55,893 nucleotides of DNA, from positions 1 through 55,893 of the IMG/VR virus record IMGVR_UViG_3300044630_003363; one strand, written 5' to 3'. The notes under the pieces were generated by a model. That model saw nothing but the letters and a program-made list of their open reading frames with translations, was not told where the DNA came from and searched no databases. Shown in pieces: positions 1-55,893 of the stretch (positions are counted from its first letter, which is position 1; each line of letters opens with the position of its first letter). The DNA is from a virus. The position numbers were made by a program, and so were the translations under genes.

Positions 1-496
1 TTTGTTGTGCTGTGAGTATTTGATTTAACTTAGCGTCAAGAATTTCTGTTACCGTTTTTCTTACGATATTTTCAATAATTGGTATCAAATCACTACTATT
101 ATATGATGGTGAACTACCTTGTTGTTTGCTTGGTGATTTTTTTGTTGACACACCCTCGCTCTCCATTAGTCTTTTTGTTTTTTCAACAAAATTTAAATCT
201 AACGAATCAGTTAAACTAATTTGATTAATTGGGTTTTCAATCATTGCTTTTTTGATGGCATCAGGTAATTTAGACTCCATTATTCTATTTACATTTGATT
301 GTTGATATTCTTGTTGTCTAACTTGGGGTTGTTGATTATATTGTGCTGATAATTCTTCCGGGTCAGACCTTAATACTGTTTCGTTTACATTTCCTCTTTC
401 GAAACTGCCAGTTTCTACTTTATTCATGACTTTCTTAGCTTGTACTAATTTCATCATTAAGTCGTTTTGAGATATTACTCCTTGTCCTGTTTCCAT
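1..496 (-). CDS. Partial hypothetical protein, probably virion-associated
   Basis: An open frame of 165 codons with no stop starts at ATG 494-496 and runs off the left edge, so the C-terminus is missing. The visible protein begins METGQGVISQNDLMMKLVQA and is polar and Gln-rich in the middle (QQPQVRQQEYQQ, about residues 58-70). A low-complexity Ser/Lys/Gln stretch precedes a predicted helical segment (IIENIVRKTVTEILDAKLNQ) that could be a coiled coil. It lies 27 bases downstream of the WYL-like gene on the same strand and closes the minus-strand virion-type operon visible here. I recognise no family. A capsid-core or scaffold role would fit the helical, charged composition but is only a guess. 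Confidence 0.75.
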   Translation of the reverse strand, partial: METGQGVISQNDLMMKLVQAKKVMNKVETGSFERGNVNETVLRSDPEELSAQYNQQPQVRQQEYQQSNVNRIMESKLPDAIKKAMIENPINQISLTDSLDLNFVEKTKRLMESEGVSTKKSPSKQQGSSPSYNSSDLIPIIENIVRKTVTEILDAKLNQILTAQQ

Positions 497-523
497 GATA
501 TTTTTTATATATAATAAGTATTT

Positions 524-1423
524 TTAAAAGAAGATTAAAGTCTTCATTCTTTTTATTGATTCCATTAACGGGGTTTCATTATCTTCATCATTTGTCTCAG
601 GTTGAGGTATATTACCTGCAACCTTTACATTATCTCCCTTTAATAAATTGAATAATTCTATTTCCGAATCTTTTTCTAATTTCCTTCTTGTTCCTTCTCC
701 CGGCTTTATGTTACCACCAACTTCAGATTGAGATTTAACCCAATCTTCTAGTTTTTTATTATAAAGAGCGTCTATACTTAATTTAACATTTTCAGGTGAT
801 ACTTCTTTATTATTGTTTATGTTAATTATTTTATTTTTTAAATCATTGTAAACCTCAACATCCCTTTTAATTTGTGATTGTGGTTGTGGTAATACTGATG
901 GTTTTTCTTTTTGTTTAGGTTGTGGTAATTCAGTTTTAGGTTTTTCCGGTTCAACTGTTGGTGTAACGGTTGGTTTTGGTAATTCAGTTTTAGGAGTTGT
1001 TGGTAAAGTTCCCCAATTACTTTTTACCTCAATACTGGTTAAACTTTTATCTCCGCTTTCATTATAACCCGGTCTTTTTTGGTCGAATGTTTCGTCTTCA
1101 TAAATGTTAATACCTGACATTCTTGATATAATAAACATTCTCCAACCATATTCGGCTGTTCCTAATTTATTACTATCAAAACCTTTTTTAGATGTTGATG
1201 GTGGTTGTACCCATCCCCTAACAACTAAGTTACCTTTTTTTGTTAAACCCATTACAACCAATTCGGCTCTAATTCTTCTTCCAGGTAAAACTTCACCTTT
1301 CGGACCATTATAGTAGAAGGAAACGGGATTTCGGTTTATAATTGCATCCTTTAATCTTTTATTGATACTACCATTTGGTGCCTCCAATAAAATTTGGGAT
1401 AATATGTTTTTAAATTTTATCAT
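524..1423 (-). CDS. WYL-like domain protein of the late operon
   Basis: A 299-residue protein. Residues about 22-115 read like a WYL (Sm-like barrel) ligand-binding module: LKDAIINRNPVSFYYNG, then a basic strand GRRIRAELVVMGLT, a hydrophobic strand NLVVRGWVQPP, and WRMFIISRMSGINIYED in the place of the usual 'fRldRI' strand. A Pro/Thr/Lys-rich linker (about 140-185) leads to a charged C-terminal helical region ending MESIKRMKTLIFF. The N-terminus (MIKFKNILSQILLEAP) is amphipathic and resembles short head-targeting leaders of T4-type internal proteins. Its ATG overlaps the stop of the repeat-protein gene as TAATG, implying coupled translation. WYL domains usually sense ligands in bacterial regulators. 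Here the structural operon suggests a virion or injected protein, which is inference. Confidence 0.65.
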   Translation of the reverse strand: MIKFKNILSQILLEAPNGSINKRLKDAIINRNPVSFYYNGPKGEVLPGRRIRAELVVMGLTKKGNLVVRGWVQPPSTSKKGFDSNKLGTAEYGWRMFIISRMSGINIYEDETFDQKRPGYNESGDKSLTSIEVKSNWGTLPTTPKTELPKPTVTPTVEPEKPKTELPQPKQKEKPSVLPQPQSQIKRDVEVYNDLKNKIININNNKEVSPENVKLSIDALYNKKLEDWVKSQSEVGGNIKPGEGTRRKLEKDSEIELFNLLKGDNVKVAGNIPQPETNDEDNETPLMESIKRMKTLIFF

Positions 1424-3612
1424 TAAAAATCTGGGTATGCTTTAATTGTTGAGTATTTATTTTTTGATAGTAGGTCAACTCTACCGGGACCAATTGCATT
1501 ACCAAAAATATCCGTTCTTGTACCAATTTGTCCGCTATTGTTTTCTCCTCTACCTTTTTCATCTCCGTCGGATACCGCATTTGGATTATTAACATTATAT
1601 TCAAAAATATTATTATATATGTTTTTTGCCAATAGGTCAACTCTACCGGGTCCTATTGAGTTACCAAAAATATCGGTTCTTGTACCAATCTGACCAGATG
1701 TATTTTCTCCTCTACCTTTCTCATCACCATCAGATACTGCATTTGGATTATTGACATTATATTCAAAAGTATCAGAATAGATGTTAATTGCTTTTAAACC
1801 TATTCTACCTAAACCAATTGCATTACCGAAGATATCAGTTCTTGTTCCAATTTGTCCGCTAGTATTTTCTCCTCTACCTTTCTCATCACCATCAGATACT
1901 GCATTTGGATTATTGACATTATATTGAAAAAAATCGCTGTAAATATTCATCCCTAATAATCCAACTCTACCGGGACCAAGTGCATTACCAAAAACATCAG
2001 TTCTTGTACCGATTGGAAATAATAGATTTTCTCCTCTACCCTTTTCATCACCATCGGATAATGCGTTTGGATTACCGTTATTGTATCTAAAATTATCATC
2101 GTAGATATTCATCGCCAATAATCCAAGTCTACCGGGACCTATACTATTACCAAAGATATCGGTTTTTGTTCCAATGAATGGAAATCCACTATTTTCACCT
2201 CTACCTTTTTCATCACCGTCAGATAATGCATCAGGATTACCTGAACCGTAGTTGTTGGTGTAGTTGTAATCGTTGATTGCTAAAAGTGTATTTCTTTCAT
2301 TAATATCAGTTTTAGAACCTATATTACCACCTAACTCTCCTTTACCTTTTTCATCACCATCAGATAATGCGTCTTTGTTTACTGAACTATAGTTGTTTGT
2401 ATAATTGTAATCATTTTTAGCCAAAAGAGTATTTCTTTCAATAATATCTGTTCTTGTACCAATCTGACCAGATGTATTTTCTCCTCTACCCTTTTCATCA
2501 CCATCAGATAATGCGTTTTGATTTGTTAAACCGTATCCATTATTAGAACCATAATTGTTGATTGCTAATAATTTTATCCTTTCATTGATATCGGTTTTTG
2601 TTCCAACATCACCACTGGTATTTTCACCTCTACCTTTTTCGTCTCCATCAGATATAGCATCTCTATTTGTTAAACCATATCCATTATTAGAACCATAATC
2701 ATTTATTGCCAATAATTTTGTTCTCTCATTGATATCGGTTTTTGTTCCAATTTGTCCACCATTGTTTTCTCCTCTACCTTTTTCATCACCGTCCGAGATT
2801 GCATTTGGATTTGTTAATCCGTAACCATTATTTGGTCTGTAACTGTTTTTTGATAATAATGAGTTTCTTTCGTTAATATCAGTTTTTGAACCAATATTAC
2901 CAGCAAACTCTCCCTTACCTTTTTCATCTCCATCAGATATGGCATCTCTATTTGTTAATCCGTAATTATTAGCGTAGTTATAATCATTTTTTGATAATAA
3001 TGTGTTTCTTTCATTAATATCAGTTTTTGAACCAATATTACCATTTAATTCACCTTTACCTTTTTCGTCTCCGTCAGATAATGCGTTTTGATTTGTTAAT
3101 CCATAACCATTATTTGAGTTATAGTTGTTTTTTGATAAAAGTACATTTCTTTCATTAATGTCGGTTCTCGTTCCAACTTGTCCATTGGTGTTCTCACCTC
3201 TACCCTTTTCGTCACCGTCAGATATAGCATCTTTGTTTACGACTCCATAACCATTATTTGGTCCGTAATTGTTTTTTGATAGTAATGAGTTTCTTTCATT
3301 AATGTCAGTTTTAGAACCAATATTACCATTTGACTCACCTTTACCTTTATTATCACCATCAGATAGTGCATTAGGGTTAGATGAGGTATAGTTGTTATCA
3401 TAATTGTAGTTGTTTTTTGATAAAAGAACATTTCTTTCATTAATGTCCGTTTTAGTACCAACATTACCATTTAACTCACCCATACCTTTATTATCACCAT
3501 CAGATAGTGCATTTGAACTAGTTGAATTGTAATTATTTGGGTAATTATATTCGTTAGCCGCCAATAATAAAGCCCTTTGTTGGATTGCTATAATCTCTAA
3601 TTGTGTCGGCAT
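1423..3612 (-). CDS. 729-residue protein of 14 tandem SDGD(E/N)KGxGE repeats
   Basis: Almost the whole protein is a tandem repeat. A core (N/D)A(L/I/V)SDGD(E/N)KG(R/K/M)GE occurs 14 times, each followed by xGxxGT(K/R)TDI. In the first nine units TDI is followed by (N/I)ERxxLLxxNxY and a unit is about 46-50 residues. In the last five it is followed by FGNxxGPGRxxLLxxNxY and units are about 55-60. The SDGDEKG core is rich in Asp, Gly and Glu, like calcium-binding loops, but metal binding is not shown. Only residues 1-20 (MPTQLEIIAIQQRALLLAAN) are unique. The gene starts right after the stop of the 165-residue gene (TAAATG) and ends in TAATG with the WYL-like gene. I do not recognise a named family. 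A repetitive virion protein (decoration, internal or fibre) is the most economical reading. Confidence 0.85.
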   Translation of the reverse strand: MPTQLEIIAIQQRALLLAANEYNYPNNYNSTSSNALSDGDNKGMGELNGNVGTKTDINERNVLLSKNNYNYDNNYTSSNPNALSDGDNKGKGESNGNIGSKTDINERNSLLSKNNYGPNNGYGVVNKDAISDGDEKGRGENTNGQVGTRTDINERNVLLSKNNYNSNNGYGLTNQNALSDGDEKGKGELNGNIGSKTDINERNTLLSKNDYNYANNYGLTNRDAISDGDEKGKGEFAGNIGSKTDINERNSLLSKNSYRPNNGYGLTNPNAISDGDEKGRGENNGGQIGTKTDINERTKLLAINDYGSNNGYGLTNRDAISDGDEKGRGENTSGDVGTKTDINERIKLLAINNYGSNNGYGLTNQNALSDGDEKGRGENTSGQIGTRTDIIERNTLLAKNDYNYTNNYSSVNKDALSDGDEKGKGELGGNIGSKTDINERNTLLAINDYNYTNNYGSGNPDALSDGDEKGRGENSGFPFIGTKTDIFGNSIGPGRLGLLAMNIYDDNFRYNNGNPNALSDGDEKGRGENLLFPIGTRTDVFGNALGPGRVGLLGMNIYSDFFQYNVNNPNAVSDGDEKGRGENTSGQIGTRTDIFGNAIGLGRIGLKAINIYSDTFEYNVNNPNAVSDGDEKGRGENTSGQIGTRTDIFGNSIGPGRVDLLAKNIYNNIFEYNVNNPNAVSDGDEKGRGENNSGQIGTRTDIFGNAIGPGRVDLLSKNKYSTIKAYPDF

Positions 3613-4110
3613 TTAGTACTTAATTAATTTTTTTATTTTATTAACCTCCTCAAACAATCCAAGTGAGGATATCGAGGATATTGAACTTTTATCTGAATTA
3701 CTTTTAATAAGATTGGTTGGTATTCTAAAATTAAAATTTTTTGTGTGTTTTTTTAGGTGGCTATTTTTTCTTTCTCCCGTCATACTTGAGATATCATCAG
3801 CCCTCATTTTAGAATCTTTACGATTACTAACTAAATCTCTCTCACCTTGTAGATGTTGATTAGCCCACTTTTCCATTAAATCACCACCACATAAATCATA
3901 TTTTAATCTATCTTTTATTTTATCTATATTTTGGATATCGTGAATAATTCTTTTTAATTGTCCGTATTTTACCGATTTATCCAGTAAGATTTTTTTTGCT
4001 CTCTGTATTCCACGAGCATTCTGACCATTTAAACCAACAATGGTGTGGTTTATTTTATCTAAAATATCTTGTGGAACATTGAAAATCCTACCTTTTAAAT
4101 CTTTATTCAT
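3613..4110 (-). CDS. Hypothetical protein, late operon
   Basis: A 165-residue basic protein. The N-terminal 70 residues are helical and Lys-rich (GRIFNVPQDILDKINHTIVG, then RGIQRAKKILLDKSVKYGQL). A middle part, YDLCGGDLMEKWANQHLQ, leads to a Ser/Lys-rich low-complexity stretch. It overlaps the upstream gene by eight bases (ATGAATAA) and its stop abuts the start of the repeat protein, so it belongs to the minus-strand operon driven from about 4875. No family recognised. Its size, charge and place suggest a capsid-associated or assembly protein, with no direct evidence. Confidence 0.75.
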   Translation of the reverse strand: MNKDLKGRIFNVPQDILDKINHTIVGLNGQNARGIQRAKKILLDKSVKYGQLKRIIHDIQNIDKIKDRLKYDLCGGDLMEKWANQHLQGERDLVSNRKDSKMRADDISSMTGERKNSHLKKHTKNFNFRIPTNLIKSNSDKSSISSISSLGLFEEVNKIKKLIKY

Positions 4111-4855
4111 TATCTTTTTTATTTAAGAGTTTAATAACATCTTTTATGGATATGTCATTCTTTGTTAGTGTGTTCTTCAACGCCAATATTTGTTTTCTAA
4201 TAATTGGTTCTAAGTCTTTTTCAACATCCTCATCAACTTCTTTATTAACTAAGTCATCCGATTTTGATTTTTTAGAAAGAACACTTTCAACATAATCTTG
4301 AACATATTGTTTGGGGTTTTCAATTAATCTAACTTTATCTCCTTTTAAATTTTTATCATACCCCATTTGAGCTAATCTTTCATCAGCTTCAGAATCGTCC
4401 ATTCCTAAATTATCCTTAAAGAATTTTTTAGCCTCCTTCTTATTGGCATCCACACCTAATGTGCCTTTATACCCAAGAGCACCTTTCATATTCGATTCAC
4501 CCCAATATCTTAATGATGTGTGAGAACCGTGAACCCCCACATTACCCAACATACCGTAACCGGTTTTAACCACTTGGTCGGTTGTTTTTTTACTCGCAGC
4601 ACCTGAAGACCTTGTAATTGGAATATTACTTGTACCAAAGTTACCCTTTTCATCCACAATCTCATCAACCTCTTTTTCAACCTCATCCGGTAATTTTTTA
4701 TAATTGGTATCGTCAGAAAATTCCTTAGCCATATTTTCCCACTTTAATCTCTCTTTTTTGGATAAAGACTTATCATTCGCCTTAGCAAAAAATAATCTTT
4801 GTTGTTTTTTAGACTTAAAAGTCTCTTCAATTATGTTTTTTATGTATTTATCCAT
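4103..4855 (-). CDS. Hypothetical protein, first gene of minus-strand late operon
   Basis: A 250-residue, highly charged protein. Residues 15-50 carry SKKQQRLFFAKANDKSLSKK followed by ERLKWENMAKEF, resembling the short 'SKKQQ' helical motif seen in small phage structural proteins. A Gly-rich middle (about 95-140, GYGMLGNVGVHGSHTSLRYWG) is followed by an acidic/Lys region and a C-terminal helix. It starts 16 bases after a minus-strand TATTTATA box (4879 to 4872), which marks it as a late gene, and it leads the operon of five genes that runs to the window edge. Function unknown; a core or scaffold-like virion protein is possible. Confidence 0.75.
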   Translation of the reverse strand: MDKYIKNIIEETFKSKKQQRLFFAKANDKSLSKKERLKWENMAKEFSDDTNYKKLPDEVEKEVDEIVDEKGNFGTSNIPITRSSGAASKKTTDQVVKTGYGMLGNVGVHGSHTSLRYWGESNMKGALGYKGTLGVDANKKEAKKFFKDNLGMDDSEADERLAQMGYDKNLKGDKVRLIENPKQYVQDYVESVLSKKSKSDDLVNKEVDEDVEKDLEPIIRKQILALKNTLTKNDISIKDVIKLLNKKDNE

Positions 4856-4871
4856 TATAACAAGTTTATTA

Positions 4872-4879
4872 TATAAATA
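4872..4879 (-). promoter_or_regulatory. Late-promoter-like box TATTTATA
   Basis: Reads GATATTTATATAAT on the minus strand, 16 bases before the ATG of the gene at 4103-4855. It lies back to back with the plus-strand box at 4897, forming a compact divergent control region for two structural operons. Confidence 0.55.
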
Positions 4880-4896
4880 TCAAAAGAAACGAAAGA

Positions 4897-4904
4897 TATT
4901 TATA
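4897..4904 (+). promoter_or_regulatory. Late-promoter-like box TATTTATA
   Basis: GATATTTATAATAGAATATG: the box ends seven bases before the ATG at 4912. If it works like a -10 element, transcription would begin at or beside the start codon. Confidence 0.55.
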
Positions 4905-4911
4905 ATAGAAT

Positions 4912-6390
4912 ATGAATAGTCAAAATATACTTAAATTTTGGGGTACACAAATGGATTTGAAGATTGATTCTTCAGAATATCATGATTATGAGGTATCCAA
5001 AACAGAATCGGATTACAATTCTGATGTGTTAAATATTAACACCACAATTAATTATTCTGGTTTAAGTGTAAACACCACAGGATTAACAAATGCGGATTGT
5101 GTTAGAAATACAATATCTTTAAATGAATTTGACAATACGGTTAATGACCCAACATATCCATATTCAGCATATACATGGACATTATCATATAGTGGTTTTA
5201 CCAACCAATTAAGTAATTCTGATACTATTTTAAAAAATGATGTTTATGAATTTATTAATAGTAGTGGTCAGACTCATTATTTTATTGAAAATGGATATAA
5301 TAATGCACTTTCAAATCCGTTTTCTTTAAATGTTACAGGATTTACAACGGGTTCTACCGTTGATTGTACTTTACAATTTTCAGGAACAGGGATAACGACA
5401 ACCATTTGTTGTCCAAGAGACCCAATTCCATCAGCAAAACCATGGGCGTACCAAATTAACCATGGTGCTGGTGTTAATAATTGTGATTATTCAGTTAAAA
5501 GAAGAACAGAAAAAGGATGGACAATTGATTTTGTTTTAAATAAGGATTCTCTCCCATGGTCTGACGGTAATGTCATATACTATCTTGGGGTTAGGAATGA
5601 ATCTGATATAGAGGATTACGCAGATAATAACTTATCTTTCTCATTTACTGATGATGGTAGACTTAAATGGACATCAATTCATTATTCGGGTATATGTAAT
5701 ACCTTATCGGGATACACGGAATCATATTATATTGCATCAGGACAAACATTACCATTATGTAATAATGGAACAAGTGATGATTTTAATATTACAATAACAT
5801 TTGATAGATACAGTAGATATACTGATTGTAATCTTGAAAATGATGGGGGTTGGAATGATTTAATTCCCGGAGTTAAGGTAATTCCATATGTACCAGAATC
5901 TGGTAGTTCAGTAACTTCAACACAAACCACAATTTATACTGAGGTTGAGGAATTAAATAAAAAATGGGCTGACGAGAAAGAAAGAAGATTAGGTATTTTA
6001 AAAATTTATTTAAACGGTAGACCAATATATAAATTAAAAGATTGGGAGGAAATAATTCCATCTGATAGAGGAGAACAACCTTTTATACAGTCATGGGGTT
6101 CAGGTACTCAATATGCCGGTGGTGTACATAATATGGGTACATCGTGTTTTAATTTTAAACAAATTCAATTTTATGAACAACCTTTAGATTTTGTACATGT
6201 TAGACACCATTATCTATCTGAAATAAAACCAAACTTTAATATTGTTGAGTGTAATGTGAACTGTGTTGACTCTGTTGTGGGGATTATTAATGTTACGCCA
6301 ACTCCTACTCCTACACCAACAAGAACCATCACACCAACACCAACAATATCGGTAACACCTACCTTTACACCAACACCAAGTACTTCGTAA
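4912..6390 (+). CDS. Putative fibre/surface protein: LamG-like domain with C-terminal Thr-Pro tail
   Basis: A 492-residue protein. The first ~170 residues are Asn/Thr/Ser-rich beta-type sequence with paired cysteines. Residues about 195-445 look like a concanavalin A/LamG jelly roll: GWTIDFVLNKDSLPW, LSFSFTDDGRLKWTSIHY, RRLGILKIYLNGRPIYKLKD, and a closing strand FKQIQFYEQPLDFVHV. Residues 462-492 form a Thr-Pro stalk ([17 protein letters not shown]...) ending STS. LamG-like folds bind glycans, so host-surface recognition is plausible but inferred. It is the first gene of the plus-strand group 4912-7724, behind a late-type box. Confidence 0.7.
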   Translation: MNSQNILKFWGTQMDLKIDSSEYHDYEVSKTESDYNSDVLNINTTINYSGLSVNTTGLTNADCVRNTISLNEFDNTVNDPTYPYSAYTWTLSYSGFTNQLSNSDTILKNDVYEFINSSGQTHYFIENGYNNALSNPFSLNVTGFTTGSTVDCTLQFSGTGITTTICCPRDPIPSAKPWAYQINHGAGVNNCDYSVKRRTEKGWTIDFVLNKDSLPWSDGNVIYYLGVRNESDIEDYADNNLSFSFTDDGRLKWTSIHYSGICNTLSGYTESYYIASGQTLPLCNNGTSDDFNITITFDRYSRYTDCNLENDGGWNDLIPGVKVIPYVPESGSSVTSTQTTIYTEVEELNKKWADEKERRLGILKIYLNGRPIYKLKDWEEIIPSDRGEQPFIQSWGSGTQYAGGVHNMGTSCFNFKQIQFYEQPLDFVHVRHHYLSEIKPNFNIVECNVNCVDSVVGIINVTPTPTPTPTRTITPTPTISVTPTFTPTPSTS

Positions 6391-6466
6391 AAAATAACTT
6401 CAAGTTTCATAAAACTTTAATTATACCTTCTTTTTATGTATCATTTACTAATTCATGTATTTTAAC

Positions 6467-6474
6467 TATTTATC
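6467..6474 (+). promoter_or_regulatory. Late-promoter-like box TATTTATC
   Basis: CTATTTATCTTTAAAG lies 23 bases before the ATG at 6498, in a 107-base gap. A weak hairpin earlier in the gap (AAGTTT-CATA-AAACTT, 6402-6417) may end the preceding transcript. Confidence 0.4.
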
Positions 6475-6497
6475 TTTAAAGAGTCGAATAATCAATA

Positions 6498-7325
6498 ATG
6501 ACAACCATAATATTAACATCAAACAACTATAGTGGACAAACTGCGAACATTACTTATTATCCTGATACAGGTGGTACGATTAGCCTTGGCTCTGTCGTTG
6601 TCCCTTATTATTATAGTACTGACTATTTTTATGGTACTTATGAGTTATTTTTTCCAATATTTAACAAAACATGTACACTATATATTGAGTCACCTATACC
6701 TACCCCTACGGTTACACCTACTTTAACCCCAACCAATACTATCACGCCAACTTTAACAGTAACACCAACAAGAACTATTACTCCAACAATTACCCCAACC
6801 AATACTTTAACTCCAACTCCAACAAGTTCATTTAGTGCTGGTTTATATAAAACAACATATTCTGGTTATCATAACGAAAACCCAGCGTTTTTTGCAACAG
6901 CAACACCAACAACTTTTGGTGCTAATCCTGCCACATCGGTACAAACAACTTCAATAACTGAACCCGGAACTGATGACGGTACTAATTTTAGTTGTCAATG
7001 GTTAGGATATTTCAAACCAACAACAACAGAAACATACACATTCTTTTTATCAAGTGATGATGGTTCTTATCTTTGGATTGGTGCTAATGCTCAGTCAGGA
7101 TTTACCACCGCCAACTCTAACATAAACAATGGTGGAGCTCATGGAAATCAGGAGGTATCAGGTTCAGTTTCATTAACTGCTGGTGTCCTTTATCCAATAA
7201 GAATACAATTTGGTGAAATTGGTGGTGGTGATATTATGACATTTAATCATTCAACACCAACCATAACAAAAACAACAAATGTTACCGGTAAAGTATTTTA
7301 CAACCCTTCAACAAATGGATTTTAA
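6498..7325 (+). CDS. Putative adhesin: N-terminal beta domain, Thr-Pro linker, PA14/GLEYA-like domain
   Basis: 275 residues in three parts. Residues 1-65 are a short beta-rich head. Residues about 66-111 are a Thr-Pro stalk with TPT every four to six residues. Residues about 112-265 match a PA14/GLEYA carbohydrate-binding module: SCQWLGYFKPTTTETYTFFL, SSDDGSYLWIG, LTAGVLYPIRIQFGEIGGGD, then FNHSTPT. The 'SSDDGS' loop after the aromatic Y-T-F strand is the family signature, where Asp residues hold calcium and sugar. The order anchor-stalk-lectin suggests a receptor-binding tip or decoration. Neighbours on both sides are also virion-type. Confidence 0.8.
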   Translation: MTTIILTSNNYSGQTANITYYPDTGGTISLGSVVVPYYYSTDYFYGTYELFFPIFNKTCTLYIESPIPTPTVTPTLTPTNTITPTLTVTPTRTITPTITPTNTLTPTPTSSFSAGLYKTTYSGYHNENPAFFATATPTTFGANPATSVQTTSITEPGTDDGTNFSCQWLGYFKPTTTETYTFFLSSDDGSYLWIGANAQSGFTTANSNINNGGAHGNQEVSGSVSLTAGVLYPIRIQFGEIGGGDIMTFNHSTPTITKTTNVTGKVFYNPSTNGF

Positions 7326-7343
7326 TTAAAATAAAAAGAACAA

Positions 7344-7351
7344 TATTTATA
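7344..7351 (+). promoter_or_regulatory. Late-promoter-like box TATTTATA
   Basis: AATATTTATAGAATATGG: only four bases separate the box from the ATG at 7356. This is one of the clearest cases implying a leaderless or nearly leaderless transcript. Confidence 0.55.
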
Positions 7352-7355
7352 GAAT

Positions 7356-7724
7356 ATGGAATTTTTTATTAGACAAGGAGCATCAGAACCAATCTTAAAA
7401 TTAAGATTAATAGACGACGGTAAAAACGATAAGTCTGGATTTAACGATGCACTTGAAAATTGTGATATCACATTTGAAATGTTTAATATTGAAAATGATG
7501 AGTATGAGATATTAAATTCAACATGTCAAATCACAACAAGGGATAAAAAATACGACCAAACAACTGATGAATATTATATTGTTCATAGATTTACTGAAGC
7601 TCAAACTGCAAACATAGGAAAATACGAGGGAAAGGTAACAGTTCAATTCTTAGATACCAATCTAAATCCTACAACAAAACTGATTTTACCCGTTAAGGAA
7701 AAATTATTTATCACCATATTTTGA
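7356..7724 (+). CDS. Small structural protein, BppU-N-like
   Basis: 122 residues, beta-rich throughout. MEFFIRQGASEPILKLRLID at the start, CDITFEMFNIENDEYEILNS in the middle and GKYEGKVTVQFLD...LPVKEKLFITIF at the end resemble the immunoglobulin-like N-terminal domain of phage upper-baseplate (BppU-type) proteins. The similarity is judged by eye and is weak. It closes the fibre/adhesin group and carries its own late-type box. A virion adaptor role is inferred from position. Confidence 0.6.
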   Translation: MEFFIRQGASEPILKLRLIDDGKNDKSGFNDALENCDITFEMFNIENDEYEILNSTCQITTRDKKYDQTTDEYYIVHRFTEAQTANIGKYEGKVTVQFLDTNLNPTTKLILPVKEKLFITIF

Positions 7725-7762
7725 TAATCAAATTTTTTTCTGTATATTTTTGACAAGACTAA

Positions 7763-7779
7763 TTACGGAATGTCCGTAA
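7763..7779. promoter_or_regulatory. 17-base palindrome upstream of DNA polymerase (operator candidate)
   Basis: TTACGGA-ATG-TCCGTAA is a perfect 7+7 inverted repeat, 29 bases before the polymerase ATG. A TTGACA-like hexamer lies just upstream (7750-7755). No T-run follows, so an operator or mRNA hairpin is more likely than a terminator. The same palindrome was not noticed elsewhere in the window. Confidence 0.4.
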
Positions 7780-7808
7780 GCTAATGTGTCACTTAAAAAA
7801 TATACATA

Positions 7809-10706
7809 ATGAAAGAAATTATTTCGCAAGAAGTTATTGAAAACTTCTTAAATGGTTGGGACCCTGAAGAATACATAGTAGGGGTTGAGTATGATTACCG
7901 AACCAACAAAATCTACAAAGTTATCCAAGACCCGGAAAGGGGTAAAATCGTTAAACCTGACACCTTCACACCATTTTTATGGGTTGGTGACCTAACTGAA
8001 TTTAATTTTTACCAAAGTAACAAAACACTCCAAAAGAAAAAAATGGGTGAATATGGTATCATAATTGAAAAATTAAGAACGGAAGGGAATACTCGATTAG
8101 AAAATGGACAAACTTTTTTGGTTAAAAGTTTAAAAGGGTATACTGAATTAATCAATTTTTTTAAAGAGGGTGGAATTGACCCATGGGGTGATAAATTTAA
8201 ATCGTCTTTTACGATATTAAACCCTGTTGAACAGTATCTTATACAGAAAAAGAAAAGACTTTTTAAAGGTATTGAAGATTATTCCGGCGTTAATAGATTT
8301 GTATTCGATATCGAGACCACGGGTTTAGACCCATTAACCTGTAATATTATATTGATAGGTGTTAAGGATAACCGTGGTTTGGAAAAAACAATACCAGCAT
8401 TTGGTGAAGATGGTGAAAAGAAGTGTATTGAGGAATTTTTCAAAATAATTAAAGAAAAGAAACCTACAATTATTGGTGGTTATAACTCCGCATTTTTTGA
8501 TTGGCCATTTATTTTAAAACGAGCCGAGATATTGGGTGTTAATACTAAGGAATTAACTCAAATATTTACAAAACAAGGAATTAGAGAGAAAAAAGGTATG
8601 TTGAAACTTGCAAACGAGCAGGAAGATTACATTCAACATAACATATGGGGATTCAATATTATTGATATTGCACATTCTGTTCGTAGAGCTCAAGCAATTA
8701 ATTCCGAAATTAAATCTTGGGGTTTGAAATATATTACCAAGTACTTAGAAAAAGAAAAACCTAATCGTGTTTATGTGGATGGTGCTCGGATTTCAAAAAT
8801 ATATTTGGATAATGAATTATATTATGTAAATCCAAAAACAGGTAACTACAAGAAAATTGGTGAGCCGGGAACAGGTGATTTGTTGGAGAAATATCCGGGT
8901 AAATTTGAAATATGGTCAGGAAGTAAAATTGTTGAACAATATCTTGATGATGACTTGTATGAAACCATGGTAGTTGATGACTCTTTTAGTCAATCGACAT
9001 TTTTGATTTCAAAACTTGTACCAACAACATATGAGAGAATCGCAACAATGGGTACAGCTACTTTGTGGAAAATCATTATGTTGGCTTGGTCATATGAAAA
9101 CAATTTAGCCGTTCCTGCAAAAGATACTAAACGACCATTCACAGGTGGTTTATCTCGTTTATTAACTGTGGGTTACGCTAAGAACATTGTTAAGTTTGAC
9201 TATTCGTCACTTTATCCATCAATACAATTAGTGTATGATATTTTCCCTGATTGTGATATTATGGGTGTACAGAAATCGATGTTGAAGTATTTCCGTAATA
9301 TTCGTATAAAATATAAACATTTGGCTGGTGAACTAAAAGATAGTGACCCAGTTCAAGCGGAAATGTACGACCGTAAACAATTACCAATTAAAATCTTTAT
9401 TAACGCTTACTTTGGTTCATTATCTGCACCACATGTATTCCCATGGGGTGAAATGGATTCGGGTGAAACAATCACATGTATTGGTCGTCAATGTCTTCGT
9501 ATGATGATTATGTTCTTTGAAAATAAAGGATATAAACCACTTGTAATGGATACGGACGGTGTAAACTTTGAGACACCTGAAAATATTAATGATACAGTTT
9601 ATGTTGGTAAAGGGTATAACGAGTTGGTTATTGAAGGTAAAGAATATAAAGGAATTGAAGCCGATACCGCAGAATTCAATGACATCTTCATGAGAAATGA
9701 AATGGGTCTTGATATCGACTACACCGCACCGGCTTGTATTAATGTATCAAGAAAAAACTACATCATTAAATTGATGAAGAAAGGAAAAGAAAAAATCAAA
9801 TTAACGGGTAATACCATTAAGTCTAAAAAACTACAACAATATATTGTTGAATTCTTGGACGAAGGATTTAAATACCTATTAAATGGTGACGGTATATCGT
9901 TTGTTGAATTGTATTTCCAATATGTGGAGAAGATTTATAATAAACAAATTCCATTATCAAAAATAGCAAACAAATCCCGTGTTAAACAATCTGTTGAGGA
10001 TTATAAGAAACACATACAGAAAGTAACAAAGGCGGGTTCATTAATGTCAAGACAAGCTCATATGGAGTTGATTTTACAGAATAACTATAATGCTGGTCTT
10101 GGTGAAACAATCTATTATATTAATAATGGTACCAAAAAATCTTCGGGAGATGTTCAGAAAATAAGTAAACCAACGAAAAAACAATTAGAGGAATATTTTA
10201 TTAAAAATGGTAAATCAATGCCAAATGATTATTTAGAAATTAGTTGTTATATGATTTCTGAAAAAGAATTAAATGAAAACCCCAATATGACAGGAGACTA
10301 TAATGTACCAAGGTATTTGGGTAATTTTAATAAACGCATTGAACCTTTATTAGTTGTGTTTAGTCCTGAAATTCGTAATGATATTTTAGTTGAGAGACCA
10401 GAAGATAGACAATACTTTACAAGTAAACAATGTGAATTGGTTAATGGTTTTCCATTAAGTGAAGATGGTCAGGATAAATACGATGAGGTAATGACACTAT
10501 CGGATAGTGAAGTTATTTTTTGGAATAAAATTAAACGCGACCCATTCTTTATGTATGTAGACAATAGTATTGAATTAGTTGATAAATATTGGGTTGATTA
10601 CAACCGTAAAGTTTTATCGTCTGAAGAAAAAAGTACCGTTAGTAATGAAGATGAGATAATTAAAACAGATAATGTTGATTATGCTTATCATGTGGTGGAA
10701 AGTTAA
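7809..10706 (+). CDS. 43: Family B DNA polymerase with 3'-5' exonuclease (T4 gp43-like)
   Basis: 965 residues, close to the length of T4 gp43. The exonuclease domain shows ExoI in FVFDIETTGLDP (about residue 165) and ExoII in GGYNSAFFDWPF (about 230). The polymerase domain has motif A FDYSSLYPSIQ (about 463), motif B as KIFINAYFGSLSAP (about 528) and motif C as VMDTDGVNFE (about 581), where the first position is Met instead of the usual Tyr. All catalytic Asp residues seen are intact. It would replicate the phage genome with the SSB, helicase and UvsX encoded at 37593-42386. It stands alone as an early-type gene with no TATTTATA box. Its stop overlaps the end of the convergent ART-like gene, and its terminator hairpin lies inside that gene. 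Confidence 0.97.
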   Translation: MKEIISQEVIENFLNGWDPEEYIVGVEYDYRTNKIYKVIQDPERGKIVKPDTFTPFLWVGDLTEFNFYQSNKTLQKKKMGEYGIIIEKLRTEGNTRLENGQTFLVKSLKGYTELINFFKEGGIDPWGDKFKSSFTILNPVEQYLIQKKKRLFKGIEDYSGVNRFVFDIETTGLDPLTCNIILIGVKDNRGLEKTIPAFGEDGEKKCIEEFFKIIKEKKPTIIGGYNSAFFDWPFILKRAEILGVNTKELTQIFTKQGIREKKGMLKLANEQEDYIQHNIWGFNIIDIAHSVRRAQAINSEIKSWGLKYITKYLEKEKPNRVYVDGARISKIYLDNELYYVNPKTGNYKKIGEPGTGDLLEKYPGKFEIWSGSKIVEQYLDDDLYETMVVDDSFSQSTFLISKLVPTTYERIATMGTATLWKIIMLAWSYENNLAVPAKDTKRPFTGGLSRLLTVGYAKNIVKFDYSSLYPSIQLVYDIFPDCDIMGVQKSMLKYFRNIRIKYKHLAGELKDSDPVQAEMYDRKQLPIKIFINAYFGSLSAPHVFPWGEMDSGETITCIGRQCLRMMIMFFENKGYKPLVMDTDGVNFETPENINDTVYVGKGYNELVIEGKEYKGIEADTAEFNDIFMRNEMGLDIDYTAPACINVSRKNYIIKLMKKGKEKIKLTGNTIKSKKLQQYIVEFLDEGFKYLLNGDGISFVELYFQYVEKIYNKQIPLSKIANKSRVKQSVEDYKKHIQKVTKAGSLMSRQAHMELILQNNYNAGLGETIYYINNGTKKSSGDVQKISKPTKKQLEEYFIKNGKSMPNDYLEISCYMISEKELNENPNMTGDYNVPRYLGNFNKRIEPLLVVFSPEIRNDILVERPEDRQYFTSKQCELVNGFPLSEDGQDKYDEVMTLSDSEVIFWNKIKRDPFFMYVDNSIELVDKYWVDYNRKVLSSEEKSTVSNEDEIIKTDNVDYAYHVVES

Positions 10707-11329
10707 GCAACAAATGTTTTATTTTTTAATGGTGAGATATCAATTGTCTCACCATTAATTTTTATTGAATTAATATTAAGTTTTGTATTTTTTAATAAAG
10801 TAATTTCATTTTCTCCCGATAAAAAAATGTTTTGGTATACGGTACTTTCCCAATTAATATATCTTTCATTAATTTCACATTCTATTTCCGCCTCATCCGA
10901 TTTTATAACTCCACTATAATTTATTGCACCATCACTATCCCAAGACCAATATATACCTAATCTTCTTCCTTGTGTTTTAAGATGTTCCATCCAATTTTTA
11001 TCTACCGACATACCTCTATAGATTTTAATTGTACCTGAAGTTGGGTTAATTATATTTTTAATTACATTTTTAAAGTTGTTAATCCCTTCAGTTACCCGTT
11101 TTATCACAAATTCTTTATATTTTGGGTGTGAAATTATTTCATCTTCATCTAAATTTAAATTATATTCATCTTTAAAATCCATTATTAATTCGTGATAATC
11201 ACTAGTTATTTCACCCTTACTGAATGGGATTAAAAATTTATCACTAACGAAGTATTCAAAATTAAAATCTTTTATACTCCCTTCTCTTAATAGTGTATAT
11301 GTTTCGTTAAAAATGGGAACTAATTTCAT
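10703..11329 (-). CDS. ADP-ribosyltransferase-like protein
   Basis: 208 residues. The C-terminal half has the layout of R-S-E class mono-ADP-ribosyltransferases: KIYRGMSV with R105, the strand GIYWSWDS with S129 followed by a helix entering at DGAINYSG, and SGENEITLLKNTKLNI with the ExE pair E173/E175 and the typical 'E-x-E-(I/V)-x-L-x-x-x-(T)' ending. The N-terminal half is helical, and the leader MKLVPIFNETYTLLREG resembles short capsid-targeting leaders of T4 internal proteins. Its ATG lies one base after the stop of the gp13-like gene, so it is expressed late. T4 Alt is a late-made ART injected with DNA to modify host RNA polymerase; a similar role is inferred. ART activity and target are unproven. 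Confidence 0.7.
   Translation of the reverse strand: MKLVPIFNETYTLLREGSIKDFNFEYFVSDKFLIPFSKGEITSDYHELIMDFKDEYNLNLDEDEIISHPKYKEFVIKRVTEGINNFKNVIKNIINPTSGTIKIYRGMSVDKNWMEHLKTQGRRLGIYWSWDSDGAINYSGVIKSDEAEIECEINERYINWESTVYQNIFLSGENEITLLKNTKLNINSIKINGETIDISPLKNKTFVA
10726..10765 (+). terminator. Terminator of DNA polymerase, inside the opposing gene
   Basis: A 12-bp perfect stem (10726-10737 with 10747-10758, core AATGGTGAGA/TCTCACCATT) has a 9-base loop and is followed by TTTTTATT on the plus strand. It lies entirely within the 3' coding end of the minus-strand ART-like gene. On the minus strand it is followed by A-rich sequence, so it should act only on polymerase transcripts. Confidence 0.65.
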
Positions 11330-11330
11330 A

Positions 11331-12449
11331 TTAGATTACATTGTACGGTGACTGCATCGGTCTGTATTTTAATGCCTTATTGAGATTCTCCGCTTCCATA
11401 CCTTTTCTTTCAAGAACTTTATCGGGGCGGAGTCTTTCTAATCTTAACATTAACTCTTCAACCAATTTTATTTTTTCATCTTTACCTTCCGTAAGTAATG
11501 AAGAATAATCCAATTTAACTTGACTGTCAGGAACTTGTAAATCACCTGAGAATTTACCCCAAATTCTTCCTAAACCTTCTTTAGAGTAAGCAATAAGATA
11601 TTTTCTAACCCAGTTTTGTGCTGGTTTATTTAAGTCATCCCAAACTAATTCTTCGGTTTGAACATCTGAAGGTAATTTAATTATATCTTTATTTTTATCT
11701 AAACATGTGTCTCTATCCATGGTATCATAATACCAATACCAAACCTGACTTCTATTATTTCGTATTGAACCAAAATCATATTTACCACCCGGTACATTAT
11801 ATAAGTGAATTACTTTAGTACTGTTAGGTCCTGCAGTAATTCTATATGTTAAATCTCCACCAATTATTCTATTCTTTATATTTCTATCACCCATTCTTAA
11901 TAAAAGGTCAAAAGCCGGCATCATAAAATATGAACCCGATGTACCTTGTTGTGCAAACCCACCAACACCACCAAATCCAGTACCGCCCAATCCACCAAAA
12001 CCACCCAAAAATGGGTCAACAATTGAATCGGTTAACTCGGCTCTTGAGAACCATAAAAGTTCATTTATTTCTCTTCCTGCTGGTATAATATAAGTTTGTG
12101 TATTAGCCGATAATTCAAAATAATCCTTTTTTAGTTCACTATTACCACCCGTTTGTAAACCAACTATTTTTGAATATGCGTGTGAGTATTGTGTTTCATA
12201 ATCCAAACTTCTAGTGGTAAACGCTCTTGTTAATGATTGTGTATCAACATCAATACCGATTAATGCTGACCATTGTGATTCAATTAACCAATCACTTACA
12301 TATTGTTCATACTCCGATAAAGACAATTCCAAAAATGTATCCATCTGTTCTTCAGTTAATTCAATACCTCTAACGGGTAATCCTAATAAATGAAAAACCT
12401 GAGTATATAATTTTTGTTTTTGTGGGTTTGTTATAATAGTCGCGGACAT
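11331..12449 (-). CDS. 13: Neck / head-completion protein, T4 gp13-like
   Basis: 372 residues. The N-terminus (LYTQVFHLLGLPVRGIELTE, then EQMDTFLELSLSEYEQYVSD) is the characteristic helical start of gp13-type neck proteins. Further family-like segments are YIIPAGREINELLWFSRAEL, YFMMPAFDLLLRMGD and the strand pair around VIHLYNVPGGKYDFG. A Gly/Phe-rich low-complexity insert sits at about 148-172 (FLGGFGGLGGTGFGGVGGF). In T4, gp13 and gp14 close the filled head and receive the tail. Here gp13 is on the minus strand, separated from the gp14/gp15-like genes by a helicase/nuclease insertion. A TATTTATT box lies 13 bases upstream. The low-complexity loop is unusual and may be surface exposed. Confidence 0.75.
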   Translation of the reverse strand: MSATIITNPQKQKLYTQVFHLLGLPVRGIELTEEQMDTFLELSLSEYEQYVSDWLIESQWSALIGIDVDTQSLTRAFTTRSLDYETQYSHAYSKIVGLQTGGNSELKKDYFELSANTQTYIIPAGREINELLWFSRAELTDSIVDPFLGGFGGLGGTGFGGVGGFAQQGTSGSYFMMPAFDLLLRMGDRNIKNRIIGGDLTYRITAGPNSTKVIHLYNVPGGKYDFGSIRNNRSQVWYWYYDTMDRDTCLDKNKDIIKLPSDVQTEELVWDDLNKPAQNWVRKYLIAYSKEGLGRIWGKFSGDLQVPDSQVKLDYSSLLTEGKDEKIKLVEELMLRLERLRPDKVLERKGMEAENLNKALKYRPMQSPYNVI

Positions 12450-12462
12450 ATTTGTTTTTATT

Positions 12463-12470
12463 AATAAATA
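12463..12470 (-). promoter_or_regulatory. Late-promoter-like box TATTTATT
   Basis: On the minus strand GATATTTATTAATAA lies 13 bases before the gp13-like ATG at 12449. It should drive gp13 and the following ART-like gene. Confidence 0.5.
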
Positions 12471-12487
12471 TCTGTATATTTTAGTTT

Positions 12488-13405
12488 ATGATGGATAATA
12501 AAATTGACATAAGAGAAAGACTAAAAAATATCACCATAGACCCATTGTGTAAAACATCGGTTACAAGGGAGATTATGATGCAAATCCAAAGAAATAATAC
12601 TTTAAAATTAAGAATTTCAAGGGAAATTAATAGGATGTTAGAGGAATTGTATACTCCATTAGGTTTGTGGGGTCAAAACCCACAATCACCAGATGAGGAT
12701 TTTGGTGTATTAGATAAAGATGGTAATTGGGGAATTCAAAATGTATTTGATACAAACTATTCTTGTCAAGAGGTTTTATTTAATAGATGTAATCTATCAA
12801 TTTTAAACTTATATAGAAAAAAAGGTATTGAAGATATTGAAATATTAGGTGAAACTTTTTCATATAGAAACCCAATAATTATTAATGATGAAACATTAAA
12901 AGATGAAAAAGAAACATTACATAGAATAAATAAATTACTAATATTAATTGATAATTCTAAAAGTAAAATATTTTTACCAGGTAGTAATATGTTTGATATT
13001 TTAATTAATATGTGTTCAAATACAATGTCAAGAGGGGATGAAACCCAAAAATTCTATGTTGATAACATATATGATTTCTTTGACGATATTATCGAGGTTA
13101 AAGCATTAGGTGGTCTTGGTAATTATGATGATAGAAAAAAAGGTATTGATGTTTGGACAAAACATGGTGATGAAAGAATATTAAAACACCAAATAAAAGG
13201 TACATGTGACTTAACATCAGTTAATGGTGGTTATTTAGTTAATTCAGCATTAAGTCAAACATCTAAATGTGATTTGTATGTTTTTGTTTGTGAAGACTAC
13301 AGAATACTTATATTAAAAAACAATAAAGACGAGATGGAATGGACTAAAGATGGTGTATTCTTTCCTTCAAACTTAAAATTTAATGAAAAATTCTATACCA
13401 AATAA
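12488..13405 (+). CDS. PD-(D/E)XK-like nuclease (restriction-endonuclease fold)
   Basis: 305 residues; start at one of two adjacent ATGs (12488 or 12491). The N-terminal half is helical. The C-terminal third resembles a restriction-endonuclease core: a charged loop GNYDDRKKGIDVWTKHGDE offers the acidic residue (Asp in GIDVW), and the next strand LKHQIKGTCDL supplies QxK in place of ExK, followed by a helix and the strand CDLYVFVCEDYRILILK. Q for E occurs in known members of this superfamily. No partner methylase is visible. It is transcribed towards a convergent SNF2 helicase and overlaps a 72-residue gene. A role in DNA processing, host-DNA degradation or counter-defence is possible; the fold call is by eye. 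Confidence 0.6.
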   Translation: MMDNKIDIRERLKNITIDPLCKTSVTREIMMQIQRNNTLKLRISREINRMLEELYTPLGLWGQNPQSPDEDFGVLDKDGNWGIQNVFDTNYSCQEVLFNRCNLSILNLYRKKGIEDIEILGETFSYRNPIIINDETLKDEKETLHRINKLLILIDNSKSKIFLPGSNMFDILINMCSNTMSRGDETQKFYVDNIYDFFDDIIEVKALGGLGNYDDRKKGIDVWTKHGDERILKHQIKGTCDLTSVNGGYLVNSALSQTSKCDLYVFVCEDYRILILKNNKDEMEWTKDGVFFPSNLKFNEKFYTK

Positions 13406-13601
13406 ATTAAATGAAATTTTAATATTGTGTTCAAAACATAATATGGAATTTACCTTTCAAAAAGAAGGTCAGGAAAATTTTATCGAGTACTCAATTGAAC
13501 CTGAAAAAAAAATAACGGTTAATATTTCTAACGAAGACGATAAAAATTTAAAAAAATTAATTGACCAAAAACTTAAAGAGTTAAGACAACTCTTTAAGTA
13601 G
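13383..13601 (+). CDS. Small hypothetical protein downstream of the nuclease
   Basis: 72 residues, start ATG 13383, overlapping the end of the nuclease gene by 23 bases in another frame, so probably translationally coupled. The sequence is charged: a helix (NKLNEILILCSKHNMEF), two short strands (FIEYSIEPEKKITVNIS) and a C-terminal Lys/Glu helix. Its last 21 bases overlap the end of the convergent SNF2 gene. No family recognised. Close coupling suggests it works with or modulates the nuclease. Confidence 0.6.
   Translation: MKNSIPNKLNEILILCSKHNMEFTFQKEGQENFIEYSIEPEKKITVNISNEDDKNLKKLIDQKLKELRQLFK
13566..13599 (-). terminator. Terminator of SNF2 helicase, inside overlapping gene ends
   Basis: A 12-bp perfect inverted repeat (13571-13582 with 13588-13599, ACTTAAAGAGTT/AACTCTTTAAGT) with a 5-base loop is followed on the minus strand by TTTTTGG. 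It straddles the SNF2 stop codon and lies inside the coding end of the convergent 72-residue gene. Confidence 0.55.
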
Positions 13602-15335
13602 TGATTGTGCAAATCCTTCAGAAAATTCTCCATCTCCCATTACTTGGTCAATAATATTCTTTTTCTTATTTAAAATATTATATACAATTCTTTCTATTGT
13701 GTTTTCAAATATCGGGTAATAAACCGATACATTTTTCTTTTGACCGTATCTGAACGCTCTGTCTTCAGCCTGACTATGGTGTGCGGGTACAAATGATAAA
13801 TCATTCATAATAACAACCTCAGCTGCGGTTAATGTGATACCAACACCACCAGCAACAATATTTGATATAAAAATCTTTATCTTATCATCATTTTGAAATC
13901 TGTCAACCGAATCCTGTCTGCGTTCTTTAGACATACGACCATCTAATATTACCGAATTTTTTTTATATTTTTCATGTAACATATCTACCGTCATTGTAAA
14001 ATTTGTAAACACAATAATTTTTTTACCTTGTTCCAAACAATTATCGATTATTTCCGAAGTGTGTTCTACTTTTTCATAAGAAATTACTTGTCTAACTTTC
14101 ATTAAACGATTGATAGTGACACTAACAGATTCTTTATCTTTATTTTCACTTGTTATTCTCATGAAGTCTTCTAACTCCTCATCGTAAAATGTACTTTTTA
14201 AATCTAAAAATATAGGAGTTATGATTTTATCTGGTAAATCTAAGATGTCCGTTTTCATTCTCCTTAGAACCACATTTTTTGTTCTCTCTCTTAGTTCATC
14301 CAAATTTGTTGCACCACCCGTATTCCAAATTCTTCTATTATTAACTTTAAATTGGTAACCACCACAATATCTTTTAACATATGATTGCCAATTTAATGCG
14401 ATTGGTGACTCAACAATATTAAGAAGATTATAGAAATTAATTGGTCTTGATGTCATTGGTGTTCCTGTTAATAACCAAACTTTTGGAATTTTACCAACAA
14501 TATCATTAATTAATTTAGTTCTTTGTGCGGTTGCGTTTGAGATATAATGAGCTTCATCAATTATAACCAAATCAAATTTTTCTTTTAATATTGGTTGTTT
14601 AATTTCTTCACCTAACCCAACGGATTCCATTGAGTGGTAATTTTTAATTATATCATAGTTAATAATATAATAATCAAATGTTGACCCCCATTTTTTACCC
14701 TCAACAATTAAAACTTTTCTATCTGAGTAATTTTCAATTTCTCTTTGCCAGTTAATTTTTAGTGAAGCGGGACAAATAATTAAAATTTTCTTTGCTTTAG
14801 TTTCTAATGATGCGATAATTGCGGAAGTTGTTTTACCTAAACCCATATCATCAGCAAGTATAAACCTATCATTTGCTAATAATTTTTCAATTGCAACTTT
14901 TTGATGTTCCATTGGTGGTCTATCTGAATAAACCGAATAATCAATTTCTCTATTTAATTTTTTCTCCTCCTGTATTATCGATGATTTAGGAATCCACATC
15001 GCATAATTTTTTTCATTTTCTGAAATACGACCCCAAATATGGTAAGCTTTATCACTTTCACATAATAATTTTTCACACCATATTTTTTCAGGTACTTTTG
15101 GGAGATGTTTATCTTCCATTATTTTTTCACCAAAATTTGATGCAATTATAATATTTTTTTTAGCAACACGAGGTACTACCTCATGGTATTTTATAACATA
15201 TTCAGCTTGGGGACGAGTTAGTTGGAAATTTTTTACCTCTAAAAACTTTCTTTTGAATTCTAATAGTTGGTTATTAAACCCTTCATAATTCGTCAGTATA
15301 TCCCTTGCTTCTATTTCGGGTATCTTACTTTCCAT
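13581..15335 (-). CDS. SNF2-family DNA helicase/translocase
   Basis: 584 residues with both RecA-like lobes. Lobe 1 has motif I LADDMGLGKTTSA (about residue 158), motif II VIIDEAH (about 257) and motif III LLTGTPMTSRP (about 290). Lobe 2 has IIVFTNFTMTV, motif V around VAGGVGITLTAAEVVIMNDL and motif VI QAEDRAFRYGQKK with its arginine finger. All key residues are present. The N-terminal 130 residues carry a smaller alpha/beta region. T4-like phages often encode SNF2 or UvsW helicases for recombination-dependent replication and fork repair. Here it is convergent with a nuclease gene, which suggests a DNA-processing module. It sits between gp13 and the gp14/gp15-like genes, interrupting the usual neck cluster. 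Confidence 0.93.
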   Translation of the reverse strand: MESKIPEIEARDILTNYEGFNNQLLEFKRKFLEVKNFQLTRPQAEYVIKYHEVVPRVAKKNIIIASNFGEKIMEDKHLPKVPEKIWCEKLLCESDKAYHIWGRISENEKNYAMWIPKSSIIQEEKKLNREIDYSVYSDRPPMEHQKVAIEKLLANDRFILADDMGLGKTTSAIIASLETKAKKILIICPASLKINWQREIENYSDRKVLIVEGKKWGSTFDYYIINYDIIKNYHSMESVGLGEEIKQPILKEKFDLVIIDEAHYISNATAQRTKLINDIVGKIPKVWLLTGTPMTSRPINFYNLLNIVESPIALNWQSYVKRYCGGYQFKVNNRRIWNTGGATNLDELRERTKNVVLRRMKTDILDLPDKIITPIFLDLKSTFYDEELEDFMRITSENKDKESVSVTINRLMKVRQVISYEKVEHTSEIIDNCLEQGKKIIVFTNFTMTVDMLHEKYKKNSVILDGRMSKERRQDSVDRFQNDDKIKIFISNIVAGGVGITLTAAEVVIMNDLSFVPAHHSQAEDRAFRYGQKKNVSVYYPIFENTIERIVYNILNKKKNIIDQVMGDGEFSEGFAQSLLKELS

Positions 15336-15374
15336 ATAATCCTAAATATAACGAATTAGAATCAATAATGGTAC

Positions 15375-15382
15375 TATTTATT
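15375..15382 (+). promoter_or_regulatory. Late-promoter-like box TATTTATT, decides start of gp14-like gene
   Basis: CTATTTATTGATATGAG places the box three bases before ATG 15386, the same geometry as before the tape measure and gp25 genes. The open frame extends upstream to 15305, but those codons overlap the SNF2 start and this box. Confidence 0.5.
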
Positions 15383-15385
15383 GAT

Positions 15386-15898
15386 ATGAGTAATAAATTG
15401 CCAATAACAAGAATAAGTAAATTTTTTTCCCAAGATGACTTTGATTTAAATGTTAGAATGGGTGAGGAGTACTTGCATGGTGATTTAGGTATGAAATTGG
15501 TGTTATTTAGAGTTGATAGACAAAAAACCGATACCGATGAAGTCTATGGTGAAGTTGGTAAAGATGATATTAAATTTTTACCTCCTGTTGAATTTTTCGG
15601 TTTAGTTAAGGTTGAAGAATCTAAAAACAATAGTTATACTAAAGGTTTAAATAGATATTTGGAACCTGGTAATATGACAATATCCGTTTACCTAAACCAT
15701 TTAGAAGAATTAAAAGTGGATATTAGATATGGTGATTATATTGGATATCAAGAATCCGAAGAAAAAATAAGATATTATACGGTATCAAACGATGGTAAAT
15801 TAACCGCAGACAATAAACATAATATGTTTGGTTATAAACCATTTTATAGAACGATACTTTGTGTTCCAGCACAAGAAACAGAATTTAGAGGGATTTAA
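15386..15898 (+). CDS. Neck protein, T4 gp14-like (tentative)
   Basis: 170 residues from ATG 15386 (MSNKLPITRISKFFSQDDFD). Longer starts at 15305 and 15368 are open but would overlap the SNF2 start or the late-type box. The protein is alpha/beta with KLVLFRVDRQKTDTDEVYGE, DIRYGDYIGYQESEEKIRYY and a C-terminal strand YKPFYRTILCVPAQETEF. This fits gp14-type neck proteins, where a 'GDyI' turn and a late hydrophobic strand pair are typical. Position between gp13 and a gp15-like gene supports the call; the sequence match is loose. It would bridge head and tail after DNA packaging. Confidence 0.55.
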   Translation: MSNKLPITRISKFFSQDDFDLNVRMGEEYLHGDLGMKLVLFRVDRQKTDTDEVYGEVGKDDIKFLPPVEFFGLVKVEESKNNSYTKGLNRYLEPGNMTISVYLNHLEELKVDIRYGDYIGYQESEEKIRYYTVSNDGKLTADNKHNMFGYKPFYRTILCVPAQETEFRGI

Positions 15899-15900
15899 TT

Positions 15901-17139
15901 ATGGGAATACCTAAAAGAAAAAACAATATACAAGTTTACGGTCAACATGAAAATGAGGAAGGCTCAATTATTGGTAGAAGAAAAGAGTTATTAGAAAGAA
16001 TAACTAAATCTGACACTTATTTACCTGATTCGGTTCTACATGACGACCTTGACTTGGGTATGCTTAATTTTATTAAAGAACACTTCAAAGTTATTTCTGA
16101 TGGTAATCAAATTCCGATTATTCCAAAAATATTAACAATACAAAGATGGGGGGAATTTACCAATAATTGGACATTTTCAGATGATGACGGTAATATTAAA
16201 TTACCATTTATTGCAATTGTAAGAAAACCAGATGTTCAATTTGGTACAAATCCAGCAATACAAAGAACAATACCTGATAGAAGAGATTTTTTCTACGCTA
16301 GTGTTCCGACATGGGATGGTAATCAACTTGGTGCTGACATTTACAAAATCCCACAACCAATTGCGGTTGATATTACTTTTGATGTAACAATTGTTTGTAC
16401 AAAATTTAGAGACATAAATAAATTCAACAAGGTTGTTTTACAAAAGTTTTCATCTCGTCAATCATATACCTCCGTAAAAGGTCACTATATACCCATAGTG
16501 TTGGATAGAATCGAAGATAACACCCCAATGGATACTTTGGATGGTAGAAGGTTTTACATCCAAAATTACACCTTTACAATGTTAGGTTTCCTAATTGATG
16601 AAGAGGAGTTTGAAGTTAAACCCGCAATCAACAGGGTGTTGACTATGTTAGAAACTGATTTAAGTTCAAGTAGAACACCAAGACCTGAGATTAATCTATC
16701 GATAACAAGTTCATATTCAAGTGGTTCAATTGTTTCACAATATTCGGTGATTGCGTCTCGTAAAGTTGATAAAACGGTTGAGATTACATTTGATGATATA
16801 TTGGGTGTTACAACAGGAACTACAGTCACAATACCGGTTAAATTATTTATTGAACCTAAACAAATTTCAGGAACAACTGAATATACGGTTGCGGGTTCTT
16901 TTGGGAATTTAAACCAAACAAGTACTTTTAGTGGGTTAACTGTTGATACAATTGGGAGAAGTAATTTTAATTTTGTGACAACAAAAGGTTCGTCAACATT
17001 TACTCCAGCATTATCACCAACACCAACACCAACCATAACACCAACTATAACCATCACACCTACTATTACCCCAACAAGAACCATTACACCAACACCAACT
17101 AAAACTCCAACGATTACCCCAACTCCAAGTAGTTCTTAA
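15901..17139 (+). CDS. Tail completion / sheath-terminator protein, gp15-like, with Thr-Pro C-terminal tail
   Basis: 412 residues. The first ~260 residues resemble gp15-type tail terminators: IPKILTIQRWGEFTNNW, PFIAIVRKPDVQFGTNPA, IPQPIAVDITFDVTIVCTKF, DINKFNKVVLQKFSSRQSYT and RRFYIQNYTFTMLGFLIDEE. These are the mixed strands and the 'dInkf' helix used to form the hexameric ring. Residues about 262-360 add a beta domain rich in Thr and Ser, and residues 372-412 are a Thr-Pro tail ending PSSS. T4 gp15 is about 270 residues, so the last ~140 residues are an addition. It starts three bases after the gp14-like stop and precedes the sheath/tube genes, as in T4-like order. Confidence 0.65.
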   Translation: MGIPKRKNNIQVYGQHENEEGSIIGRRKELLERITKSDTYLPDSVLHDDLDLGMLNFIKEHFKVISDGNQIPIIPKILTIQRWGEFTNNWTFSDDDGNIKLPFIAIVRKPDVQFGTNPAIQRTIPDRRDFFYASVPTWDGNQLGADIYKIPQPIAVDITFDVTIVCTKFRDINKFNKVVLQKFSSRQSYTSVKGHYIPIVLDRIEDNTPMDTLDGRRFYIQNYTFTMLGFLIDEEEFEVKPAINRVLTMLETDLSSSRTPRPEINLSITSSYSSGSIVSQYSVIASRKVDKTVEITFDDILGVTTGTTVTIPVKLFIEPKQISGTTEYTVAGSFGNLNQTSTFSGLTVDTIGRSNFNFVTTKGSSTFTPALSPTPTPTITPTITITPTITPTRTITPTPTKTPTITPTPSSS

Positions 17140-17142
17140 AAA

Positions 17143-17319
17143 TTAATCTCCGTAGATATCTTTTTTCTTTGGTATTTCTATGGATTTATCTTCTTTACAA
17201 GTTTCATCAATCCACTTCTGAACAATTTTATAAATTTTTAATCCTTTTTTATCGCAATATTCTTTTAACATCTTGTGATGTTTCTCACTAACCTTAATGT
17301 TTTTGGTGGTATTCTCCAT
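17143..17319 (-). CDS. 58-residue ribbon-helix-helix DNA-binding protein
   Basis: An ATG at 17317-17319 opens 58 codons to TAA at 17143-17145. The product starts MENTTKNIKVSEKHHKMLKE. This matches the RHH (Arc/CopG-like) plan: a short beta strand (TKNIKVS), helix 1 (EKHHKMLKEYCDKKG), a turn, and helix 2 (KIYKIVQKWIDETC), then a charged tail. RHH proteins dimerise through the strand, which enters the DNA major groove. The gene lies on the opposite strand between the gp15-like and sheath genes, divergent from sheath, with a TATTTATC box upstream. It is a candidate regulator of the late tail operon. Confidence 0.75.
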   Translation of the reverse strand: MENTTKNIKVSEKHHKMLKEYCDKKGLKIYKIVQKWIDETCKEDKSIEIPKKKDIYGD

Positions 17320-17325
17320 GATAAA

Positions 17326-17333
17326 GATAAATA
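17326..17333 (-). promoter_or_regulatory. Late-promoter-like box TATTTATC
   Basis: On the minus strand CAATATTTATCTTTATC leads into the ATG of the RHH gene six bases later. It is divergent from the sheath box at 17411. Confidence 0.4.
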
Positions 17334-17410
17334 TTGATACTAAAAGATAAATTAGTGTCTATAAGTATATTTTTTAATAAAATCAAGGAAATCTTTGCTA
17401 AAAACAAAGA

Positions 17411-17418
17411 TATTTATA
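17411..17418 (+). promoter_or_regulatory. Late-promoter-like box TATTTATA upstream of tail sheath
   Basis: AGATATTTATAGAAAAG lies 36 bases before the sheath ATG. The leader between them is A-rich and has no Shine-Dalgarno sequence. Confidence 0.55.
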
Positions 17419-17454
17419 GAAAAGTAATAAAATTAATTAACCAAACAAGAAAAA

Positions 17455-20289
17455 ATGGCAAATTCAAATAGAGTATTTGTATCTCCTGGTGTATATACAT
17501 CAGAAAAAGATTTATCATTCGTAGCACAAAGTGTTGGGGTGAGTACATTGGGGTTAGTGGGGGAAACTTTAAGAGGTCCCGCTTTCGAACCAATTTTAAT
17601 AACAGATTTCGATTCATTCAAATTATATTTTGGGGGAACATCACCGGAAAAAGACGGTAATAATAATCCAAAATATGAACTACCTTATGTTGCAAAAGCG
17701 TATCTTCAAGAATCAAATCAACTATTTGTTACAAGAGTTCTTGGATTAACAGGATATAAACCAGTTAAAACATTTGCGATTAAAACAATCGGTGGTGTTG
17801 AGGTTGGAGGATTAAGTGGAACCACAACGGGAACTACAATCCCATCAACAACAGGTATTACAGGTAGTACTTTCTACACTTTCTTATCAGATAAGAAAGC
17901 TTACGACGGAAATACCATTACTGATTATATGGTAACATTCTATAGTGGTTTTACATCAGGTAATACCGGTAATTGGTTTGTTTTGGGTAATGTACCATTT
18001 TCAGGAACATCGGGTTTAACAGGTACTGAAGTCATTTCACCATTAACAGGTTTAAATAACGCAGATAACTATAATTCAAAAGAGTGGTATAATACATTAG
18101 TTAATACGGCTGGTACAGAAGTTTATTCATTCGTATTCGTTTACAATAGTGGTACAAGTCTATTTGATGTAACAAGATATACATATAGTGCTACCACATA
18201 TAGTGATTATGATGAACAAGTTGTTGCATCATTTAGGTCAAGAGGTTCATATGTTGGTCAAACTTTAAATTTAGAAGTTACAGGAAATACTAACTTTAAT
18301 ATTTCGGGTTCGGATTTAGTGGTTAACCCATTATCTGAATTTACAATCAATGTAACGGGAGCAACAAGTGGAGCAAAAACATTTACATGTAGTTTAGATA
18401 CTACATCATCAAAATATGTTACTAAAGTATTGGGTGTTGATGTATTTGATAAATCAAAAGGAGATATTCCGATTTATGTTTATGAATCTTATCCAAAATA
18501 TTTACTACAAGCTTTTCAACAAGGTTACATTAGAGGTATCAGTTTAACTGAAGTTTACAACTCAGAGGGTACTAACTTCTTAACGGAATGGGATACACCG
18601 ATGTCACCAACAGTTGTTTCTGAAGTTAGAGGTGGTAATGTTGCAGATTTATTTGAAATAATTACAATTTCTGACGGTGAAGACGCTAACACACAACTTA
18701 AAATTTCAATTATTAATATTAATGTTGATACATACGAATTCGATATGTTAGTTCGTGAATACTATGATACCGATGATAACATGGTTGTTCTTGAAAAATT
18801 CACAAGATGTTCAATGAATCCAGATGTTCCGGGATATATTGCTAAAAAAGTGGGTACATCTGATGGTGAATATGAATTGAATTCAAAATACATTATGTTG
18901 AATATGTCTAATAACCACCCAACAGATGCATACCCAGCAGGTTTTAAAGGATTTGTAAATAACTCAAACTTTGGTGGAACAACTTTAGGTTCTGTAATGT
19001 ATAAAACTGATTATTATGTGGCTGGTGATACTACAGGTTATAACTCTGACGGTTCACCAATTTCATCTTCGGGAGATAAAATTAGAAAAGTATGTTTAGG
19101 TTTCTCAACTCAAACGGGTTATGATGACGATTTGTTAAAATATAAAGGTAAAGCGGCACTTAATACAACTAAAGGTTTCCACTTATCAACAAACGCATCT
19201 ACAATCACAGGTACAACATATATAACAACACCTTATGATTTAGAAGGTCAACCAGCAGGTAGTGTAATAAGTGATATCAACTATCGTAAATTTACATTAG
19301 CATTATGTGGTGGATTTGATGGTTGGGATATCTACAGAAATATAAGAACTTATGGAGACAATTATATCTTCGGTAAGAAAACTTATGTTTCAGGTAACAC
19401 AACTAATGGTGGTGTGTTTAGTATAGCGGCAGGAAATAGTGATTATTACGCATATGTTAGAGGTATTGATACTTTTGGAAATCCTGAAGCAGTTGATATT
19501 AACATATTTGCAACTCCTGGTATTAACTTCTACGACCACAGTTCACTAACTTCTTATTCAATCGATATGGTTGAACAAGATAGAGCGGATTCACTTTATA
19601 TAATTGGTTCACCAAATTATAGTACGGTTGATGAGGTAGTTGATGCATTAGATGGTGTGGCAATGGATACAAACTATTCAGCCACTTATTTCCCTTGGAT
19701 TCAAGTTAGGGATGTGGATAACGCAACTCAACTTTATATTCCACCAACAGGTGAGGTTGTAAGAAATATAGCATTAACTGATAATGTATCGTTCCCATGG
19801 TTCGCAGTAGCGGGTTATTCAAGAGGTTTAGTGAAATCAATCAAAGCGGTTAAGAAACTAACACTTGATGAAAGAGATGAACTTTACAAAAATAGAATCA
19901 ATCCAATTGCTACTTTCTCTGATACAGGTACAATTATTTGGGGTAATAAAACTCTACAAGTAAGAGAATCTGCACTTGATAGAATAAATGTAAGAAGATT
20001 ATTATTAAGAGCAAGAAAATTAATTTCAGCGGTAGCGGTTAGATTAATATTTGAACAAAATGACGAAGAGGTTCGTAACGAGTTCTTGAGGTTAGTAAAT
20101 CCGATATTGGACGCGATTAAGAGAGAAAGAGGTCTTTATGATTTCCGTGTAACGGTTTCAAGTGACCCAGCTGATATAGATGCAAATACAATGAGAGGTA
20201 AAATATTTATTAAACCTACTCGTTCACTTGAATTTATTGATGTTGAGTTCGTAATAACACCAACAGGAGCTTCATTTGACAATATTTAA
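17455..20289 (+). CDS. 18: Contractile tail sheath protein (gp18-like)
   Basis: 944 residues against about 660 for T4 gp18. The N-terminus has the sheath signature VSPGVYTSEKDLSFVAQSVG followed by GLVGETLRGPAFEPILITDF. The C-terminal ~250 residues carry the polymerising sheath domain: AVAGYSRGLVKSIKAVKKLT, NPIATFSDTGTIIWGNKTL, INVRRLLLRARKLISAVAVR and the closing strand SLEFIDVEFVITPTG. Between about residues 110 and 350 there is a Gly/Thr/Ser-rich beta insertion absent from minimal sheaths, probably outward-facing decoration. The sheath surrounds the tube and contracts to drive it through the envelope. It is followed by a hairpin and a 300-base non-coding region before the tube gene. Confidence 0.97.
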   Translation: MANSNRVFVSPGVYTSEKDLSFVAQSVGVSTLGLVGETLRGPAFEPILITDFDSFKLYFGGTSPEKDGNNNPKYELPYVAKAYLQESNQLFVTRVLGLTGYKPVKTFAIKTIGGVEVGGLSGTTTGTTIPSTTGITGSTFYTFLSDKKAYDGNTITDYMVTFYSGFTSGNTGNWFVLGNVPFSGTSGLTGTEVISPLTGLNNADNYNSKEWYNTLVNTAGTEVYSFVFVYNSGTSLFDVTRYTYSATTYSDYDEQVVASFRSRGSYVGQTLNLEVTGNTNFNISGSDLVVNPLSEFTINVTGATSGAKTFTCSLDTTSSKYVTKVLGVDVFDKSKGDIPIYVYESYPKYLLQAFQQGYIRGISLTEVYNSEGTNFLTEWDTPMSPTVVSEVRGGNVADLFEIITISDGEDANTQLKISIININVDTYEFDMLVREYYDTDDNMVVLEKFTRCSMNPDVPGYIAKKVGTSDGEYELNSKYIMLNMSNNHPTDAYPAGFKGFVNNSNFGGTTLGSVMYKTDYYVAGDTTGYNSDGSPISSSGDKIRKVCLGFSTQTGYDDDLLKYKGKAALNTTKGFHLSTNASTITGTTYITTPYDLEGQPAGSVISDINYRKFTLALCGGFDGWDIYRNIRTYGDNYIFGKKTYVSGNTTNGGVFSIAAGNSDYYAYVRGIDTFGNPEAVDINIFATPGINFYDHSSLTSYSIDMVEQDRADSLYIIGSPNYSTVDEVVDALDGVAMDTNYSATYFPWIQVRDVDNATQLYIPPTGEVVRNIALTDNVSFPWFAVAGYSRGLVKSIKAVKKLTLDERDELYKNRINPIATFSDTGTIIWGNKTLQVRESALDRINVRRLLLRARKLISAVAVRLIFEQNDEEVRNEFLRLVNPILDAIKRERGLYDFRVTVSSDPADIDANTMRGKIFIKPTRSLEFIDVEFVITPTGASFDNI

Positions 20290-20301
20290 TAAAAAAATAA
20301 A

Positions 20302-20325
20302 TGGGAAGGTGTAAAATCCTTCCCA
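20302..20325 (+). terminator. Hairpin after tail sheath
   Basis: TGGGAAGG/CCTTCCCA forms an 8-bp stem with an 8-base loop 12 bases after the sheath stop. No U-run follows, so it may protect or process the mRNA rather than end transcription strongly. Confidence 0.45.
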
Positions 20326-20332
20326 ACTTATA

Positions 20333-20348
20333 TGTTTCACGAGAAACA
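20333..20348. promoter_or_regulatory. parS-like 16-mer TGTTTCACGAGAAACA
   Basis: It matches the bacterial parS consensus TGTTTCACGTGAAACA at 15 of 16 positions; the one change is next to the central CG. It can also be read as a 6-bp stem with an ACGA tetraloop, so an RNA hairpin is the main alternative. Confidence 0.35.
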
Positions 20349-20402
20349 AAAAAAGTATAAAAAATATAAAATTATAATACCCAGTATATATGCTCCAGTA
20401 TA

Positions 20403-20484
20403 CTAGAACTAGTATTTTATTATCTAGTATTTTAATATCTAGTTTTAATAAACTAGTTAAAGAATTTCTAGTACTAGATACTAG
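20403..20484. repeat. Cluster of eight CTAG sites with 14-15 base spacing
   Basis: CTAG starts at 20403, 20409, 20424, 20439, 20453, 20468, 20474 and 20481. The central intervals are 15, 15, 14 and 15. Perfect palindromes CTAGTACTAG and ATACTAGTAT lie at the right end. The repeated word is (T)ATCTAGT(A/T)TTTA. Array-like binding sites or stacked hairpins are possible. Confidence 0.6.
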
Positions 20485-20559
20485 TATAGTGAAAAAATAC
20501 GAAAAATATTTGACATTATCAAGTATTTCGTAAAAATAAATTATTTTTCAATAAGAGTA

Positions 20560-20567
20560 TATTTATA
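20560..20567 (+). promoter_or_regulatory. Late-promoter-like box TATTTATA upstream of tail tube
   Basis: GTATATTTATAGGTAAGG lies 40 bases before the tube ATG. The leader is A-rich with no Shine-Dalgarno sequence. Confidence 0.55.
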
Positions 20568-20607
20568 GGTAAGGTAAATAAAAAAAAATTAAAAACAAAA
20601 AATAGAC

Positions 20608-21096
20608 ATGGCAGATTTATTAATGAAAATGCCGGTTCCATACGAACCGAAAAGAGTTAACCGTTTCATACTAAGATTTCCCTCTTCATTGGGTATCAAC
20701 GAATGGTATGTAGCATCAACGGCAAGACCAAGCGCAAAAATCAATTCAGTAGCAATACCGTTCATTAACACATCAACTTATGTTGCTGGTAGATTCGAAT
20801 GGAATGAACTAAGAGTAACATTTAAAGACCCAATTGGACCTTCAGCGTCACAAGCGTTGATGGAATGGTTCCGTTTACACGCGGAGTCAGTAACGGGTCG
20901 TATGGGTTACGCAGCGGGTTATAAGAAAGACATTGAATTAGAAATGTTAGACCCAACGGGAGTTGTGGTTGAAAAATGGATTCTTCAAGGTACATTCTTA
21001 ACTGATTTGAACTTCAACGAACTTGATTATTCGAGAGATGACATTGCAACTATCACAGCGTCTTTACGTATGGATAGATGTATTCAAGTTTACTAA
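20608..21096 (+). CDS. 19: Tail tube protein (gp19-like)
   Basis: 162 residues, the same size class as T4 gp19 (163). NRFILRFPSSLGINEWYVAS at the start and the segments SVAIPFINTSTYVAGRFEWN, VTFKDPIGPSASQALMEWF and WILQGTFLTDLNFNELDYSR are typical of the tube beta-barrel and its inter-ring loops. Subunits stack as hexamers to form the DNA channel inside the sheath. It directly follows the sheath gene in order, though separated by the 318-base regulatory region with its own box, which allows separate and stronger expression. A terminator follows. Confidence 0.96.
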   Translation: MADLLMKMPVPYEPKRVNRFILRFPSSLGINEWYVASTARPSAKINSVAIPFINTSTYVAGRFEWNELRVTFKDPIGPSASQALMEWFRLHAESVTGRMGYAAGYKKDIELEMLDPTGVVVEKWILQGTFLTDLNFNELDYSRDDIATITASLRMDRCIQVY

Positions 21097-21153
21097 TTTT
21101 ATTATCAGTATTTTACGTATTTTAATAAAATAAAATTGTCTATTTACAATATT

Positions 21154-21186
21154 AAGGGTCTTCCGTTGGGAGACCTTTACTTTTTT
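21154..21186 (+). terminator. Rho-independent terminator after tail tube
   Basis: AAGGGTCT (21154-21161) pairs with AGACCTTT (21171-21178) with one G-T wobble and a 9-base loop. TTTTTT follows at 21181-21186. It separates the tube gene from the chaperone/tape-measure operon. Confidence 0.7.
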
Positions 21187-21230
21187 ATAAAAGTTTCGTA
21201 ATTTTATATAGTTATTAATAAAACAAATTT

Positions 21231-21980
21231 ATGGAAGAATTTAGAATTGACCCCACGATACAATATGATGTTGTGGAATTACCTTCAAGAGGTATTCATT
21301 ATACAAGTAATAAAAAATCACTTAGAGTAGCATATTTAACCGCTTCAGATGAAAATATTCTGTCTGCACAGAATTTAATTCAAAATAATACTGTAATAGA
21401 TGAACTTCTAAAAAGAAAAATTTTAGATAGGGATTTTATTGTTGACGAAATTGCGGATGAAGATAAACAGGCTGTTTTAATCTTTTTAAGAAGTACCGCT
21501 TTTGGTCCCGAATATACATTTTATCTTAATGATTCAAAAACGGATAAAGAATTTACTGCAATTGTTGATTTAAGTGAAATATCATTTAGAGAATTTAAAC
21601 TTGAACCAGATGCAAATGGAGAATTTAAATATGTTATGCCAAAATCAAACATTGAAATCACATTTAAATTCTTAACTCCAAAACAACAAAAAGAAATTGA
21701 TGAAATAGAAAAAAGTTGGAATGGGAACGGTGTACCACCAATTGTTACAAAACAACTTGAAATGATGATTAAGACCGTAGCTGGTAATAAGGATATGATG
21801 AACATTAGAAACTTCATTGAAAAATTACCAATCAAAGATTCACAAGATTTTAGAAAATTCATTAAAGAAAACAAACCAAGTTTAGACCTAAAAAGAGAAG
21901 TAAACACCCCGTCAGGAGACAAAATCCAAGTTGAAATTGGGTTCGGGGTGGAGTTTTTTCGCCCTTTCTACGGATTATAA
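21231..21980 (+). CDS. Tail/baseplate assembly chaperone, gp26-like (zero-frame product)
   Basis: 249 residues in the zero frame. The start (IDPTIQYDVVELPSRGIHYT) and the run VAYLTASDENILSAQNLIQN, DEIADEDKQAVLIFLRSTAF, FGPEYTFYL match the T4 gp26-type baseplate family (LPSrG, 'tt.dE.il', 'D+..il..lR..aFG.eY'). It lies immediately before the tape measure gene, the classical place of tail-assembly chaperones. The frame ends seven codons after a T-run at 21954-21959, and an open +1 frame continues for 49 codons, so a second, longer product is expected. It sits behind a terminator. No exact TATTTATA box was seen, only TTTATATAG about 25 bases upstream. Confidence 0.85.
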   Translation: MEEFRIDPTIQYDVVELPSRGIHYTSNKKSLRVAYLTASDENILSAQNLIQNNTVIDELLKRKILDRDFIVDEIADEDKQAVLIFLRSTAFGPEYTFYLNDSKTDKEFTAIVDLSEISFREFKLEPDANGEFKYVMPKSNIEITFKFLTPKQQKEIDEIEKSWNGNGVPPIVTKQLEMMIKTVAGNKDMMNIRNFIEKLPIKDSQDFRKFIKENKPSLDLKREVNTPSGDKIQVEIGFGVEFFRPFYGL

Positions 21981-22110
21981 AAAAGGTCAATTAGACGAAA
22001 TTTTATTCTTAGTAAAAAGAGGATTCTCCTATGGGGATATCATGGGTATGCCTGTCTACATTAGAAGGTATTATATTAACTATCTTATTGAGATAGAAAA
22101 TAAAACTTAA
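21945..22110 (+). other. Programmed +1 frameshift and C-terminal extension of the chaperone
   Basis: The zero frame reads GAG TTT TTT CGC (21951-21962). Sliding the P-site Phe-tRNA one base forward from TTT to TTC gives GCC as the next codon and an open frame of 49 codons to TAA 22108-22110. The extension includes DYKKGQLDEILFLVKRGFSY and GDIMGMPVYIRRYYINYLIE, a helical 'F-Y-x-x-I-x-x-MP-x-x-x-R' module like short phage hub-assembly chaperones. It has no start codon near its beginning. GGGGTGGAG (21945-21953) is a Shine-Dalgarno-like tract ending three bases before the slip codon, as in bacterial prfB, and CGC is a little-used Arg codon here. The predicted fusion is 292 residues. The shift is inferred from sequence. 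Confidence 0.75.
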
Positions 22111-22112
22111 TC

Positions 22113-22120
22113 TATTTATA
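22113..22120 (+). promoter_or_regulatory. Late-promoter-like box TATTTATA upstream of tape measure
   Basis: CTATTTATAGGTATGGC: three bases lie between box and ATG, nearly identical to the gp25 start at 44947. Confidence 0.55.
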
Positions 22121-22123
22121 GGT

Positions 22124-24019
22124 ATGGCTGATAAATTAAAACAATATGCTGATAATAATGATTTAACAAAATTCTCAAATGAATGGAGAGTCGTTAAAAA
22201 TATTCAACCAAACGACAATACTGACTATAGTCAAAGAATTTTAAATGACTTTAACATGTACAAATCATCTAATGGTAATTCAGCAACTGACACAAAAAAT
22301 AGTGGTGTAATATCCACGATGTCCGATATTCAAAATTTTAGTTCCTCGGTAAAAAGTTATACCACGGGAGGTTCTAGAATTGAACCATCCGTAATAATAG
22401 AAACTGTGTCGGATGTGGTTAAAGGATTTTTTAGTGAAAAGGGTTCTATTGGTGGAGGTATTAAAAACTTAATAGGAATTGGAATTGAAAAATCACTTGG
22501 CGGAATAAAAGACATATTAAAGGAACAAGTAAAATTACACAATGATGTAAATTCCGCTCTTAGTATATCTGGTGATATGTCACAAGCTCTAAGGGATAAC
22601 ATTAGAGATACTATTCAACCCGCGGCCGCATTTGGTTATGAATTAGAAGATGTTTCAAATACCGTAATTAAAATGATGATGGAAACCGGTAGGTTATCAT
22701 CATTTAGTTCCGAAGTAATGGGGAAATTACCATCAGTTTCAAGAGCATTTGTTGAAGAGATGGGAATATTAGGTACTTATTTCAGACAATATGAATTAGT
22801 TGGTATATCAGCCGAAAACACATTAGACTCAATTGAAAAAGGAGGAGAATCTTCATTAAGATTGGGATTAAATGCAAGAAAAGTAGTTAAAGAAACTGCA
22901 GACAATATTGGTAGAATTAATGAATTTGGATTTTCTAAAGGTACTGACGGTTTAAATCGAATGGTTCAAAAGTCGGTTGAGTTTAGAATGAACATGAATA
23001 GTGTTTTTAAACTTGCTGAAGATGTTTTTGACCCCGATAAAGCGATAAATTTATCGGCTAATTTACAAGCAATTGGTGGTGCAATTGGAGATTTCAATGA
23101 CCCATTAAAACTAATGTATATGGCAACAAATAATGTTGAAGGATTACAAGATGCATTAATTGGTGTTGCGGGTTCGTTAGCCACATATAATAAAGAACAA
23201 GGTAAATTTGAACTTACAGGTGTTAATTTAAGAAAAGCGAGAGCGTTGGCTCAAGAACTTGGTGTTGATTATAAAGAATTATCTAATAGTGCAATTGCTT
23301 CGGCGGAAAGGTCGGCAGCTGCAACTGAATTAATGGCTAGAGGTTTAGATTTAAAACCTGAACAAAAAGAATTTTTAACCAACATTTCAAGAATGAAAGA
23401 TGGTAGAATGGTAATTGATGTTTCAAATATGTCAGACCAATTCCGAGGGTTAAAAGAAATTGCATTAGGTGAATTAACTGATAATCAAAAAGAAATATTA
23501 TTAAAAAATCAGGAAGCGTTTAAAGCAATGTCAACTGAAGATATTGCAAAGGGACAATATACTGAAACACAAAAAATGGCATTAAATGTTGCTGAGATTG
23601 GTGCGATGTTAAAAATTCAATTTGCTAAAGCAATTAATCCATCTTTGAGAGGTGTTGACAATCAGATTGCCAAAGCAAATGAATACATAACCCAAGCACT
23701 AAAAGGAAAAGGTGAGGGAGGAAAAGAGGTTGAGAGAATAAAATCGGAAGCACAAAAAATGGCGGATGATGAATTAAAGGTGAAAACCAAAAAACAAGAA
23801 GCAACCAAAGTTGATAATTCATCAACATCAAAAACCGAAGAACCAAAAAATAGTAATGGACTTCCGGTTGGATGGTCGGTTATGACTGTTAATCATAAAA
23901 TGTCAAGTGATTCGGTTGTTTTTGACGAGGTAAAACGAGGATGGCAAACGACATTGGATGGACTAAACCCACAAGAATATACTGGTAAAATGTGGGGAGG
24001 TGGTGGTGGAAGTTGGTAA
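22124..24019 (+). CDS. Tape measure protein (gp29-like)
   Basis: 631 residues, largely alpha-helical. A Gly/Ile-rich segment at about 100-135 (SIGGGIKNLIGIGIEKSLGG) is a possible membrane-interacting part. Long helices follow with Ala-rich heptad-like stretches such as LRKARALAQELGVDYKELSN and SAERSAAATELMARGLDLK. The C-terminus is Lys/Glu-rich and ends in a poly-Gly stretch (GGGGGSW). Tape measures set tail length inside the tube and leave with the DNA. At 631 residues it is close to T4 gp29 (590), which predicts a T4-size tail. It directly follows the frameshifting chaperone, the conserved order in long-tailed phages. Confidence 0.8.
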   Translation: MADKLKQYADNNDLTKFSNEWRVVKNIQPNDNTDYSQRILNDFNMYKSSNGNSATDTKNSGVISTMSDIQNFSSSVKSYTTGGSRIEPSVIIETVSDVVKGFFSEKGSIGGGIKNLIGIGIEKSLGGIKDILKEQVKLHNDVNSALSISGDMSQALRDNIRDTIQPAAAFGYELEDVSNTVIKMMMETGRLSSFSSEVMGKLPSVSRAFVEEMGILGTYFRQYELVGISAENTLDSIEKGGESSLRLGLNARKVVKETADNIGRINEFGFSKGTDGLNRMVQKSVEFRMNMNSVFKLAEDVFDPDKAINLSANLQAIGGAIGDFNDPLKLMYMATNNVEGLQDALIGVAGSLATYNKEQGKFELTGVNLRKARALAQELGVDYKELSNSAIASAERSAAATELMARGLDLKPEQKEFLTNISRMKDGRMVIDVSNMSDQFRGLKEIALGELTDNQKEILLKNQEAFKAMSTEDIAKGQYTETQKMALNVAEIGAMLKIQFAKAINPSLRGVDNQIAKANEYITQALKGKGEGGKEVERIKSEAQKMADDELKVKTKKQEATKVDNSSTSKTEEPKNSNGLPVGWSVMTVNHKMSSDSVVFDEVKRGWQTTLDGLNPQEYTGKMWGGGGGSW

Positions 24020-24068
24020 TTACAGTTTTGATAATTTCAGGAAAAGTTCAATAAAATAAAAAAACATC

Positions 24069-24076
24069 TATTTATA
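24069..24076 (+). promoter_or_regulatory. Late-promoter-like box TATTTATA
   Basis: TCTATTTATAAAGTAAAAC, 13 bases before the ATG at 24090. Confidence 0.5.
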
Positions 24077-24089
24077 AAGTAAAACATAA

Positions 24090-27000
24090 ATGCCAACTTA
24101 TTTAGATTTTGATACCAGTAGGAACAAATCGGGAATACCTGACTCCAAGGACGGTTTTAGAGATTACTTAATCGCTAGAACTCTTAATGTACCTAATGGT
24201 CCTCAGACTTTTACTAATGCGAATTACGCAGTACAAAAACTAAGGGATATGTCAAACCAAGATTTGGGTGGTGTACCTTCCTTTAGTGTTAGTGCTCCAT
24301 ATTTTGATTTAAGTGCTAATTTATATGGTATTGATGAACCTAATGGTGTACCAAGAGAATATAGTGATTTATCCTTACCATCACTTGCATTATTAAATAA
24401 TGGATTTATTGCTAAAGGTTATTCTAATTCATTTATTAAAGAAGATACTAATTTAGTTAGTATTATGTCGGGACAAAAATTTGATAATGATTCAAGGTTA
24501 ATGAAATTTGCTACGAGTAATATTCGTGACAACAAACAAGGTCCCGTTTTTTCAAGAATACAAAGAAATTTAGAGGCAGCAACTATTGGTAGAGTTAGAG
24601 TTATTGACGCATTAAATGGAAACACCGCAACCGCATTAAATTTATTAACTGGTAGAGAACCTTTAATTGAATTTAATAATAGAGTTACCGTATCCTCAAC
24701 TTTATTAGGTAAGGGTGTTGATTTTTTACAAACAGTTGTTGGAACACAGTTACCATTTAGTGAAATTCCGGGTGATTATTTATCAAACCCAAGAAACCCA
24801 ATTGAAAATAGACCTGAAGCTAGAACTCAAGTTGGAGCTATTTTACAAGATGTTACAGGAGTTATAGGTTCAATGGTTGGAATACAAAGAAGACCAAAAA
24901 TTACAAGAAAACCTTCCGATTTGTTTATTGAATATATGGGTCAAGGACCAAAACAGTCTTTATTTGATTTATTAACATATTCAAAATACGCACCAAATTA
25001 CACAACAACAGCTAGGTCACAACAATCATCTAAAATATTTCAATTTGCAGATAGGGTTGGAGAAGGTATCAAAAACTTATTAGGTCTTGAAGCACCAAAA
25101 GGACTAGCATACATGGGTGATGACAGAAGTAATGATGTTAGACACACAATGTCCGACTTTAATGATAATGTTGTTAAAAGTAGTTATTATCTTAGTTTAA
25201 TGTTTGACCCTGTTGCTGCATCATTATTTGAAAGAAAAAGAAGTATTTCACAAGGAGGTCAGATTGGTGGTAAACTAACATGGATTAGTCGTAATTCTAT
25301 AAATAAATTAGGAGCAAATAATGCCGAATGGGAATCTGAAAGTGGAAAATTAAATGAATCACTATCAACAAAATTTGGTTTTAGACAAGATTCGATATTA
25401 GATAAAACACAACAACTATTGGATTCAATGCCAAAAGGTGGTGAAGGTTCTCGTACTCATGTTGGTAATGTAATTGACCAAACAAGTAGAATCTTTAAAG
25501 AAGGTGATACAGTAATGTCGAGAGGTTCAAATATTAAATATACAGATAAATTTTCAGGAGAAGAAACTGGTGTTGAATACTGTAGAGTATGGACAAAAGA
25601 TAGGTCTTACATGAACTATTCTGATACCATGAAAAGAACCGCAAACATTAGAAAGTTTGATGATAGTGTTTTAGGAGGAGAAAGTAGAGTTTGGAATATA
25701 AATTATGCTCCAATGTCCGATGGTAATAAAAATTTTGAAGGAGTATCAACAAACATATTTAAACAAGGTGATGGATTCTATGCTAAAAAATATATGTTTT
25801 CAATTGAAAACTTAGCTTGGAAAACTTCAAATACTCCAGGATTTACATATAATGATTTACCATATTGTGAAAGAGGAAACAATGGTGGTAGGGTTATGTG
25901 GTTTCCACCATATGATTTAAAAATTAGTGAAAATAATAGTGCTAGATGGAACGATAATACTTTCTTAGGTAGACCCGAACCAATTTACACATATCAAGAT
26001 ACAAGTAGAACAGGACAATTATCTTTTAAAGTTGTTGTTGACCACCCAAGTATATTAAACTTATTGGTTAGAGAACACTTTAAGAATATGAATGATGATG
26101 AGGCGGATAATTACATTGATGCATTTTTTGCTGGATGTATAGACCTCGACTTTTATGCTCTTATAAGAAAATATGCTCATTTAGATTCAAGTGATATCTC
26201 AATGATAAAAGCATTCTTAAATAACAATAAAGAACCCGATGCTATATTGGAATATATGCCGGCAGTTGATAGTCCTGTTAATTTAGACCCAAGTGGTGGT
26301 GGTAATGGTAGTAGTTCGGGTAAAGATGATAATAAAATTAGTGTTAAAAACATTAATTTAAAATATGCAAACGATATACCTGGACCGAATCTACAAACAT
26401 TAAAATCTCCTAATAAATACTCTGATTTATATACATCATTTATAACCCCTTCAGGTTCTACTGAATACCAAGATACACTTGTGAGTCTTTTACAATTGAT
26501 GACAGGAAAAACAGACCCACAAATTATTTTAGAAACTTCTTATGTTTTTGGTACTAAAAAAACAAATGGAGCAACTCCCCCTGTTGTTTCAATAACAGAT
26601 AGTGAAATCGGAGAACAAAAAACTAAAATTGCGGGATATTTTACTGAGGCTAAAAAAAATTACGAAACTTATATTAGTGCGTTAAACGAACTTAAAACCA
26701 ACTTAGGTAATAATACAACTGGTGATATTACAATAGAAATTGAGTCTTCGTGTTCTTCAGTTGCTACAACTCAATACAATGAAAAATTAGCATTAAGAAG
26801 AAGTCATAGTATTATACAAGACATTTTCAATATAATTAAATCGGGGTCAACTATTCCCAAAATTCAATGGGTGGAGGGTAATGAAATAATACCAACAAAC
26901 AAAACTAACTCAGATAATGATATAGTTTTAATTGAAAAGGGTAAACCAATTAAAATAACAAAAGAATATAATATTAAAGATTTAGGATACACAAGTAACT

Positions 27001-29018
27001 CTACGGGTAAAATTATTATTAAAACAGTAAATTACGGTGAGAACTTTACAGGTGTAAATCCTAACGAATTGGATTGTAAAGGAAAAGAATTTATAAATGA
27101 TAAAATAATAGTTAATGGAAAAAGTTTAAAAGAATATTCACCTATAGCATTTTATTGTAGACAATCTAAGTTTAGTGTGGATTATACCAATAAACCAATT
27201 CCCGAAACACCTAAACCAACACCAATACCTGAACCTGTTAAACCTGTTACTATAACCGTACCTGGTAAACCATCAAGAAAACCGGCAATTGACCCAATGA
27301 AGAGAATTATTATGAAAACTCTTTCTGAATGTCATTACTTTAAAAAACTTGAGGAGGATTCTCCACTTCAATTTAAATCTCTAAAAGAAAAATTAAAATA
27401 TTTTCATCCCGGTTTCCACTCAACAACACCCGAAGGATTAAATGCTAGATTAACATTTATGCTTCAATGTATTAGACCGGGAGATACTATACCTGTTAAG
27501 GGTATTGCCGACCAAAATGATGTAGCGGCAAGAAATACATCATTCGGACCTCCACCTGTTTGTGTTTTAAGAATTGGTGATTTTTACCATTCAAAAATTA
27601 TAATAAGAGATGTAAACATTTCATACGATGATAATGTTTGGGATTTAAATCCTGAAGGTATTGGAGTACAACCAATGATTGCTAATGTTACATGTTCAAT
27701 CGCATTTATTGGTGGTCAAGGATTGTCAAAACCCGTTGAGAGATTACAAAACGCATTATCATCTAATTTCTTTGCTAATACTGAAATGTATGATGAAAGG
27801 TCAATAGCAACGAATGAAACAATTGGTGGTAAACCAGCGGCTGAGTTTACCAAAACATTTTTAGAATCTCTTAATATTCCATCACAAGTCTCACCAAAAG
27901 CAGACCCAAATCCTAAGACTAACAACATCAATGAAAGTTATATTGCAGCAGAACAAAACTTACCTGAATTAGTCTACACAAAAAATATTGATGAGGTGTT
28001 TACAAAAACCAAGAACTATTTTGACAAATATGTTAGTACATATAATAATGTAGTTACAAAATATGGTACTGAAATTAGTACAATGTTACTACACCCAAAT
28101 TATAGAGAAATAAAAAATTATGACATTTACACATTAACTAGTTCAACGCCAGGAAAAACATTACAGTTATTTGGATTAACTAAAAAAGGACTAGAAACTG
28201 ATTTTTTATTAAAGGGTCTTGAAGTTGGATTAGTAAATTTTATAGATAATTCATCAACAACTTATTTATCTGAAATGTTAGGTTTTGAAAAAGAAATATC
28301 GGGTTCAATATCGGGTTCAAAATTAATAGACATGAATGAAAAAATATTAAAACCATTCTTTTCTACTTTAACCCAAACAGTATTAGATGAAATTAGTAAT
28401 GAAAATTTATTAACAGAACTTGAATCAAATAGAAATGCTTTAGTTAAATCTCTTGATAGTGTTAATTTCATTGTAAAATTTTCAAAAGATAGTTTTGTAA
28501 AGGATACAAAGGTTACAACATCTACATTATCTGGGTTCACATCTGATTTACTATATAATGAATATAAAACATGTATTGAATATATTGAAACAAATACACC
28601 AAAAATGTACGAAGATTTAAATAGTACTGTTAGTTTAGTTAACCCAATTATCACTCAATTACAATTTGAAGGAATAATGAAACAATTACTTTTCACAAAA
28701 TATAGTGATGTTGAAAATTACTTTAATAATAAACCATCAGCACCATATAGTAATTTATTAAAAATAGATTCGACTTTATACCCCGAAAAAACTGTAAAAA
28801 AATTATTAAAAAGAGTTGAGAAATTTAACGAACCAACAGATAAAAAGAAATTTAAATTTACAACCTTTAAAAATAGAAAAAGTAGTAAAGACATTAAATT
28901 TAAAATAAATGTAACTGCAGTTGAAACTGATGCAACAATTATTGAAGAATCAAATAAAGTACATTCAGATAATTTGGAAGTAAAAGATAATAAACTTAAT
29001 TACTATAGAAAAACATAA
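24090..29018 (+). CDS. Giant tail-tube initiator/baseplate protein (gp48/gp54-like core) with OmpA-like segment
   Basis: 1642 residues. The region about 590-700 (MWFPPYDLKISENNSARWND, TFLGRPEPIYTYQDTSRTGQ, LSFKVVVDHPS) and the region about 1160-1240 (GPPPVCVLRIGDFYHSKIII, then NPEGIGVQPMIANVTCSIAF and GGQGLSKPVERLQNAL) resemble tube-initiator proteins of the T4 gp48/gp54 type, which cap the hub and nucleate the tube. About residues 885-915 read SSVATTQYNEKLALRRSHSI, like the 'YNxxLSxRRAxxV' helix of OmpA-type peptidoglycan-binding domains. A Pro-rich linker (about 1035-1060) and a helical C-terminal 400 residues follow. T4 gp48 is about 360 residues, so this is a large fusion or expansion. 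Its stop overlaps the gp53-like start (TAATG). Confidence 0.65.
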   Translation: MPTYLDFDTSRNKSGIPDSKDGFRDYLIARTLNVPNGPQTFTNANYAVQKLRDMSNQDLGGVPSFSVSAPYFDLSANLYGIDEPNGVPREYSDLSLPSLALLNNGFIAKGYSNSFIKEDTNLVSIMSGQKFDNDSRLMKFATSNIRDNKQGPVFSRIQRNLEAATIGRVRVIDALNGNTATALNLLTGREPLIEFNNRVTVSSTLLGKGVDFLQTVVGTQLPFSEIPGDYLSNPRNPIENRPEARTQVGAILQDVTGVIGSMVGIQRRPKITRKPSDLFIEYMGQGPKQSLFDLLTYSKYAPNYTTTARSQQSSKIFQFADRVGEGIKNLLGLEAPKGLAYMGDDRSNDVRHTMSDFNDNVVKSSYYLSLMFDPVAASLFERKRSISQGGQIGGKLTWISRNSINKLGANNAEWESESGKLNESLSTKFGFRQDSILDKTQQLLDSMPKGGEGSRTHVGNVIDQTSRIFKEGDTVMSRGSNIKYTDKFSGEETGVEYCRVWTKDRSYMNYSDTMKRTANIRKFDDSVLGGESRVWNINYAPMSDGNKNFEGVSTNIFKQGDGFYAKKYMFSIENLAWKTSNTPGFTYNDLPYCERGNNGGRVMWFPPYDLKISENNSARWNDNTFLGRPEPIYTYQDTSRTGQLSFKVVVDHPSILNLLVREHFKNMNDDEADNYIDAFFAGCIDLDFYALIRKYAHLDSSDISMIKAFLNNNKEPDAILEYMPAVDSPVNLDPSGGGNGSSSGKDDNKISVKNINLKYANDIPGPNLQTLKSPNKYSDLYTSFITPSGSTEYQDTLVSLLQLMTGKTDPQIILETSYVFGTKKTNGATPPVVSITDSEIGEQKTKIAGYFTEAKKNYETYISALNELKTNLGNNTTGDITIEIESSCSSVATTQYNEKLALRRSHSIIQDIFNIIKSGSTIPKIQWVEGNEIIPTNKTNSDNDIVLIEKGKPIKITKEYNIKDLGYTSNSTGKIIIKTVNYGENFTGVNPNELDCKGKEFINDKIIVNGKSLKEYSPIAFYCRQSKFSVDYTNKPIPETPKPTPIPEPVKPVTITVPGKPSRKPAIDPMKRIIMKTLSECHYFKKLEEDSPLQFKSLKEKLKYFHPGFHSTTPEGLNARLTFMLQCIRPGDTIPVKGIADQNDVAARNTSFGPPPVCVLRIGDFYHSKIIIRDVNISYDDNVWDLNPEGIGVQPMIANVTCSIAFIGGQGLSKPVERLQNALSSNFFANTEMYDERSIATNETIGGKPAAEFTKTFLESLNIPSQVSPKADPNPKTNNINESYIAAEQNLPELVYTKNIDEVFTKTKNYFDKYVSTYNNVVTKYGTEISTMLLHPNYREIKNYDIYTLTSSTPGKTLQLFGLTKKGLETDFLLKGLEVGLVNFIDNSSTTYLSEMLGFEKEISGSISGSKLIDMNEKILKPFFSTLTQTVLDEISNENLLTELESNRNALVKSLDSVNFIVKFSKDSFVKDTKVTTSTLSGFTSDLLYNEYKTCIEYIETNTPKMYEDLNSTVSLVNPIITQLQFEGIMKQLLFTKYSDVENYFNNKPSAPYSNLLKIDSTLYPEKTVKKLLKRVEKFNEPTDKKKFKFTTFKNRKSSKDIKFKINVTAVETDATIIEESNKVHSDNLEVKDNKLNYYRKT

Positions 29019-29344
29019 TGAGTAGAGAATATTTTGATAGATACCAATTTTTCATCGATGATGGTAAATTTAGGATTGTTCCTGGGTTGGAACTACCTAT
29101 TAAAACAACCGATAAATATGTTTTTTATAAAAGAGGTAAGGATAGATTAGATAAACTTTCACAAGACCATTATAATACACCAATTTTTGGTTGGTTGATT
29201 TTGTTAGCAAACCCGACTGCGGGTAGTATTGAGTTTACCATACCTGATAATTTTTTAATGAGAATACCGTTTCCATTGGTTGTGTCTTTACAAGATTACA
29301 AAAGAAGTGTAGAATTGTATAACCTATATTATGGAGAACAATAA
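29018..29344 (+). CDS. 53: Baseplate wedge protein gp53-like (LysM-like)
   Basis: 108 residues. The motif series DKYVFYKRGKDRLDKLSQDH, YNTPIFGWLILLANP and the late FLMRIPFPLV is that of gp53/LysM-like baseplate proteins: a strand, 'DRLDxLA' helix, 'W-x-I/L-L-x-A-N' helix and 'lRIP' strand. In contractile tails this protein ties the wedge to the hub. It is translationally coupled on both sides: TAATG with the initiator-like gene upstream and a 14-base overlap with the hub gene downstream. Confidence 0.85.
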   Translation: MSREYFDRYQFFIDDGKFRIVPGLELPIKTTDKYVFYKRGKDRLDKLSQDHYNTPIFGWLILLANPTAGSIEFTIPDNFLMRIPFPLVVSLQDYKRSVELYNLYYGEQ

Positions 29345-32300
29345 AGATTTATCAAATAGTGAGAACATACTTGTTAAAGTAGACCAAAACAATCTAATAT
29401 TTGTTGACCCAAATAGTGTAGTTGATAGTGACGGTGCCATTCAACCAAGGGGAATAAAACAGGAAAATTTAGTAATGTATGTGAACTTGGAAGCTGATTT
29501 AGTTCCGAGAACAACACTTATTGCTGATGGTGGACAAGGAAACACTCTTCTTAGTATAGCAAAAGGAAATTTAAACTTCCTAAAAAATCAAACAGGTGAC
29601 GGCAATTTTAATACTTCATGGTCTGAAGCGTATAATCCAGCACAACCGACAGATGCTAATGGAAACACCAAGCCGTTTGACCCAAATCAATTTATAGATG
29701 ATTCTGGACAAAGTTTTGGTATTGATTCTATTTCAATATCGGTAAAAGGGGCAACCTTTGTACCCCAAGCAACAATAAATTTTGTTGATGTAAGAGGTAA
29801 AACATTATTTGAATCGGCATATAATTCTCCATATAAAGCATTTTTTCATCTTCCTTGGCCAATATTTTATTTAACGGTTAAAGGATATTACGGTAAAGCT
29901 ATTAGATACCGTCTTCATATGACAAAATTTTCATCTAGATTTAATGAAAGTAATGGTAATTTTGAAGTAACAACAACATTTGTTGGTTCTACATTTGCTT
30001 ATTTAAATGATATTTCATTATCATCAATTGCTAATTGTCCTTACATGTATTTGGTTGAAAAACTTGAAGACAAAAAATGGAATGAGTCAAAAGGAAGATA
30101 TACAAAAAATGTTAATAGAAGTTCAAGGGGTTACTCAATATTAAAATCAATCTATGAACAGTATGAAAATAGAGGGTTAGTTCCAAAAGGAACATTTATA
30201 AGAGGTAACGAACCAGTTAAAACATTAAAAGATATTGGGTATATCGCCGAATCTTTAGATAAGATTTTAGAAAAACAAATTTTTAATAGTGTTGTTGATA
30301 TGAAGGTATTCCAAGGAATAAAAGAAATTGGTGAAACCCTTACGGATTTTGAAACCTCAATTAAGGGGTGGGGAAAATTATATCTATCAAATACAGATTT
30401 TGTTCCATATCCCACAACAACAGTTAATGGGGTGGTATCGATTGAAAATTGGTACTATTATTCCGGTAAAGATAAAAACAGTACAGAAAAGTTATTAGGT
30501 AAGGATATTCAAGGGACATTAGAACAGCTACTTAATTTATATACCACAAAATTAAATAGTTCAACATTACTAACTAACGATATTAAAAAGGATAATAACA
30601 AACCTGCAATAGATAAAAGTAAGGTTAGAGCGGATTTTAAAAAGGTGGCAATAAAAAAAATACAGTCTATTTCTGCGTATTATAAAACTATTGATAATGG
30701 ATTTATATTAGTTGGTATTGATAATTTAATTTCAGACATATATGAAGTAATCAAATCATTCGAAGAACAAAAAAATATTTTGGAGGATGATGTTGAAAAA
30801 CAAATGAACATCATCATTAAAGACCCAAAACAAGGGTTTGGATTTGAACCAACAATAAGAAATATTTTTGCAATACTATTGGCAAACGCTGAAGTTTATA
30901 TTAGATTAATGAAAGAGGTACACACTAATTCATTTGATTCATCGAAAGATAGAGCAAAAATTATTGGTAACTTAAATAAAGAGAATAAAGGGGATGCTAT
31001 ATTTCCATGGCCTGAGGTTAGAAAACCGGTGGCAATGGGTAAACAAAATGTTGTGGCATATCCCGCTGAACCCGAACTAATAGATAGATTAAAATCAAAC
31101 GATAAAGTTTTATGGCCAGAGGTTGAGTTTGTTGAGGAATATATGAAAATCGTAACAGGTAGGAAAGATACTAATGTAAAAAAAGAACCTACTGTTAGTG
31201 ATATTGAATATTTGTTTGAATCGGATATTGATTATTCATCAATTAATGATATATCTGGAGTAGATATTATTACCGACATTGTACCATATACCGACAAAAC
31301 AAACGCATCATTTGTGTATGAAATATATGAAAGAGCCAAATATCTTACATTATTTGATTCCTTCAATAATAACCTTCTAAGACTTTTGGTTCAAGAGGAG
31401 AAAAAGAATATTGAAACGGTAATTAAGGATGATACAGATTTAATTAATTTACTTAAAAAATTTAACACAGGTATACCAAGTTTAATTAATGGGACTAAAA
31501 CCTCAGTAATTCCAAATGGAACAACAACACCAGAAGAAAAAATAATATTTAATGGTCTTTTACCTTCATTATCCCCATATGAGAGATTTAATTATTTTAG
31601 AGACCATATACCAACAACAAACTACATTAAAGATGTACTTGACGAACCTTTTAAATTTACATCAAATTATTCACAGTCTTTTAACACACTCAGTAGATTA
31701 GGTACTAAAAAATCTATAGATTCGGAAGATGAAATAAATAATATTCTAAAAAATTACGAACCTGAACAATATAGACCTTCTATTTACCCATTCAACTCAG
31801 ATACCTATTTGGGTTATTTAAAAAAGAATAGTACAGCAAATCCAAAAGTTACGGGTTCAACATTTACGATTGATGATTTAAAATATAAAGGTACATCAAA
31901 TACCGGAATATTTCGAGTTGACTCAACAATAGGATTTATTGTTACACCATCAAATCCAAAATCATGGGTTCAAAGTGGATACATAGATAATATGTTTCTA
32001 AAACAAATGGTTAATAAAGATGTCACAACAACAGTTAGTATTCTTAATACTCCATATTTTCACAAACAATTATATTCTGATTTTAACAAAGATGAACAGT
32101 ACGGGAGATATGCGGGTTCAGCTTATTTACTTTTAAATTCATTACCATTTTTAAATTTGGATGATAATATTACATTTGATGGTAAAACCATTTTAATGTC
32201 ATCTCTTTTTAGAGAAATGTCATCAACACATTTTGTTCCGTATCATTTATTATTAAAATGGGGTTCAATATATCACAGATACAAGAAAAAAATATTAGAC

Positions 32301-35258
32301 GGTGTTGATATTCTTGATGGATTTTTAGATACAAGTAATATAACCCAACCAATTAACGGTAGTTTATTTTTTGATTTAACATTAAATCAAACATTTAGTG
32401 TAACACCAAGAGAGAACACAACAACAGGAACAACCATTAATGTTGTTCATTCAGGAAATACCAATGTTGGTATTAATCCCACATACCAAGCAGTTTATAA
32501 TCAAATTGTAAAAGGTTATGTCACATATGATATTATATCAGGTAACACATCTTATAATCAGAGAACCAATTCTGGCCACATTTTACATACAAAGAATACA
32601 TCATCGAATAATATTAATTATTGGTCAGTTATTACCGATAATTCAAAATACACTTCAACTGATTTAACTTATACATTATTACCTTCTAATGGGTCAAGTA
32701 AAAACAACTCATCAGAATTATTTAATAATGCTGAACAAAATAATTTTAGAACTATTTGGTTTAATGACGACATAATAGGTGATATATTTTCAGGAAAAAC
32801 ATTTGCATCATCTTCTCAATATCCAAGAAGTATTAATATTACAAATGACCAATACGATGATTTATTTTCTGTTGATACGAACTATAGAAAAGTAATAGAT
32901 TTAATTGGAACTTTTAGTCCAAAAATTTTGGATAATCTTGAAATGATGTTTTTAGATTTTGCTTCTGAAAAATCAAACGATGAAAACCCGTACCAATTGT
33001 TTAATAATGTTACTTATGATAAATTCCAATACATTCTAAAAGATTTATCCGTTATTACAAAGAAAACGGGAGATGATACAATAGGTATTGAAGAATTAAT
33101 TAAGAATTTAAAAACCAGACAAGAAGAAAGTTCTAAAAAAATAACACAATCAATTTTAGACAATTCTAACATAATAAGATTTACATCTTCAAATCCAAAG
33201 GAAATAGATGCATACACTTTTTATGGTATGGCGAATTTTGATTTATTAACAAGATATTCAGTCGAACCTTATAATTCATCAGACAATACGGGTACAAATC
33301 AAAATCTTATAAAATTATATATTGGTGAAGATATTGATAATTATTATTTTGGTTTCTTCCCAACGAATGATGTTAGATTAACTGAAGAAAATATTTTAAG
33401 ATATCGACCATTAGTTTTAATTTATGCTGGTTATTTAAAAAATGGAGGAATAAATACTAAAGTTAAATTTGGTGAATATATTAGAGATAATATTTTAAAG
33501 CCAGGTGATACGGTAACAAATAGGGCTGCGGGTGCTGATGAAAGACTAAAGACTTATTTAACTGAATTATTATTACTAATAAGTAAGAGAAATGAAATAA
33601 CAAAACAAGGTGAAAATAAACTTATAAAAATAGGTCAAGGTTATAATACCAATCAAGTAAAATTAGAACTTTATAATACATTTAAATCATTTAATGATAA
33701 GTGGACTTCAGGTAATTCAATTGGACAGAGATTATTATTAGAAGAATTTTTATTTTTAGATAAAGCAAATAGAGATATTGGAGATAAATTTTATCTAAAC
33801 ATCAGTAAAATCTCAACTCTATTATTACCACAAAACCAAGGTGTAAATTTATACAGCGCAATTGCAATATTAATTCAGGATACTGGATTAGATATGAGAG
33901 CGTTACCAGCATACGTAAATTTTTATGGAACAAATGTAAATAATAAAAGTAAAATTACACCATCTAAAAAAGTTGCAAAAAATTTATTTGGAACATTTTT
34001 AGAGGTTGACTATCAAGAATCTTCACCAAAAATTATAATACAATTAGTTGGACAATCATCAAAACATTTAGCCGACATGGAGGATAAAACCTATAGATTT
34101 TCGGATGATAGTTTTTACATTGGTTCGGTAAATAATAATCCATTGGTTGTTACAACATTAGAAGGTTTTGGAACTAACGATTTGAGTAAAATTAATAAAG
34201 TCGTTGCATTTGAAGTAAGTTTTGGTGACCAAAACCAAGGTATATTTAAAGGTGTGTCGTTAGACCAATCATCATTAAAAAATACCTCAGAATCTTTTGT
34301 TGTAATAGAAAATTTGGCTAGGTCAGAATCTGGTGCTGGTGGTTATAATGTTGATGTTGGTTTATTTGATTATTATAAACAAGCTTCATACAAATGTGAA
34401 GTTACATGTATGGGTAATGTGATGATACAACCAACTATGTTCTTCTATCTTAAAAATATCCCAATGTTTAGGGGTTCATATTGGATAACTGAAGTTAGTC
34501 ACGATATTAGAGGTAATTCAATTAGTACTAAATTTACGGGAACAAGAATACCATATACATCTTTACCTGACCCAACGGATTCTTTTGTGTCTAGTTATAG
34601 GGTTTTATTTGATAAATTAATGTCAAGAGCAACCGCAGTTTTAAAACAAGATGAGAAACCGGGACCAAAAACTGAAGATACAATCACCGGAGAAAATGAC
34701 ATAACATATGCAATAGATAAGGGTGGCGTTAAAATTGATAATGAATCAAATACAAAAGGTAGTAATTCAAATACCATAGTTGGAATGACATCATTTGGTG
34801 TTCCATTCAACGGTTTCAACGACGAAAAGTTAATTCAAAAAATTGATAACCCATCATATGTTCACGAAGGTAGTAGTACATGGTTAAGAACAATAGTTGT
34901 TAAAGCTGGTGGTGAGACTGGAAACACTTTAACTCCCGATACAACAATGAACATTGCGAACGGTTTAAAATGGTCTGAAATCAATCTAAAAGATAAATTT
35001 TATAGTACTCACTTTGATTTAAAATCGGTAAGTGCGGAAACAATTAGAGGTGGAGTAACAGAGTTTATAAATCCAAATATTAAAAATTCTAAGGTTTATA
35101 CATTAAATCCAAGTTATACATTTACAGGAACAACCGTAACACAGGGACCAATAAGTAATGGTCCCAAATCAAATAAATACGGAATGTCAATGTCGGCACC
35201 ATTAATGTCCAGCTTAGGTTTATACGAAAATCAAGTTATTTACTTTAGAATTAAGTAA
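29331..35258 (+). CDS. Giant baseplate hub protein (gp27/gpD-like)
   Basis: 1975 residues, among the largest genes here. The N-terminal part (FGIDSISISVKGATFVPQAT, INFVDVRGKTLFE, then FYLTVKGYYGKAIRYRLHMT) resembles tube-like domains of hub proteins such as T4 gp27 and P2 gpD. The C-terminal part has the second hub signature: YKCEVTCMGNVMIQPTMFFY, then LKNIPMFRGSYWITEVSHDI and STKFTGTRIPYTSLPDP. Between them are about 1400 residues of mixed helix and beta sequence with no recognised domain. The final 300 residues include DTTMNIANGLKWSEINLKDK. T4 gp27 is 391 residues. Position after gp53 fits a hub. Any lytic or spike activity is not evident. Confidence 0.7.
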   Translation: MENNKDLSNSENILVKVDQNNLIFVDPNSVVDSDGAIQPRGIKQENLVMYVNLEADLVPRTTLIADGGQGNTLLSIAKGNLNFLKNQTGDGNFNTSWSEAYNPAQPTDANGNTKPFDPNQFIDDSGQSFGIDSISISVKGATFVPQATINFVDVRGKTLFESAYNSPYKAFFHLPWPIFYLTVKGYYGKAIRYRLHMTKFSSRFNESNGNFEVTTTFVGSTFAYLNDISLSSIANCPYMYLVEKLEDKKWNESKGRYTKNVNRSSRGYSILKSIYEQYENRGLVPKGTFIRGNEPVKTLKDIGYIAESLDKILEKQIFNSVVDMKVFQGIKEIGETLTDFETSIKGWGKLYLSNTDFVPYPTTTVNGVVSIENWYYYSGKDKNSTEKLLGKDIQGTLEQLLNLYTTKLNSSTLLTNDIKKDNNKPAIDKSKVRADFKKVAIKKIQSISAYYKTIDNGFILVGIDNLISDIYEVIKSFEEQKNILEDDVEKQMNIIIKDPKQGFGFEPTIRNIFAILLANAEVYIRLMKEVHTNSFDSSKDRAKIIGNLNKENKGDAIFPWPEVRKPVAMGKQNVVAYPAEPELIDRLKSNDKVLWPEVEFVEEYMKIVTGRKDTNVKKEPTVSDIEYLFESDIDYSSINDISGVDIITDIVPYTDKTNASFVYEIYERAKYLTLFDSFNNNLLRLLVQEEKKNIETVIKDDTDLINLLKKFNTGIPSLINGTKTSVIPNGTTTPEEKIIFNGLLPSLSPYERFNYFRDHIPTTNYIKDVLDEPFKFTSNYSQSFNTLSRLGTKKSIDSEDEINNILKNYEPEQYRPSIYPFNSDTYLGYLKKNSTANPKVTGSTFTIDDLKYKGTSNTGIFRVDSTIGFIVTPSNPKSWVQSGYIDNMFLKQMVNKDVTTTVSILNTPYFHKQLYSDFNKDEQYGRYAGSAYLLLNSLPFLNLDDNITFDGKTILMSSLFREMSSTHFVPYHLLLKWGSIYHRYKKKILDGVDILDGFLDTSNITQPINGSLFFDLTLNQTFSVTPRENTTTGTTINVVHSGNTNVGINPTYQAVYNQIVKGYVTYDIISGNTSYNQRTNSGHILHTKNTSSNNINYWSVITDNSKYTSTDLTYTLLPSNGSSKNNSSELFNNAEQNNFRTIWFNDDIIGDIFSGKTFASSSQYPRSINITNDQYDDLFSVDTNYRKVIDLIGTFSPKILDNLEMMFLDFASEKSNDENPYQLFNNVTYDKFQYILKDLSVITKKTGDDTIGIEELIKNLKTRQEESSKKITQSILDNSNIIRFTSSNPKEIDAYTFYGMANFDLLTRYSVEPYNSSDNTGTNQNLIKLYIGEDIDNYYFGFFPTNDVRLTEENILRYRPLVLIYAGYLKNGGINTKVKFGEYIRDNILKPGDTVTNRAAGADERLKTYLTELLLLISKRNEITKQGENKLIKIGQGYNTNQVKLELYNTFKSFNDKWTSGNSIGQRLLLEEFLFLDKANRDIGDKFYLNISKISTLLLPQNQGVNLYSAIAILIQDTGLDMRALPAYVNFYGTNVNNKSKITPSKKVAKNLFGTFLEVDYQESSPKIIIQLVGQSSKHLADMEDKTYRFSDDSFYIGSVNNNPLVVTTLEGFGTNDLSKINKVVAFEVSFGDQNQGIFKGVSLDQSSLKNTSESFVVIENLARSESGAGGYNVDVGLFDYYKQASYKCEVTCMGNVMIQPTMFFYLKNIPMFRGSYWITEVSHDIRGNSISTKFTGTRIPYTSLPDPTDSFVSSYRVLFDKLMSRATAVLKQDEKPGPKTEDTITGENDITYAIDKGGVKIDNESNTKGSNSNTIVGMTSFGVPFNGFNDEKLIQKIDNPSYVHEGSSTWLRTIVVKAGGETGNTLTPDTTMNIANGLKWSEINLKDKFYSTHFDLKSVSAETIRGGVTEFINPNIKNSKVYTLNPSYTFTGTTVTQGPISNGPKSNKYGMSMSAPLMSSLGLYENQVIYFRIK

Positions 35259-35285
35259 AATCAAGAAGTTTTTCACTTTATTAGA

Positions 35286-35293
35286 TATTTATA
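35286..35293 (+). promoter_or_regulatory. Late-promoter-like box TATTTATA
   Basis: AGATATTTATAGAATAAAAT, 12 bases before the ATG at 35306. Confidence 0.5.
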
Positions 35294-35305
35294 GAATAAA
35301 ATACT

Positions 35306-35512
35306 ATGGATAAGGATAAAATAAATAATAGTTTAAATAACTATTATTCAAAACCAAAAAATGTACAAGCTATTTCAAATGATGGAATGGAAAGACAAGA
35401 ATGTGATATTCAAACAGGTGAATGTTATATTATCAGGTCAAAAGACGGTATCGTAGAAAGAATAAATAAAAAAGTAATTACCGAAGACGGTAGACAACTC
35501 TTACAAGATTAA
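35306..35512 (+). CDS. Small hypothetical late protein
   Basis: 68 residues: a basic N-terminal helix (MDKDKINNSLNNYYSKPKNV) followed by short strands with two Cys (ECDIQTGECYIIRSKDGIVE). It has its own late-type box and lies four bases before the coiled-coil protein gene, so the two are probably expressed together. No family recognised. Confidence 0.65.
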   Translation: MDKDKINNSLNNYYSKPKNVQAISNDGMERQECDIQTGECYIIRSKDGIVERINKKVITEDGRQLLQD

Positions 35513-35516
35513 TATT

Positions 35517-36155
35517 ATGAACCAAATAGAAAAGAAATTATTAGAAGAAGTTGCAAGATTTAGAGCAATTAACAAATATGCAAAGAATCTTTTGAACGAA
35601 CAAGATGTACCAATGGATGCGGGATTACCACCGGCAGATGCTGGAGCACCACCAATGGATGCGGGATTACCACCGGCAGATGCTGGAGCACCACCAATGG
35701 ATGCGGGATTACCACCGGCAGATGACAACAATACTGAAGAGATTGACATCACAGATTTAGTTAATATGACCAAATCAATTAAGAAAGATGTTGATGATAG
35801 TAAATCGGAACATATAGGTGTTACTGAGAAAATGGATAGTGTATTTAGTAAGTTAACTGATTTAGAACAAAAATTAGCTCAAATGGATATGGTTATGGAT
35901 AAGATTGATAGATTAGATACTAAAATCGACACTATGAAAGAAAAAACACCAGAACAAAAATTGGAATTACGTTCTTTAGATTCATATCCTTTTAATCAAA
36001 ATCCACAAGAATTTTTTAGTCAAAAACAAGGTGAAATGAAAGCATCGGGTAAAGATGATTATATTTTAACCAAACAAGATGTTAATGATTATTCAATGGA
36101 TATGATAAAAAATAGTTTTAACTCTGAAGAACAAGAAGATGAATTTAAGTACTAA
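35517..36155 (+). CDS. Coiled-coil protein with exact PMDAGLPPADAGAP repeats
   Basis: 212 residues. An amphipathic leader (MNQIEKKLLEEVARFRAINK) is followed at residues about 32-69 by nearly three copies of a 14-residue Pro/Ala/Asp repeat encoded by identical 42-base units. Residues about 85-145 form a heptad-like coiled coil (SVFSKLTDLEQKLAQMDMVM and neighbours). The C-terminus is acidic. The repeat looks like a flexible spacer between the leader and the coil. It is flanked by late genes and overlaps the next by 17 bases. No known family; a virion or assembly protein is likely. Confidence 0.7.
   Translation: MNQIEKKLLEEVARFRAINKYAKNLLNEQDVPMDAGLPPADAGAPPMDAGLPPADAGAPPMDAGLPPADDNNTEEIDITDLVNMTKSIKKDVDDSKSEHIGVTEKMDSVFSKLTDLEQKLAQMDMVMDKIDRLDTKIDTMKEKTPEQKLELRSLDSYPFNQNPQEFFSQKQGEMKASGKDDYILTKQDVNDYSMDMIKNSFNSEEQEDEFKY
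35610..35724 (+). repeat. Tandem repeat, 42-base unit, 2.7 identical copies
   Basis: Units start at 35610, 35652 and 35694; the third is cut after 31 bases. All copies are identical where they align, including third codon positions, pointing to recent duplication by slippage or recombination. Confidence 0.85.
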
Positions 36156-36510
36156 AGTAAACTTATTTTTAGGTATTCACGCCCAATTGAAGGTACTTCA
36201 TTGGCAAACAAAAGGATATGCTAGACATAACGCTTTTGCTCAAACTAGAGACGAATTGGAAGAATTAATGGATTCATTTGTTGAGGAAGCAATGGGTAAA
36301 TACGGTAGATTCTCATTAGATGATGAAACCAAAAACATTGAATTATTTAACCTAACTGACCTAAAACCAACAGAAATGGTGGAAACAATTTGTCAAGCAT
36401 TGGTTGGTTTTACCGAGGAATTAGACCCGATTGATACAAATTTATTAAATATTCGTGACGAAATGTTAGGTTTATTCCAAAAATTAAAGTATCTTTTAAC
36501 ATTAGAATAA
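36139..36510 (+). CDS. Ferritin/Dps-like small protein (DUF5856-type)
   Basis: 123 residues, all helical. The N-terminus LFLGIHAQLKVLHWQTKGYA followed by HNAFAQTRDELEELMDSFVE strongly recalls the first two helices of Dps ('H...LK..HW...G...F...H...EEL...D...E'). Helix 3/4 residues follow with PTEMVETICQALVGFTEEL. A phage family of this shape is known as DUF5856. Dps proteins bind iron and protect DNA; whether this one keeps a ferroxidase centre is unclear because the shell-forming C-terminus is short. It overlaps the coiled-coil gene by 17 bases. Confidence 0.7.
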   Translation: MNLSTKVNLFLGIHAQLKVLHWQTKGYARHNAFAQTRDELEELMDSFVEEAMGKYGRFSLDDETKNIELFNLTDLKPTEMVETICQALVGFTEELDPIDTNLLNIRDEMLGLFQKLKYLLTLE

Positions 36511-36527
36511 AAAAATAAGTATTAGAA

Positions 36528-37445
36528 ATGGCTATAACAAAAAATCAAGCGCTTAGTGGAACAACCGCAGCGAGAAATAACTTAGTATATATTGATACAT
36601 TAATTACAGGGGCAACTCAACAAGGTTTACTTTATGTTAATGTTGCATCAATGTACATGGACGATGAAATGGCAACAGCTTTGAGAAATAATGGGTTTGT
36701 TGTTAATAAAAGAAATAATTTTAATGGTGAAAACTATGACTATTTTATTAATTGGGGTGGATTGGAACCAACACCAACACCTACTAGTACAGTAACCCCA
36801 TCAGTTACTCAAACAATGAGTGTGACACCAACTAAGACATCTACCGTAACTCCAACCGCAACCAATACTCCAACACTTACTATGACATCTACCATAACAC
36901 CAACTAAAACAATAACCCCTACTAATACTCCTACCCTTACACCAACAATGACTTTAACACCGACTAAGACTGTTACACCAACAAACACCTTAACACCTAC
37001 TTTAACACCTACTTTAACTCCAACTAATACTCTAACACCAACTAAAACCATTACACCAACCAATACTTTAACACCTACCAATACTCTTACCCCAACCATC
37101 ACACCTACTATGAGTATAACACCAACCAGAACTATTACACCAACTAAAACCCTTACCCCAACCCCTACTCCAACCAACACTTTAACGCCAACACCAACAA
37201 ATGTATTAACGGCAACATATTTAATTGCACCATGTACTGGAGGAACCGGATTTAACATGGAATTCCTAATAAATGATTTACCAGCGGTTGGTGGAAATTA
37301 CTATTTACAATTTGTTGGGGCAACAGCAGATGGATGTTATGAAATTGTTGATTCAGCAGAACCGAATACAGGAATAGATAAAGTTATTTCACCAATTGGA
37401 ACAAATTACGGTAATTGTATCACTTGTTTGGCGGCTAACCCATAA
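36528..37445 (+). CDS. Virion protein with long Thr-Pro stalk between two small domains
   Basis: 305 residues. Residues 1-78 are a compact alpha/beta head ([46 protein letters not shown]). Residues about 79-224 are an uninterrupted Thr-Pro repeat alternating four- and six-residue units ([16 protein letters not shown]). Residues about 225-305 are a Cys-containing beta domain ([19 protein letters not shown] ... GCYEIV ... [10 protein letters not shown]). The layout is head-stalk-tip. It is the longest of four Thr-Pro cassettes in the window. A terminator follows. Surface fibre or decoration is the likely role; O-glycosylation is possible but unproven. Confidence 0.75.
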
Positions 37446-37514
37446 TCAACCCCAACACTTAGTAGTTAAAAACCACTAAAACACAGGTAACTAAAAATAT
37501 TTTGAAAAAAAATG

Positions 37515-37543
37515 AAGTCAGGTTTTATAATCTGACTTTTTTT
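37515..37543 (+). terminator. Rho-independent terminator
   Basis: AAGTCAG (37515-37521) pairs with CTGACTT (37532-37538) across a 10-base loop, followed by a T-run to 37543. It separates late genes from the SSB transcript. Confidence 0.8.
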
Positions 37544-37569
37544 GTTTATACTTTACATAGATATATTTC
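37541..37569 (+). promoter_or_regulatory. Bacteroidota-type promoter of SSB gene
   Basis: TTTG (37541-37544), 17 bases, then TATATTTC (37562-37569) fits the Bacteroidota TTTG / TAnnTTTG pattern except for the last base. It lies 23 bases before the SSB ATG, right behind a terminator. This suggests host RNA polymerase transcribes the replication block. Confidence 0.5.
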
Positions 37570-37592
37570 TAAACAATTAAATTTTAAAAAAA

Positions 37593-38447
37593 ATGAGTAC
37601 ATTCGAATCAGTACTGGCACAGTACGAAAAAAACAAACAGGTCGCAGGCGGCAACAGTAACAAGGTATCCCAAGAGGATAGAATGAAAAAGTATTTTACT
37701 ACACTTTTACCGAAAGGTTCAAGAAGTGGTGAAAAACGTATCCGTATCCTACCAACGGAAGATGGTAGTTCTCCATTTAAAGAAGTTTACTACCACGAAT
37801 TACAAGTGGATGGTCAATGGGTAAAACTTTATGACCCAAAGCAAGAAGGTAAGCGTTCTCCACTAAACGAAGTTTATGAAGGTCTAATGATGACAGGAGT
37901 AGAAGCCGATAAGGTTTTAGCTCGTCAATATAGAGCTCGTAAATTCTACATTGTTAAAGTAATTGACAGAGAAAACGAACAAGATGGTGTTAAGTTTTGG
38001 CGTTTTAAACACAACAGTAAAGGTGAAGGTATTTTAGATAAAATCTTCCCATTATTTAAAAACAAAGGTGACATTACCGACACAGAAAAAGGACGTGATT
38101 TAATTATTACCCTTGGATTAACTAAAGCCGGTAATGGTAAGGAGTATACAGCAATTACTTCTATTATCCCTGAAGACATCACCTCATTATCAAACGATGT
38201 TGATACATCTAAGTCATGGATTAATGATGAATTAACATGGGCTGATGTATATTCTAAAAAACCAGAAGAGTATCTTGAGATGATTGCTAAAGGTGAAGTT
38301 CCAAAATGGGATGTTGAAACTAAGAAATATGTTTCAAATCTTTCAGAAGAAACAACTTTAATGTCACCATCAAATTCAAAATCAGAACCTATCGTTGACA
38401 TCGACCCACAGGACGATTCCGAGGCGGACGACGACCTTCCATTTTAA
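37593..38447 (+). CDS. 32: Single-stranded DNA-binding protein (gp32-like)
   Basis: 284 residues. The order resembles gp32: a basic N-terminal cooperativity region (DRMKKYFTTLLPKGSRSGEK), a core with aromatic strands (FKEVYYHELQVDGQWVKLYD, RQYRARKFYIVKVIDRE, GVKFWRFKHNSKGE), and an acidic tail ending DDSEADDDLPF. That tail is also like the DDDIPF tip of bacterial SSBs, used to recruit partners. I do not see the zinc Cys/His set of T4 gp32. It coats single-stranded DNA during replication and recombination. First gene of the replication block, between two strong terminators, so it can be expressed as a separate abundant message. Confidence 0.88.
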   Translation: MSTFESVLAQYEKNKQVAGGNSNKVSQEDRMKKYFTTLLPKGSRSGEKRIRILPTEDGSSPFKEVYYHELQVDGQWVKLYDPKQEGKRSPLNEVYEGLMMTGVEADKVLARQYRARKFYIVKVIDRENEQDGVKFWRFKHNSKGEGILDKIFPLFKNKGDITDTEKGRDLIITLGLTKAGNGKEYTAITSIIPEDITSLSNDVDTSKSWINDELTWADVYSKKPEEYLEMIAKGEVPKWDVETKKYVSNLSEETTLMSPSNSKSEPIVDIDPQDDSEADDDLPF

Positions 38448-38454
38448 TTTAACC

Positions 38455-38500
38455 GAGCTTGGACACCTACATGGACAAAGTGTCCAAGCTCTTATTTTTT
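38455..38500 (+). terminator. Rho-independent terminator after SSB
   Basis: A 12-bp perfect stem (GAGCTTGGACAC 38455-38466 with GTGTCCAAGCTC 38480-38491) is followed by TTATTTTTT. It is the longest GC-containing stem in the window. Confidence 0.88.
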
Positions 38501-38528
38501 ATTCATAAAATTACATACAACATAGACA

Positions 38529-39512
38529 ATGGCAAAAATAGTAAAAAAAGAGTTTAACTTCAAAGAGAAGTTCTCTACTAAAACAAAATACAAAGAAACT
38601 AATTTTTATTTTTGCGGTGACGCATTTTTAAACTCATGTGGATTACCGGGACCTGTTATGGGTGGTATTAATATGTTTTTAGGACATAGTAATTCATCTA
38701 AAACAACAGCAATGATATTAGCTGCGGCAGACGCACAAAAAAGAGGTGATTTACCTGTTTTTATTATTACAGAAAAAAAATGGAGTTGGGAACATGCGGT
38801 TGAATTAGGATTACAAGCAACTAAGAATTCAGACGGAGAATGGGAAGGTGATTTCATTTTTAACGATAGTTTTGATTATATTGAACAGGCAACTGATTTT
38901 ATTAATAGTATATTAGATGCACAAGAAAAAGGTGAAATTCCTCACTCAGTTTTATTCTGTTGGGATTCAGTTGGTTCAGTACCATGTAAAATGACATTTG
39001 AAGGTAAAGGTGGTAAAATGCATAACGCATCCGCATTATCTGACAAAATCGGTATGGGAATCCATTCAAGAATTTCAAAATCAAAAAAAGAAGATTACCC
39101 ATATTATAACACAATGATTGTTATTAACCAACCATGGGTTGATTTACCAGATAATCCATTTGGACAACCTGAAATCAAAGCAAAAGGTGGTGAAGCGTTA
39201 TGGTTAGCATCTTCATTGGTATTCTTATTTGGAAATCAAAAGAAAGCTGGTATTAATCATATTACCGCAACCAAAGGAGGAAGAACAGTATCTTATGCAA
39301 TTAGAACGAAAATTTCTATTTTGAAAAACCACGTAAATGGTATTCAATTTAAAGATGGTAAAATCATTGCAGTACCACAAGGTTATATTGATGACACAAA
39401 AGAGGCTTTAGAAGACTACAAAAAACAGTATTCACAATATTGGAACGCGATTCTTTCAGGAACAGGTGAAATTGTTTTAGAAGAAGAAGCAGAAGATTCA
39501 ATCGGGGAGTAA
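38529..39512 (+). CDS. uvsX: UvsX/RecA-like recombinase
   Basis: 327 residues. Walker A is GHSNSSKTT (about residue 53), in which the residue before Lys is Ser rather than Gly, a deviation also seen in UvsX-type proteins. Walker B is VLFCWDSVGSV (about 141). KKEDYPYYNTMIVINQPW and ATKGGRTVSYAIRTKISIL match the RecA core after Walker B. It would load on ssDNA with SSB and drive strand exchange for recombination-dependent replication, together with the RNase H-like nuclease and helicase downstream. The acidic C-terminus (EEEAEDSIGE) is typical. Confidence 0.9.
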   Translation: MAKIVKKEFNFKEKFSTKTKYKETNFYFCGDAFLNSCGLPGPVMGGINMFLGHSNSSKTTAMILAAADAQKRGDLPVFIITEKKWSWEHAVELGLQATKNSDGEWEGDFIFNDSFDYIEQATDFINSILDAQEKGEIPHSVLFCWDSVGSVPCKMTFEGKGGKMHNASALSDKIGMGIHSRISKSKKEDYPYYNTMIVINQPWVDLPDNPFGQPEIKAKGGEALWLASSLVFLFGNQKKAGINHITATKGGRTVSYAIRTKISILKNHVNGIQFKDGKIIAVPQGYIDDTKEALEDYKKQYSQYWNAILSGTGEIVLEEEAEDSIGE

Positions 39513-39541
39513 TTTTCAACCTATAAAACATAAAAAAATAA

Positions 39542-40558
39542 ATGTCCGTACTACTTGTTGATGGTGATAACTTATTAACTATTGGATTCTTTGGATTAAA
39601 GAATCATTTTTACAAAGGGAATCATATTGGAGCACAATATCATTTCATCAACACACTAAGAAGATTAATTGACATTCATCGATTAGATAAAGTCGTAGTC
39701 TTTTGGGACGGAGAACAAGGTTCATCATCCAGAAAAAAATTCTATAGTCACTATAAAGAAAATAGGAAAAGTAGAATCAGAACTGAAGAGGAAATGGGTT
39801 CTTACACTAACCAAAGAAACAGGGTTAAACAATATCTTGAAGAATTATTTGTTAGACAAGGGGAATATGAATTCTGTGAAACAGATGACTGTATTGCATA
39901 TTATTCTCAAAAATCTAAAGAAGAAATTTTAATTTATTCCTCGGATGGTGATTTAACTCAATTAGTTTCAGAAAGAACTCATTTATTTAATCCTTCACAT
40001 AATAGAATATATCAATTAAATGATATGTTTGTTTATGACCATGAAGAGATTCTTATACAAAATATTAAACTTGTTAAAATGATGTGTGGAGACCCGTCGG
40101 ATAATATTGCGGGAATAAAAAATTTGGGGGTTAGAAGACTATTGGCTTTAGTTCCTGAAATTAAAACTCAACCATTAACACTCGAAATTCTAATAGAAAA
40201 ATTTAATGCTCTATTTGAACAAGACCAACATAATAATTTAATAAAGAATCTAATTACAGGGGTTACAAAACACGGAGTGTTAGGAGAGGAGTTTTACAAT
40301 GTAAATAAACGCATTGTAAGTCTTGATGAACCTTTCCTTACTGAAGAGTCAATACCCTCTATAAATTCTCTTATGAATGATATAATGGACCCGGAAGGTC
40401 GTTCCTATAAGAATACAATGAAGATGATGATGGAAGATGGAATATTTCTTCTTCTACCAAAATCTGATGACGCATGGATTAACTTTCTAAATCCATTTTT
40501 AAGACTAACCAGAAAAGAAAAAAATAAAAAATTAATCAAAATAAAAGACAATGACTAA
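39542..40558 (+). CDS. rnh: 5'-3' exonuclease / RNase H (FEN family, T4 Rnh-like)
   Basis: 338 residues. It has the FEN metal-binding set: LLVDGDNLL at the start, VVFWDGEQGSSSRKKF, CETDDCIAYYS and YSSDGDLTQLVSE, then the helix-hairpin-helix CGDPSDNIAGIKNLGVRR that binds the duplex. In T4 this nuclease removes RNA primers from Okazaki fragments behind the replication fork. It follows uvsX by 29 bases and overlaps the next gene (ATGACTAA). Confidence 0.9.
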   Translation: MSVLLVDGDNLLTIGFFGLKNHFYKGNHIGAQYHFINTLRRLIDIHRLDKVVVFWDGEQGSSSRKKFYSHYKENRKSRIRTEEEMGSYTNQRNRVKQYLEELFVRQGEYEFCETDDCIAYYSQKSKEEILIYSSDGDLTQLVSERTHLFNPSHNRIYQLNDMFVYDHEEILIQNIKLVKMMCGDPSDNIAGIKNLGVRRLLALVPEIKTQPLTLEILIEKFNALFEQDQHNNLIKNLITGVTKHGVLGEEFYNVNKRIVSLDEPFLTEESIPSINSLMNDIMDPEGRSYKNTMKMMMEDGIFLLLPKSDDAWINFLNPFLRLTRKEKNKKLIKIKDND

Positions 40559-40994
40559 TCAAGACGCAACAAAATTCGAATTTCTATTAACTTTAGGTAA
40601 AAACATAGTTTGCCAAAGATTCTTTAATGTAAGAGACTATAATGTCGAAGCGAGACGCTCGATTGACATACATGAATATGTAAAAGATATTTGTGAAGAA
40701 ATCTCACATGATTTGAAAACAAAAACATTGGATTATCTAAACGAAAATCAAGATTATTTTTACGGTTTAAAGGATGTGGAAACCGGAGAAAATGATGAAA
40801 AAGAATATTTTTTACTAGTATTAAAGCTAGGTGATGATGTATTTATCCAAAGGATGTTTCCTTCTAATATCTTTCACCCAAAAGTTAGATATACGGTCGA
40901 CATCCGCCCAAGCTTGAAGAGATATCTATCAGATTTAACTGCTATTTTATCTTCTGAGGAATTAGAAACAACTTATTTAAATTATCACTTATAA
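40551..40994 (+). CDS. Hypothetical replication-block protein with internal duplication
   Basis: 147 residues formed of two similar halves. FEFLLTLGKNIVCQRFFNVR with RSIDIHEYVKDI (about 8-45) matches FLLVLKLGDDVFIQRMFPSN with YTVDIRPSLKRYLSDL (about 83-128): both have 'FLL-L-x-L-G', '(C/I)QR-F/M-F', a 'Y/R-x-x-DI' strand and a following helix. It overlaps the RNase H gene and precedes the helicase by 12 bases, the place where T4-like phages keep small helicase-loader or accessory proteins. No named family; accessory replication role is inferred. Confidence 0.7.
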   Translation: MTNQDATKFEFLLTLGKNIVCQRFFNVRDYNVEARRSIDIHEYVKDICEEISHDLKTKTLDYLNENQDYFYGLKDVETGENDEKEYFLLVLKLGDDVFIQRMFPSNIFHPKVRYTVDIRPSLKRYLSDLTAILSSEELETTYLNYHL

Positions 40995-41006
40995 AAAAAA
41001 ATAATC

Positions 41007-42386
41007 ATGACAGAAAAGAACTTTGGTTTTCTCGGAGCATCATTCCAACAAGCCCTAATACGAGCAATTATTGAAGACAAAAAATATGGGGAACAAATAA
41101 TTGATGTAATCGATAGCAAGTACTTTGATAACAATTCCTTTAGATTTATTATTCAGAACATTAAGGAACATTTTATAAAATATACTAAAATTCCTAATTA
41201 TGACACATTGTCTCAACAGATTGTGTTAGAGTTAAAATCGCAAGAAAATGCAAGAATACATTTGGATACAATATCCGGTATTAAGGAAAACACTCAGGAT
41301 TCGTCTCTCGTAAAGGATGAGGCTTTAAATTTTTGTAAACAACAAAATTTAAAAAAGGAGTTAAAAAGGGTAAATCAAATAATTGACAACGGCTCCTTTC
41401 AAGAATATAATACCATTGAAGGTATTATTCAAAAGGCAATGCAGGTTGGATTACCACCCGAAGAATCTATGGATGTGTTTCATAACATTGATGAGGCGTT
41501 AGAGAAGGACAACAGACACCCAATCCCAACAGGAATTGATGGATTAGATGGTATGTTAAAAGGAGGGTTAGGTAGAGGTGAATTAGGGGTTGTTTTAGCA
41601 CCGACAGGTACAGGTAAGACAACACTATTAACACTTTTTTCAAATACCGCATATAACTATAATTTTAATGTTCTTCAAATATTTTTTGAAGATAATCCAG
41701 CAAACATCAAAAGAAAACATTACACAATTTGGTCAGGTATTGAACCAGATGAACAACCAAACAACAAAGATGAAGTAAAACAAAGAGTTGAAGAGGTTAG
41801 GTCTAAATGTACCGGTTCTTTGAGTATTATTAAATTACCAAGTGATTCTGTTACTATTTCTGAAATTAAAACAAGAATTAGAAAACATATTTCTGATGGT
41901 AAAAAGATTGACTTATTGGTTATTGACTATGTTGATTGTATAACATCAGAAAGGTCAACTAATGGTGAAGAATGGAAAGGTGAGGGTTCAACTATGAGAA
42001 GTCTTGAATCGATGACTAGTGAATTTGATATTGCAATATGGACAGCAACTCAAGGTAATAGAGAGTCAATTTCTTCGGAAGTTGTTACAACAGACCAAAT
42101 GGGTGGCTCAATCAAAAAGGCACAAATCGGTCATGTTGTTTTATCGGTTGGTAAGACATTAGAACAAAAAGAACATAACCTAGCAACTATGACTTTATTA
42201 AAGTCAAGAATTGGACAAGATGGTGTTATTTGGCAGAACTGTACATTTGATAATAGATTTCTAATTATTAATACAGAATCTCAAAGTACATTATTGGGAC
42301 ATAAGGAAGATGTTCAAAAGGACAACGCAACACGAGCTAAAGATGCGTTTATAAAAAGACAAAAGGTCTTGAATCGTGAAAATTAA
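41007..42386 (+). CDS. 41: Replicative DnaB-like helicase (gp41-like)
   Basis: 459 residues. Residues 1-130 are the helical N-terminal domain (LIRAIIEDKKYGEQIIDVI, CKQQNLKKELKRVNQII). The RecA-like motor begins with GIDGLDGMLKGGLGRGELGV, Walker A is APTGTGKTTLL (about 194), Walker B is LLVIDYVDC (about 306), and the H3/H4 region includes MTSEFDIAIWTATQGNRES and TTDQMGGSIKKAQIGHVVLS. ILKSRIGQDG-like sequence (LLKSRIGQDGV) supplies the arginine finger area. It unwinds DNA 5' to 3' at the fork and would work with a primase not found in this window. Confidence 0.95.
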   Translation: MTEKNFGFLGASFQQALIRAIIEDKKYGEQIIDVIDSKYFDNNSFRFIIQNIKEHFIKYTKIPNYDTLSQQIVLELKSQENARIHLDTISGIKENTQDSSLVKDEALNFCKQQNLKKELKRVNQIIDNGSFQEYNTIEGIIQKAMQVGLPPEESMDVFHNIDEALEKDNRHPIPTGIDGLDGMLKGGLGRGELGVVLAPTGTGKTTLLTLFSNTAYNYNFNVLQIFFEDNPANIKRKHYTIWSGIEPDEQPNNKDEVKQRVEEVRSKCTGSLSIIKLPSDSVTISEIKTRIRKHISDGKKIDLLVIDYVDCITSERSTNGEEWKGEGSTMRSLESMTSEFDIAIWTATQGNRESISSEVVTTDQMGGSIKKAQIGHVVLSVGKTLEQKEHNLATMTLLKSRIGQDGVIWQNCTFDNRFLIINTESQSTLLGHKEDVQKDNATRAKDAFIKRQKVLNREN

Positions 42387-42431
42387 TAAAAAAAGTAAAA
42401 ACAAAACAAAACAAAAATATAATTAATTAGT

Positions 42432-44291
42432 ATGGACGAATCACAAAAAATATTATCAGATTTAACGGTATACATGAAGTATGCTAAGTATGTTCCCGAA
42501 TTACAGAGAAGAGAAACATGGGACGAATTAGTAACAAGAAACATGGATATGCACATTAAAAAATTTCCAAAATTAAAAAAGGAAATTAAAGATGTTTATC
42601 GTTATGTTTACGAAAAGAAAGTTTTACCATCAATGAGGTCTATGCAGTTCGGTGGTAAACCAATTGAGATTTCACCAAATAGAATTTATAACTGTGCTTA
42701 CTTACCAATTGACGACCTTGCTGCATTTTCAGAAGCAATGTTTTTATTGTTAGGTGGAACAGGTGTTGGGTATTCAGTACAAAAACATCATGTTGAAAAA
42801 TTACCCGAAATTAGAAAACCAAACCCAAATAGAACAAGAAGATTTTTAATTGGGGATTCTATTGAAGGATGGGCTGACGCAATTAAAGTATTAATGAAAT
42901 CATACTTTGGAGAACAATTATCAACTCCAGAATTTGATTTTTCGGATATTAGACCAAAAGGCGCTCAACTTGTAACATCAGGTGGTAAAGCACCGGGACC
43001 TCAACCATTAAAAGATTGTCTTCACAAACTACAAGGTATGTTAAGTGCAAAAGAAGATGGTGACAGATTAACTCCAATTGAAGTTCATGATATGGTTTGT
43101 CATATTGCAGATGCAGTATTGGCTGGTGGTATTAGAAGAGCGGCATTAATCTCATTATTTAGTGCTGACGACAACGAAATGATTTCTTGTAAATCAGGTT
43201 CATGGTGGGAACAAAATCCACAAAGAGGTAGAGCAAACAACTCAGCTGCACTTGTTAGACATAAGATTACAAAAGAATTTTTCTTGGATTTATGGAAACG
43301 TGTTGAAGCTTCAGGAGCAGGTGAACCTGGTATCTACTTTACAAACGATAAAGATTGGGGAACAAATCCATGTTGTGAAATTGCGTTAAGACCAAATCAA
43401 TTCTGTAATTTATGTGAGGTTAATGTATCTGACATTGAATCACAAGAAGACCTAAATTCTCGTGTTAAAGCTGCGGCGTTCATTGGAACATTACAGGCGG
43501 GTTATACAGATTTTCATTATTTAAGAGATGTTTGGAAAAGAACAACTGAAAAAGATGCGTTGATTGGTGTATCTATGACAGGTATTGGTTCAGGTGTGGT
43601 TTTAGGTTATAACATGAAAGAAGCAGCAAAGGCAGTAAAGGAAGAAAACACAAGAGTTGCTGAACTTATTGGTATTAATAAATCAGCTCGTATGACTACT
43701 GTTAAACCAGCAGGAACGACTTCATTAACATTAGGAACATCATCGGGAATTCACGCTTGGCACAATGATTATTACATTCGTAGAATTCGTGTTGGAAAGA
43801 ATGAGTCGATATATAGTTTCTTTTTAAATAACCATCCTGAATTGGTTGAAGATGAATTCTTCCGTCCACACGATACAGCGGTTATTTCTGTTCCACAAAA
43901 GGCACCGGAAGGTTCAATATTAAGAACAGAAAGTCCATTTCAACTATTAGAAAGGGTTAAGAAAATTACCCAAGAATGGATTAAACCCGGTCACAGAACT
44001 GGTTCAAATATGCACAATGTGTCGGCTACAATTAGTTTGAAACCTGAAGATTGGGAATTAGCTGGTGAGTGGATGTGGGATAATAGAGATTTTTATAATG
44101 GACTATCTGTACTTCCGTATGATAATGGAAGTTACATTCAAGCACCTTTTACTGATTGTACTAAAGAAGAATATGAAAATTTATATTCAAAACTTCATTC
44201 AATCGATTTAAGTAAAGTTATTGAACATCAAGACAACACAGATTTAAGTGGTGAGTTGGCTTGTTCGGGTGGAGCTTGTGAAATTAAATAA
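42432..44291 (+). CDS. nrdJ: Class II (adenosylcobalamin-dependent) ribonucleotide reductase
   Basis: 619 residues, monomeric RTPR type. NCAYLPIDDLAAF (about 87) and GGTGVGYSVQ start the barrel. NPCCEIALRPNQFCNLCEVN (about 312-331) has the radical-site Cys and, 11 residues later, the partner Cys, the same spacing as the Lactobacillus enzyme. Downstream come KPAGTTSLTLGTSSGIH and the C-terminal redox pair in ACSGGACEIK. It reduces ribonucleotides to deoxyribonucleotides without oxygen and with B12 coenzyme, so the phage depends on host or environmental cobalamin. L. leichmannii RTPR is 739 residues; this one is shorter. The DUF5522 gene overlaps its 3' end. Confidence 0.92.
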   Translation: MDESQKILSDLTVYMKYAKYVPELQRRETWDELVTRNMDMHIKKFPKLKKEIKDVYRYVYEKKVLPSMRSMQFGGKPIEISPNRIYNCAYLPIDDLAAFSEAMFLLLGGTGVGYSVQKHHVEKLPEIRKPNPNRTRRFLIGDSIEGWADAIKVLMKSYFGEQLSTPEFDFSDIRPKGAQLVTSGGKAPGPQPLKDCLHKLQGMLSAKEDGDRLTPIEVHDMVCHIADAVLAGGIRRAALISLFSADDNEMISCKSGSWWEQNPQRGRANNSAALVRHKITKEFFLDLWKRVEASGAGEPGIYFTNDKDWGTNPCCEIALRPNQFCNLCEVNVSDIESQEDLNSRVKAAAFIGTLQAGYTDFHYLRDVWKRTTEKDALIGVSMTGIGSGVVLGYNMKEAAKAVKEENTRVAELIGINKSARMTTVKPAGTTSLTLGTSSGIHAWHNDYYIRRIRVGKNESIYSFFLNNHPELVEDEFFRPHDTAVISVPQKAPEGSILRTESPFQLLERVKKITQEWIKPGHRTGSNMHNVSATISLKPEDWELAGEWMWDNRDFYNGLSVLPYDNGSYIQAPFTDCTKEEYENLYSKLHSIDLSKVIEHQDNTDLSGELACSGGACEIK

Positions 44292-44493
44292 CGAAAAAAA
44301 TAAAAATAATGATGAAGGGGATGGTCGAAAACTTTCCCCTTCTGATTTTTATATAGAGGACGGAAAATATGTTTTTACTGAGGAATTTCATTTAAAACGA
44401 GGGTTTTGTTGTAATTCGGGGTGTAGACATTGTCCCTATAAAAAAGATTTAGGTGGCTCCCTTAATGGTTCGCGGCCGACCGCAAGCATCTAA
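44278..44493 (+). CDS. DUF5522-like cysteine-rich small protein
   Basis: About 71 residues if it starts at GTG 44278; other in-frame GTGs at 44248, 44251 and 44269 would extend it further into nrdJ, whose end it overlaps in the +1 frame. No in-frame ATG exists before the conserved part. That part reads KLSPSDFYIEDGKYVFTEEF, then HLKRGFCCNSGCRHCPYKK, the DUF5522 signature with five Cys and one His, probably a metal site. Such proteins are small and of unknown function. The last residues (GGSLNGSRPTASI) come from an unusually GC-rich stretch and are not part of the family. Coupled translation with nrdJ suggests a link to nucleotide reduction, but this is inference. Confidence 0.75.
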   Translation: MKLNNEKNKNNDEGDGRKLSPSDFYIEDGKYVFTEEFHLKRGFCCNSGCRHCPYKKDLGGSLNGSRPTASI

Positions 44494-44526
44494 CTTTGAA
44501 AATACAGGGGGCGAATATCAGAGACA

Positions 44527-44555
44527 AATCGAGGACTAAACTCCTCGATTTTTTT
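44527..44555 (+). terminator. Rho-independent terminator ending the replication block
   Basis: A 9-bp stem (AATCGAGGA 44527-44535 with TCCTCGATT 44542-44550), a 6-base loop and a T-run to 44555. It ends the transcript carrying the replication genes and nrdJ. Confidence 0.9.
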
Positions 44556-44564
44556 ATTTAATGG

Positions 44565-44572
44565 TATTTATT
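44565..44572 (+). promoter_or_regulatory. Late-promoter-like box TATTTATT
   Basis: GGTATTTATTAATAATGGG: four bases before the ATG at 44577, directly behind the terminator. Marks the switch back to late genes. Confidence 0.5.
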
Positions 44573-44576
44573 AATA

Positions 44577-44906
44577 ATGGGAAAAATAAGATTTGAGGAA
44601 GAACATTTAGATTACTATGATGGTCAGAACAATTATGAACTTGGAGTCTATGAAGATGATGAGATAATTGGGTATGTTTCCTTTGTAATTTTTGAAAATG
44701 AAATTACAGTTAGTGATATATTAGTTAGACCAAATAGAAGAAGAGAAGGGTTTGCTTCAATGTTGATAAAGAAAATGAAACAATTACATCCCGAATCAAC
44801 CTATAAACCTTCACTAAAAACTGACTTAGGTGATAAGTTCATACATAAAGATGTGGAACTAAATGAACAACTTAACAGAATAAAAGATTTAATTAGGGTA
44901 CTATAA
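44577..44906 (+). CDS. GNAT-like N-acetyltransferase
   Basis: 109 residues, short for a GNAT. The strand pair YELGVYEDDEIIGYVSFVIF and the motif ITVSDILVRPNRRREGFASM followed by LIKKMKQ match GNAT strand 4 and the acetyl-CoA pyrophosphate loop (R-R-x-G-x-A). The C-terminal helix-strand that normally closes the fold is partial. Substrate unknown. It sits behind a strong terminator with its own late-type box and precedes the gp25/gp6 baseplate genes, so it is expressed late. Whether it modifies a virion or a host protein cannot be told. Confidence 0.7.
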   Translation: MGKIRFEEEHLDYYDGQNNYELGVYEDDEIIGYVSFVIFENEITVSDILVRPNRRREGFASMLIKKMKQLHPESTYKPSLKTDLGDKFIHKDVELNEQLNRIKDLIRVL

Positions 44907-44946
44907 AAATCGGTTTTCTTATTTATTACTATTTTATCTTTGTTTA

Positions 44947-44954
44947 TATTTATA
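44947..44954 (+). promoter_or_regulatory. Late-promoter-like box TATTTATA, decides start of gp25
   Basis: ATATTTATAGGTATGGC: three bases before ATG 44958, the same arrangement as before the tape measure. The longer frame from ATG 44940 would place this box inside the coding sequence. Confidence 0.6.
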
Positions 44955-44957
44955 GGT

Positions 44958-45410
44958 ATGGCAGTAAAGTATGGTATAGATTTTCCATTTAGACAAAGTC
45001 CTGTAGGTGATTTTCTTAATATGACGGAAATACCTGAAAGGGAGATAAGGGCTAATTTAATACACCTCATTCTAACTAGAAAGGGTAGTAGATATTATTT
45101 ACCTGATTTTGGTACAAGACTATATGAGTTTATATTTGAACCTAATGACCAAATTACATTTAACCAAATTGAAGATGAAATAAGAACATCAGTTAGAAAA
45201 TTTATTCCAAATTTAGAAATCAAATCAATTACCGTAACTGCTGCTGACCAAGACCCAGACGAATCTGTTAGTATAAATGAAGGTGAAGATAATAGATTAT
45301 TTAGAGTTTCAAGTTATGCAACAAAACCATATACTGCAAAGGTAAGGGTTGATTATGATATAAATAATGAACCATTTGTTTCGTCTGATTTTATAATTAT
45401 TAACATATAA
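44958..45410 (+). CDS. 25: Baseplate wedge protein gp25
   Basis: 150 residues from ATG 44958 (MAVKYGIDFPFRQSPVGDFL). An upstream ATG at 44940 would add MFIFIG from the promoter region and is rejected. The gp25/lysozyme-like wedge family is evident: IRANLIHLILTRKGSRYYLP, DFGTRLYEFIFEPND, then QIEDEIRTSVRKFIPNLEIK and a C-terminal beta strand pair. gp25 starts sheath assembly by templating the sheath fold on the baseplate. It precedes gp6 by one base, the order found in T4 and in contractile injection systems. Confidence 0.94.
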   Translation: MAVKYGIDFPFRQSPVGDFLNMTEIPEREIRANLIHLILTRKGSRYYLPDFGTRLYEFIFEPNDQITFNQIEDEIRTSVRKFIPNLEIKSITVTAADQDPDESVSINEGEDNRLFRVSSYATKPYTAKVRVDYDINNEPFVSSDFIIINI

Positions 45411-45411
45411 C

Positions 45412-47247
45412 ATGAGTAAAAAAATATCATACGCAACAAGAGATTTTGCTGGACTAAGACAAGAGTTAGTAAATTTAACTAAACAATATTACCCTGATTT
45501 GGTTAAAAACACCAATGATGCATCAATCTATTCGGTTCTTTTAGACCTAAATGCTGCGGTTGCAGATAACTTACATTTTCATATTGATAGAGTTTGGCAA
45601 GAAACAATGTTGGATTTTGCACAACAAAGACAATCTCTATTTCATATTGCAAAAACATATGGAATTAGATTACCAGGAAATAGACCCTCAGTTGCGTTAT
45701 GTGACTTCACAATTAATGTACCACCAAGAGGAGATAAAGAAGATGGGAGATACTTGGGTGTAATAAAATCGGGAGCTCAAATATCTGGTGGAGGACAAGC
45801 GTTTGAAACTATGGATGAAATTGATTTTGCAAATCCATTTAATAAAAGAGGAGACCCAAATAGATTAAAAATTCCAAATTTTGATGGTAATGGTAAAATA
45901 ATATCATACTCAATTGTAAAAAGAGAGGCAGTGGTTAATGGAGTTACAAGGATTTTTAGAAAAGTTATTACTGAAATTGACCAAAAACCATTTTTAAAAC
46001 TTTTTTTACCTGAACAAAATGTTTTAGGTATTTCAGGTGTTATTCATAAAGACGGCACAAATTTTTTAAATAACCCAAGTGAATCTGAATTTTTAAGTGC
46101 AACAACAAATAAATGGTATGAAGTAAAATCTTTAATACAAGATAAAATATTTGTACCTGACCCAACCTCATCATCTGATAAGGATAATTTTAAAGCTGGA
46201 ACATACATAGATGTTACTAATAAATTTGTAACTGAGTATACTCCTGAAAATTATTTCTCATTAACATTTGGTTCGGGTAATGTAAACCCATTGGATAACA
46301 TAGATAACTACATAAATGGTAATATGAAAGTTAGTCTTGGTAGTTATTTAAATAATTTATCATTAGGAGGATTACCAAGCCCAAACACTACTTTATTCAT
46401 AAAATATAGAGTTGGTGGTGGAAAAAATACTAATTTAGGTGTTGATGTTATTAGTAGTATTGATAATGTTGATTTTAGTGTTATCGGACCAAACTCATCG
46501 ATAAATTCCCAAGTTATTCAATCATTACTTGTTACAAATGTAACACCAGCAGTTGGTGGTTCTGACCAACCCTCTATTGAAGAAATAAGAAATATGGTCG
46601 CATATAATTTTGCAGCTCAAAATAGAGCAGTTACATTAAACGATTATAAATCATTAATAGAAACAATGCCATCTACATTTGGAGCACCAGCTAAGGTTAA
46701 TGTAATGGAAGAAGACAATAAGGTTAAAATAAAACTGTTATCATATGATGAAAATGGTAATTTAACGGATACTGTTTCAAATACATTAAAGAATAATATT
46801 TTAGATTATCTTTCTGAGTACAGAATGGTAAATGATTTTCTTGAAATTCAAAGTGGTGAGGTTATCGACATGGGATTAGAAATTGATTTGGTAATTGATA
46901 AAAATGGTAGCCAAACTGAAATTGTTAAAACTTCAGTTGAAGATATTATCAGTTATTTCTCAATTGAAAAAAGAAAAATGGGTGACCCATTACTTGTTGG
47001 TGATTTGTATAGAATTATTGGTACAGTTACAGGTGTTGTTAATGTTGTTGATATTAGAGTTTTTAACATAATTGGTGGTGATTATTCATCTGCTGAGGTT
47101 GCTCAACCATATGTGGATTCAGTAACTAAAGAGATACAACAGTATGATAGTACAATCTATATGAAATCAAATCAAATATTTCAAATTAGATTTCCTAGTA
47201 TTGATGTAAAAATTAGGGTTAAAACTTTAGGAACGACTACATTCTAA
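45412..47247 (+). CDS. 6: Baseplate wedge protein gp6 (P2 J-like)
   Basis: 611 residues, near T4 gp6 (660). The start SYATRDFAGLRQELVNLTKQ and DASIYSVLLDLNAAVADNLH followed by FHIDRVWQETMLDFAQQRQS is the family's N-terminal signature. Later segments include NFAAQNRAVTLNDYKSLIET ('R.vT..DY...i') and FLEIQSGEVIDMGLEIDLVI. Two gp6 chains with gp7 form the wedge that opens during contraction. It starts directly after gp25 (TAACATG) and leads to a gene in the place of gp7. Confidence 0.95.
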   Translation: MSKKISYATRDFAGLRQELVNLTKQYYPDLVKNTNDASIYSVLLDLNAAVADNLHFHIDRVWQETMLDFAQQRQSLFHIAKTYGIRLPGNRPSVALCDFTINVPPRGDKEDGRYLGVIKSGAQISGGGQAFETMDEIDFANPFNKRGDPNRLKIPNFDGNGKIISYSIVKREAVVNGVTRIFRKVITEIDQKPFLKLFLPEQNVLGISGVIHKDGTNFLNNPSESEFLSATTNKWYEVKSLIQDKIFVPDPTSSSDKDNFKAGTYIDVTNKFVTEYTPENYFSLTFGSGNVNPLDNIDNYINGNMKVSLGSYLNNLSLGGLPSPNTTLFIKYRVGGGKNTNLGVDVISSIDNVDFSVIGPNSSINSQVIQSLLVTNVTPAVGGSDQPSIEEIRNMVAYNFAAQNRAVTLNDYKSLIETMPSTFGAPAKVNVMEEDNKVKIKLLSYDENGNLTDTVSNTLKNNILDYLSEYRMVNDFLEIQSGEVIDMGLEIDLVIDKNGSQTEIVKTSVEDIISYFSIEKRKMGDPLLVGDLYRIIGTVTGVVNVVDIRVFNIIGGDYSSAEVAQPYVDSVTKEIQQYDSTIYMKSNQIFQIRFPSIDVKIRVKTLGTTTF

Positions 47248-47286
47248 TTTATTTTTTCTTTATTTTATAGAAAACAGATAAATTTC

Positions 47287-47294
47287 TATTTATA
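47287..47294 (+). promoter_or_regulatory. Late-promoter-like box TATTTATA
   Basis: TTCTATTTATATAGAGAC, 17 bases before the ATG at 47312. Confidence 0.5.
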
Positions 47295-47311
47295 TAGAGA
47301 CAAGGTAAAGA

Positions 47312-50300
47312 ATGCAAAAACACAGAATTTCCACAGACATAGGTAATGACCAAAAAGTTGTTGTTGAAATAAAACAAGATTACGACCTTTTAGAAATCCT
47401 ATCATTAAAATTTACACAAACCGACATATACTCATCTATGTGTTCGGATTATGGTGTTGTTTGCGGTAGAATCTCGGTAAATAATGGATTAGGTATACCT
47501 AATGCAAGAGTATCTATTTTTATTCCCGTTTCTGAAGAAGATTTAAACGACCCTGTCATATCCACATTATATCCTTTTTCTCAGGTTGGTGATAAAGATG
47601 ATGCGGGGTATAGATATAATTTACTACCAAGTAGACAACAACACGGCGGACACACACCAACCGGAACATTCCCTGACCAATCTGATATTTTAACAAGGGA
47701 AGAAGTTCTTGAAGTCTACGAAAAATACCACAAATATACTGTAAAAACAAATGATGCGGGTGACTTCATGATTTGGGGTGTACCTGTTGGACAACAAACA
47801 CTACACATTGATGTGGATTTATCCGATATCGGATGTTTCTCGTTAAGACCTGATGATTTTATTAGACAAGGTAAGGGTGTTGATAATTTTAAAAATTCAT
47901 ATACATATAAATCATCAAATGATATTGATACATTACCACAAATAATTTCATTCGATAAGAATATTGAGGTTTATCCGTTTTGGGGTAATGAAGATTTATG
48001 TGAGATTGGTATAACAAGAACAGATTTTGACCTTTCAAGTAAAGGTGTAAAAGTAGAACCTAAAGCATATTTCTTAGGTTCAATATATTCCGACCAAGGA
48101 AAGAATACAGTAAATAAAGAATGTAGACCTAAAGGTGATATGGGTCGAAAATGTGACCTTACAACATACCCTGCGGTTATTGAAATGATTAGGTTCACAA
48201 CACGAAAAGATGAAAACAATAGACCTATATTAGAGAGTTTTGAAATTCAGGAAGATATTGACGATTCGGGTTCATTTGTGTTACCATTACCAATGAATAT
48301 GGATTATGTGTTTACGAATGAATTTGGGGAGAATGAGATTACAAACGACCCAAACAAAGGTATACCAACATCATCTTGTTATAGATTTAGAATTTCAGGT
48401 AAAAATGAAACTTTAGGTAGGGTTAGAACGGTTGCTAGTTACTTAGTTCCAAACATTCGTGAATACACTAATGATGTTGATAAATCATATGCATTCTCAA
48501 CAGATTGGACGGACTATCCATCAAGTGCAATAAGTACAACAGCAAGTCCCGTTATTTTTAATAATGTATTTGGTAGTTATTTTCCTGATGATTATTTCTT
48601 TAGATTTACATACAATAAAGTCTATGGTGTTTCATCATATATGGGTGGACAATATGGTGGTGGTTCATTTGTTGGTAGGGATAACTTTTTAGGAATAAAA
48701 GAAATTTCACCTAAAACAGATGAAGATTGTGAAAGTAGTGTTTTAACACCACCAACAAACTTTGCATTTAGAAAATTCTCATTTGCAATTTTATTAGCTA
48801 TTATAATAAATGTATTTGAAAGAGTAATATATACCGCATATGTTGCTGCAATACAAATTCTTATCCTCCCTTTTCAATGGCTTTATGATAATTTATATTT
48901 TAGAATCAGAGCTTTTGGAAGAACAATATTTGAATTTGGTCGATTTCAATTTTTTGAAGATATTGTTGAAAGTTTACAAAGAGCAGGAACAGTTAGTTTA
49001 GGTGTTGTTACATATCCCGAATGTGAATCCTGTGATGAAGTTTTAAATTCCACACCCACTATTGAAAACTCCAGTAATATTGACCCGTCTTTAAAATACA
49101 ATAAAGTTGGTGGAGGTATTGCCGTTAGAGACAAATTAACTTTATATTTAGAGTGCGAACAGTATCAATTTGTAAAACCAACAACATCAGGTTCAACTAA
49201 ATTTGATTACTATGATTGTGACACAAACACCTTTTCAACGGTAACACTTACTAGTGGTAGTACCACAACAACAAGATGTGTTAGACAAGGTATGGGTGGA
49301 GTTGCGGTAACACAAATTGGTAACGGAAACGGTTCAGCTGTCGTGGTTGGTACATGTACAACAGCAACAAGAGTTACAGTATATCCAAATACTTGTGATA
49401 ATGACTCAAGTGAAAAAGAATTATATCTTAACGGAGGAGTTGCATCATATACCCCAAGTGGTGTTTTTGCTCAAAGTTTATTAACAATTAATAATAATAC
49501 TTTATTATCTCCACCACAACAATACATCATTAAAATGACGGGATATCTCCCGTACATATATGCAACTTCGGCAGATTTAACAATTCTATCCTCAAGTGGT
49601 ACAACAGGTGGGTATAATGATTTATTTATTTCGGGTTACACTTGCTCACCTAGTGGATATCAACATGTTGATACATCTAGCTCAAGTTTATGGTTAAAAT
49701 GGGATAGTGCAGGACCATCTCCGGTGGATTATGTTTGGTCAGGAATAACGTATGAAATATATAGTGTTAGTTTACCATTAACAGGCTCAACTAGTACAAC
49801 GGGATTAGATACATCGTCATTACCTGAAGGTTGTAAGGGTTATAATACCGTTTATGATGAAAACATTTCAACAGGGACATATTGTGCAGCCAATGTAAAT
49901 GTTTCATATAGTGCACTAACAGTTACCACCGGTGATGTGTGTTTAGGGTCAGATATTCCCGTTGGTCAAATTTTAAATGATACTGGTAATGGTGCAAATG
50001 CATGTAACTCATGTCAAAAAAGTTTAATTACAAAAAGTGGATTTTCTGAATTTAGATTTGGTATATTCACTATTATACCTGCAGCTGGAAATACACAAAC
50101 AAATTGGACTAAGAATTTTAGTGCAATTGGTGAATATGCTAGAAGAAAAATAGTAGGTAAATTATTTTGTGAGGGTATTAGTAATTATTCATTTGTAGAT
50201 AATTGGTTGACGGGTTCTTTATATATGTTTCCATTTAAAGCAAAAGTTAGATGGGACAATGAACCAGGATTAGATTTAAATTATAGAGGAACAAAATACT

Positions 50301-51517
50301 GTGAAAACCTTTTACATTTTAAAGTTCAGGAAGAATCAACAAAAACGGCAGTTAAAAGATTCTATTATAGGTCAACCAAATTTAATGGTTCAAACTTTTC
50401 TATAACTAAAAATACAAATGATGAAATTACAACATTAGGACACCCAACAACAGTTGTTGATTTGGGTCCGAGAGATGAATTTATAAAAGAAATTTGTGTT
50501 GACCCATCATTAGACCCTAACTGTTCTGTTGTTAGAAGTGTTGGAGCAACATCATTTCAAAGTTTTAAAGAAATGTTAGGTCTCTACATTAACTATAGAA
50601 TGGACACTAACCTTGATTATAGTTATAAGGATTTCTTTAAAAATGGAACAAACTCAATTACTCTCCCAACAAATACTGGTGGAGATTTAGTTTTGAATGG
50701 TGATGTTTTACAATTAATATCAATTAATAATGAATCGGGAATCCAAGAGTTTGATTTACAAGATAGAAATTACGGGGCGTATTCCCCATCAATAGTTGAC
50801 CCAGACAATTATCCCGACCTTTTTCAATCACAAGCGGGAACAACTAATGGTCCTTTACCGATTAATTTTGCTTTAGGTCAAGATGGTTATAGAATTAGGG
50901 TTTGTTTAAATGAACCCGGAAGACTAACAGAATCATCTCAACAAATACCTTTCTTTTATTGGAATAAACAAGGTGAAGGTTTTGGGGAAGGTGTAAATCA
51001 ATTTTGGGATTTTGGTACTGTCATTAAAAATGATTTACAAGGAATGACACACAATTATAAGTTTAGTGGATTTACAGACACCACATATAATTATGTTCTT
51101 TTCCCAATGACAAAGGGATATACTGGAAACACATTTGATGGACCTGATTTAAATGAAGGTAGTTTTGATGAGGAAGATTTTTTTGTTGATAACCACACAA
51201 GTTACAATAATGAATACGAAGGATTTACATATCTTTATGTAACATCAACAGGTGTAACAACAAATCCACCGCTTTATCAACCAACAGCCGGTACTCTTTG
51301 GACTAGAGTAGGTAATGCTGGTGGTTGGAGTGGAACCACATGGTCATTATCAGGAGTTACTTATATTATTAAACCAACCCTTAATAATTACACTGGTAAT
51401 AAACAAATATTATCCACACCATTCTTATTTTATTTTGGATTGAGACCAGGAAAAACTGCGGTTGATAAATTTATTGAAAGGTTCGGACCAAAAGGTGCGT
51501 TTCCACCTGCTGAATAA
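47312..51517 (+). CDS. Giant baseplate protein in gp7 position, with Ig-like domain and hydrophobic segment
   Basis: 1401 residues. Residues about 48-185 show a carboxypeptidase-regulatory/CNA-B-like fold: GVVCGRISVNNGLGIPNARV, SIFIPVSEED, then NDAGDFMIWGVPVGQQTLHI. About 485-535 form a strongly hydrophobic stretch (FAILLAIIINVF, YVAAIQILILPFQWLYDNL) unexpected in a wedge protein. About 560-930 are Thr/Ser/Cys-rich beta sequence, and the C-terminal part has more beta strands. Following gp6 it occupies the place of T4 gp7 (1032 residues), which bridges gp6 to the periphery. The assignment rests on synteny. It is coupled to the next gene by TAATG. Confidence 0.6.
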   Translation: MQKHRISTDIGNDQKVVVEIKQDYDLLEILSLKFTQTDIYSSMCSDYGVVCGRISVNNGLGIPNARVSIFIPVSEEDLNDPVISTLYPFSQVGDKDDAGYRYNLLPSRQQHGGHTPTGTFPDQSDILTREEVLEVYEKYHKYTVKTNDAGDFMIWGVPVGQQTLHIDVDLSDIGCFSLRPDDFIRQGKGVDNFKNSYTYKSSNDIDTLPQIISFDKNIEVYPFWGNEDLCEIGITRTDFDLSSKGVKVEPKAYFLGSIYSDQGKNTVNKECRPKGDMGRKCDLTTYPAVIEMIRFTTRKDENNRPILESFEIQEDIDDSGSFVLPLPMNMDYVFTNEFGENEITNDPNKGIPTSSCYRFRISGKNETLGRVRTVASYLVPNIREYTNDVDKSYAFSTDWTDYPSSAISTTASPVIFNNVFGSYFPDDYFFRFTYNKVYGVSSYMGGQYGGGSFVGRDNFLGIKEISPKTDEDCESSVLTPPTNFAFRKFSFAILLAIIINVFERVIYTAYVAAIQILILPFQWLYDNLYFRIRAFGRTIFEFGRFQFFEDIVESLQRAGTVSLGVVTYPECESCDEVLNSTPTIENSSNIDPSLKYNKVGGGIAVRDKLTLYLECEQYQFVKPTTSGSTKFDYYDCDTNTFSTVTLTSGSTTTTRCVRQGMGGVAVTQIGNGNGSAVVVGTCTTATRVTVYPNTCDNDSSEKELYLNGGVASYTPSGVFAQSLLTINNNTLLSPPQQYIIKMTGYLPYIYATSADLTILSSSGTTGGYNDLFISGYTCSPSGYQHVDTSSSSLWLKWDSAGPSPVDYVWSGITYEIYSVSLPLTGSTSTTGLDTSSLPEGCKGYNTVYDENISTGTYCAANVNVSYSALTVTTGDVCLGSDIPVGQILNDTGNGANACNSCQKSLITKSGFSEFRFGIFTIIPAAGNTQTNWTKNFSAIGEYARRKIVGKLFCEGISNYSFVDNWLTGSLYMFPFKAKVRWDNEPGLDLNYRGTKYCENLLHFKVQEESTKTAVKRFYYRSTKFNGSNFSITKNTNDEITTLGHPTTVVDLGPRDEFIKEICVDPSLDPNCSVVRSVGATSFQSFKEMLGLYINYRMDTNLDYSYKDFFKNGTNSITLPTNTGGDLVLNGDVLQLISINNESGIQEFDLQDRNYGAYSPSIVDPDNYPDLFQSQAGTTNGPLPINFALGQDGYRIRVCLNEPGRLTESSQQIPFFYWNKQGEGFGEGVNQFWDFGTVIKNDLQGMTHNYKFSGFTDTTYNYVLFPMTKGYTGNTFDGPDLNEGSFDEEDFFVDNHTSYNNEYEGFTYLYVTSTGVTTNPPLYQPTAGTLWTRVGNAGGWSGTTWSLSGVTYIIKPTLNNYTGNKQILSTPFLFYFGLRPGKTAVDKFIERFGPKGAFPPAE

Positions 51518-53295
51518 TGGAAAAGAGAAAAATTATATTACCATCTAAGAAATTTTTCGGTTCACCCGATGAAGATTTAAATATTCGTTTAGGTTTAGAT
51601 GAAAGCAAAAATCTTTTAAGAGAAGGTGATAGAACAATTATACTTGATAATTCTATTCTTTTTGCAAAAGAAAGAAATGAAAGTCCAAACTATAAAATCC
51701 ATGGTAAACTAAAGATGGTTTTTAGAAATATGTATAGTGGTGAAACTACATATAATACATTAAAAGAAAGACTTTATTTAGTTGGTGATGGAAGTGTTAT
51801 ACCTCCCGGTGCAAATAGTAAATTTATCGGGTTCTTACCATACGATGAATTTGCATTTTTAAGAAGAGATGTATACAGAGAAGTTAACTTAATCACAAGT
51901 GGAACATCAGAACTTGATTTTTATACACCTAATATACAATTAACAGGAACAAATCCTCACCAATCTATTTCATCTATCGAGGCTCCTTATCATAATTGGA
52001 ATGTTTATTTAAGTTATGTTTATTCTGGCGATACTCAATTTCCAATAAAATATACATTGAGTGGTAATACCGTTTATAGTTTTGTGTCAGGTGATGGAAT
52101 ACCATTTAGAGTTACCAATAATGGTTCAACATACACATTAACATGTCCCGTTGAACACGGAATGGCTGATGGTGAATACATAACAATATCGGGAGGAACA
52201 TTAGATAATACTATACCGGTTTCAGGTAGAACATTTTTAATAACTAGTGTTGGTGATTCGGTTTATCGTTCAGAGAAATTTGTTTTAGATATTAATAAAT
52301 CAGAAATGACATCAGGTACAACACTACCAATAGTTGTGTTGGGTAAAAGATGTATTAATAAAAATAATATTACAGGTACAACCTCAACATATTATGTACA
52401 TAAACATAAAACATTAACAGAAGAAAAAGATTATATACTTGATAAAGTAGGTTTTGAATCCTCAATATGGGAACACGAAAGAAAACTTTTATTGGAAAAT
52501 AGTGCGGGAACAAACGATTACTTAGTTGAGAGAAATAGAATGGAATCATTAATATATGATTTCAAAAATACATTTGTTTTAACTGGACTGACAAATAACA
52601 TGGGATATCTTCCAACAGAAGTATATGTTACCGTTGTTTTAATTAATGCAAATGGTTATTTTGATTATCCACCAAAGGTTGGATTTAAATTTAATTTCCA
52701 TGATTCATGGGCTGATGCTCATTTTAATGGTTCATCTTCAATTGAATCAACAATTCCAACAACAGGATTTACAAGAACTATAAGTGGAAATACTTTCAAT
52801 TTTACGGGAGGAACTGAATTACCTTTAAATACTATTTTAACGGGAGCATTTATTGAGTATAATGAATATGAATTAAAAGAAAGAGTGGTTAGTGAGGCTT
52901 TCCACAAATTTTCAAATCCTACAAATATTTTTGACTATTACCAACAGGATAGTAATTATTATTCGGGAGCATCATCAACAAATAAAACAGGATTATATTA
53001 TCAACCACACTATAGAGTTAAACTTAGACAACTTTCACCTTATGTTGAAACATCAAAAACAAGTGATGTGTATGGTTTACCACAAAACGCTAAGTATTCT
53101 GAGGATGAGTTATTATGGAGATGGCACGACTTATATGACCATGGATTTATAGACTCCGATGGATTTGGAACTAACTTTCCATTTGTAAACTATATTCATT
53201 ATGTAAGAAATGATATAAATTTCTATTTACGTAATGAGAGGGTTTATATAAATAAAAATGATGGAATTAAGAAAATTGATAAATTTAATTGTTAA
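51517..53295 (+). CDS. Baseplate or fibre protein
   Basis: 592 residues, mostly beta sequence. The N-terminus (KRKIILPSKKFFGSPDEDLN, IRLGLDESKNLLREGDRTI) is charged. A beta domain at about 180-280 has TLTCPVEHGMADGEYITISG, the fold of a small Ig- or SH3-like repeat. The C-terminal region is aromatic (RWHDLYDHGFIDSDGFGTNF). It is the third gene of the wedge operon and overlaps both neighbours by TAATG. It probably extends the wedge towards the fibres; no family is recognised. Confidence 0.65.
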   Translation: MEKRKIILPSKKFFGSPDEDLNIRLGLDESKNLLREGDRTIILDNSILFAKERNESPNYKIHGKLKMVFRNMYSGETTYNTLKERLYLVGDGSVIPPGANSKFIGFLPYDEFAFLRRDVYREVNLITSGTSELDFYTPNIQLTGTNPHQSISSIEAPYHNWNVYLSYVYSGDTQFPIKYTLSGNTVYSFVSGDGIPFRVTNNGSTYTLTCPVEHGMADGEYITISGGTLDNTIPVSGRTFLITSVGDSVYRSEKFVLDINKSEMTSGTTLPIVVLGKRCINKNNITGTTSTYYVHKHKTLTEEKDYILDKVGFESSIWEHERKLLLENSAGTNDYLVERNRMESLIYDFKNTFVLTGLTNNMGYLPTEVYVTVVLINANGYFDYPPKVGFKFNFHDSWADAHFNGSSSIESTIPTTGFTRTISGNTFNFTGGTELPLNTILTGAFIEYNEYELKERVVSEAFHKFSNPTNIFDYYQQDSNYYSGASSTNKTGLYYQPHYRVKLRQLSPYVETSKTSDVYGLPQNAKYSEDELLWRWHDLYDHGFIDSDGFGTNFPFVNYIHYVRNDINFYLRNERVYINKNDGIKKIDKFNC

Positions 53296-54095
53296 TGGAA
53301 ATTTTAGTAAAAAATATAGACCAAAAAATATTACTCACCCAAACTCAGGAATTCAAAACTGATTTAGGATGGAGTGATGCTGCCGAACAAATGGATAAAG
53401 AAATACTTTATAGTATTATTAATCCAACTGAAAATTATGAAACTGTTAGATATATTCACGAACCATATACATCAATAAATGGAATACAACAAACCGACAT
53501 ATGGTACTATTTTTATTTTTTAAATAGTGGAAACACATACACTCAAGACTATGAGGTGACTGGTTTAACACTAAAAGAAAACTATAAAATGTTAAAACAA
53601 TCAACTGAAAGTTTCTTTAGATTAGAATTTTATAAAACATCAAACGGTGATGCACCAAATCAGACAAATAGAAGAATGGTTTTTGCAAAAAATCTTACAT
53701 TACCATTGGGGGAGAAAATATTTTATACAGGTGGAACATCACCTCTAAATGAATTTTTATATTTTCCAGTTTTTACGGGTTCAAACTACAGAAACACAGA
53801 AAATATGTACTTTTTTTGGTTTGAGGATGATACCCCATTTATTGGGACTAACATAACTGGTAATACGTTTTATATGACAGCAAAATATTATAACGCTAAA
53901 GACGGTACAGTTATAGATTTTGTGAACCAAACTCTATCTCAATCAACACCTATTGTTGAAGAGAGCCACATATATTATAAAGTAATAATTAACCGAACCG
54001 ATTATTCATATCAAGTTTTTGATTTTTATGGCTCACAAGGAGCTAGAATTGGGGAGACAGGTTCACCGATAAGATTTTACGAAAGAAGAAAATAA
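53295..54095 (+). CDS. Tail-periphery structural protein
   Basis: 266 residues from ATG 53295 (MEILVKNIDQKILLTQTQEF). A TTG two codons upstream is open but the TAATG overlap with the previous stop favours the ATG. Beta-rich and aromatic with no recognised family: IWYYFYFLNSGNTYTQDYEV, NRRMVFAKNLTLPLGEKIF, NMYFFWFEDDTPF. It is coupled on both sides by TAATG, so it is made in fixed ratio with its neighbours. Probably a baseplate-periphery or fibre-attachment protein by context. Confidence 0.65.
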   Translation: MEILVKNIDQKILLTQTQEFKTDLGWSDAAEQMDKEILYSIINPTENYETVRYIHEPYTSINGIQQTDIWYYFYFLNSGNTYTQDYEVTGLTLKENYKMLKQSTESFFRLEFYKTSNGDAPNQTNRRMVFAKNLTLPLGEKIFYTGGTSPLNEFLYFPVFTGSNYRNTENMYFFWFEDDTPFIGTNITGNTFYMTAKYYNAKDGTVIDFVNQTLSQSTPIVEESHIYYKVIINRTDYSYQVFDFYGSQGARIGETGSPIRFYERRK

Positions 54096-55258
54096 TGAAA
54101 CCAAAAGGAGATAGTATACACCAAATTTTAAGAAGGACTATATTGGATGTTAAATTACATTCATTAACTAGTCCTTCTTGGTATGACTCGTTTGGTAATT
54201 TAATCCCATGGTCAAATTCACAAACATTACCACCTCCGGATGGTGAGGTAATTTATAATGTATCAAGTAATGTTGCGGTTGGTTATTATATTTGGACGGG
54301 AGCAACAATATCAACATCATCATATGGTGATACGGGATGTGATTTAACGATAGAATTATTTGCGTGGCAATCGATATCCAAACCACAAGCATACGGTGAC
54401 CATTATCTACCAATATTTTTGGAATCAAAAATTGATGAGATGGGTGTTATGGTTGGATTTAGTGGTGAGATGGAACAAGTTGAACAAATTTGTAATTTTT
54501 CTTATACTCAATCTGGAAATACGGTAACGGTTTATAATACTATAGATACAAGTAAAATATCTGAAATACATGATATTGACTTTACCGTTGATTGGGGTGA
54601 TAGTACAACTAGTATATTAACAACTGATATACTTTCGGCCAATAAAACATACACAACACCTTCTGGTTATACATTATCAATATCAATCGATACACCATGG
54701 ACTAAATTTGCAACAAAGAAATTAATTAAAGTACCTTCTGACACAACAGTAACAAATCCACTTGGTACATTCTCCGGTTTCACCGTCCCTTATACAACAT
54801 TGTCAGGTATGAGTATTAACTATTTAAATGATTTAGATTACACGAATAATACAGGTTTCACCACATTCAGTTATGCTGCGATATCTAGAAGTAAGATTGA
54901 TGAGAAAAAACAATACGGTTCAAATGTTTATACAGGAGTAACAACGGGAACAACTGTTGATGGTTCTAATTATAGTGGTTACACCATTGAAGGATTATAT
55001 TATCAAGATTTTGATGATGGAGTTACAACAATTACAGGTACAACATCAGGTTATACCAGAGAAGAGGTATTTAATACGATGATAACGAGAAATGAACACT
55101 TCCTTGGGTTTATAGATGAACCGGTGATATATTCTGACATTTTTGTTGAAAGAGGAAAACAAGGAGTATTAGAGAAAAGTCTAAGATTATCCGAGTTGGA
55201 TAACACAGGGGAACTTAATATTTACGGAAATGGATATTTTAATATCCGAAAACAATAA
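54095..55258 (+). CDS. Structural protein with PKD-like domain
   Basis: 387 residues. The first 130 residues hold a beta domain with YYIWTGATISTSSYGDTGC. Residues about 160-215 read like a PKD/Ig-fold: DIDFTVDWGDSTTSI, followed by NKTYTTPSGYTLSISIDTPW, with the characteristic 'x-x-D-W-G-D-G/S' loop. The C-terminal part ends in a globular segment (EHFLGFIDEPVIYSDIFVER). PKD domains serve as spacers or carbohydrate contacts in surface proteins. Coupled to the upstream gene by TAATG; followed by a gap with a late-type box. Confidence 0.7.
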   Translation: MKPKGDSIHQILRRTILDVKLHSLTSPSWYDSFGNLIPWSNSQTLPPPDGEVIYNVSSNVAVGYYIWTGATISTSSYGDTGCDLTIELFAWQSISKPQAYGDHYLPIFLESKIDEMGVMVGFSGEMEQVEQICNFSYTQSGNTVTVYNTIDTSKISEIHDIDFTVDWGDSTTSILTTDILSANKTYTTPSGYTLSISIDTPWTKFATKKLIKVPSDTTVTNPLGTFSGFTVPYTTLSGMSINYLNDLDYTNNTGFTTFSYAAISRSKIDEKKQYGSNVYTGVTTGTTVDGSNYSGYTIEGLYYQDFDDGVTTITGTTSGYTREEVFNTMITRNEHFLGFIDEPVIYSDIFVERGKQGVLEKSLRLSELDNTGELNIYGNGYFNIRKQ

Positions 55259-55264
55259 AAATTA

Positions 55265-55272
55265 TATTTATT
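55265..55272 (+). promoter_or_regulatory. Late-promoter-like box TATTTATT
   Basis: TATATTTATTAATAAAG, 14 bases before the ATG at 55287. Confidence 0.45.
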
Positions 55273-55286
55273 AATAAAGAAAAAAA

Positions 55287-55893
55287 ATGGCAATTGGCTC
55301 ATATGGAATAATAAGACCGGCGGATGTATCACCCGAGGACATTGAAATTTACTTTCATTACGTTCCGAATAGAAATAGCACATCTGAAGTTACATTGAAA
55401 AGATTAAGTTCTTCAGATGTATTAACACCTGTTTTTCATAACACAGAAACAACAGATGACACTTCAGCACCTAATACCGAAATATTAGGTGGATTGTATA
55501 ATTTAAAATTATCAGCCACAGATTTTTCTGATACGGGTATTTATACACTTCATATCAGACCTAAACAGATAAGAACATCAATTACGGATTGTGGAATTTT
55601 AGCATCTTTACCATCGGTAAGAGGTTTAATTGTTGACCTTAGTAATGTCCCCGCTGCTGATAGAAATAAATTCACACCACAAGGATTAGTTGGTTATAGG
55701 GTTGAATATATAAATTCATCCGATAATAAAAAGATACCCAATTTTTATAGAATTGTAACATCATCTTTCTATTGTTCACCAATTGTTTCTAATTTAACAA
55801 GTACATCACAAAAGTCGATAAGATATCAATATAGTGAACAGGTTACTAACTTAATGTTCTTAACCGTAACACCATCATCTGCGCCAACAAATA
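55287..55893 (+). CDS. Partial structural protein, cut by window edge
   Basis: 202 codons are open from ATG 55287 with no stop before the edge. The protein begins MAIGSYGIIRPADVSPEDIE and is beta-rich: FSDTGIYTLHIRPKQIRT, LIVDLSNVPAADRNKFTP, GLVGYRVEYINSSDNKK. The visible end (TVTPSSAPTN) may lead into another Thr-Pro or Ser/Thr linker, but that cannot be seen. It follows the wedge genes behind its own late-type box and is probably a baseplate or fibre protein. No family recognised. Confidence 0.7.
   Translation, partial: MAIGSYGIIRPADVSPEDIEIYFHYVPNRNSTSEVTLKRLSSSDVLTPVFHNTETTDDTSAPNTEILGGLYNLKLSATDFSDTGIYTLHIRPKQIRTSITDCGILASLPSVRGLIVDLSNVPAADRNKFTPQGLVGYRVEYINSSDNKKIPNFYRIVTSSFYCSPIVSNLTSTSQKSIRYQYSEQVTNLMFLTVTPSSAPTN

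Follow-up and report, generated by a model that had tools for sequence, protein, structure and literature searches.

A putative tail assembly chaperone gene of the T4 gp26/gp51 type with a conserved and probably programmed +1 frameshift before the tape measure gene

The window analysed here is a whole stretch of viral DNA of 55,893 nt (IMG/VR record IMGVR_UViG_3300044630_003363). It carries a series of tail genes in which a gene for a putative tail assembly chaperone, similar to gp26 of phage T4 and with two overlapping reading frames at its 3' end, lies between the tail tube gene and a gene in the position of the tape measure. The features of this region are:

17455-20289, plus strand: tail sheath gene, 944 aa (phrog_23, 2.5e-58)
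20608-21096, plus strand: tail tube protein gene, just upstream of the chaperone gene (phrog_4542, 3.8e-23)
21231-21980, plus strand: frame-0 open reading frame, short form of the T4 gp26-like putative tail assembly chaperone, 249 aa (PF12322 and phrog_150 matches, AF2 model)
21945-21949, plus strand: GGGGT element, its GGGG invariant in the window clade, that could pair with the anti-SD (ACCUC, one G.U; conservation, pairing energy)
21954-21962, plus strand: putative shift site TTT_TTT_CGC, conserved in the window clade, where peptidyl-tRNA-Phe would move from UUU (21957-21959) to UUC (21958-21960) with the rare codon CGC in the A site
21961-22110, plus strand: +1-frame module (ALSTDYKKGQLDEILFLVKRGFSYGDIMGMPVYIRRYYINYLIEIENKT), predicted C-terminal part of the long form (fused translation, conservation, alignment with the gp51 C-terminus)
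21978-21980, plus strand: frame-0 stop codon TAA closing the short form (relatives likewise have TAA or TAG there)
22124-24019, plus strand: 631-aa gene in the tape measure position (position; weak blastp match to the corresponding Mel-JY01 protein, 5e-4)

The frame-0 product has the C-terminal end ...IGFGVEFFRPFYGL, followed by the stop, and the +1 frame that overlaps it is open from 21904 to 22110 (68 codons). A first-pass annotation had described this arrangement, with frame 0 ending at 21980 and a +1 frame open to 22110 without its own start, and its coordinates are right: this frame contains no ATG or GTG near the junction and no usable start, and its sole TTGs, which precede the first +1 codon by 27 and 21 nt, show no conservation. 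The frame overlap reads GGG GTG GAG TTT TTT CGC CCT TTC TAC GGA TTA TAA, in which GAG TTT TTT CGC occupies 21951-21962 and GGGGTGGAG occupies 21945-21953, ending three bases before the second TTT, exactly as that annotation had located it relative to the slip codon. Fusion at the second TTT would yield a protein of 292 aa with the predicted junction ...EFFALSTDYK... (in a longer stretch, ...GVEFFALSTDYKKGQ...) and the predicted tryptic junction peptide IQVEIGFGVEFFALSTDYK. The tape measure gene expected downstream was called in the window by its position and the weak match to Mel-JY01, and the annotated tape measure found at the corresponding place in immuto and LIS04 bears this expectation out.

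Profile searches assign the frame-0 product to PF12322 (T4_baseplate, 1.7e-6) and phrog_150 (baseplate hub, 4.5e-9). The fused product covers positions 17-281 of 282 of the latter and frame 0 alone positions 17-233, while T4 gp26 and gp51 cover positions 14-235 and 13-280 of the same profile, respectively; the +1 module alone gave no phrog_150 match. The two T4 genes are located as follows:

L085 (T4), 5803-6429 and 6480-7229: genes 26 and 51, members of one family, whose ends coincide with the ends of the short and long frameshift products

Single-sequence hhalign comparisons with gp26 or gp51 were not significant, and we therefore built a nine-member gp51 profile. When a profile of 54 fused family members was compared with it, the alignment crossed the junction with E=6.6e-5, against 0.0088 for the best among 60 column shuffles. 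Taken by itself, the module was placed at the gp51 C-terminus, residues 219-244 (E=0.0022; best shuffle, 0.016), which makes homology of the +1 module to this C-terminus suggestive, not decisive. The AF2 structure model, which covers the short form, has a pLDDT of 88.5 and its BFVD matches are gp26 and hub proteins of many phages, whereas the PDB match of highest probability is a weak one, to the HK97 tail assembly chaperone 2ob9 (prob 0.44, E about 1.2). Rab/Ras GTPases, the sole PDB matches in profile searches, involved a short helical stretch and were taken as chance. The window protein is thus a member of the T4 gp26/gp51 family, gp26 corresponding to the short form and gp51 to the long form. 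T4 belongs to the same family but possesses two paralogous genes and no frameshift; its gp26 ends in ..KEFFELL and neither frame gives a continuation, in agreement with the first-pass remark that T4 is not known to use such a shift. According to a statement in PMC10885494, which cites Vladimirov et al. 2022, T4 meets the same need with the paralogous genes 26 and 51. By analogy with lambda G/GT, gp26 and gp51 probably act jointly in T4.

Even if the shift is real, the protein might be a component of the baseplate hub instead of a G/GT-type tape-measure chaperone, as the 'baseplate hub' names in the databases and the genetic work placing gp26 in the hub, cited in a 2010 review on T4 (PMC3004832), would have it. 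However, the same review names gp26 and gp51 hub assembly chaperones and reports that gp51 is absent from the particle and essential, its function being unknown as of 2010 (PMC3004832), and both the gene position and the short/long architecture of the window gene match G/GT. We therefore consider a hub component rather unlikely, and a chaperone the more appropriate description of the putative function.

The +1 relation between the two frames extends well beyond the window. A first scan of viral contigs recovered 80 relatives, with identities down to ~57%, and every full-length match among them was 1 mod 3 nt long, that is, in the +1 relation. Together with further scans seeded with Flavobacterium phage immuto, a huge-phage member, Bacillus SP-15, RM378, GXN1, and Mel-JY01, we collected 278 loci, 139 of them non-redundant and with a complete junction. 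In 132 of these 139 junctions the +1 frame continues for 40 codons or more beyond the frame-0 stop, in 3 others it stays open until the contig ends, and 4 are closed. All +1-open members checked (131/131) have, in their last frame-0 codons, UUU then Y or CUU then U, the most frequent sites being UUU_UGG (77), UUU_CGN (27), CUU_UGG (19), and UUU_UAC (3), in addition to a few others; the Listeria member LIS04 has UUU_UUU_AGU. The +1 form is present in phages recorded from Flavobacterium, Rhodothermus, Microcystis, Bacillus, Streptococcus, and Listeria as well as in a 484-kb uncultured phage, and the annotated records of immuto, Mel-JY01, SP-15, RM378, GXN1, and LIS04 leave the two frames unjoined. 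The first-pass proposal of a programmed +1 shift in a gp26-like tail assembly chaperone gene just upstream of the tape measure gene is well supported by this conserved open frame, and the conservation of the re-pairing codon across relatives likewise favours the putative sliding of Phe-tRNA from UUU to UUC that it had envisaged.

For the analysis of selection we used 27 representatives of the window clade that share less than 95% identity. They were collected with a regular expression that presupposes the site motif and missed the L036 group, but every readable clade member of the unfiltered listing, that group included, has the same site, GGG GNN GNN TTT TTT CGN CCT TTC, with UUU then CGN at the frame transition. 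Among the 27 representatives, the strongest synonymous constraint of the gene falls on codons 239-249, which correspond to the shift site. Downstream of the frame-0 stop, codon positions 1, 2, and 3 of the +1 frame show 3888, 2337, and 7130 substitutions, and codons with a single change comprise 4086 synonymous versus 1548 non-synonymous cases in the +1 frame, pairwise counts that are non-independent and show a direction without a p-value. Judging from these substitution patterns, the +1-frame module is under purifying selection. Its conserved residues start at the slip codons. The third bases of the CGN codons vary, so that frame 0 retains Arg but the +1 frame encodes A, V, or D, which fits selection for UUU_CGN itself.

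Every readable window-clade member has a run of six T at this site, so that transcriptional slippage might generate mRNAs one U short and, from them, the fused protein. Against this, the same +1 architecture occurs without such a run (TTT CTT TGG, TTT CTA TTC, and GAA TTC TTT CGT), some relatives having no more than 3 T in succession, and the conserved feature is the re-pairing codon with its A-site neighbour. Since many relatives do not have the T-run, we regard homopolymer slippage as very unlikely. The alignment of homologues that the first-pass annotation had called for confirmed the +1 junction in general; the T-run was found in the readable members of the window clade but is absent in many other relatives, and the G-tract held as GGGG in the window clade, whereas GGAG was not conserved.

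The four closed junctions (L089, L182, L185, and L201) act as natural controls. In L089, L182, and L185 an ATG immediately downstream of the stop opens a separate gene for the module, an arrangement consistent with the module being a separate protein, made from its own start codon through translational coupling. The first-pass annotation had considered that frames found as separate genes with starts would contradict a shift; they occur in only these 3 of the 139 junctions, whereas 132 keep the +1 frame open. Moreover, 7 of the 27 window-clade representatives have no +1-frame ATG, GTG, or TTG from the upstream stop to 75 nt past the junction, none of the starts is conserved, conservation in the +1 frame sets in at the slip codons, and two split-gene relatives no longer have intact Phe-Phe slip codons (TTC TTG in L182 and TTC CTT in L185). 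An independently started module is therefore highly improbable for the window gene. Although a lone frame break near a 3' end is a typical error signature, the idea of a sequencing error or decayed gene in one contig is refuted by the relatives, which show the same +1 relation in >130 non-redundant contigs and in the isolated and finished genomes of immuto, Mel-JY01, SP-15, RM378, GXN1, and LIS04; on this comparative evidence the +1 overlap is neither sequencing error nor chance.

A T4 gp26/gp51-type chaperone gene with a programmed +1 shift that yields a short and a long form is, very probably, the best overall explanation. Translation in frame 0 would yield the short form of 249 aa. Some ribosomes would slip +1 with peptidyl-tRNA-Phe on the second UUU and a slowly read CGC waiting in the A site; the tRNA would re-pair with UUC and the ribosome would add the C-terminal module of ~50 residues, giving the long form of 292 aa. 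The tape measure and tail tube proteins would be the targets of the short form together with a smaller amount of the long form, as they are for lambda G/GT and probably for T4 gp26 plus gp51. Per 1000 codons, the window has CGC 0.43 times and CGN 5.4 times; in place of CGN, relatives have UGG, which a single tRNA decodes. RNA structure 3' of the shift site showed nothing unusual (z -0.14). UUU_CGN is a known +1 motif, TTT-CGN having been named as a +1 motif of eukaryotic viruses (PMC7230728).

The upstream GGGG element probably aids the shift through anti-SD pairing. In the window clade the Gly codon at this element is GGG in 26 of 26 cases, compared with 33 of 262 Gly codons (12.6%) elsewhere in these genes, and the predicted anti-SD pairing peaks at GGGG (mean -6.5 versus a local background of -2.1 kcal/mol). 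The immuto clade has GGG in 28 of 41 Gly codons at the element and in 54 of 592 elsewhere. Several other family members lack the element, which would thus be at most a clade-specific helper. The first-pass annotation had recognized here the geometry of prfB, and part of this comparison stands: the invariant GGGG of the window clade could pair with the anti-SD, and both systems share putative P-site slippage on a pyrimidine-UU codon and a G-rich element upstream, with the CUU_UGG relatives resembling CUU_UGA. The rest does not hold: few relatives have GGAG, the distance from the end of the invariant G-run to the slip codon is 5 nt (taking the first TTT) or 8 nt (taking the second) instead of 3, and no stop codon occupies the A site, which contains CGN or UGG in nearly all relatives. 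In contrast with prfB, there is a sense codon at that place and no autoregulation. The class of +1 sites formed by UUU_CGN and [UC]UU_UGG is therefore a better description than the prfB geometry. Bacteroidia have an SD-like +1 shift site in prfB (PMC8710568), which makes a role of GGGG possible if the host belongs to this group.

In the fourth closed junction (L201), GAT TTT TTC contains the -1 heptamer U_UUU_UUC and the -1 frame is open. Agrobacterium phage Atu_ph07 (L288) and the PA5oct-like Pseudomonas phage Paride (L289) have the same -1 form, with U_UUU_UUC at the same Phe-Phe. These three members resemble the window gene in their gp26-like frame ending in Phe-Phe and in a similar C-terminal module, but differ from it in carrying this classic -1 heptamer; their sequences indicate a switch in shift direction inside a single family. 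A wider scenario, which we advance tentatively, is that one Phe-Phe slip site of the gp26/gp51-type family is used both ways, +1 (UUU_UGG, CUU_UGG, UUU_CGN) in phages of Bacteroidota, Firmicutes, and cyanobacteria and -1 (U_UUU_UUC) in proteobacterial jumbo phages, that the T4 gene pair and the split-gene relatives are later replacements, and that [UC]UU_UGG represents a widespread bacterial +1 site absent from known motifs.

As in lambda gpG/gpGT, a short and a long product would derive from one gene by a programmed shift near its 3' end, with the tail tube and tape measure genes as neighbours; position and a conserved 3' frameshift, as read from the sequence, would place the window gene among G/GT-type chaperones. 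By contrast, lambda shifts -1 and the window gene +1, and we found no sequence similarity of the window protein to lambda gpG. According to PMC5009743, the G/GT shift is conserved among long-tailed phages, T4 being the exception, and is very likely +1 in HSTV-2. For the tail chaperones of HF1-group haloviruses, a +1 shift at TTT-CGC before the tape measure gene was proposed by the authors without experiment (PMC7230728). These haloviruses and HSTV-2 (PMC7230728, PMC5009743) resemble the window gene in a proposed +1 shift that uses the same UUU_CGC and precedes the tape measure gene, but they infect archaeal hosts and are likened to it by shift site and position. The UUU_CGN +1 site in tail chaperones has thus already been suggested, and the T4-type family of bacterial phages adds a variant.

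Such a shift would bring T4-type tail chaperones under the frameshift rule of most other long-tailed phages and would give T4 gp26/gp51 a direct test, as a single frameshifting gene should replace both. It would also provide a set of bacterial +1 sites, with >130 distinct natural variants and natural controls, for forward slippage without a stop codon. The arrangement, whose long form is missed by gene finders, is broad, unannotated in the phage records examined (immuto, Mel-JY01, SP-15, RM378, GXN1, and LIS04), and directly testable.

Other window genes whose ends overlap open shifted frames (42432-44291 and 12488-13405) looked like neighbour-gene overlaps or chance. The first of them encodes a ribonucleotide reductase (phrog_367, 1.2e-129) and is followed by a small Cys-rich +1-frame open reading frame (KRGFCCNSGCRHCPYKKDL). 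Very large genes follow the tape measure position at 24090-29018 (1642 aa, without PHROG match) and 29331-35258 (1975 aa). The tail sheath protein (17455-20289) has a long insertion relative to the phrog_23 profile (496 positions), and the protein encoded at 15901-17139 possesses a C-terminal Pro-Thr repeat tail.
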